Positions 1-32,416 of a stretch of DNA of 32,416 nucleotides are shown in pieces. Source of the DNA: Bacillota bacterium (GTDB lineage Bacteria; Bacillota; Clostridia; Peptostreptococcales; Anaerovoracaceae); the NCBI GenBank assembly GCA_017433375.1, contig JAFRHG010000008.1, positions 1 through 32,416 of the forward strand. The letters are read 5' to 3'. Position 1 is the first letter of the stretch, and every line of letters begins with the position of its first letter. The notes below the pieces were generated by a model. It saw nothing but the letters and a program-made list of their open reading frames with translations, searched no databases and was not told the DNA's origin. The position numbers and the translations under genes are program-made.

Positions 1-1
1 A

Positions 2-55
2 TCCCCCAAGGGCGTGGCTACGCACGGATGGTTTACCGTTTACGACGAGGACTGA
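2..55 (+). CDS. Possible 3' end of a gene cut by the window edge
   Basis: An open frame enters from the left edge and ends at TGA 53-55. The last 17 residues end in GWFTVYDED, with codons normal for this GC-rich genome, and a terminator-like hairpin follows about 30 bases later. Too little remains to name a family, and an open frame this short can arise by chance. Confidence 0.3.
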   Translation, partial: SPKGVATHGWFTVYDED

Positions 56-86
56 GCCGGGGCACTCCCCACCAGCCCCTCACATA

Positions 87-121
87 AAAAGGAGGTATCG
101 CTTAATGCGACACCCCCTTTT
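87..121. terminator. Bidirectional rho-independent terminator
   Basis: AAAAGGAGGTATCGC pairs with GCGACACCCCCTTTT across a short TTAAT loop, with two A-C mismatches. The stem has a T run on both sides: TTTT on the plus strand, TTTTT on the minus strand. It would end the minus-strand lipoprotein operon (last gene stops at 189) and any plus-strand gene entering from the left. Confidence 0.7.
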
Positions 122-188
122 CTTGATTCTGATTTCTACGCCGACATTGTCTGTCGGTGTTGTCACCTGGCGTTGTCAGCGTCGATGT

Positions 189-1868
189 TTATTCGCCGTC
201 TCCGTCGCCGCCGTTGTCATCACCGGAGTTATCACCGTTGTTGTCACCGCCGTTGTCACCGGAGTTATCACTGTTGTTGTCACCGCCGTTGTCACCGGAG
301 TTATCACTGTTGTTGTCACCGCCGTTGTCACCGGAGTTATCACTGTTGTTGTCACCGCCGTTGTTTCCGCCGGAGTTGTCCGTGTTATCGGCATACCGGT
401 AGACCAGCTGGATGCTCATCAGCTTCATGTCCGTTTTGTCGTAGGTTGCCATTACCTCGTCGCCCTCCTCCGGAACATATCCGCCGGAGATAGCAGCGTC
501 GCTGATATCCAGGGTCAGCGTTCCGCCGCCATCGACCTTGATGGTGCAGGGATTGCCCCATTCGGTGATGGCGCCTTTGACGTTGATGAGAACCTCTTCC
601 GGTTCAGGCTCAGGCGGAGTGGTAGGCTCGGTCGGATCAGTGGCTTCAGTCGGATCGGTAGCCTCAGTCGGCTCAGTGGGCTCGATCGGCTCGGTGGGCT
701 CCGTAGGTTCAGTCGGATCCGTGGGCTCCGTAGGTTCGGTAGGGTCAGTAGGATTCGTCGGCTCGGTAGGATCCGTTGGATTTGTCGGATCCGTCGCCTG
801 AGTTTCCTGCGTCGCCTTGGTTGCCTCGGTCGTCTCGGTCGGCTCAGTGGTTGTCGTCTCCTGCGTCGCCTTGGTAGTAGCCTTGGTCGTCTCCTTCTCC
901 TTCTTCACTGTGCTCTTGGAGCAGTAGATGGAAGCCGCGACCGGATCCTTGTTCAGCTTGCCGACGTAGGTGATGGTCACCCGGTGGCCGGGCGCCATGT
1001 ACTTCATGTTCTGAATCCGCGTCTCCTTGACGATGGTGAAGGTGTAGGACTTCTTCGCGGTCTTGACCACCAGGGACTTTTTGTGGACCTTGTCGATCAC
1101 GCCGTCCATGACGTAATAGGTCTGGTTGTCATCCCGGCTGATGGTGATGCTCCTGGCAACCGGATCTTCACCGATCTTGCCCGTATAGACCAGATTCACC
1201 TCGTCGCCGACCTTCAGACTGGTGGCGTCGCCATTAATGATCGTGTCTTCCGTAACCTGGAATCGGGCGGCGTCGGCGGAATCCATGCTGACCAGCACGC
1301 TCTTGTCCGCGACTTCGGAGACCGTTCCGTGAATACTCTTCAGCGTTTCCTCCGCCTTCTCCTGAATGACCACGATGCTCTTCGCGTGGGGCCGCTCGCT
1401 CAGGTTACCCTCATAAGTAATGGTAACGGCGTCACCCACGTTCAGGTTGCCCTCGACCGTAGTCTCGTCATTGTAGGAGAACCCGGCGGTCAGGCTCTCG
1501 GACCGTACCGTAATATAATTCTTATCCAGTTCCGTCACCTCGCCGCCAAAGACCAGGGTCTCCTCCTCGTGGACGGTCAGCCTGACCGTATCCGCAAGGA
1601 GGGTGCCGTCCGCCTTGTGGTAGGTTATCTCCAGTTCGTCTCCTACACAGATTTCCTTCTCGCCCTGCAGTTCATAAACCGTTCCCGTCGTCGTCACGAA
1701 GAGCATGGTCTGCTCAGCGTTCCGGACGACAAGCCGGTTGTTCTGCGCATCAACCAGTTCTCCCACGAAGGTCTCATCCTCAGCTGCCCCCTTCCCGCAG
1801 CTGCTCAGTGTGAAGACCATCACCAGAACGGCCAGTATGGCAATGATTTTTCTGATTTTTCCGTTCAT
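189..1868 (-). CDS. Repetitive lipoprotein with five beta-domain repeats and low-complexity tail
   Basis: 559 residues. A short charged N-terminus, a hydrophobic stretch and the lipobox LSSC (Cys24) mark a lipoprotein anchored to the outer face of the membrane. Residues 30-325 hold four tandem units of about 65-70 residues, each of the form G-x-V...VGDxVxxxY...DPVAxSI. They resemble small OB/DUF5666-like beta domains. A Thr/Pro/Glu spacer follows (TEPTDP repeats, about 328-425), then a fifth beta unit (about 430-495) and a Gly/Asn/Asp-rich tail built on a 12-residue repeat. The start has a good AAGGAG site 6 bases upstream. It lies 38 bases after the PepSY lipoprotein gene, so the two probably form an operon. 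The architecture suggests a wall-spanning surface display or binding protein. The ligand is unknown and no enzymatic motif is visible. Confidence 0.85.
   Translation of the reverse strand: MNGKIRKIIAILAVLVMVFTLSSCGKGAAEDETFVGELVDAQNNRLVVRNAEQTMLFVTTTGTVYELQGEKEICVGDELEITYHKADGTLLADTVRLTVHEEETLVFGGEVTELDKNYITVRSESLTAGFSYNDETTVEGNLNVGDAVTITYEGNLSERPHAKSIVVIQEKAEETLKSIHGTVSEVADKSVLVSMDSADAARFQVTEDTIINGDATSLKVGDEVNLVYTGKIGEDPVARSITISRDDNQTYYVMDGVIDKVHKKSLVVKTAKKSYTFTIVKETRIQNMKYMAPGHRVTITYVGKLNKDPVAASIYCSKSTVKKEKETTKATTKATQETTTTEPTETTEATKATQETQATDPTNPTDPTEPTNPTDPTEPTEPTDPTEPTEPTEPIEPTEPTEATDPTEATDPTEPTTPPEPEPEEVLINVKGAITEWGNPCTIKVDGGGTLTLDISDAAISGGYVPEEGDEVMATYDKTDMKLMSIQLVYRYADNTDNSGGNNGGDNNSDNSGDNGGDNNSDNSGDNGGDNNSDNSGDNGGDNNGDNSGDDNGGDGDGE
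253..360 (-). repeat. 36-bp tandem repeat, three exact copies, inside a lipoprotein gene
   Basis: Three consecutive identical 36-base units (253-288, 289-324, 325-360) with degenerate copies on both sides. They encode a 12-residue Gly/Asn/Asp/Ser repeat at the C-terminus of the lipoprotein. As 36 is a multiple of three, copy-number changes would keep the frame. This is coding repeat, not CRISPR: there are no unique spacers. Confidence 0.9.
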
Positions 1869-1906
1869 CTCAGGCTCCTTTTTTCCGTGATCCGGTATCG
1901 ACTCCT

Positions 1907-2287
1907 TTAATCGTTGACGCTTTCAACATCCTTTTCCAGGATTTCTCCCGTATAGGCGTCCAGAGAGTATTCATACTCCATGGTGCCCTGCACGAAGTGC
2001 ACGTCGTACTCCGTTCTGCCGTCATCCATATCCAGATGGACATGGGGATAGGTGACGTCGGATTCCGCGAATCCGGCATCCTTCAGCGCGATGGCAATGG
2101 CCTGTTCTTCACCGATCTCCTGCTGGTCACTCGCCTGTGTGGTCGTTTCCACCTGTGTCGTCGCTTCCGTCGCCTGTGTGGTTTCCTCCGTCGGCGCCGG
2201 CTCCTCTGAGGATCCGCATCCGCACATGGCGAAGATCATCACCAGCGCTGACAGTACACCGACAAGAGTCATCATTCTTCTGTTCAT
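1907..2287 (-). CDS. PepSY-domain lipoprotein
   Basis: A small lipoprotein of about 126 residues. A signal peptide ends in a Cys-rich lipobox (AMCGCGSS). A Thr/Gln/Glu linker follows, then a PepSY-type domain: an EEQAIAIALKDAG helix, a beta strand with DGRTEYDVHFV, and the closing DAYTGEIL. PepSY domains occur in secreted or membrane proteins and are often proposed to bind or inhibit peptidases; that role here is inference. Two adjacent ATGs exist (2290 and 2287). The second is 6 bases from GGAGG, the first only 3, so 2287 is preferred. It is the first gene of an operon with the repetitive lipoprotein. Confidence 0.85.
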   Translation of the reverse strand: MNRRMMTLVGVLSALVMIFAMCGCGSSEEPAPTEETTQATEATTQVETTTQASDQQEIGEEQAIAIALKDAGFAESDVTYPHVHLDMDDGRTEYDVHFVQGTMEYEYSLDAYTGEILEKDVESVND

Positions 2288-2339
2288 CATTAACCTCCAT
2301 TTGTTTTCATTAGAACAACGATTTGCGTATTACCATTCA

Positions 2340-2369
2340 ATTATACATTATCCTGACAAATAATGTCAT
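2340..2369 (-). promoter_or_regulatory. Promoter of the lipoprotein operon
   Basis: On the minus strand, ATGACA (2369-2364), an 18-base spacer and TATAAT (2345-2340). Transcription would start near 2333, about 45 bases before the PepSY lipoprotein gene. Confidence 0.65.
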
Positions 2370-2412
2370 ACTTTTTCACTCCAATTTACCCTTCAGCACC
2401 CGAAATAGTGTA

Positions 2413-2441
2413 TTGCATCCCGGCCCGTTCTACTCTATAAT
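2413..2441 (+). promoter_or_regulatory. Promoter of the secreted-protein gene
   Basis: TTGCAT (2413-2418), a 17-base spacer and a perfect TATAAT (2436-2441). The gene start at 2483 is preceded by GAGGAG. Confidence 0.75.
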
Positions 2442-2482
2442 ATAACGCAATAAAGCGCTGAAGCAGAAGAGGAGATAACCCG

Positions 2483-3259
2483 ATGAGCAAAACAATTCAA
2501 CACAGACAGATTCTCTGCCTTGCCGCGGCGCTGATCGTCGCCCTGGGACTGGCCGCATTGATTTCCGCGGAACCTGCCCAAGCCGCGTCAAACAAGGCGC
2601 TGAAGACAACGGTAATATTCACGGGAGTCGATCAGAATGCCCTGATCAACGGTACGCTGACCGAAGACCAGATTCAGAAGGCTGCGGAAGACAATATGTA
2701 CACCCTGTGCACGACCTGCAAAAAGCCGCTCCAGCTGAAGAAGAACATGAAGCTGTCCGGCAAGGTCTATATCCCGAAAGCCCTGCTGAAGAATAACGGA
2801 AGCATGGTCAACGTCCTTCCCATACTCATCTGCACGAAGGGCGAAAAGACCCATGAGATCTGGGGAAAAATCGGTCTGGTTCTTTCCAATAAAGCCGGAG
2901 CGGTGAAACTGAATCTGTACGATATCACCTCATCTCCGGTGAAGAAATCGGGCGTGGCCAAGCTGAAGAAAACGAAAAAATATTACGTGGTTCAGCTGAA
3001 CAGCTATCCCCTCAACAACAAGACAAACGACAGGACTCCGGTGGCGGTCCCCACCAAGGGCAAGTATCAGACAACCATTACGTTCTCTGTGGCTGGCTGG
3101 GGCACCGCGTGCGAAGCCAATCTCTATGTGGACGACCTGAAACTGGTAGCCAAAAAGACCACAAAGATCAATTTCAACAAGAAGAATTACAGGAAGATTT
3201 TCGGTTTCCGCACAGAAAGCGGCATGCCGATCAAGGTCAAGGCGGCTCCCATTAAGTAA
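2483..3259 (+). CDS. Secreted protein of unknown function
   Basis: 258 residues with a clear Sec signal peptide: charged start, Leu/Ala-rich core, and AQA/A cleavage after about residue 34. The mature protein is basic and Lys-rich. It has one CxxC pair (LCTTC, Cys76/Cys79) in its first third. The C-terminal half looks like a beta sandwich; GWGTACEANLYVDDLKL resembles the end of some carbohydrate-binding modules, but this is weak. No catalytic motif, sortase signal or membrane segment was seen. It has its own promoter and ends 3 bases before the end of the convergent phosphatase gene, with no terminator between. A binding or wall-associated role is a guess. Confidence 0.75.
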   Translation: MSKTIQHRQILCLAAALIVALGLAALISAEPAQAASNKALKTTVIFTGVDQNALINGTLTEDQIQKAAEDNMYTLCTTCKKPLQLKKNMKLSGKVYIPKALLKNNGSMVNVLPILICTKGEKTHEIWGKIGLVLSNKAGAVKLNLYDITSSPVKKSGVAKLKKTKKYYVVQLNSYPLNNKTNDRTPVAVPTKGKYQTTITFSVAGWGTACEANLYVDDLKLVAKKTTKINFNKKNYRKIFGFRTESGMPIKVKAAPIK

Positions 3260-3262
3260 GGG

Positions 3263-4993
3263 TCAGCCCCTGTATTCCAGGCAGAGCATGGTCAGGTCAT
3301 CGAACTGCTCGTCTTCCCCGACGAACAGGTCGACCGCATCATGAACTCCCTTCAGGACCTGCCTGGGATCGGCATCTGCATCCGCTTCATTGATCGCATC
3401 CATCATCCGGTCAGTTCCAAACTGGCCGGATTCTTTTGACTCCGCCTCCGGCACGCCGTCGGTGTAGACAAAGATCTTGTCCCCGGGATTCAGCTGGATC
3501 TCTTCGTTCCGGTACTTCATTCCCTCCATACCGCCGATGACGAATCCGTGCTTGCTCTGAAGCAGCTCAGCCTGCCCGCCCCTGGAGATCCGGACGGGAT
3601 GTTCGTGGCCGGCGTTGGCTGAGGTAAGCCGGCCGGTGGAGATTTCCAGGACCCCCATCCAGACGGTAACAAACATATCCTCCGGATTGTGGGCGCAGAT
3701 CCGTTCGTTGACCTTTTCCAGCACCTGCGCCGGGGACAGATCCGCCCGGGTCTCCGTTCCCAGCAGGATCTTGGATGCCATCATGAACAGGGACGCCGGG
3801 ACCCCCTTGCCGGCAACATCGGCGATCACCAGCGCCAGATGGTCATCGTCGATCAGGAAGAAGTCATAGAAATCTCCGCCCACTTCTCTCGCCGGCTCCA
3901 TGGAGGCGTACACCTCGAATTCCCCCCGGTCCGGGAAGGCCGGGAAGTCCTTCGGCAGCATGCTCGCCTGGATCCGGGTAGCCAGGGACAGTTCCGTGGT
4001 TATCCGTTCCCTCTCCGCTGTGATGCGGGTCAGGTCATCCACGTAGTCGTTCAGATCCATCTCCATCTTCTGCATGGTGTGGGCAAGATTCTCGATTTCA
4101 TCGCCTGTATGGATATCCAAATTCGCGAAGTGGTTGCCGATGCCCTCCTCCTTATGCGCGTCCTCACTGTATTCCTGCGCCGCCCTCGCCAGGCTGTTGA
4201 TGGGCTTCACCAGATTCTTTCTCATCAGCAGCACGCCGATCAGGGAAGCCAGGATCGTAATGACCAGAAGCAGCAGAACGAATTGGCTCGCGAAGGTCAG
4301 GGCAATGGCCTGCAGCCTGTTCAGATCATCATCGACGCAGACCAGGATCGTGAACTCATCCCCCTTTCGCAGCGTCGACGCGCCGACGCAGGTCGAGTCC
4401 ATGACCACCGCCTGCACGCCCTCCGGTATGCCGTAGCTTTTTTCCATCGGGGTTGGTTCCTTCCCGTTGATCAGCACGTCGGCCATGTCCTTCTCTATCG
4501 GCTGCCACCAACCCGGAGGAATAAACAGCTCCTCATCGCTGTCCGAGTCGACGAGGCAGATCATCCTCCCGGTGCTTTTCTCGATGGCGACGATATAGGC
4601 GTCGAGGGGCCCGTTCCGCTTTTTCATGCGGAGCATGCAGTTACAGATCTTCTGATACTGTTCATCCGTCACGGAATCAAACTTCGCCAGATAGGCGGGC
4701 GAATCCGGATCGCTTTTTTCTTCATCGGACAATCCGGAATAGATCCCCAGGATCTCATCGCACTTGCTCTCCACGTCCACGTCTTCCAGGATCGCCGCCT
4801 CCGAATTGGCAGAGTTCCAAGCACTGACGCAGTACTCGTCCATCGAACTGAGTGCATACAGGGACAGACCGAGCACCAGCACGGTCACCCCGATGCCAAG
4901 GGTCAGAAGCAAAGTGATCACAAAGGTTCTCACATCGATCGATTTCCACCTGCGCTGAGGATTATTCTTCTCCGCCTCGGATTTTCTTGCCAT
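3263..4993 (-). CDS. Membrane sensor SpoIIE/PP2C-type serine phosphatase with HAMP domain
   Basis: 576 residues. TM1 (about 22-48), an extracellular sensor region (49-232), TM2 (about 233-257), a HAMP domain (to about 320), a coiled coil with the usual ATRIQASMLP junction, then the PP2C-like phosphatase domain. Metal-binding motifs are intact: GGDFYDF (372-378), ADVAGKGVPA (391-400), YTDGVPEA (510-517), FDDLTML (564-570). Such proteins dephosphorylate anti-sigma-factor antagonists or similar partners in response to an outside signal. No anti-sigma factor or antagonist gene is present here, so the target is unknown. AGGAGG lies 4 bases before the ATG. It begins 45 bases after the DUF308 gene on the same strand, so it is probably the last gene of that operon. 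Confidence 0.92.
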   Translation of the reverse strand: MARKSEAEKNNPQRRWKSIDVRTFVITLLLTLGIGVTVLVLGLSLYALSSMDEYCVSAWNSANSEAAILEDVDVESKCDEILGIYSGLSDEEKSDPDSPAYLAKFDSVTDEQYQKICNCMLRMKKRNGPLDAYIVAIEKSTGRMICLVDSDSDEELFIPPGWWQPIEKDMADVLINGKEPTPMEKSYGIPEGVQAVVMDSTCVGASTLRKGDEFTILVCVDDDLNRLQAIALTFASQFVLLLLVITILASLIGVLLMRKNLVKPINSLARAAQEYSEDAHKEEGIGNHFANLDIHTGDEIENLAHTMQKMEMDLNDYVDDLTRITAERERITTELSLATRIQASMLPKDFPAFPDRGEFEVYASMEPAREVGGDFYDFFLIDDDHLALVIADVAGKGVPASLFMMASKILLGTETRADLSPAQVLEKVNERICAHNPEDMFVTVWMGVLEISTGRLTSANAGHEHPVRISRGGQAELLQSKHGFVIGGMEGMKYRNEEIQLNPGDKIFVYTDGVPEAESKESGQFGTDRMMDAINEADADADPRQVLKGVHDAVDLFVGEDEQFDDLTMLCLEYRG

Positions 4994-5038
4994 ACGACCT
5001 CCTGTTGTTCAACAGTCCCGTCCTCCACGGAACGGGCT

Positions 5039-5575
5039 TTACTGGATATACGCGATCGCGGTCTTCCGCAGGGCCCGGACGATCCGTATCAGACCGGACC
5101 AGGCAAGGCCCGCGGCATAAATCAGCACTGCAACGGCAAAGGACCTGATATGGAGCAGGCACAGCACCGCCAGGATCACGTTGACCATGCCCTCGAAGAG
5201 CTGCAGCTTCCATGATCCCGACTTCAGCCTTTTGGCCTCCAGCGCCCGCATCATATCGATGACGCCGGAGAACAGGTGCAGCCCGACCAGATACAGCATC
5301 ATATAGACCACCGGCACATCCGTCAGGGATGCGGTGAACAGGCCCATGTCGATCATGATGATGGCCCTGTACAGCTCGGATTTGCCCCCTACCATATGAT
5401 GGCCCATGGTGAGGAAGAATACGATCTTCCTTGCTCCGTCAAAGAGCATCCCCGCACAGAGGAACAGGATGATGGCCCGGTACGTCTCCTGAGGGTCCGA
5501 GCAGACCAGTACAATGGCAAAGGCAATCATGATCAGGCCGATCAGGATGTTCAGCGCACGCCGTTTTTTCGTCAT
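5039..5575 (-). CDS. DUF308/HdeD-like membrane protein (cassette A)
   Basis: 178 residues with about six hydrophobic helices and short loops, matching the size and pattern of HdeD/DUF308 membrane proteins. The most conserved region is IIMIDMGLFTASL followed by VVYMMLYLVGLHLF and RALEAK. A paralogue lies at 21842-22372; both end in the same residues, YIQ. The start overlaps the stop of the preceding metalloprotein gene (ATGA), implying coupled translation. HdeD-type proteins have been linked to acid stress in enterics, but the role here is unknown. The constant pairing with the metalloprotein in both cassettes suggests it acts as a membrane partner. Confidence 0.85.
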   Translation of the reverse strand: MTKKRRALNILIGLIMIAFAIVLVCSDPQETYRAIILFLCAGMLFDGARKIVFFLTMGHHMVGGKSELYRAIIMIDMGLFTASLTDVPVVYMMLYLVGLHLFSGVIDMMRALEAKRLKSGSWKLQLFEGMVNVILAVLCLLHIRSFAVAVLIYAAGLAWSGLIRIVRALRKTAIAYIQ

Positions 5576-6858
5576 GCGTCCTCACCTCCCTGCTCCTCAG
5601 CCGCAGCTCCCTCGCCGGAATCGAACTCTTCCGCTTTCAGCCCGCCGGAATCGAACTCTTCCGCTGACCGCTGGTCCAGCAGCCCGTCGGTGATCTCCTC
5701 GACCGCGCTGTCCGCTCTGGCCTCCAGGATGCTGGCGAAGTCCGCCATGCCCCCGAATCCCTTTTCGTTGAAATCTATGCTGATGCCCGCCAGGCTGTTT
5801 CCGGAGGAATGGATCCTGTTGGTCACCATGCTCTTCTGCGTCAGTGCCGCCAGGAAAAACTTCCCCAGGAAGGTGTTGCCTTTGCTTCCCTTTTCCGCGT
5901 CGACATATTCCTTCTGGTAGGCGCCGATGTCGAAATCTCCGATGGTCCGCCCGGACAGTTTCTCGCCGAAGGCCTTCCAGTCGGCGCTGGCATCCAGCTG
6001 CCGCCGCCGGAGGATGGCCCAGATTTCCTTCGCGTAAGGACTGACCGCCGCCACGTCGTAGGTGTCCGTCTCAAAGGAGGGATTGTCCCCCCGCAGATAC
6101 CTCAGGGCGTAGATCATCTGGGTGAAGGCGTGAAGATAGTCTTCGGGATTGTTCTTGATGATCTCCCGGTACTTTCCCCACGCCGGCATATACCGGTAGC
6201 GGATGAAGCTGTAGTCCGGCAGATGACCCGCCCTGCCGTGGCCCAGGTTCATGATGTTTTTCTCACTGCTCTGGTAAACGCTGTTGGTATATAACCCCGC
6301 TTCCGGATCATCCGGGGCGGAGGCGCTGTGGCGGAACAGGACACGCCGGTCCTTCAGCCCTTCCTCCGTCTCCAGGATCTCGAAGAAGTGGTAATTGGTA
6401 TTGTTGATCACCAGGGACGGCGTGCCGGCAAAATGCTGATGGGCCCAGGTATCCGCCAGCACGTGCATGGCCACCCCTGCCGCCTGCAGGCTTTTGCCTT
6501 TGGCCAGTTCCACCGTATCCCTGACCAGGTCCCCGTTGGGGCCGCAGATCAGGCGGTATTTATCCCGGTAACGCTTCAGGCCTTTGACCTCCGCATGCAG
6601 ATCCCTGGGCAGGAAATGGAAGGAGGACCATATCCGGGTGATGTCCTGAAGACCGGTCAGGTCAGTCCGGGCGTCCATCAGCTCCAGCTGCAGCTGGGTC
6701 GTGGCTGCGGCCTTCGGGCCGCCCAGTTTGCTCAGCAGCGTCCGGGAACACAGGTCCACGAACTGGGCGCTGTAGCAGATCTCCATGCTCTCTTCATGGG
6801 AGTAGCCGGCCAGGTATGCGGCGCAGTATGTCGCATAGTAGTGGAAGTCTTCCTGCAC
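5572..6858 (-). CDS. DUF6765-like His-rich predicted metalloprotein (cassette A)
   Basis: 428 residues, no signal peptide, mostly helical. I believe this is the DUF6765 family, from memory. Residues shared with the paralogue at 22372-23496 include His6 (FHYYATYCAAYLAGYS), His21, His81, the HxxxDxxxH motif His132-Asp136-His140, the block GHGRAGHLPDYS (206-217) and His243 (YLHAFTQM). This His/Asp set resembles the metal sites of zinc-dependent phospholipase C and S1/P1 nucleases, so a metal-dependent hydrolase is plausible but unproven. The C-terminus carries a 54-residue extension absent from the paralogue, with a duplicated AEEFDSG motif. It starts 3 bases after the upstream membrane-protein gene and overlaps the downstream one. 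Confidence 0.8.
   Translation of the reverse strand: MQEDFHYYATYCAAYLAGYSHEESMEICYSAQFVDLCSRTLLSKLGGPKAAATTQLQLELMDARTDLTGLQDITRIWSSFHFLPRDLHAEVKGLKRYRDKYRLICGPNGDLVRDTVELAKGKSLQAAGVAMHVLADTWAHQHFAGTPSLVINNTNYHFFEILETEEGLKDRRVLFRHSASAPDDPEAGLYTNSVYQSSEKNIMNLGHGRAGHLPDYSFIRYRYMPAWGKYREIIKNNPEDYLHAFTQMIYALRYLRGDNPSFETDTYDVAAVSPYAKEIWAILRRRQLDASADWKAFGEKLSGRTIGDFDIGAYQKEYVDAEKGSKGNTFLGKFFLAALTQKSMVTNRIHSSGNSLAGISIDFNEKGFGGMADFASILEARADSAVEEITDGLLDQRSAEEFDSGGLKAEEFDSGEGAAAEEQGGEDA
5613..5665 (-). repeat. Exact 23-base direct repeat in the metalloprotein tail
   Basis: The same 23 bases occur at 5613-5635 and 5643-5665 (period 30, ten codons), encoding two AEEFDSG units near the C-terminus of the cassette A metalloprotein. 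The second paralogue lacks this tail, so it is a recent in-frame duplication. Confidence 0.9.
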
Positions 6859-6861
6859 GGA

Positions 6862-7536
6862 TCACACCTCCCCTTCGCCGCCGGAGGATTTCGTCCCGCC
6901 GGTCGCATCGCTGCTGCCGGGCAGTTCGCCCTTCCCGTTCTTCCCGCGCTTTCTGCGCTGTTTGTCTTGCGCTCTGCTGTCCCAGAGCCCGATCCCCAGC
7001 TTTTTCCGCAGGCGCCGCACCTGAATGGAGGCGAACACCATCTCCAGCAGGGCCGCCAGGGAAGTCGCGTCCAGCAGCCGGGAAGCCAGCACCGTATCCA
7101 GGTCACTGACGCTGGCCGCCTGGTTCTCCTGGGGAATGAACCCCGTAATGAATTCCGAAGCCAGTGGTACGATCAGGATGCAGGCCAAGATCACATAGAG
7201 GACATTCCCCCTTTTCACCCGTCTGCCGTCCAGTACCGCTGAACGTCCCACGTAGACGCGGATCAGCACATCGACGGAAAGAAACGCGAAAAGCACACCA
7301 AGGAATATGGTGTCGGCCACGACGTGGGCGCCTCCGGTGCCAATGATCTCTTCCAGCCCCTGTACGTCGCTTTCCGTCTCAAAGGCCGATAAGACATCCA
7401 CGTTCCCGGTGATGAAATACAGTCCCGACTTGATGATGCTCCACAATCCAAAGGCGATCACCGCCACGCCGCTGACCGTCAGGGTATTCTCATATTTCCG
7501 CAGTCTGATCCGATCCGGATCGTTTCTCTCCTGCAC
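6862..7536 (-). CDS. Four-helix membrane protein (cassette A, first gene)
   Basis: 224 residues from a GTG start at 7536. That codon has GGAGGGG a few bases upstream, and an ATG further out lacks a site. It begins ERNDPDRIRLRKYEN, then about four membrane segments: LTVSGVAVIAFGLWSIIKSG, VADTIFLGVLFAFLSVDVL, VLYVILACILIVPLA and LLDATSLAALLEMVFASIQV. RRLRKKLGI and a basic, low-complexity cytoplasmic tail follow. The paralogue at 23533-24288 shares LRKYE, VIAFGLWSII and RRLRKKLGI. No known family was recognised. It is the first gene of the cassette and has its own promoter, so it probably acts with the metalloprotein and the DUF308 protein. Confidence 0.8.
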   Translation of the reverse strand: MQERNDPDRIRLRKYENTLTVSGVAVIAFGLWSIIKSGLYFITGNVDVLSAFETESDVQGLEEIIGTGGAHVVADTIFLGVLFAFLSVDVLIRVYVGRSAVLDGRRVKRGNVLYVILACILIVPLASEFITGFIPQENQAASVSDLDTVLASRLLDATSLAALLEMVFASIQVRRLRKKLGIGLWDSRAQDKQRRKRGKNGKGELPGSSDATGGTKSSGGEGEV

Positions 7537-7563
7537 CGTCTCCCCTCCAGTATGTACCTTATT

Positions 7564-7569
7564 ATTATA
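7564..7569 (-). promoter_or_regulatory. -10 element for cassette A
   Basis: TATAAT on the minus strand at 7569-7564, 28 bases before the GTG start. No good -35 hexamer is visible at 16-18 bases, so a regulator may be needed or the site may be weak. Confidence 0.45.
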
Positions 7570-7622
7570 CACGCTGAACGGAATAAGAAAACCCTCATTC
7601 CCCGGTTTCGCCCCGGCGGGCG

Positions 7623-7651
7623 TTGCTTTTGCACGGGAGGAGTACTACAAT
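7623..7651 (+). promoter_or_regulatory. Promoter of the C11 peptidase gene
   Basis: TTGCTT (7623-7628), a 17-base spacer and TACAAT (7646-7651). The start at 7691 follows GGGAGG by 8 bases. It is divergent from the cassette A promoter. Confidence 0.55.
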
Positions 7652-7690
7652 CAGAGTATAGACTTAGGGAACTGACGGGAGGAAAATGCA

Positions 7691-10381
7691 ATGCTGCTCA
7701 TCTGTCTGCTGGGGGACTACCCCGTATGGATCGTTTCATGGATTCTGATGGCCATCGGCTACTACCTCGTCCTGAAGAGGATGGGGCTGTCGAAGTGGGC
7801 CTGTGTGATTCCCTTCCTGGCGGAACGGGAACTGTCCAAGGTGCTGTTCCGAAGGCTCCGGTCATTCTACCGCCCCTTCGTGGTGGCACTGGTGCTGCTG
7901 ATCTTCGGCCTCTATCTGGGGACCGGCGAGGACCTGGGCTTCGCCTATATGTTCCTTGCTGTTCTCGTCTACGGTATTTTTCAGCTCCGTCTCTACTGGC
8001 GTCTCCGCAAAAGCTTCGGACGGGGATTCATATTCTACCTCGCTCTGATCCTGCTGCCGCCCCTCTTCCTGATCATTCTGGGCACGGGGAAAAAGTCTTA
8101 TGCTCCCCTGCCCCTGAAGCCGATCCGGGACCACGGCAAGCTGGGGAACGCTATCCGAAAGGGCGCCCTGGTGCTCGTCTCCGCCGCGGAGATCCTGGTG
8201 CTGGTGGTCGGCGTGGGCTTCTTCGCGATCCAGAGTCTCCCGCCGGAACTTTTGGTCAATTACCAGCTCAGCGACTTCCATGATAAAACGAAGGATATCC
8301 AGGGAGACGGCGAAGTGGTTTCCCGCGAGGATGCCATGGGCAAAGCCGCCGGTGCGGTGGCAGCGATGAAGCCCAGCCGGGAACCCTTCTTCCCCGATCA
8401 CTCCCGTGACCAGAGCGTCGCGGTCCTGACCTACGTGATAGGCTCGAACCTGGAGCACAAGGGCGGCCTGGCTTCCGCCAACATCAAGCAGATGGTCGAT
8501 GCAACGAAGCAGGGCGATAACCTCACCTTCGTCATGGAAGCCGGCGGCACGAAGCGCTGGTTCACCAGGGGCATCGAAAACAGCTCCTGCGCCCGGTACG
8601 AGATCCGCGGCGGCGAGCTGACGAAGAAGGAGGACCTGCCCGATGATCTTTGCATGTCGGAGAGCGAAAGCCTTCTGGACTTCCTGAACTGGGCGAAAAA
8701 GAACTACAAGGCTGACCGGTACATGCTGGTGCTGTGGGATCACGGCGGCGGCGTGCCCTACGGATACGGCCGGGATGACCTGAATAAACGGGACTCCGAC
8801 GAAGACATCAGCACCCTCATGACATCGGAGGTGGTGGACGCCATCGGGAAGTCCGGCATGAAGTTCGATGTGATCGGCTTCGACGCCTGCCTGATGCAGG
8901 ACATCGAGATCGCCGCGGCCATGGAGCCCTACACCGATTATTACCTGGCCTCGGAGGAGATCGAGGGCGGTTACGGCTGGTTCTACACCTCCTCCTTCGG
9001 GAAGCTGGCCCAGGATCCGGGCCTGTCCACGGAGGAATTCGCCGTGGATATGCTCTCCTGCTATGACCAGATGAACACCGTCGTCAAGGATGATGACGGG
9101 AAACCGGATACAAAGGCAACCCTGTCCCTGGTGGACACCCGCCTGGCCAAGCCTGCCTATGATGAGCTCGCCGGGCTGATGGGCAAAATGGACGAGGCCA
9201 TCCGCGAGGATTCCGGAGCCTTCGCCAGCACGGCAGTGGCCGGCGCCAACGCCTACTCCTTCCAGGACGATATGCAGATCGACCTCATCGACTATCTGAA
9301 GATCCTGAAGAAGACGGACTATGAGAACGATATCTGTTCCGACAAGGAACTGACCGACCTGATCCGCCGGATCCAGGCCTGCGTCCTCTACCGGAATAAG
9401 GATTCAGCGAAGGGCATCTCCGGCATGGCCTTCGCCTTCCCCTACAAGGCGATCGAGATGTACGGCGATACCAGCAAGCAGCTGAAAGCCATGTCCCTCA
9501 ACACGGAACGCAAAACCTTCGATGACATCTTCAGCATCATCGCCGTGCAGAAGAAGCGGGCCATGGAAGACGAAAACTATGTGGATAATCTGCCGGCAAC
9601 CGGCGACGAGGAAGCGGATCCCCTGACGACCCTGCTGGAATCCATCGCTCCCACGGATTACACCGACAGCGACTGGTACGTGAAGGGCTTCGAGGATTAT
9701 GACACCTCCACCGCCCTGGTGGACATCCCCCTGAAGGAGACCCCGGAGGGTTACGCGATCCAGCTGCCGGAGAAGACCTGGAAGATCATCGCCGATTGCC
9801 AGACCATGGTCTATCAGGACGTGCCCGGCGGCAATGAGGGCGACTGGGTCTATCTGGGCAAGGATTACCTTGGCGGCGAGGATGACAAAGGACATCCCCT
9901 CCTGGCCATGGACGGCAGCTGGATCCATATCAACGGGAATCCGGTCTGCTACGAGGCGGATCCTGTACGGGAGACAGCGGACGGCGACGTCTACTCCGGC
10001 AAGGTGCCGGCCCGCCTGAACAACGAGGAGGACGTCATCCTGAATATCGAATGGGATCCCATAAAAGAGGGGGTTGACGCGGTCGAAGGACACGTGACCG
10101 GCTACGAAACCACCGACGAGGGAATCCTGTCCGGCGTTCTGGACACCAAGGGGACCCTGAACCTGAAGGCCGGCGATACCATCCAGTTCCTTTTTGAAAC
10201 CTATGACGCCGAAGGCAATCTGGTCAGCATGGAACCCTCCGGCGACAAGATCCGGGTAACAAAACAAAACCGCCTGAAGGTGGAAGACCTTCCCCTTGGG
10301 GAGGAACCCATCCACTTCTGCGGCGTGCTGACGGACGTCTACCAGAGAGTCATGTATACGGAGATGCTTGATCTGGAGTAG
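7691..10381 (+). CDS. Membrane-anchored clostripain-family (C11) cysteine peptidase
   Basis: 896 residues. The N-terminal 180 residues hold about five hydrophobic helices, not a signal peptide. The C11 peptidase domain follows (about 240-620). Its dyad is visible: His351 in LVLWDHGGGVPYGYG and Cys400 in VIGFDACLMQDIE. The opening block YVIGSNLEHKGG is also typical of C11. The C-terminal region (about 660-896) is beta-rich and not recognised. C11 enzymes such as clostripain cut after Arg or Lys and are usually secreted and self-processed. Here a multi-helix membrane module precedes the enzyme, so the peptidase is probably tethered and faces outward. It has its own promoter and diverges from cassette A. 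The substrate is unknown. Confidence 0.9.
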   Translation: MLLICLLGDYPVWIVSWILMAIGYYLVLKRMGLSKWACVIPFLAERELSKVLFRRLRSFYRPFVVALVLLIFGLYLGTGEDLGFAYMFLAVLVYGIFQLRLYWRLRKSFGRGFIFYLALILLPPLFLIILGTGKKSYAPLPLKPIRDHGKLGNAIRKGALVLVSAAEILVLVVGVGFFAIQSLPPELLVNYQLSDFHDKTKDIQGDGEVVSREDAMGKAAGAVAAMKPSREPFFPDHSRDQSVAVLTYVIGSNLEHKGGLASANIKQMVDATKQGDNLTFVMEAGGTKRWFTRGIENSSCARYEIRGGELTKKEDLPDDLCMSESESLLDFLNWAKKNYKADRYMLVLWDHGGGVPYGYGRDDLNKRDSDEDISTLMTSEVVDAIGKSGMKFDVIGFDACLMQDIEIAAAMEPYTDYYLASEEIEGGYGWFYTSSFGKLAQDPGLSTEEFAVDMLSCYDQMNTVVKDDDGKPDTKATLSLVDTRLAKPAYDELAGLMGKMDEAIREDSGAFASTAVAGANAYSFQDDMQIDLIDYLKILKKTDYENDICSDKELTDLIRRIQACVLYRNKDSAKGISGMAFAFPYKAIEMYGDTSKQLKAMSLNTERKTFDDIFSIIAVQKKRAMEDENYVDNLPATGDEEADPLTTLLESIAPTDYTDSDWYVKGFEDYDTSTALVDIPLKETPEGYAIQLPEKTWKIIADCQTMVYQDVPGGNEGDWVYLGKDYLGGEDDKGHPLLAMDGSWIHINGNPVCYEADPVRETADGDVYSGKVPARLNNEEDVILNIEWDPIKEGVDAVEGHVTGYETTDEGILSGVLDTKGTLNLKAGDTIQFLFETYDAEGNLVSMEPSGDKIRVTKQNRLKVEDLPLGEEPIHFCGVLTDVYQRVMYTEMLDLE

Positions 10382-10413
10382 TGGGGAGCGTTCGTGCTTC
10401 AGTGACACGGAAC

Positions 10414-10445
10414 GGCCCGGGCTCCTCTTCGGAGGGGCCTGGGCC
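10414..10445. terminator. Strong hairpin with TTCG loop between convergent genes
   Basis: A 14-bp stem (GGCCCGGGCTCCTC with GAGGGGCCTGGGCC, two G-T pairs) is closed by TTCG, the stable C(UUCG)G loop on the plus strand. It lies between the C11 gene stop (10381) and the HD-GYP gene stop (10446). There is no T run, so efficiency as an intrinsic terminator is uncertain; it may instead protect mRNA 3' ends. Confidence 0.6.
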
Positions 10446-11768
10446 TCAGCGCTCCCGGAGCATGAAGTCCTTATCCTGCTCGATGAGCTGGAGCATGATA
10501 TGGGCGAAGAGCGGGTCGAACTGCGTGCCGGAGCAGCGTTCCAGTTCCTCCCGGACCGCTTCCTGAGGCAGGGCCCTGCGGTAGCTCCGGTTGGAGGTCA
10601 TGGCGTCGTAGGCGTCGGCCACGGAAATGATCCGGGCCAGTTCGGGAATCGAATCCCCCTCCAGGCCGTCCGGATAACCGTTGCCTTCGAACCGTTCGTG
10701 GTGGTACCGTGCGGCGATGCTGAGATAGGAGTAATCGCTGATCTGGGAAAGGATCTGGGCTCCGATGGCGGGATGTGATTTGATCACATCAAACTCCTCC
10801 TGGGACAGTTTCCCTTCTTTATTGATGATCTCATCGGGAATGCCGATCTTGCCCACATCGTGGAGCAGAGCGGCGTAATAGACTTCATTGCATTCCTTTT
10901 CACTCTTTCCGCATATGGCGGCGATCCTCCGGGAATACTCCGCGACTCTGGCGGAGTGTCCCTGGGTATAGGCGTCCTTGGCGTCGATGGCGTTAACCAG
11001 GGCGACGGCCGTCTGGGAAAAGAGCTTCTGTATGCTTTCCTGTTCCTCCCTCAGCAGCTGCAGTTCCCGCTGCTGCGCACGCTCCAGGCTCCGGTTCGTG
11101 TCCGCCAGGGTGAACACGTAGAGCACCACCACCATGCCCACGAGGGACATATCCGTCAGGTAGATGCCGTAGATGAAGAACTGGAAGCCGGACGCGATGA
11201 GAGGCACCAAGGTGAACAGCATCATGGTCACCCACATGGTGGGCCGCATCTGCCTGCGATATCCCAGGATGACCGAGAAGAGCAGGAGAATAACCAGAAG
11301 CGCAGGAATATAGCTGATCACGAAACCGGGGTTCCGGTGATAGACGTTCATCTCATCGAAAGAATAGTACAGTCCGGTGAACTGGGATACGATGACCAGG
11401 ATCTCGCCGGCGATGACGATGAACAGGGCGGCCCACAGCCGTTTGGGCACGGGCAGTTTCAGATCCACCCGGAAGATATCCATCAGATACACGGTGAAGG
11501 CGAGAATGACCATAAGGGTCGTAAAGAACACGCAGAAGTTGCTGGCCCGGACCATCCAGTATCCTGTGGCCGAAGTGTCCCCGTAAAAGAACTCGCCAAG
11601 ATTCTCGGCGATAAGCAGGAACATGGCGCTGAGGGCCATCACCACCTGGGCGGCCTTGCGCACCGGGGAGATATATCTGGTGACGCACGCGAAGAGAGCG
11701 ATCATGCCGCAGATGCCGCTCAGCACATACATCATCTCACTCTGGTAGGTTCTCAGAAACTCCACCAT
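10446..11768 (-). CDS. Multi-pass membrane HD-GYP domain protein
   Basis: 440 residues. About seven hydrophobic helices fill residues 10-220, a short coiled coil rich in Arg/Gln/Glu follows (225-250), then a complete HD-GYP domain. Motifs: GHSARVAEYS (His271), LLHDVGKIGIPD (His303/Asp304), SHPAIGAQIL, HHERFEGNGYPDGL with the GYP triplet at 364-366, and VADAYDAMTSNRSYR. HD-GYP enzymes hydrolyse cyclic di-GMP (or related dinucleotides); all metal ligands appear present. The membrane part likely senses a ligand or membrane state. The ATG at 11768 sits about 9 bases after AGAGGG. It has its own promoter. Confidence 0.92.
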   Translation of the reverse strand: MVEFLRTYQSEMMYVLSGICGMIALFACVTRYISPVRKAAQVVMALSAMFLLIAENLGEFFYGDTSATGYWMVRASNFCVFFTTLMVILAFTVYLMDIFRVDLKLPVPKRLWAALFIVIAGEILVIVSQFTGLYYSFDEMNVYHRNPGFVISYIPALLVILLLFSVILGYRRQMRPTMWVTMMLFTLVPLIASGFQFFIYGIYLTDMSLVGMVVVLYVFTLADTNRSLERAQQRELQLLREEQESIQKLFSQTAVALVNAIDAKDAYTQGHSARVAEYSRRIAAICGKSEKECNEVYYAALLHDVGKIGIPDEIINKEGKLSQEEFDVIKSHPAIGAQILSQISDYSYLSIAARYHHERFEGNGYPDGLEGDSIPELARIISVADAYDAMTSNRSYRRALPQEAVREELERCSGTQFDPLFAHIMLQLIEQDKDFMLRER

Positions 11769-11836
11769 CGGGTCCGACCCTCTCTTTCCCGGTTATCCTG
11801 TCCGGACCGATCCTGCCGCGGGGCACACATCAGTCC

Positions 11837-11865
11837 GTTATACAAAGCAAATCTTATTTTATCAA
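11837..11865 (-). promoter_or_regulatory. Promoter of the HD-GYP gene
   Basis: On the minus strand TTGATA (11865-11860), a 17-base spacer and TATAAC (11842-11837), about 70 bases before the start codon. It lies just past the stop codon of the upstream copper ATPase gene. Confidence 0.7.
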
Positions 11866-11874
11866 ATTGTTGGA

Positions 11875-14184
11875 TTACTGTCCATGCGGCGCCCTGTCCC
11901 GGTCCCCGTTGTACAGCTTGAAGGCATTCAGCCTCAGGGCGTTGGTGACGACGCAGAAGCTGGACAGGGCCATGGCCGCCGCCGCGATCATCGGATTCAG
12001 GGTCCATCCGAAGGCGTGAATGAAGGCGCCCGCCGCCAGAGGCATTCCCAAGACGTTATAGAAAAAGGCCCAGAACAGATTCTCATGGATGTTCCGCAGC
12101 GTCGCCCGGCTGAGCCGGACCGCCGCAGCCGCATCCGTCAGCCGGCTCTTCATCAGAACCACGTCCGCCGCGTCGATGGCCACATCCGTTCCCGCGCCGA
12201 TGGCGATGCCGATGTCCGCCCCCGTAAGAGCCGGCGCGTCGTTGATCCCGTCACCCACCATGGCGACGCTTCCCTGCTGCCGCAGCCTGCCGATGATCTC
12301 TCCCTTTTCCTCCGGCCGAACGCCTGCCTCCGCTTCATCCACACCGGCCTTCCCGGCAATGGCCTGCGCGGTTCTGGGATTGTCGCCCGTGAGCATCACC
12401 ACGCGGATGCCCATCTTCTTCAGCTGGCCGATGGCTTCCGGCGAATCCTCCTTGATCACATCGGCAACGGAAAGGATGCCCAGGAACCGGTTTTCCTCCG
12501 CGAAGAACACGGGAGTCTGCCCCTGGTCCGCAAGGCTGTCCGCCATGCCGATATACCGGCCCGGGATGTCCGTTTCCTGTTCGATCAGTTCCCGGTTTCC
12601 TCCGGTGATCCGCTTCCCGTCCGCCATGGCCGTAAGGCCGTTTCCCGGGAAGGTCCGGAATCCGGTCACCTCCTCCGGTTTCATGCCGGCCTCCGACCCG
12701 AAGGCGGTGATTGCCTTTGCAATGGGATGTTCGGACCGGGCTTCCAGGGCCAGGGCAGCGCGGATCAGTTCCTCCTCGCTGACGCCTTCCGCTCCGTGAA
12801 CTTCGATGACCTCCGGCTCCCCCTTCGTGATGGTGCCGGTCTTGTCCAAAGCCATGATCCGGGTCTTGCCGGCAGCTTCCAGGGATTCCGCCGTCTTGAA
12901 CAGGATGCCGTTTCTGGCGCCCACCCCGTTGCCGACCATGATCGCCACGGGCGTAGCGAGGCCCAACGCGCAGGGACAGCTGATCACCAGCACCGAGATG
13001 GCCCTGGCCAGGGCAAAGCCGACCGTCTGTCCCACAGCGATCCAGATGACGAAGGTGATCAGGGCGATGGCGATGACCGCGGGCACGAAGATGCCCGATA
13101 CCCGGTCCGCGATCTTCGCGATGGGGGCTTTCGTCGCCGCCGCGTCGGAGACCATGTCAATGATCTGCGCCAGGGCAGTGTCCTTGCCGACGCGGGTCGC
13201 TTCGCAGACCAGATAGCCGTTCTCGTTGACGGTGGCCGCCGACACCGGATCGCCGGCTTCCTTGTCCACGGGGATGCTCTCCCCCGTCAGGGCCGACTCG
13301 TTTACCGCGCCGTTTCCTTCCACCACGATGCCGTCCACGGGGATGTTCTGTCCCGGCCGGACCACGAACCGGTCGCCCGTCTTCACCTGTTCGACGGGGA
13401 CTTCCTCTTCCGCGCCGTCACGCAGAAGGACCGCCGTCTTCGGCGACAGCCTCATCAGCTCCTTCAGCGCATCGGTGGTGCGGCCCTTGGAGACCGACTC
13501 CAGCAGCTTGCCCACGGTGATGAGGGTGAGGATCATGGCCGCGGATTCGAAGTACAGCCCGCCGGTCGACGCCGCTCCATGGGCTCCGGCCGCAGCCCCT
13601 TGTCCGCCTCCAGCTTGTCCCGCCGCCATGGCGATGAGCACGCAAAGGCTGTAGATATAGGACGCCGCCGCGCCCATGGCGACCAGGGTGTCCATGTTGG
13701 GCGCCCGGTGAAGGAGTCCCTTCAGGCCGCTGATGAAAAACTTCCGGTTGATCACCATCACCAGTCCCGCCAGAATCATCTCGCAGATCCCTGCTGCGAC
13801 GGGGCTGTCCGCCAGAAAACCCGGAAGGGGCCATCCCCGCATCCCGCTGCCCATGCCGATATACATCAGCGGCAGCAACAAAACAACCGAGGCAATCAGG
13901 CGGTTCCTGATCCTCGGTGTTTCCGTGTCTTCCAGCGCCTCCCCGCCCTGCGGTGGGTCGGCTTCTCTCTCCTCCTGCTCTTCCTCTTCCGCGAGGGCCG
14001 CTCCATAACCGGCGTCCTCAACGGCGGCGATCACCGCGGCAGGTTCCGCGTCGCCTTCCACGCCCATGGAATTGGTCAGCAGGCTGACCGCGCAGCTGCT
14101 GACTCCGGGTACGGCCGAAACCGCTTTCTCCACCCTCGCCTGGCAGGCCGCGCAGCCCATTCCTGTAACATTGTATCTTCTCAT
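11875..14184 (-). CDS. copA: Copper-type P1B ATPase
   Basis: 769 residues. One N-terminal heavy-metal-associated domain with GMGCAAC (Cys11, Cys14), an acidic linker, then a complete P1B-type ATPase. Motifs: TGES (300-303), the intramembrane CPC (403-405) followed by ALG, the phosphorylated Asp447 in DKTGT, SEHP (484-487), GDGIND (645-650), and the late membrane residues YN (709-710) and MALSS (738-742). CPC with YN and MxxSS is the Cu(I)-exporting subgroup. An Ala/Gly-rich insertion (about 190-208) sits between membrane helices. The ribosome site AAGGAG lies inside the last codons of the upstream CPBP gene, so the two are translationally coupled. No CopY/CsoR regulator or copper chaperone gene is nearby. 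Confidence 0.95.
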   Translation of the reverse strand: MRRYNVTGMGCAACQARVEKAVSAVPGVSSCAVSLLTNSMGVEGDAEPAAVIAAVEDAGYGAALAEEEEQEEREADPPQGGEALEDTETPRIRNRLIASVVLLLPLMYIGMGSGMRGWPLPGFLADSPVAAGICEMILAGLVMVINRKFFISGLKGLLHRAPNMDTLVAMGAAASYIYSLCVLIAMAAGQAGGGQGAAAGAHGAASTGGLYFESAAMILTLITVGKLLESVSKGRTTDALKELMRLSPKTAVLLRDGAEEEVPVEQVKTGDRFVVRPGQNIPVDGIVVEGNGAVNESALTGESIPVDKEAGDPVSAATVNENGYLVCEATRVGKDTALAQIIDMVSDAAATKAPIAKIADRVSGIFVPAVIAIALITFVIWIAVGQTVGFALARAISVLVISCPCALGLATPVAIMVGNGVGARNGILFKTAESLEAAGKTRIMALDKTGTITKGEPEVIEVHGAEGVSEEELIRAALALEARSEHPIAKAITAFGSEAGMKPEEVTGFRTFPGNGLTAMADGKRITGGNRELIEQETDIPGRYIGMADSLADQGQTPVFFAEENRFLGILSVADVIKEDSPEAIGQLKKMGIRVVMLTGDNPRTAQAIAGKAGVDEAEAGVRPEEKGEIIGRLRQQGSVAMVGDGINDAPALTGADIGIAIGAGTDVAIDAADVVLMKSRLTDAAAAVRLSRATLRNIHENLFWAFFYNVLGMPLAAGAFIHAFGWTLNPMIAAAAMALSSFCVVTNALRLNAFKLYNGDRDRAPHGQ

Positions 14185-14185
14185 T

Positions 14186-15517
14186 CTAACTCTCCTTTAT
14201 GTCCGGGATGTCCGTTTCCGCCATCTCAACCGGCTCGGCGATCTCCGGCGCCATGTCCGCCAGCTCGATATTCTCCGCGGCCATGTCGGCCAGCTCGCCA
14301 TTCTCCGGCCCATGCCCGATCAGTGCGTTGACTCCCAGGTCGGCGTCAACAGGCCGGCTGCTTTCCGGCGCGGCGTCAACCAGACCAGCGTCTACCGGCC
14401 GGCTGTTCTCCAGCGCGGCGTCAACGGGCACATTGTTCTCCGGCGCAGCGTCGACCGGCGCGGCGGCGGCGTTTTCATAGTGCCATTCCGATGCGGCTTC
14501 CTTGTCGGCTTTGGCCTTCCGCTTGCCCGGCGGCAGGGGCTGAGGCCCCTCCGGATCCCTGCGCGGCGTGACTTGCCTTTGCAGAAGCTCTCCCGCCCGG
14601 CCCTGACGGATGGCCAGGATCAGGCAGATCAGTCCAAGAAGCCCGTCGGAGACCAGCGCGGGAATGGCTCCCTCCACGCCGAAGGGTACACTGTAGACCA
14701 TGGAGCTGCGCGCGGTGGCCGCGTCCAGCCCGAAGACGGAAGCCTCCGAAACCAGCCCGCTGTTGGGCAGGCCGAAGAGGAAGTTCTGGGTAAAGTTCCA
14801 GGCTGTGTGAATGCCCGCGGGGAACCAGATGCTGCCGGTGTACCATTTTGCCAGTGAGAAGGAAACGCCGCACACGGCGATCTCCACGACGGCAAACACG
14901 GTCGCCCCGTCATTGAAGCAGTGGAGCATGCCGAAGAAGACACCGTTCACCAGTATGGCCACCCACAGGGGATAGCGCACATTGATCCGTTCATACATGA
15001 ATCCCCGCGTCCACAGCTCCTCGGAGGAACTCTGGATGAACACGAAGACCAGAGCGATAAAGTAGAACGGGATCTGGTTCAGGGCGAAGTTCAGGAACAG
15101 ATGGATGTCCCCGTTGATCATCGCGCACACGATGCAGGCGAAGTTCATGATGAATCCCACCAGCAGCCCCGCCAGGAGCATCTTCATCGTCCTGCCCGGC
15201 TTGATCGGCAGAAAACTCCGGAAAATGAAGCGGTTGCGCTTCGTCAGTCCGGTATACAGGAACACGATGACAAATGCCGGCAGCGTCATGAGATAGTACT
15301 GCACGGCGAAGTTCATGGCATCCGGCATATAGCCGATCTGGTGAACCAGTCCGCTGAAATAGTCGATGTCGGGCCGGGAAAAAAACAGGCCCGGCAAAGA
15401 ACAGATCAGCAGATACCAGAACGCCGTGACCAGCAAGATCCAGATAATCAGATTATGGTGGTCAAACGGTTCCTTGACTTTTACCTCTTCGATTCTCGGT
15501 TCGTTTTCACTCATCAT
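14186..15517 (-). CDS. CPBP-family intramembrane protease with repetitive acidic tail
   Basis: 443 residues from the ATG at 15517 (an adjacent ATG at 15514 is equally possible); a longer frame has no ribosome site. About eight membrane helices. The CPBP (type II CAAX prenyl protease/ABI) motifs are complete: EELWTR (Glu166, Glu167, Arg171), FFGMLH (His199) and HTAWN (His237, Asn241). These membrane proteases process or degrade membrane peptides and proteins; bacterial roles include bacteriocin immunity and regulated proteolysis. The last 130 residues are an unusual tail made of short Asp/Ala/Pro/Glu repeats (PVDAA, ELADMA), not part of the usual family. The stop codon is one base from the start of copA. 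Confidence 0.88.
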   Translation of the reverse strand: MMSENEPRIEEVKVKEPFDHHNLIIWILLVTAFWYLLICSLPGLFFSRPDIDYFSGLVHQIGYMPDAMNFAVQYYLMTLPAFVIVFLYTGLTKRNRFIFRSFLPIKPGRTMKMLLAGLLVGFIMNFACIVCAMINGDIHLFLNFALNQIPFYFIALVFVFIQSSSEELWTRGFMYERINVRYPLWVAILVNGVFFGMLHCFNDGATVFAVVEIAVCGVSFSLAKWYTGSIWFPAGIHTAWNFTQNFLFGLPNSGLVSEASVFGLDAATARSSMVYSVPFGVEGAIPALVSDGLLGLICLILAIRQGRAGELLQRQVTPRRDPEGPQPLPPGKRKAKADKEAASEWHYENAAAAPVDAAPENNVPVDAALENSRPVDAGLVDAAPESSRPVDADLGVNALIGHGPENGELADMAAENIELADMAPEIAEPVEMAETDIPDIKES

Positions 15518-15576
15518 ATTCACCCTTTCCGGTGCGGCTCTGTCCGCGCTCATTCGCGTTTTGTCCGCACCATATT

Positions 15577-15585
15577 ATTATACCA
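15577..15585 (-). promoter_or_regulatory. Extended -10 promoter for the CPBP-copA operon
   Basis: TGGTATAAT on the minus strand (15585-15577) is a TGn-extended -10 element. No good -35 was seen, as is common with extended -10 promoters. It lies about 60 bases before the CPBP start. Confidence 0.55.
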
Positions 15586-15616
15586 CCGGAGCGCCGCTGC
15601 CACACATACATTTTCT

Positions 15617-15645
15617 TTGTCTGCCTTCGGCGGATATGTTAGAAT
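15617..15645 (+). promoter_or_regulatory. Promoter of the homoserine dehydrogenase gene
   Basis: TTGTCT (15617-15622), a 17-base spacer and TAGAAT (15640-15645). AAGGAG lies 7 bases before the ATG at 15678. It is divergent from the CPBP promoter. Confidence 0.6.
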
Positions 15646-15677
15646 ACATCCAACTCTAAGAACAAGGAGATACTGTT

Positions 15678-16703
15678 ATGAATACCATCAGAATCGCATT
15701 GATCGGATACGGCAACGTGGGACAGGCCTTTGCCCGGATGCTCCGGCGCAGGGATGAATATATCCGGGAAACCTTTGACACCGAAGCAGCCATCACGGCC
15801 ATCTGCACCCGCCGCCTGGGCGGCGTGACGGATCCGGCGGGTATCGATACGGAACACCTGACGGACGATAGGTTTGACCGGTCGCTGGATGCCCTCACGA
15901 TCATCCGCGGCGGAGAGTACGACGTCATGGTCGAGCTGACGCCCATCAATATCAAAACGGGGCAGCCGGCTACGGACCATGTCCGCACAGCCCTCTCCCT
16001 TAAGAAGCACGTGATCACCGCCAACAAGGGGCCCGTCGCCTGGGCATACCGGGAGCTGCGGGACCTGGCCCGCGAGCAGGGCGTCTGCTTCTGCCACGAG
16101 GCCACCGTCATGGACGGCGTGCCCGTCTATAATCTGGCGAAAGAAACCCTCATGGGCTGCCGGATCACGGAGATCCAGGGGATCCTCAACGCTACCACCA
16201 ACTTCATCCTTACGAAAATGGAACAGGGCATGAGTTTCGATGACGCGGTCGCCGAAGGACGGCGCCAGGGATTCGTCGAGGCCGACCCCTCTATGGATAT
16301 CGACGGATGGGACGCGGCCGCGAAGCTGACCGCGCTGATGAACGTGCTGATGGATGTGCACATCACGCCCATGGACATCGACCGCACCGGCATCAGCGAA
16401 ATCACGAAGGCGGACCTTGATGAGGCCGCAGCACGGGGCAAACGAATCAAGTTGCTCTGCCACGGGCGCATGGAGGACAGCAGGCCAGTGGGCACCGTCC
16501 GGCCCACCCTGGTCGACGCCGATCACATCGCCGCCATCATGGACACTACCGCTTCCTACGTGACCGTCACCACCGACCTCATGGGCGGCGTCACCGTCAT
16601 CGAAGAACCCTTCGAGCCGGAAATCGACCATACCGCCTACGGCGTGCTCAGCGATCTTCTTCGGATCCTGACGGAAATCAGAACCCCATCTCCTCGTCGA
16701 TGA
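15678..16703 (+). CDS. hom: Homoserine dehydrogenase, short form without ACT domain
   Basis: 341 residues. It reduces aspartate semialdehyde to homoserine for threonine and methionine synthesis, in the cytoplasm. An N-terminal Rossmann fold begins IALIGYGNVGQAF. The nucleotide/substrate motif TANKGPVA follows (Lys117), then the catalytic region GILNATTNFIL...EADPSMDIDGWDAAAKL with Lys216. Typical bacterial enzymes have a further 80-100 residues forming an ACT domain for threonine feedback; here the protein ends straight after the catalytic domain. It may therefore be insensitive to feedback or serve another route. The 3' end overlaps the convergent LUD gene by 26 bases. Confidence 0.9.
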   Translation: MNTIRIALIGYGNVGQAFARMLRRRDEYIRETFDTEAAITAICTRRLGGVTDPAGIDTEHLTDDRFDRSLDALTIIRGGEYDVMVELTPINIKTGQPATDHVRTALSLKKHVITANKGPVAWAYRELRDLAREQGVCFCHEATVMDGVPVYNLAKETLMGCRITEIQGILNATTNFILTKMEQGMSFDDAVAEGRRQGFVEADPSMDIDGWDAAAKLTALMNVLMDVHITPMDIDRTGISEITKADLDEAAARGKRIKLLCHGRMEDSRPVGTVRPTLVDADHIAAIMDTTASYVTVTTDLMGGVTVIEEPFEPEIDHTAYGVLSDLLRILTEIRTPSPRR

Positions 16704-17301
16704 GGACCACTTCCACCTCGTCGATATCGTTCATTTTGCGCAGATAGGTAATGATCCCGTTGCAGATGCGTTCCGGCCGGCGGCAGTCAAAGCACTTCAG
16801 TTCGCCGGTCCTCTTGTAGTTGATGACGCAGGGCGTCGGCAGGTCGTACTTGAGGGAATTCTTCGGCGCGGCCACGTTCCTCGCCCTCCAGACCGCCTTC
16901 TCCAGGTCCGGCTCGATCTTGTTGGTGCTGACGACGAAGTAGATCTTTTCATGTCCGAAGAGGGACCCCGCCACCCGGTTGCCCGTGCCGTCGATGTTGA
17001 CCATCTCGCCCGTCTCCGCCATGGCGTTGACCGAGGTCAGATACACCTCCGTCGTCAGGCACTTCGCCGCGATCTCCAGAAACCCGTCGTTATCCACGCT
17101 CTGGTTGGGGTCATAGACCGTGTTGTGGGTGGACAGCTTGTCGTAAAGCTTCATATCGATGATGGTGCGGGAATCCCCGAAGCCGACGGTTTTCCCGTCG
17201 ATCCGGCCGTCCAGGTATTCGGCCGCCTCCTCCGGGGAGGCAAAGCAGGACACCTTGTACAGTTTCTGTTCCAGGGACTCTATGGTTTTATTCAGATCCA
17301 T
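16678..17301 (-). CDS. LUD-domain (LutC/DUF162-like) protein
   Basis: 207 residues from the ATG at 17301, which has AGGAGGAG 7 bases upstream; a longer frame reaches 17364 without a ribosome site. Family-like blocks: VGFGDSRTIID, LTSVNAMAETGEMVNIDGTG, VAGSLFGHEKIYFVVSTNKI, WRARNVAAPKNS and CFDCRRPERICNG. The family includes LutC of lactate utilisation, but stand-alone copies with this CxxC...C pattern are common in anaerobes, and no lutA/lutB partners are here. The Cys residues near the C-terminus could bind a metal or an Fe-S cluster (inference). It is encoded alone, convergent with hom. Confidence 0.85.
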   Translation of the reverse strand: MDLNKTIESLEQKLYKVSCFASPEEAAEYLDGRIDGKTVGFGDSRTIIDMKLYDKLSTHNTVYDPNQSVDNDGFLEIAAKCLTTEVYLTSVNAMAETGEMVNIDGTGNRVAGSLFGHEKIYFVVSTNKIEPDLEKAVWRARNVAAPKNSLKYDLPTPCVINYKRTGELKCFDCRRPERICNGIITYLRKMNDIDEVEVVLIDEEMGF

Positions 17302-17389
17302 TTCTGTTCTCCTCCTCTGTGTCTGTACTCTATCATATTTTCCCCGCCGGGAACAGCCTGCCACAAAGGCAACCTCATCCGTAAAACCC

Positions 17390-17419
17390 TTGACGGTCGG
17401 ATGCCGGTAAGGATAGACT
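17390..17419 (+). promoter_or_regulatory. Likely promoter of the decarboxylase gene
   Basis: TTGACG (17390-17395), an 18-base spacer and TAGACT (17414-17419). AAGGAG (17458-17463) lies 7 bases before the ATG at 17471. The -10 match is moderate. Confidence 0.45.
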
Positions 17420-17470
17420 ATACCTGCCTGAAGAGGAGCGCTTCTGCCCCCGGGGAAAAGGAGAACAACG

Positions 17471-18880
17471 ATGAAAGATTTTTTACTGCGCCACGCGGAC
17501 AGGAACCCGGCATCCTTTCACATGCCGGGCCACAAGGGAATGGACTTCTTCCGCCGGTACGGCGACGAGGATTTCCTGGACCGCTTTGTGGACTGTGATA
17601 TTACGGAGATCCCGGGAGCGGACAACCTGTTCCAGCCCGAGGGCATCATCCGGGACGTGATGGACCGGTACGCCCGGCTCTATGACGTAAAGAATTCCTA
17701 TCTGCTGATCAACGGCACCAGCGGCGGTATCATCGCCTCCATCATGGCCTCCGTCAGGCCCGGCGGGAAACTGATCATGGCACGGAACTGCCACAAGTCG
17801 GTGTTCAACGCCCTGGTTCTCGCCGGCGTCCGTCCGGTCTACGCCCGCCCTGAGTTCATCGGTGAATACGGCATCTCCGGAGCGGTCTCCCCCGGGGAGC
17901 TCATCCGCTGCATGGAGGAACACCCGGACGCGGAGGCGGTCATCCTGCCCAGTCCCAATTACTACGGCATCTGTTCGGACATCGGGGCCATCGCCGATGC
18001 CGTCCACGCCAGGGATAAGGTACTCATCGTCGACCAGGCCCACGGGGCCCATCTGAAATTCTTCCATAAGTATGGCTGCGGCGAGGGCATGCCCCGCTCC
18101 GCGGAGGAGTGCGGCGCCGATCTGGTCATCGGCAGCATCCACAAAACCCTGGCCTCCCTGACCCAGAGCGCCGTCCTCAATCACAACACCGACCGGGTGA
18201 GCAAATATGTCCTGGAGGACAGGCTCCAGATGATCGAGAGCACCAGCCCCTCCTACATCCTCATGGCCTTTCTGGACATGAACGCGGAGATCCTGGAGAA
18301 GCACGGTCCCGAAGTGATGGGAAACTGGAGAAGGAATCTGGACGACTTCTACCTGCGGCTGGGGCGGGTGCCCGGCCTGAAGATCATGAGTGCAGGCAGC
18401 ATGGACATGACCAAAGTCAACATCGACATGAGCTCCTGCGGACTGGACGGCGCACAGCTGGAGCAGGAACTCATGGCCCGGGATATCTTCCCGGAGCTTT
18501 ACGCGGGCAACGTGCTGATGCTCATGACCGGGATCGGAAATACCCGGGAGCACTTCGACCGGACGATCGAGGCCCTCACGGATATCGCTTCGACCCATGA
18601 GCCGGACCCCTCCGGCGAGACCCTGCCCTCCCCCTTCACCGCGCCGAAGGCAGGCGCCCTGCACCCCGTCCCCGCCTTCTCGGAAATGGTTCCCCTCGAC
18701 CAGGCAGCCGGCCGTGTCTGCGCCGGTTCCATCATCCCCTACCCGCCGGGCATTCCCTTCGTCTGCCCCGGAGAGGAGATCACCGGGGAAATGATTGCCT
18801 TTGTACAGGCCCTGCGGAAGGACGGCGAAAAAGTCATCGGCGTCACGGACAGGGGAGAAGTCGCCGTAGGACGGGACTGA
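17471..18880 (+). CDS. PLP-dependent Orn/Lys/Arg decarboxylase, short form
   Basis: 469 residues, the length of the Bacillus-type short arginine/lysine decarboxylases, which lack the N-terminal wing domain of the enterobacterial enzymes. Motifs: FHMPGHKG (17-24), ITEIPGADNL, LINGTSGGI around residue 80, NCHKS (106-110), VDQAHGAH with Asp188 and His191, and the PLP lysine Lys225 in SIHKTLASLTQSA. It would make a polyamine or diamine (agmatine or cadaverine) from a basic amino acid. Substrate choice cannot be read from the sequence, so no symbol is given. The C-terminal domain ends with GVTDRGEVAVGRD. No transporter or other polyamine gene is adjacent. Confidence 0.9.
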   Translation: MKDFLLRHADRNPASFHMPGHKGMDFFRRYGDEDFLDRFVDCDITEIPGADNLFQPEGIIRDVMDRYARLYDVKNSYLLINGTSGGIIASIMASVRPGGKLIMARNCHKSVFNALVLAGVRPVYARPEFIGEYGISGAVSPGELIRCMEEHPDAEAVILPSPNYYGICSDIGAIADAVHARDKVLIVDQAHGAHLKFFHKYGCGEGMPRSAEECGADLVIGSIHKTLASLTQSAVLNHNTDRVSKYVLEDRLQMIESTSPSYILMAFLDMNAEILEKHGPEVMGNWRRNLDDFYLRLGRVPGLKIMSAGSMDMTKVNIDMSSCGLDGAQLEQELMARDIFPELYAGNVLMLMTGIGNTREHFDRTIEALTDIASTHEPDPSGETLPSPFTAPKAGALHPVPAFSEMVPLDQAAGRVCAGSIIPYPPGIPFVCPGEEITGEMIAFVQALRKDGEKVIGVTDRGEVAVGRD

Positions 18881-18890
18881 TCTGCCGCGA

Positions 18891-18930
18891 CGGGGCTGGA
18901 CTATTGGCCCCGAAAATGGTAGGATATTCC
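18891..18930 (+). promoter_or_regulatory. Hairpin and weak promoter before the lipoate ligase gene
   Basis: CGGGGC (18891-18896) pairs with GCCCCG (18907-18912) just after the decarboxylase stop, without a T run. Overlapping it is a weak promoter: TGGACT (18897-18902), a 17-base spacer, TAGGAT (18920-18925). It could be a poor terminator, a promoter for lplA, or both. Confidence 0.3.
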
Positions 18931-18995
18931 CAGAGGCGAAGCCTGAACAATCAGACAAAGAAGCGCGGGTGAAAATCCGCCGATGAGGAACCCGG

Positions 18996-19976
18996 ATGAT
19001 CTACATCGAATCCGCCAGCACGAACCCCTATTACAATCTTGCTCTGGAAGAGTTCGCCTTCGAGCGGATGGACCGGAGCCAGAGCGTGTTCATGCTCTGG
19101 CAGAACGACAACACCATCGTTGTCGGGAAGTACCAGAACACCGCCGAGGAGATCAATCAGGAATTCGTGGACGCCCAGGGGATCCGTGTCGTCCGGCGGC
19201 TCTCCGGCGGGGGCGCAGTCTATCATGACAAAGGCAATCTCAACTTCACCTTCATCGCGGACCAGAAGCAGTTCGCGGATTTCAACTTCCGGGTTTTCAC
19301 GAAACCGGTCCTGCAGGCGCTGGAGGAGCTGGGCGTGCACGCCTCCTTCTCCGGACGCAACGACCTGGTGCTGGACGGAAAGAAGTTCTCCGGGAACTCC
19401 CAGTATGCCCATGACGGGCGGGTGCTCCATCACGGGTGCATCATGCTGGACTCCAACCTGGACAAAGTGAAGGATGCCCTGCGGGTCAGGGACGCCAAGT
19501 TCACCTCAAGGAGCGTCAAATCCGTCCGCAGCCGCGTCACCACCATCAATGAGCATGCCCCCCGGCGGATCTCCATGGAGGAATTCAAAGACGCGCTGAA
19601 GAAGCAGGTCTTCGCCGAAAACGACATCACGGAATACACCCTCACTGAAGCCGATCAGGAGGCGGTCCTGACGCTGATGCACGAAAAGTACGAGACCTGG
19701 GGCTGGAACTACGGGTTCACCCGGGCCTACTCCCTTCGCCGGGAGCAGAAATTCGACGGCGGCCTGGTCACCGTGGATATGAACGTGGAGCACGGCGTCA
19801 TCACGGAAATCCGCTTCTCCGGCGACTTCTTCGGCAGCGGTGATCTGAAGGAACTGGAACAGGCCCTGGAGGGCATCCCGCTGGACGGGCGTCTGGCCCG
19901 GCGTCTGGAAGAACTGGGAATGGAGCGCTGCATCCACGGCATCTCCGCCGCGGACATCGCTCTTCTACTGATGTAA
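18996..19976 (+). CDS. lplA: Lipoate-protein ligase
   Basis: 326 residues. It activates free lipoate with ATP and attaches it to lipoyl domains of 2-oxoacid dehydrogenases or to glycine-cleavage H protein. Motifs: RRLSGGGAVYHD (67-78), GRNDL (120-124) and the catalytic lysine Lys130 in KKFSGNSQ, followed by HHGCIMLD. The C-terminal accessory domain of LplA is present, including the YETWGWNYG segment. GAGGAAC lies upstream of the ATG. The CoA-transferase gene starts 19 bases after the stop, so the two are likely cotranscribed. No lipoyl-dependent enzyme gene is in the window, so the acceptor must be elsewhere. Confidence 0.93.
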   Translation: MIYIESASTNPYYNLALEEFAFERMDRSQSVFMLWQNDNTIVVGKYQNTAEEINQEFVDAQGIRVVRRLSGGGAVYHDKGNLNFTFIADQKQFADFNFRVFTKPVLQALEELGVHASFSGRNDLVLDGKKFSGNSQYAHDGRVLHHGCIMLDSNLDKVKDALRVRDAKFTSRSVKSVRSRVTTINEHAPRRISMEEFKDALKKQVFAENDITEYTLTEADQEAVLTLMHEKYETWGWNYGFTRAYSLRREQKFDGGLVTVDMNVEHGVITEIRFSGDFFGSGDLKELEQALEGIPLDGRLARRLEELGMERCIHGISAADIALLLM

Positions 19977-19995
19977 AACACAGGAGGTACAGAAC

Positions 19996-21345
19996 ATGGC
20001 AGAGATCCAAACCACGGTAATGAACTGGCGAGACGCGTACAATGAGAAACTGACAACTGCGGAGGAGGCGGTCAAGCTGATCAAATCCCATGACCACGTT
20101 ATCTTCGGGCACTGCATCTGCGAGCCCGAGGGCCTGATCGACGCCATGGTCGCCAACCACGACGCCTACCGGGGCGTACACATCACCCACATGGTTTCCC
20201 TGGGCAAGGGGGAATACACGGACCCGAAGTACAAAGACAACTTCACCTTTGACGGCATCTTCTTCGGCGCCGGCACCAGAAACAGCATCGCCCACGGAAA
20301 CGGCGACGTCATTCCGGTTTACTTTTCGGAGCTTCCCATCTGGATGCGCAGAGGGATCCTGAACTTCGACGTGTGCCTGGTCATGGTGTCCCCTCCTGAC
20401 CAGTGGGGATACTGCAACCTGGGCGTGGAGTCCGGATACACCTTCCAGGCGATCCGTTCGGCCAAAACGGTCATCGCTCAGGTCAATAAGAACATGCCCT
20501 TCGCCTACGGCGATACCCACGTTCACGTCAGCCAGCTGGACGCCATCGTCGAGATGGACATGCCCCTGATGGAATCCCAGCCACCGAAGGTGGGGGATGT
20601 GGAAATGGCCATCGGCGAATACTGCGCCTCCCTGATCGAGGACGGTTCCACCCTGCAGCTGGGCATCGGCGCCATCCCTGACGCGGTGCTGGCATCCCTG
20701 AAACACCACAAACACCTGGGCATCCATTCTGAAATGATTGCCGACGGCGTTCTGGATCTGGTGGAGTCCGGCGTCATCGACTGTTCCGAGAAGACGCTGC
20801 ACAAAGGCCAGATCGTGGTCACCTTCCTCATGGGAACAAAAAGACTTTACGACTTTGCCGACCGCAACCCCATGCTCATGCTGCGGCCGGTGGATTACGT
20901 GAATGACCCGACGGTCATCGCGAAGAACAATAAGATGGTTTCCATCAATTCCGCCCTGCAGGTGGACTTCATGGGACAGGTCGTCGCCGCGTCCATCGGT
21001 ACGAAGCAGTTCTCCGGCGTCGGCGGCCAGGTCGACTTCGTCCGCGGCGCGTCAAGAGCGGAGGACGGCAAGGGCATTTCTATCATCGCCATGCCATCCA
21101 TCACCGTCAAGCGGGACGGAACGGTCATATCCAAAATCGTCCCCTACATCGACAACGGCGCGGCGGTCACCACTAACCGTTACGATGTGGACTACATCAT
21201 CACCGAGTATGGTATTGCGAGAATGAAGGGAAAGACTCTCCGGGATCGTGCCCGGGCCCTCATCAGCATCGCCCATCCGTCCGTCGTCGATGAGCTTTCG
21301 AAGGCCTTCGAGGAACGGTTCAACACTCCTTACGTGGGGGAGTAG
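19996..21345 (+). CDS. Acetate/butyrate- or 4-hydroxybutyrate-type CoA-transferase
   Basis: 449 residues of the acetyl-CoA hydrolase/transferase family (class I). It moves CoA between acids such as acetate and butyrate, propionate or 4-hydroxybutyrate. Visible motifs: LGIGAIPDAVL (222-232), the catalytic glutamate Glu246 in GIHSEMIADGV, and the CoA-site GVGGQVDFVRGA (341-352). The C-terminal TEYGIARMKGKTLRDRARALI is family-typical. Butyryl-CoA:acetate and 4-hydroxybutyrate CoA-transferases cannot be told apart here. A strong AGGAGGT site precedes the start, so the protein is probably abundant. It shares a transcript with lplA, and its 3' end overlaps the convergent MscS-like remnant by 26 bases. 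Confidence 0.9.
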   Translation: MAEIQTTVMNWRDAYNEKLTTAEEAVKLIKSHDHVIFGHCICEPEGLIDAMVANHDAYRGVHITHMVSLGKGEYTDPKYKDNFTFDGIFFGAGTRNSIAHGNGDVIPVYFSELPIWMRRGILNFDVCLVMVSPPDQWGYCNLGVESGYTFQAIRSAKTVIAQVNKNMPFAYGDTHVHVSQLDAIVEMDMPLMESQPPKVGDVEMAIGEYCASLIEDGSTLQLGIGAIPDAVLASLKHHKHLGIHSEMIADGVLDLVESGVIDCSEKTLHKGQIVVTFLMGTKRLYDFADRNPMLMLRPVDYVNDPTVIAKNNKMVSINSALQVDFMGQVVAASIGTKQFSGVGGQVDFVRGASRAEDGKGISIIAMPSITVKRDGTVISKIVPYIDNGAAVTTNRYDVDYIITEYGIARMKGKTLRDRARALISIAHPSVVDELSKAFEERFNTPYVGE

Positions 21346-21807
21346 ACTTGGGGGCAGGGCCTGAGACGCGAATCTCGTTTCTCTCGCACATGGCGTAGAG
21401 TTCTTCCTTCAGCAGCCTCTTCACCCGCGGGGTTTCATAGGTGACGCCGAACACACCGAACTCATACTTCATGCCCTTTTCATCAGAGGAAGTCACGCCG
21501 TTGAAGGACACGTTTGTGGCGGTGAACCCGGTTTCCCTGAGGCGGTCATTGATCTCCGGCAGCTCCTGCCGGATGATCTCTTTGACGTGCTTCTCATCCT
21601 CCCCGCTGTCAATGAGCAGGGAACTCCTGACATAGGAAATGCCGTCGGACATGTTTTGCATGGCCTTCAGCTCCGCGTTGTTGATGGAGATCACCGTATC
21701 GTAGCTCCGGAGCTTGGTCATCCGCACGCCGATGCTCTTGACGATGCCCGAGTTGTTCTCCGCCTGTAATTCATTGTCAGGCTGTCGCTCGTCTTGTTGT
21801 TCTCCAT
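21320..21807 (-). pseudogene. Broken MscS-like gene: cytoplasmic domain only, frameshifted
   Basis: The frame ending at 21320 reads GIVKSIGVRMTKLRSYD then VISINNAELK, the beta domain just after the pore helix of MscS channels, followed by the alpha/beta C-terminal domain. No membrane helices precede it. That frame has no credible start: only a GTG at 21727 inside the domain, without a ribosome site. The one ATG with a ribosome site (ATG 21807, GGAGAG 5 bases upstream) is in another frame and needs a -1 shift to join. The MscS frame is open back to the stop codon of the upstream DUF308 gene and in phase with it. Options: decayed remnant, a sequencing indel, slipped repeats (see findings) or readthrough. 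It overlaps the CoA-transferase 3' end by 26 bases. Confidence 0.65.
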
Positions 21808-21841
21808 TCGAACTCTCCGCCCGGGCCTTTCGCCCGAGACT

Positions 21842-22372
21842 TTACTGGATGTAGACCATCGTGGTCTTTCGGAATGCCGTGATGATCTTAATGACGCCGG
21901 CATAGATCAGGCCGACCGCATAGATCATAACCGCGATTGATGTCACCTTGATGAACACCAGGCATAAAATGGCCAGGAGTATATTGACGATGCCGCTGCC
22001 CATGGTCACCTTCCAGTGGGACCCCATCTTTTTGGCCTCCAGCGCCCGCAGGACATCGATGCCTCCGGTGAACATGTGGATCGCGATCAGATACAGCATG
22101 ACATACATCAGCGGTACCTGTGTCAGGGCGCCGGTAAACAGCCCCAGGTCGATCATGATGACCGCCTGGTACAGCATGGACCTGCCGTCCACCATAAATC
22201 TGGCCATGCGGAAGTAGAAAAACAGCAGTTTGATGCCCCGGAAGGTCATTCCCAGGCAGAGCATAGCGGTAAGGAGCGGGTAACACTCGTTAGGCGCGAT
22301 GCAGAAGATCGCACCGGCGAGAATCATGACCACGCCGAATAGCACATCCTTCACTCGCTGCACTTGCGTCAT
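21842..22372 (-). CDS. DUF308/HdeD-like membrane protein (cassette B)
   Basis: 176 residues and about six membrane helices, paralogous to the protein at 5039-5575. Shared blocks include VIMIDLGLFTGALTQVP, YVMLYLIAIHMF, DVLRALEAKK and the C-terminal YIQ. The start shares one base with the preceding stop (TAATG), so translation is coupled to the metalloprotein gene. Function unknown. Directly after its stop codon, and in the same frame, lies an open stretch that leads into the MscS-like domain. Confidence 0.85.
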   Translation of the reverse strand: MTQVQRVKDVLFGVVMILAGAIFCIAPNECYPLLTAMLCLGMTFRGIKLLFFYFRMARFMVDGRSMLYQAVIMIDLGLFTGALTQVPLMYVMLYLIAIHMFTGGIDVLRALEAKKMGSHWKVTMGSGIVNILLAILCLVFIKVTSIAVMIYAVGLIYAGVIKIITAFRKTTMVYIQ

Positions 22373-23496
22373 TACTGCTCACCTCCATCCACCGATTTCG
22401 ACCGGGTGATGCTGATGCCTGCCAGTTTGTTGCCGGAACTGTAGATGCGATTGGTCACCATGCTCTTGTGGGCAGTAGCCGCCAGAATGAATTTCCCCAG
22501 GAAGGTCTCATCCCGCTCCTCATGGGACGCGTTCACGAACTCCTCCTGATACTTGTCCAGGTCGAAGGCCTCGACCTCACATCCGGACATCTTCTCTCCC
22601 AGCGCCTTCCAGTCGGGACAGGCATCCAGCTGCCGCTTCACCAGGATCTTCTTGATCTCTTTGACCCATGGCCTCACCGTTTCGGTGTCGTAGGTCTCCT
22701 TCTCAAAGGCCGGTATATCTCCCCGGATATACCGGAGGGCGTATACCATCTGGGTGAAGGCATGCAGATAATCCGAGGGATTATCCTTGATGATCTCCTC
22801 GTAGTTCCCCCAGGCCGGCATGTACCTCCAGCGCATGAAGCTGTAGTCGGGCAGATGGCCCGCCCGGCCGTGGCCCAGGTTCATAATGGTGTTCTCAACG
22901 GTCTGGAATACGGTGTTCGTATACTTGCCCTTTTCCAGATTGTCCGGTGCCGAGGCACTGTGCCGGAAAGTGAGATGGCGCTCCACCATCTTTCCGTTTT
23001 CCGGAAGGATCTCGTAAAACTCATAGCCCGTATTATTGATGACCAGGGAGGTCGTCCCCGCGAAGTTGGTATGGGCCCAGGTGTCCGCCAGCACGTGCAT
23101 GGCAACGCCTGCCGCCTGCAGGCTGCTGCCCCTGGCCAGCTCTACCGTATCCACCACCAGGTCTCCGTTCGGTCCGCAGATCAGGCGGTACTTGTCCTTA
23201 TACTTCTTCGATGTCCGCCGGGGAGGTTCTGCCTTCAGATCCCGGGGGAGGAAGTGGAATGAGGACCAGATTCTGGTGATATCCTGCAGGCCCGTCTTGT
23301 CCGTCCGCGCGTCCATCAGCTCCAGCTGCAGCTGGGTGGTGGCCGCGGTGTTCGGGCCGCCGATCTTCGTCAGCAGCGTGCGGGAACACAGGTCAACGAA
23401 CTGGGCGCTGTAACAGATATCCATACTCTCCTCGTGAGAGTAGCCCGCAAGGTATGCGGCGCAATAGGTTGCGTAGTAGTGGAAACTTTCTTCCAT
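22372..23496 (-). CDS. DUF6765-like His-rich predicted metalloprotein (cassette B)
   Basis: 374 residues, closely similar to the cassette A protein over its whole length, but without that protein's 54-residue tail. Its first 40 residues are nearly identical to those of the cassette A protein. It keeps every candidate metal ligand: His6, His21, His81, the HVLADTWAH motif (His134, Asp138, His142), the GHGRAGHLPDYS block and YLHAFTQM. No signal peptide, so cytoplasmic or membrane-associated through its partners. The likeness to zinc-dependent phospholipase C/S1-P1 metal sites is by motif only. AGGAGA lies 8 bases before the ATG, 36 bases after the stop of the first cassette gene. Confidence 0.8.
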   Translation of the reverse strand: MEESFHYYATYCAAYLAGYSHEESMDICYSAQFVDLCSRTLLTKIGGPNTAATTQLQLELMDARTDKTGLQDITRIWSSFHFLPRDLKAEPPRRTSKKYKDKYRLICGPNGDLVVDTVELARGSSLQAAGVAMHVLADTWAHTNFAGTTSLVINNTGYEFYEILPENGKMVERHLTFRHSASAPDNLEKGKYTNTVFQTVENTIMNLGHGRAGHLPDYSFMRWRYMPAWGNYEEIIKDNPSDYLHAFTQMVYALRYIRGDIPAFEKETYDTETVRPWVKEIKKILVKRQLDACPDWKALGEKMSGCEVEAFDLDKYQEEFVNASHEERDETFLGKFILAATAHKSMVTNRIYSSGNKLAGISITRSKSVDGGEQ

Positions 23497-23532
23497 GCTA
23501 TTGTTCTCCTGTGATGTCGTCTGGCTGTTCGC

Positions 23533-24288
23533 TTATTCCGAGAGTTCCCTTACTCCCGTGATCGTGCTCAGTCCATCGCTGAACTCCTTGCCCAGCGCCT
23601 CCCGTTCATCTCTTTCCAGAGGAATGTTCAGTTCTTCCAGCAACTCTCTGCTCAGTTCCGTCTTTTCATTCTTGTTCTTTCTTCTTACCGTCTTGATGCC
23701 GAGCTTTTTTCTCAGCCTGCGGACCATGATGCCGCAAAAGGCGACTTCAACAAGCACCAGCATAGACGTAATGTCCACGATGATGGAAACACTCGCCGCC
23801 TGGTCTCCGCTGGCGGAAGTCTCTTCATAGGCCTCGCCCGGGTTAGAATTGATCGCTTCAATGATGGGCCGGAAAAAGTCATCGACAGTGGAGTAGACGC
23901 TGCCGAGCATGGAGATCGCCATGAACCACGCGATGATGATGTAGAGCACGGTTTTCTTCCTTCTCCGGCCGTCTCTGCGGGCGGACAGCCCGACATAGAC
24001 CCGCAGCAGCAGATCGATGCCCAACACGAGAAAAATGAACCCCGTTATGATCGCGTCCAGATTGTCCGTGATGTACTCCACGCCCCCTTCCTGTCCGAGG
24101 GCCATGATTTCCACCAGATCCGCTTCCTCAATGTAGTCCAAAACGTCCAGCGGATTAAGAAAATAGTAAATGGCAGCACGAATAATACTCCACAGGCCGA
24201 AGGCAATCACTCCGAACCCGCTGATCACCAGAATGCTCTCATACTTTCTCAGCTTAACCAGCCGGGGATCAGTACCCGTCTGCATCAT
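23533..24288 (-). CDS. Four-helix membrane protein (cassette B, first gene)
   Basis: 251 residues from ATG 24288. A longer frame to 24372 is rejected because the promoter lies inside it; AGGAGG stands 10 bases before this ATG. It begins MQTGTDPRLVKLRKYES and has about four membrane segments: ILVISGFGVIAFGLWSIIRA, AIITGFIFLVLGIDLLL, VLYIIIAWFMAISML and SIIVDITSMLVLVEVAF. RRLRKKLGIK and a charged cytoplasmic tail follow. It is the paralogue of 6862-7536, but the loop between helices 3 and 4 is longer. Family unknown. Confidence 0.8.
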   Translation of the reverse strand: MMQTGTDPRLVKLRKYESILVISGFGVIAFGLWSIIRAAIYYFLNPLDVLDYIEEADLVEIMALGQEGGVEYITDNLDAIITGFIFLVLGIDLLLRVYVGLSARRDGRRRKKTVLYIIIAWFMAISMLGSVYSTVDDFFRPIIEAINSNPGEAYEETSASGDQAASVSIIVDITSMLVLVEVAFCGIMVRRLRKKLGIKTVRRKNKNEKTELSRELLEELNIPLERDEREALGKEFSDGLSTITGVRELSE

Positions 24289-24343
24289 AGCGGCTCTTCC
24301 TCCTTGTCTCCCTTTTCTGCAAGGGCAACAGTCTGCCGTTGAT

Positions 24344-24372
24344 GTTCTAATGCGATTACAAATCTCTGTCAA
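24344..24372 (-). promoter_or_regulatory. Promoter of cassette B
   Basis: On the minus strand TTGACA (24372-24367), a 17-base spacer and TAGAAC (24349-24344), giving a leader of about 50 bases. This is a better -35 than the cassette A promoter has. Confidence 0.7.
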
Positions 24373-24379
24373 CGATGAG

Positions 24380-24424
24380 CGGAGGACAGTGCCACGTGCC
24401 TGTTGCTGCGGACCCTGTCCTCCG
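24380..24424. repeat. 10-bp perfect inverted repeat upstream of cassette B
   Basis: CGGAGGACAG (24380-24389) and CTGTCCTCCG (24415-24424) are perfect inverted repeats 25 bases apart. They lie between the AIM24 gene stop and the cassette B -35 element, which begins 8 bases away. There is no T run, so it is either a weak terminator for AIM24 or an operator-type site for cassette B. Confidence 0.5.
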
Positions 24425-24446
24425 GTATTCTGTCTGTTTGCTGCGT

Positions 24447-25124
24447 TTATTTATTGACTCTCTGTATAAGTTCCGCGATATCGCTGACCATCTGGACCAT
24501 GGGCATGGTCTGGATCACGATCTTTCCCGGTCCGGTGACGACCGTGTTGAACAGGCCTTCACCGCCGAAGAGGATATTGGTCGCCCCCTTGATCATTACG
24601 ATGTCAATGCTGCAGGTTTCATCCATCATGACGAGGTAGCCGGTATCGAGAACCTTCTTCTGTCCCGGCGCCAGTGTATATTCGACGACTCCGCCGTCGA
24701 TCTCGAGGAGGGCGGTTCCCTGTCCGGAAAGTTTCTGCATGATGAAGCCTTCGCCGCCGAACAGTCCGCTGCCGATCTTCTTCTGGAAGAAGATGTCCAG
24801 ATCAACACCCTCATCAGCCGCCAGGAAGGCGCCCTTCTGGGCGACGATGCTCTTGCCGGGCTGGATCTCGACCGGGATGATCTGACCCGGTGTGCATGCC
24901 GAGAAGGTGATCTCTCCGTCCGCGTCTGCGACAAAACGGTTCAGGAACAGAGTCTCCTTGGACAGCGCACGTCCAACCAGTTTCCCGAGACCGCCGGACT
25001 TGGTCTCCATGCGGATGCTGGGATCCATCCATGACATCGCGCCGGCCTCGCACTTGATGGCCTCGCCGGCCTTCATCTTACAGACTGCTGCCGGGAAATT
25101 TCCGCCAATGATTTCATAATTCAT
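24447..25124 (-). CDS. AIM24/TIGR00266-family protein
   Basis: 225 residues, all-beta with many Gly turns. The pattern matches the AIM24 family (TIGR00266): MNYEIIGGNFPAA start, EAGAMSWMD, FFQKKIGSGLFGGEGFIMQKLSGQGTAL in the centre, LDTGYLVMMDET and a second FGGEGLF near the end. The two similar halves form the family's trimeric beta fold. The biochemical role of bacterial members is not established. AAGGAGG lies 7 bases before the ATG, and a near-consensus promoter drives it, so it is probably well expressed alone. Confidence 0.9.
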   Translation of the reverse strand: MNYEIIGGNFPAAVCKMKAGEAIKCEAGAMSWMDPSIRMETKSGGLGKLVGRALSKETLFLNRFVADADGEITFSACTPGQIIPVEIQPGKSIVAQKGAFLAADEGVDLDIFFQKKIGSGLFGGEGFIMQKLSGQGTALLEIDGGVVEYTLAPGQKKVLDTGYLVMMDETCSIDIVMIKGATNILFGGEGLFNTVVTGPGKIVIQTMPMVQMVSDIAELIQRVNK

Positions 25125-25179
25125 TCTTTTGCCTCCTTAATTCTTGAATTCTTGCTGAAATGTATGTCGTTACCTTAAT

Positions 25180-25208
25180 ATTCTATTCCCATATCTGTTG
25201 ACTGTCAA
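25180..25208 (-). promoter_or_regulatory. Promoter of the AIM24-family gene
   Basis: On the minus strand TTGACA (25208-25203), a 17-base spacer and TAGAAT (25185-25180), about 55 bases before the ATG. It lies just past the end of the giant secreted-protein gene. No hairpin with a T run separates the two, so readthrough is possible. Confidence 0.8.
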
Positions 25209-25235
25209 AGGCAACGCCTATCTGAAGCCAGCGGC

Positions 25236-28200
25236 CTACTTGACCTTTACCGTCTTCACCTTCCAGACCGACACGTGCTTGCCCTCGGGGGCGTACCGGA
25301 AGGTTCGGACGCGCACCTGGTACTTCGTCTTGGACTGCAGGCCTTTGAGTTTTACAGACTTCTTGGATTTCTTCACGGTCTTGGTCCCCGCGATCGTAGC
25401 GAATCCGTCTGTACTGTACTGGACCTCAATGCCCTGAATCTTTTTCTTGGTCTTCTTCTTGATCTTCTTCCATTTTACCGTCGCGGATTTCTTGCCGGCC
25501 TTCGGCTTCTTGACCTTTACCGCAGGCAGATCGACGATCTCGACCGGTCCCGCAGCGGCTGTCTCCAGCACGGGAATCGCCTCGACCCTTTCGAATCCGC
25601 ATGTCGTACATCTATAGGTCTTGACTCCCTGGGATGTCGCCGTCGCTTCTTTGGTCACCCGGCCGTTATCCCACGTATGATTGGCTATTATCACATGGGT
25701 CTTGTCATGGGCGCAGACTCTCTGGTGCTGGGTATAATTCAGCTTCGTCCACGAGCCGTAGCTGTGGCCGAGGGCATCGACATCCTCTAGAGTCTTCGTC
25801 TGTACGCTGAAGGCCCCGTTGGTGAATGCCTTAGAGGTATAGGTGGTCTTGCCCTTGGCCGTGCAGGTCGGCGGGGTCGTCACTTCCGACGTCACATCAG
25901 CCGTTTCGGTCTCATCTTCGTTGCAGCCCGCACGTCCGCACTCCCGCTTGGCCGTGACCTTGCTGTTGTCATCGCTCCAGGTATATGTCGTCTCGCCCCA
26001 GCTGTGGCCCTTGGCATTGACATCCTCCAGGGTCTTCGTCTGTGCGCTGAAGGCCTCGTTGGTGAATGCCTTGGAGGTGTAGGTGGTCTTGCCCTTCGCC
26101 GTGCAGGTGGGCTGAGTCGTCACTTCCGATGTCACGTCGACCGTTTCGGTCTCTTCTTCGCTGCAGCCCTGGCGTGCGCACTCCCGCTTGGCCGTGACCT
26201 TGCTGTTGTCATCGTTCCATGTGTATGTCGCCTCGCCCCAGCTGTGGCCCTTGGCATTGATATCCTCCAGGGTCTTCGTCTGAACTTCGAAGGCCCCGTT
26301 GGTGAATGCCTTGGAGGTGTAGGTGGTCTTGCCCTTGGCCGTGCAGGTGGGCTGGGTCGTCACTTCCGATGTCACATCCACTGTCTCGGTCTCTTCTTCA
26401 TCGCAGCCGTCGCGTCCGCATTTCCGTTTGGCCGTTACCTCGGTGTTATTATCATTCCAGGTGTATTCTGCCTCGCCCCACTCATGACCGAGGGGATTGA
26501 TTACCCAGATGTTCTCTTCGACCTCACTTGTGCCTTCTGCATCGGAGAAGTATTTCCCGCATCTACCGCAGCTCCAGTAGGCGCTGTTCCCGGCGCCTGT
26601 ACATGTGGCAGCTGATGCCGCATGGGCTGTCAGGTTATGACCCAGGGCATCGATGTTATCCACGGTCTTGGTCTGCACGGCAAATCCCGTGTTCGTAAAG
26701 GCCGCAGAGGTATAGGTGGTTTCACCCTTCACGGTGCAGGTCGGCGGGGTCGTCACCTCCGACGTCACGTCCACCGTCTCCGTCTCTTCTTCACTGCAGC
26801 CCTCACGTCCGCACTCCCGCTTAGCCGTGACCTTGCTGTTGTCGCCGTTCCAGGTATACGTTGCGCTGCCCCAGGCGTGGCCTGCGGGGGCGACATCCTC
26901 CAGGGTCTTCGTCTGTACGCTGAAGGCCGCGTTGGTAAACGCCGCGGAGGTATACGTTGTTTTACCCATGGCCGTACAGGTGGGAGGGGTCGTCACTGCG
27001 GATGTCGCATTGGCCGTCTCCGTTTCTTCTTCGCTGCAGCCATCACGTCCGCACGTCCGTCTGGCCGTCACCTGGCTGTTGTCCTCGTTCCAGGTGTACG
27101 TCGCGCTGCCCCACTCATGGCCGAGGGGATCGACGTTCTCCAGGGTCTTCGTCTGAGCGGCAAACGCCGTGTTTGTAAACGCCGCGGAGGTATAGGTGGT
27201 CTCACCCTTCGCGGTGCAGGTCGCCGCCTTGGTCACCTCGAAGGTCGCGTCAACGGTTTCGGTCTCTTCTTCATTGCAGCCTTCGCGTTTGCATGTATGT
27301 TTGGCCGTCACCTTGGTATTGTCATCGTTCCAGGTGTATTCCGCTTCGCCCCAGTCGTGACCCAGTGCCTCGATGTTTTCCACTACCTTGTTCTGCGTTT
27401 CGAACGCTTCATTTTCGAAGGTGGCGGTGTATTTCGTCTTGCCCTTGGCCGTACAGGTCGCCGGTGTGCCGACTGCACTGGTCGTGTCTGCGGTCTCCGT
27501 TTCAATATGCGCAGGATTATTGCCGCACTGCCTCAGGGCCGTCACCCTGCTGTTATCCCCGTTCCAGGTATAACTAATCTCGCCCCAGCTGTGGGCATTT
27601 TCATCAATGGGAATAACGGTATCTGACAGGGCGATTTCTGTTTCGCCGGCCTCATCCGAGAAGTATTTCTCACATCTGTCGCAGCTGTAGTACTTGCTGT
27701 TTCCTGCCGCGGAGCAGGTCGCATCCACCGCTGCGTGTTCGGTCATGTTATGGCCCAGCGCGTCGATCTTGGCCCCAATCTTCACATCCTGGCAGCGCGA
27801 ACATTTCTCGTTTGCTTTTTTACCCTCTTCGGTACAGGTGGGCGCTGCCGCTGTTCCTTCAAGCTCATGATAGTCATGACCCAGGGCTTCGATCGGCTCT
27901 GTCTTTGTCGCGCCGCATACCGTACAGGTGTACGTCGTCTCGCCTTCCTCTGTACAGGTGGGCTGTGTCGTCACCGCGCCTTCATTCCAGACATGGTTCT
28001 CTTTTTCGATATGTGACTCGTCTCTTGAGCACACTCTCTGATGCTGGTCATCATCCAGCTTTGTCCACGCTCCATAGTCATGTCCCAGAGCGGGAATGAC
28101 CTGGCTGTCTTTTTTCGCGTCACACTTGCTGCAGTGGATGGACTTGCTTCCGTCTGCATCACATGTGGCTTCCTGATCCACAGTGTAATCATCCATCCAG

Positions 28201-31200
28201 CTGTGGCCGGTGGGATCGAGGGCTCTGGTTTCTATCGTTTTACATACCGAACACTCGCGCTGCTCACTGCCGCTGCCTTCGCAGGTGCTCGGAGTTACTT
28301 CCGTCCACTCCCCGAAACTGTGTCCGGCAGCCGGGATCTCCGTAACAGTTTCCTCATTGATCGCGTCACATACGGAGCAGTGTTTGGACTTGCTGCCCGG
28401 CTCCGTACATGTCGGATCGGCATCGACCGTAAATACCTCTTCCCAGTCATGGCCTGTGACAGGGATTGCTTCCGTTCTTGTCTCTCCGCCGACCGAACAG
28501 GCGAATGTCCTCACCCCTTCCCCGGTGCAGGTGGGTACCGTCGTTACAACGCCGCCATCCCACACATGATCGACGTACTCGTAGGTATACTTAAATGTAG
28601 TGTCTTCTGTTATCGCGGTAGTCGTGTCGGGGATATTGTCCCAGGTGCCCGCTTTGTAGTGGGTGCCGGGGATTCCTCCCACCGCCGGGATCTGATCCTC
28701 GCTCAGCCTGAGTTCGGTGCCTGCCGGGCCGGTGAGGGTGACGGTCTTCTCTTCCGCGGTGTCATCGTTCCATTTGCCGTTCTCGACCTGGAAGGTTACG
28801 TTACAGCTGATATCAGTCGACACTTCCTCAAACAGATAGATGAGTTGCTCGTCTGCTGCTGAAGATTGACTCTTGATTCTGTATCGATTGTAGTTGGTTC
28901 CGGATTTGTAATACAAATAATATGTATTACCACCATCCCTATATGTAAGATACGATCCGTCATATGTCCACGTTATGCCGCTTGGCGGTGTCGATACGAA
29001 AGTCAGATAATTATCGCTTGTATGTTCAACATAACCAGCTGTGTTTCCGATATAGTTTACTGCTCCTCCTTCCCCGCCCATCGTAAACACCATCGATGTA
29101 TCATCGGTATAGATCGTATCTCCATCGATTGTCACTTCAGCGGCCGTGGTACTGCTGCTTGTAAGAACATGGGCTGTGCCGGAGTTTGCACTTGAAATGA
29201 TGTATTTCTTACCTGCTTTCAATTCGTTAGTAAGAACATACGCCTTCTCGCTGCCTTGTTCTTCATACGTATATGTATATGTAACATTGCCGGTAATCAC
29301 TGTGGAAGTGTCGAGCGTGGCGTTCCAGCTGCCTTCCTTGTAGCCGCTGTTGGGCTTGCTGCCCACAGCCGGTATCTGGTCCGCGCTCAGCGTGACAGAG
29401 CCTTCGGGGCCGGTCACCTGCACCGTCTTGTCGGTGCTGGTATTGTCATCCCACTTACCGTTCGCTACCTTGAAGGTAACGTCGTAACTGACATCAGGCA
29501 AAACCTCTTCGAACAGATACACTATGTGCGTTGAAGTCGTACTTGTCGATGAGGTGAAATTGTTGTTGGTGTAATACACATAGTATGTGCTGCTGCTTGA
29601 TTTATTTGACAATTTGTGAGTGCTGCCATCGTATGACCATGGCCTGCTGCCGCCGGCCGATGTGTTCAACGTCAGTGAGGAACTGCCTCTGAGATAACGG
29701 TTCCCGTTGTGGAGATTGTTTATCGTCGTTCCGCTTCCCTGTGCTTCAAATACGATGTTCTCATTATCCGTATAGATGGTATCTCCATCGATGGTTACCG
29801 TTGCCTTTGAAACAGTGCCGTTGCTGTTCATCAATGCATTGGCACTGCCCGAGTTGGTGTCCGTGATGATATAGTTCCTTCCTGGGGTCAATGTATTCGT
29901 CAGAACGTAGGCCTTCTCGTTGCCCCGTTCCTGATAGGTGTAGGTATAGGTGACATCACCGGTCAGCGTCGTGGTGGTGTCAGGTGTCACGTTCCAGCTG
30001 CCTGCCTTGTAGCCGCTGTCGGGTTTTCCGCCTACAGCCGGGATCTGGTCCGCGCTCAAGGTGACGGAGCCTTCGGGGCCGGTCACCTGCACCGTCTTGT
30101 CAGCGCTGGTATTGTCATCCCACTTCCCGTTTGCCACCTTGAAGGTAACGTTGTACGTGACGTCGGGCCTGGTTTCCTCGAAGAGATATACTGTATGGGT
30201 TGCCGTTGTTTTGGTGTCTGCTCCGAAGGCGTTGTTTTCGTAGAACACATAATAATGCGTGCCTGCTGTTTCGCCGTTCATCTTATAGTTTGTCAGCTTG
30301 TGGCTGCTGCTGTCATATTCCCAGGGCCTGGTGGTTCCGGCTACGTCAAGCAATTCCAGTCCGACGCTGTGCGCCTTGAGGTATCGGGTTCCGTTATGGA
30401 GATCGTCTACCGTCGTTCCGCTTCCCTGTGCCTTGAACACTATGTCTTCATTATCCGTGTAGATAGTATCTCCATCGATAGTGACTGCTTCCTTCGAAAC
30501 TGTCCCGTTGTTGTTCATCAGAGCGTAGGCATTCCCCGAGTTCGCGTTTACGATGAGATAGTTCTTTCCGGGAGTCAGGGTATTGGTAAGAACATAGGGA
30601 GTCCCGCTTGAAGTGCGCGGAGTGACGTTGACGACCACGCTTGCCGTGAACGTTCCACCCGATATGCTGTCAGCGATCTGGGCCGTGACGATTGCCTGTC
30701 CTTCGCCAACGCTGGTGACCTTGCCGCTGTTATCGACGGTTGCAACCGCAGTATTGCTGCTGATCCAGCCCACGGTATTTTCCGTGGCATCAGCCGGCGT
30801 TACTGTTGCGTGGAGCTGGAGCTTCTTGCCGGCTTCCACGCTGAGTCCGTCCTGGGCCGCTTCATCAGCCTCGTCAATCGTTATACCTGTCACGGCGACG
30901 GGATCCTGTTCGCTATAGGGGCCGCCGTTTTTGGTGACTGTGGTTCCGTCGGCTTTATGATAAGCAAGTGCTATCTGACCCTTGCTGTTAACCGTAGCAA
31001 CCAGTCCTTTGCCTTCTACCTTGGCACTGCCAGAGTCTTTTTCCGAGTCACACATAGCGCCGGCAGCAGCATAGAGGAACTGGACTACCTTCGTGTGACT
31101 GGAAGTGGAATCATACTGAAGGGAATAACCCTTTTGATAGATCGTGTCATAATGAGTGTCAGCGGGGCTGTTCATTGAATGATTGTGGCCCCAGATGAAA

Positions 31201-31952
31201 ACGATCTTCTTATCGTCTGAAGTATCGTTGGGAGTGCCGTTGGTAGCAGCATTGTTGAGCACATCGATGACATCGGATGCCCTGGTGATGGCTCTGCTGT
31301 TCGAGCTGGTATTCTGGGCAGTGTAGTGAAGGGGGAAATGGGTAATGATGAAGATCGGCTTGGTGTTATCGACTGCGGCCAGTTTGCTTTGCAGCGTAGT
31401 GACCTGATTTGCCGTGTAGGCATTGTTGACATAGCTATAGCTGGTGTCCGCTTCTCCTACTCCCATGCAGTAGATCCGGTAATTGTGATCGTTATCGGAG
31501 ACCGCCCAGTCGTTCTGTATATACTTTGCCGTGACATCATTCTTGTCAGGAGTGAAATTACTCGAATCGTCGTTGGGGTGGGCATACTCATGGTTGCCGG
31601 TGGTGTAATAGGCGGTTACTCCTTTACCATCGACAACGTCCATGGTGCTCTGGGTTTCTCTCCAGAACTTGTCGTCGGCCGAATTATACTGAGCCATATC
31701 TCCGCCGAAGGCCATGGCATCGATCTTGCCGTATTGGCTTTTAATGTTGTCGATCCACGTCCCAAGACGGGTCTTCCCCGTATTGTTGTTTTCGTTATTG
31801 TGCACATCGGAGGTGAAGGCCAGGACGCTGGTCTCTTCTCCGACTGCCGCATAAACTTCGCCCTGGGGCAGGAACCCGATCTGTGCGACCGCCAAAAGCA
31901 ACCCGAACAACACAACAATAACTCGCCTGTTCAGCTTAAAGAAACCAACCAT
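25236..31952 (-). CDS. Giant secreted metallophosphoesterase with tandem repeats
   Basis: 2,238 residues from ATG 31952 (GAGG 8 bases upstream; a GTG at 31976 is less likely). Signal peptide with cleavage near VYA/AVG (about 35). Calcineurin-like phosphoesterase domain (about 42-265) with all motifs: SDVHN (Asp49, His51), GGD (Asp85), GNHE (Asn120, His121), THFP (His205), GHNH (His256, His258). A Big_2-type Ig domain follows (about 350-445), then three modules of about 225 residues (YVLTN...Y-FEE plus VTFKVANGKWDD). Next come many GH-W...CxxC units, seven 80-residue repeats and a Lys-rich fibronectin III-like C-terminus. There is no LPXTG or other visible anchor. Probably an extracellular or wall-bound phosphoesterase whose repeats bind surfaces or glycans (inference). 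Confidence 0.9.
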   Translation of the reverse strand: MVGFFKLNRRVIVVLFGLLLAVAQIGFLPQGEVYAAVGEETSVLAFTSDVHNNENNNTGKTRLGTWIDNIKSQYGKIDAMAFGGDMAQYNSADDKFWRETQSTMDVVDGKGVTAYYTTGNHEYAHPNDDSSNFTPDKNDVTAKYIQNDWAVSDNDHNYRIYCMGVGEADTSYSYVNNAYTANQVTTLQSKLAAVDNTKPIFIITHFPLHYTAQNTSSNSRAITRASDVIDVLNNAATNGTPNDTSDDKKIVFIWGHNHSMNSPADTHYDTIYQKGYSLQYDSTSSHTKVVQFLYAAAGAMCDSEKDSGSAKVEGKGLVATVNSKGQIALAYHKADGTTVTKNGGPYSEQDPVAVTGITIDEADEAAQDGLSVEAGKKLQLHATVTPADATENTVGWISSNTAVATVDNSGKVTSVGEGQAIVTAQIADSISGGTFTASVVVNVTPRTSSGTPYVLTNTLTPGKNYLIVNANSGNAYALMNNNGTVSKEAVTIDGDTIYTDNEDIVFKAQGSGTTVDDLHNGTRYLKAHSVGLELLDVAGTTRPWEYDSSSHKLTNYKMNGETAGTHYYVFYENNAFGADTKTTATHTVYLFEETRPDVTYNVTFKVANGKWDDNTSADKTVQVTGPEGSVTLSADQIPAVGGKPDSGYKAGSWNVTPDTTTTLTGDVTYTYTYQERGNEKAYVLTNTLTPGRNYIITDTNSGSANALMNSNGTVSKATVTIDGDTIYTDNENIVFEAQGSGTTINNLHNGNRYLRGSSSLTLNTSAGGSRPWSYDGSTHKLSNKSSSSTYYVYYTNNNFTSSTSTTSTHIVYLFEEVLPDVSYDVTFKVANGKWDDNTSTDKTVQVTGPEGSVTLSADQIPAVGSKPNSGYKEGSWNATLDTSTVITGNVTYTYTYEEQGSEKAYVLTNELKAGKKYIISSANSGTAHVLTSSSTTAAEVTIDGDTIYTDDTSMVFTMGGEGGAVNYIGNTAGYVEHTSDNYLTFVSTPPSGITWTYDGSYLTYRDGGNTYYLYYKSGTNYNRYRIKSQSSAADEQLIYLFEEVSTDISCNVTFQVENGKWNDDTAEEKTVTLTGPAGTELRLSEDQIPAVGGIPGTHYKAGTWDNIPDTTTAITEDTTFKYTYEYVDHVWDGGVVTTVPTCTGEGVRTFACSVGGETRTEAIPVTGHDWEEVFTVDADPTCTEPGSKSKHCSVCDAINEETVTEIPAAGHSFGEWTEVTPSTCEGSGSEQRECSVCKTIETRALDPTGHSWMDDYTVDQEATCDADGSKSIHCSKCDAKKDSQVIPALGHDYGAWTKLDDDQHQRVCSRDESHIEKENHVWNEGAVTTQPTCTEEGETTYTCTVCGATKTEPIEALGHDYHELEGTAAAPTCTEEGKKANEKCSRCQDVKIGAKIDALGHNMTEHAAVDATCSAAGNSKYYSCDRCEKYFSDEAGETEIALSDTVIPIDENAHSWGEISYTWNGDNSRVTALRQCGNNPAHIETETADTTSAVGTPATCTAKGKTKYTATFENEAFETQNKVVENIEALGHDWGEAEYTWNDDNTKVTAKHTCKREGCNEEETETVDATFEVTKAATCTAKGETTYTSAAFTNTAFAAQTKTLENVDPLGHEWGSATYTWNEDNSQVTARRTCGRDGCSEEETETANATSAVTTPPTCTAMGKTTYTSAAFTNAAFSVQTKTLEDVAPAGHAWGSATYTWNGDNSKVTAKRECGREGCSEEETETVDVTSEVTTPPTCTVKGETTYTSAAFTNTGFAVQTKTVDNIDALGHNLTAHAASAATCTGAGNSAYWSCGRCGKYFSDAEGTSEVEENIWVINPLGHEWGEAEYTWNDNNTEVTAKRKCGRDGCDEEETETVDVTSEVTTQPTCTAKGKTTYTSKAFTNGAFEVQTKTLEDINAKGHSWGEATYTWNDDNSKVTAKRECARQGCSEEETETVDVTSEVTTQPTCTAKGKTTYTSKAFTNEAFSAQTKTLEDVNAKGHSWGETTYTWSDDNSKVTAKRECGRAGCNEDETETADVTSEVTTPPTCTAKGKTTYTSKAFTNGAFSVQTKTLEDVDALGHSYGSWTKLNYTQHQRVCAHDKTHVIIANHTWDNGRVTKEATATSQGVKTYRCTTCGFERVEAIPVLETAAAGPVEIVDLPAVKVKKPKAGKKSATVKWKKIKKKTKKKIQGIEVQYSTDGFATIAGTKTVKKSKKSVKLKGLQSKTKYQVRVRTFRYAPEGKHVSVWKVKTVKVK
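25770..27597 (-). repeat. Seven 240-base (80-residue) tandem coding repeats
   Basis: Seven units of 80 residues with the pattern GH-WG-A-YTWN-DNSKVTA...C...GC-EEETET...PTCTAKGKTTYTS...QTKTLED. Boundaries are near 26010, 26250, 26490, 26646, 26886, 27126 and 27366. A different 50-residue unit with CGRCGKYF interrupts them at about 26490-26645. Units 5-7 are most alike, pointing to recent duplication. Each unit keeps three Cys residues. Confidence 0.85.
28575..30603 (-). repeat. Three tandem modules of about 225 residues in the giant protein
   Basis: Modules begin near 30603, 29912 and 29242. Each starts YVLTN-L-GK-Y, contains DGDTIYTD, a Tyr/Ser-rich beta region ending in YLFEE, then VTFKVANGKWDD...GPEGSVTLSADQIPAVG and ends TYTYTY. 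The first two are closest and the third is more diverged. Confidence 0.8.
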
Positions 31953-32040
31953 TTTCTCAACCTCTATTCTTCCCACGTCAAAACCGACAGTTGCTGCAGT
32001 TCAGTTTCAGATGCTATACACCAGGGGGTCAATCGACATG

Positions 32041-32079
32041 GATTACGCCGGAAAAGCAACCCATGCTTCCGACGTAATC
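32041..32079 (-). promoter_or_regulatory. 13-bp hairpin in the long leader of the giant gene
   Basis: On the minus strand GATTACGTCGGAA pairs with TTCCGGCGTAATC (one G-T pair). It sits inside the roughly 140-base leader between the promoter and ATG 31952. There is no T run, and I could not match it to a known riboswitch. As DNA it is also a near-perfect inverted repeat and could be an operator. The rest of 31953-32040 shows no gene. Confidence 0.55.
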
Positions 32080-32100
32080 TGTACTGAATCGCTCGATTTA

Positions 32101-32109
32101 ATTATACCA
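32101..32109 (-). promoter_or_regulatory. Extended -10 promoter of the giant gene
   Basis: TGGTATAAT on the minus strand (32109-32101), a TGn-extended consensus -10 with no clear -35. Transcription would begin near 32094, leaving a leader of about 140 bases. Confidence 0.65.
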
Positions 32110-32124
32110 CAATTTTCAGAATTA

Positions 32125-32416
32125 TCACTTGTAGTATCCGCATATCTGGCCCGGGTCATCCTTTACCCTGTCCGCCGCGATGCTGGCGCAGACGAAGCGT
32201 TTCTCCACGTCCTTTTCCAGGCTGGCATTGGCGTAGACGCCGAAGCGCAAACTCACCTTACCGGCGGATTCCTCATCAGTCAACTACTCACCACCTGGGC
32301 TGAGGCCCTGAGGTGGGAGCTTGTGACTGGCCCGTGGTAAACGGCGTTTCCGCCTCCCACGTTTGGTACTGCCGAAGCAGCTGCCGTCACATCGGGGCCG
32401 GCTGACAGCGGCCCGG
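32125..32416 (-). pseudogene. Possible frameshifted 3' end of an unknown gene running off the window
   Basis: On the minus strand, one open frame enters at the window edge and reads NVGGGNAVYHGPVTSSH to ASAQVVSS before TGA (32285-32283). A -1 shift there continues as TDEESAGKVSLRFGVYANAS and on to ICGYYK, stopping at 32125. Both parts use codons normal for this genome, and one added T near 32283 would join them. Alternatively the second part alone is a 52-residue protein from TTG 32283. Family not recognised. The first part also contains several RNA-like hairpins, so it may not be coding. Confidence 0.35.
32277..32416 (-). other. Cluster of four GC-rich hairpins, possible structured RNA
   Basis: Four stem-loops follow one another: 32395-32414 (6 bp), 32369-32380 (CTGC-TTCG-GCAG), 32334-32360 (GTGG with CCAC outside GGCG-GAAA-CGCC), and 32277-32329 (CAGTCA with TGACTG around CCACCT-GGGC stems). 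Read on the minus strand, two loops are the stable UUCG and GAAA tetraloops; on the plus strand they are not. This favours a minus-strand RNA, but the same bases are an open reading frame. Confidence 0.25.

Follow-up and report, generated by a model that had tools for sequence, protein, structure and literature searches.

The 32,416-nucleotide stretch of an Anaerovoracaceae genome analysed here (the window; contig JAFRHG010000008.1 of GCA_017433375.1) contains two cassettes on its minus strand, copy A at 5039-7536 and copy B at 21842-24288, each coding for a membrane protein (M4), a DUF6765 protein (D) and a second membrane protein (M6). Do the three products work together, and what might D do? 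A literature search of open-access papers found none naming DUF6765 or PF20551.

Two cassette copies in the window

The initial annotation had reported the same three-gene order twice. Both copies were indeed found to be arranged M4-D-M6, and all six genes are open reading frames at the positions given in Table 1. The D and M6 frames overlap as had been described, through ATGA in copy A and TAATG in copy B, and M4 and D are separated by 3 nt in copy A and 36 nt in copy B. A GGAGG-type site precedes each M4 start (GTG at 7536 and ATG at 24288), and these starts, which are those of the initial annotation, look better than the starts of the longest open reading frames.

Table 1. Positions of the cassette genes, conserved motifs and adjacent genes in the window
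Feature	Positions	Strand	Remarks
Copy A M4, four-helix membrane protein, 224 aa	6862..7536	-	GTG start
Copy A D, DUF6765 protein, 428 aa	5572..6858	-	No signal peptide or TM helix by hydropathy
Copy A M6, DUF308-type six-helix membrane protein, 178 aa	5039..5575	-	ATGA overlap with D
Copy A HVLADTWAH (HxxxDxxxH), D residues 132-140	6439..6465	-	H132, D136 and H140 in 86/86
Copy A GHGRAGHLPDYS, D residues 206-217	6208..6243	-	H207 and D215 in 86/86, H212 in 78/86
Copy A optional neighbour, SpoIIE-type phosphatase	3263..4993	-	HAMP just under cut-off; 45 nt downstream of M6
Copy A optional neighbour, 896 aa, hydrophobic N-terminal part and clostripain (C11) domain	7691..10381	+	Divergent
Copy B M4, 251 aa	23533..24288	-	ATG start
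Copy B D, DUF6765 protein, 374 aa	22372..23496	-
Copy B M6, DUF308-type, 176 aa	21842..22372	-	TAATG overlap with D
Copy B optional neighbour, AIM24/TIGR00266 family protein	24447..25124	-	Upstream, same strand

Comparison of the two copies showed that D is 72% identical (268/372), against 48% for M6 (84/176) and 41% for M4 (93/225, computed from the longer open reading frames), consistent with the earlier observation that the membrane proteins have diverged more. HVLADTWAH and GHGRAGHLPDYS have the same letters in both copies. The further claim that the His and Asp residues are retained was true of all eight residues conserved across the family (see below); over the whole of D, it applied to only 9 of the 13 His and 17 of the 24 Asp of copy A.

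A recent tandem duplication was considered and was unsupported, as copy A is about as similar to other copies of the genus as it is to copy B. Its D protein reaches up to 70% identity with those copies, and the joined cassette proteins are 59% identical between A and B versus 61% for L031. A sister grouping of A and B was neither supported nor rejected in the tree (p-AU 0.42); a first tree, distorted by very long outgroup branches, was set aside.

The three genes are linked within one clade

Among 80 loci fetched by similarity, 79 contained M4-D-M6, and in the remaining locus the contig begins at D. The recurrence of this gene order indicates that the cassette is beyond chance. Two genomes have the order M4-M6-D, with the trio still adjacent, and the D and M6 frames overlap in 60 of 77 measured loci when the start codon nearest the D stop is taken. 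In a survey of 49 genomes of the genus, D was present in 18, M4 in the same 18 plus one other (G849), and M6, counted from 145 bits upward, in G849 and in all but one of the 18; 30 genomes had none of the three. The genes are therefore nearly all-or-none in the genus (Fisher p = 1.6e-12 for M4-D and 4.8e-11 for M6-D). Moreover, mirror-tree distances over 83 loci were correlated for D-M6 (r = 0.77) and D-M4 (r = 0.70), a signal uncorrected for species history.

The situation differs in more distant DUF6765 genes. In a phylum-wide draw of 24 loci from 20 genomes, M4 and M6 were absent within about 1.5 kb, and 38 residues that are fixed in the cassette clade are rare elsewhere in PF20551. Therefore, the partnership with M4 and M6 is a trait of one clade: the expectation that D homologues usually come with the membrane genes holds inside that clade, and fails for the distant proteins (0/24 loci). 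Many gut and rumen bacteria carry the three-gene set. In Butyrivibrio and Oribacterium it occurs in several named strains, which makes the question directly testable. Escherichia coli genomes searched with copy A DNA gave no match.

D has eight conserved putative metal ligands

Both D proteins align to almost the whole DUF6765 model (PF20551, no known function) and score far above its curated cut-off of 26.6 bits (243.7 bits, E = 4.9e-72, for copy A; 248.5 bits, E = 1.7e-73, for copy B), confirming the family likeness proposed at the outset. Across 86 D proteins, H6, D35, H81, H132, D136, H140, H207 and D215 are conserved at 97% or more, and no other His, Asp, Glu, Lys, Arg or Cys position, the residue types to which this threshold was applied, reaches it. 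These five His and three Asp, the putative ligands, follow the order His-Asp-His-His-Asp-His-His-Asp, which we take to be that of P1 nuclease. The zinc-binding side chains of S1/P1 nucleases are likewise five His and three Asp (PMC4144908); here the agreement with D is one of counts. Furthermore, an HxxxDxxxH-type core is common to D and the zinc-dependent phospholipase C (PLC)/S1-P1 superfamily (PF00882 and PF02265, clan CL0368).

Sequence similarity to these enzymes is weak. The Zn_dep_PLPC model (PF00882) gave 13.4 bits for copy A D against a cut-off of 26.8 and no match for copy B D; among the 86 D proteins, 34 matched it weakly (best E = 0.0027), and the next other family was matched by 5. 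Profile comparison with hhalign assigned probabilities of 2%, 36% and 6% to three PF00882 groups, around HxxxDxxxH, compared with 0.1-0.4% for 14 controls. The D profile had no match among PDB sequences at E up to 10, and nothing relevant came up when these sequences were searched with D, with M6 and with two proteins of PF00882.

PLC/S1-P1-type enzymes are known chiefly as secreted proteins. In contrast, no signal peptide or membrane helix was detected in D by hydropathy, and D, which has two membrane partners, is apparently cytosolic. The N-terminal Trp ligand of S1/P1 enzymes, freed by signal-peptide cleavage (Trp21 in S1 nuclease; PMC5201275), has no counterpart in D, whose consensus N-terminus is M-x-x-D-F-H; since no secretion signal was seen, D would lack a processed Trp ligand. 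Overall, the initial proposal of a soluble metal-dependent hydrolase with membrane partners gained from the absence of a signal peptide or membrane helix, the five His and three Asp and the clade-wide partners, and lost from the PF00882 score below cut-off and the weak profile comparison.

M4 and M6 are predicted inner-membrane proteins

M6 had been described as a DUF308-like six-helix protein, and both copies score above the DUF308 cut-off of 25 bits (29.5 for A and 30.7 for B). M6 is nevertheless unlike HdeD: copy A scored 25.8 bits against the HdeD equivalog (NF007577) cut-off of 189 and copy B had no match, and M6 has its own conserved loop, an FRKTAIVYIQ tail and the cassette setting. M4 matched no family above its cut-off in either copy, and for copy A M4 there was no Pfam match even at E up to 1. 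From hydropathy and charge, M4 and M6 are predicted to span the inner membrane with their N- and C-termini in the cytosol, and their predicted inner loops are positive and more conserved than the outer loops. The best-conserved segment of M4 is helix 1, so that conservation extends beyond the inner loops.

A possible function and its alternatives

We speculated that the cassette is one functional unit in which D, a metal-dependent phosphodiester hydrolase, is held at the inner membrane face by M4 and M6, a reading to which we give an even chance. D would be a cytosolic, PLC/S1-P1-like enzyme with a multinuclear metal site, probably of zinc. The cytosolic loops and tails of M4 (GLSARAEG..KKK loop and RKLRK tail) and of M6 (YYFTMARHMVGG loop and FRKTAIVYIQ tail) would bind D and keep it at the inner leaflet. 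The pair would probably control its access to a membrane phosphodiester, for example a phospholipid head group, and a lipid is the substrate we favour. Thus, the cassette may represent a single undescribed machine that cuts phosphate bonds at the inner membrane face. If so, a cytosolic form of the PLC/S1-P1 enzymes would be tied to a membrane pair, and bacteria would act on their own membrane, or on membrane-bound signals, from within; DUF6765 and one branch of DUF308 would also gain a common context. In some lineages the cassette has extra neighbours, namely SpoIIE/STAS/HATPase partner-switching genes, a membrane clostripain and AIM24. A broader version, which we consider tentative and on balance doubtful, would make the cassette a hitherto undescribed machine by which gut anaerobes remodel membranes or signal inside the cell. 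Its core would be a cytosolic PLC-type enzyme with a tri-metal site, held permanently on a platform of two inner-membrane proteins. Several bacterial families would encode it as a three-gene unit, and in some lineages it would be coupled to partner-switching phosphatases and to a caspase-clan protease of the membrane.

With the same fold and metal site, D could instead cut a small soluble phosphoester (a nucleotide, second messenger or cell-wall lipid precursor), with the membrane pair as sensor or transporter. This is rather unlikely in our view: the lack of a signal peptide or membrane helix in D suits it, and a link to signalling is suggested by the SpoIIE/STAS/HATPase genes found close to the cassette in several lineages, but the conserved inner faces of M4 and M6 equally suit a membrane-docked enzyme. 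The missing Trp ligand and the weak likeness to known enzymes would fit a catalytically dead metal-binding scaffold or sensor. However, each of the eight putative ligands is present in 85 or 86 of the 86 proteins, among them stand-alone D proteins that share 17-29% of their residues with copy A. Such retention would be expected of an active site, and we consider a dead protein highly improbable.

It is also unlikely that D serves a defence system as a nuclease or as an effector that kills the cell, with M4 and M6 as membrane sensor or anchor. Nucleases belong to the likely superfamily of D, and the Het-C death domain has an HxxxDxxxH with spacing identical to that of D (PMC3482391); Het-C was absent among the 24 families matched by the 86 D proteins at E up to 1. 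Within the genus the cassette has a patchy distribution (18/49 genomes), and of four distant DUF6765 genes on marine plasmids, three lie near restriction, Fic or ThiF/MPN genes and the fourth does not. On the other hand, the six window proteins had no PADLOC match at E up to 1. When 146 immediate neighbours were scanned at 1e-10, three PADLOC models matched two members each and ten matched one each, nine of these being ZorA (MotA-like) models. Phage records searched with the copy A D protein gave no match, and viral contigs yielded one distant relative, without M4 or M6. Moreover, the median D identity between loci is about 62%, which implies slow evolution for a defence gene. The defence context of the cassette is therefore weak, and membrane-held hydrolysis by D remains our preferred reading.

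Neighbouring genes

A wider fixed operon was rejected: the commonest neighbour cluster beyond M4, D and M6 occurred in just 12 of 88 loci, and most cassette loci have no accessory gene in common. SpoIIE directly adjoins the cassette in four loci besides copy A. A control scan of distant genes, covering 150 of 309 eligible genes with the best 25 of 185 families listed, included at least one SpoIIE gene; families of up to two members may be missing from that list. Immediate neighbours share the cassette strand in 51 of 86 cases upstream and 45 of 80 downstream; because some of these are within 60 nt (30 upstream and 24 downstream), read-through into varying neighbours is possible. No terminator-like site was found by consensus scan in the 45 nt gap between M6 and SpoIIE. 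Over 4900-7800, the scan returned eight terminator-like sites versus 2.4 expected (sd 2.0) and one promoter-like site (0.9 expected), which lies inside M6. The neighbours lend a lipid substrate only thin support: GDPD accounted for 4 of the 146 immediate ones, and three of these four loci are close relatives, provided that cluster 12 is the GDPD set, as its length and count suggest.

A conserved three-gene cassette

The initial annotation had reported a three-gene set present twice in the window, and this was confirmed by open reading frames (ORFs) and family matches at both sites. The set comprises a four-helix membrane protein (M4), a DUF6765 protein (D) and a DUF308-type six-helix membrane protein (M6). 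No family matched M4 above its cut-off in either copy, and in a scan of 18 M4 proteins at E up to 1 any one family matched at most three. The translational overlap of D and M6 claimed for both copies was seen as ATGA in copy A and TAATG in copy B, and the membrane proteins are indeed more diverged between copies (identity 41% for M4 and 48% for M6) than D (72%). The D genes of the source assembly (1.95 Mb, 38 contigs, 89% complete) are these two; a third was not found at E up to 10.

Coordinates of the two cassette copies and of other features in the window
Feature	Position	Strand	Basis or location
Copy A M4	6862-7536	minus	ORF
Copy A D	5572-6858	minus	DUF6765 above curated cut-off
Copy A M6	5039-5575	minus	DUF308 above curated cut-off
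Copy B M4	23533-24288	minus	ORF
Copy B D	22372-23496	minus	DUF6765 above curated cut-off
Copy B M6	21842-22372	minus	DUF308 above curated cut-off
HD-domain protein, heavy-metal P-type ATPase, Rce1-like protease	10446-15553	minus	between copies A and B
Acyl-CoA transferase gene	19996-21345		near copy B
2246 aa ORF	25236-31976	minus	translation inspected

A D alignment scanned against 84,980 species genomes gave at least 590 pattern matches, at least 571 of them relatives; the best 80 of these relatives were examined, and the counts thus describe the nearer relatives. M4-D-M6 occurred on one strand and in the same order at 79 of the 80 loci, and the contig of the remaining one (L060) starts at D. 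By their record titles, these loci belong to rumen and gut Lachnospiraceae, Oscillospiraceae/Ruminococcaceae, Mogibacterium, many Clostridia bins and two Actinomycetota bins. D and M6 overlapped in 60 of the 77 loci with a measured gap, taking the M6 start codon nearest the D stop, and the order M4-M6-D was found in two genomes (G086 and G368).

Among 49 genomes of the window organism's genus, D was present in 18, M4 in the same 18 plus G849, and a strong M6 match (at least 145 bits) in 17 of the 18 plus G849, with all three missing from 30 (Fisher p: M4-D 1.6e-12, M6-D 4.8e-11). The M6 model matched 29 of the 49 in all when weak matches (up to 33 bits), taken for other DUF308 proteins, were included. 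In G011 the contig ends inside D, which accounts for the missing M6; in G849, an assembly of about 340 contigs, M4 and M6 lie on two contigs and D was not found. Distance matrices from 83 loci correlated at 0.77 (D-M6), 0.70 (D-M4) and 0.66 (M4-M6) as raw values that still include species history, with maxima of 0.14-0.17 in 500 shuffles. The cassette is a conserved unit. Both DUF6765 and DUF308 are already catalogued as families, and enzymes of this type are known. The cassette itself appears undescribed, as do M4 and the partnership limited to one clade. A paper naming DUF6765 or PF20551 was not found in the open-access full texts searched, which most subscription journals lie outside.

In Butyrivibrio proteoclasticus P18, a second short M6-like ORF (L074:15298-15621) lies about 4 kb from the cassette.

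Putative metal site of D

An alignment of 86 D proteins, 69 from cassettes and 17 stand-alone, with identities to copy A as low as 17%, showed exactly eight His, Asp, Glu, Lys, Arg or Cys positions with at least 97% conservation: H6, D35, H81, H132, D136, H140, H207 and D215 (copy A numbering). Their order appears to agree with that of the ligand side chains in P1 nuclease. These five His and three Asp match the His/Asp counts of the S1/P1 zinc cluster, whose ligands are described as one Trp, three Asp and five His (PMC4144908). H212, which the initial annotation had grouped with H207 and D215, was present in 69/69 cassette proteins vs 9/17 others and is therefore less likely a core ligand. 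The Trp ligand of S1 nuclease is reported as the first residue once the signal peptide is cleaved (PMC5201275). D starts with the consensus M-x-x-D-F-H, and hydropathy revealed neither a signal-peptide-like stretch nor a membrane helix in it; an S1-type Trp ligand must therefore be absent or replaced, and D4 (80/86) is a candidate replacement.

The zinc-dependent phospholipase C family (Zn_dep_PLPC, PF00882) matched 34 of the 86 proteins (best E 0.0027), below the Pfam cut-off wherever scores were inspected. In hhalign, the D profile aligned with three PF00882 groups around HxxxDxxxH at 36%, 6% and 2% probability; M4, M6 and 12 decoys made by reversal or shuffling gave 0.1-0.4%. The Het-C domain, which shares the HxxxDxxxH spacing, was likewise tied to the PLC/S1-P1 superfamily on borderline evidence (PMC3482391). 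We consider it quite probable that D carries a PLC/P1-type metal site.

Membrane pair and proposed mechanism

Hydropathy averaged over 66 M6 rows and 91 M4 rows gave six and four helices, respectively, and the positive-inside rule suggests that both ends of each protein are cytosolic. With this predicted topology, Lys/Arg per protein averaged 2.2, 1.2, 4.1 and 2.0 in inner segments of M6 vs 0.1, 0.2 and 0.8 in its outer loops, and 3.5, 4.7 and 4.4 vs 1.2 and 0.6 in M4; the outer loops were also less conserved. The two most conserved M6 segments, YYFTMARHMVGG and FRKTAIVYIQ, would both be inner. In M4, conservation was highest in helix 1 and next highest in the GLSARAEG inner loop; the positively charged RKLRK tail was less conserved.

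D, if cytosolic, would lie on the inner side of M4/M6. The proposed mechanism makes D a metal-dependent phosphodiesterase of the cytosol that would dock on M4/M6 at the inner face of the membrane; we give this statement as a whole an even chance. The sequences establish the conservation, the linkage and the motif and predict the topology; metal binding, fold, activity, complex formation and a lipid substrate are inferred. A physical complex of D, M4 and M6 is in itself rather likely, and a lipid is a tentative choice of substrate.

DUF6765 beyond the cassette

DUF6765 is wider than the cassette. A class-wide draw found it in 13 of 391 genomes: the window's own, nine with adjacent M4 and/or M6 (in one, G414, on two contigs), and three (G122, G278, G299) in which neither was found beside it, as was also the case in G046 from the same order as the window organism. 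In a phylum-wide draw (22 of 398 genomes), M4/M6 were found within about 1.5 kb at E up to 1 at 0 of 24 loci (20 genomes, the window's genome and G086 left out). The linkage holds among nearer relatives but not phylum-wide, and the membrane pair is therefore confined to one D clade. Thirty-eight D residues fixed in that clade and rare elsewhere (at least 68/69 vs at most 4/17) may serve the partner interface or substrate choice.

Distant DUF6765 genes on marine plasmids of Vibrio, Aeromonas and Photobacterium (L198, L199, L201) are preceded by a ~220 aa gene and an 89-95 aa gene, with restriction, Fic or ThiF/MPN genes nearby; the ~220 aa products read, those of Vibrio and Aeromonas, have a lipoprotein-like start. 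This arrangement is missing around a fourth plasmid copy, from Pseudoalteromonas. An 8.2 kb viral-collection contig encodes a 550 aa DUF6765 protein (L197:4180-5832) whose C-terminal extension looks lectin-like; M4/M6 are not in view there.

Relation of the copies and their neighbours

In a 32-row tree of joined cassette proteins, A and B fell in a nine-member clade with seven genus members (99/97). Genus members G006, G012, G020 and G024 fell outside it, G012 clustering with a Mogibacterium-named bin and two others (99/97), which makes old paralogy or inter-lineage exchange likely. A sister grouping of A and B was not preferred and not rejected either (p-AU 0.42). In G007, G013 and L068 an acyl-CoA transferase gene like the one near copy B is found about 2.9 kb from D, and copy A has its clostripain in common with G003 and G031; A and B may therefore occupy two sites which relatives use singly. 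The Actinomycetota cassettes (L076 and L095, bins named Olsenella and Coriobacteriaceae) paired together (100/100) among Bacillota copies with poorly settled deep branching, and reflect either transfer or mis-binning.

Fixed neighbours are limited to the three cassette genes; the commonest other cluster occurred at 12 of 88 loci, and some others recur. A ~890-residue membrane clostripain lies beside copy A, with similar proteins in G003 (L087; also L116), G031 (L077), L066 and L100, adjacent to the cassette or one or two called genes off. In 18 cassette-bearing genomes, four clostripain-bearing ones included on purpose, the window's genome and those four each had a single near-full-length relative above 40% identity, located at the cassette in every case, and the remaining 13 had none; two weaker paralogues (34-36%) lay elsewhere, and 16 of the 18 had some C11-domain match. 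At L078, the membrane clostripain is matched (E 8e-30 to 6e-13) by three short ORFs on the opposite strand, about 1.5-2.1 kb upstream of D.

SpoIIE-type phosphatases were 4 of the 146 immediate neighbours scanned (of 166; length filter) (L081, L108, L115, L127), plus one at copy A. A rate of 2.06 matches per Mb (16 genomes), with an assumed gene density of 950 per Mb, predicts 0.36 in 166 genes (P 0.0005); the question arose from copy A, but the test was picked once the neighbour list was known, with related loci kept separate. STAS or HATPase partner-switching genes lie up to four genes from the cassette at L063/L068, L087/L116 and L115. AIM24 is upstream of copy B and of the G031 cassette, and 5-8 kb away in L053, L125 and L031.

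G838, the genome of L100, had 17 SpoIIE-domain matches, some short pieces, and the other 15 genomes 1-7. Rce1-like proteins were 5 of the 146 neighbours. The translated 2246 aa ORF appears to start like a secreted metallophosphatase and to continue with Ig-like repeats.
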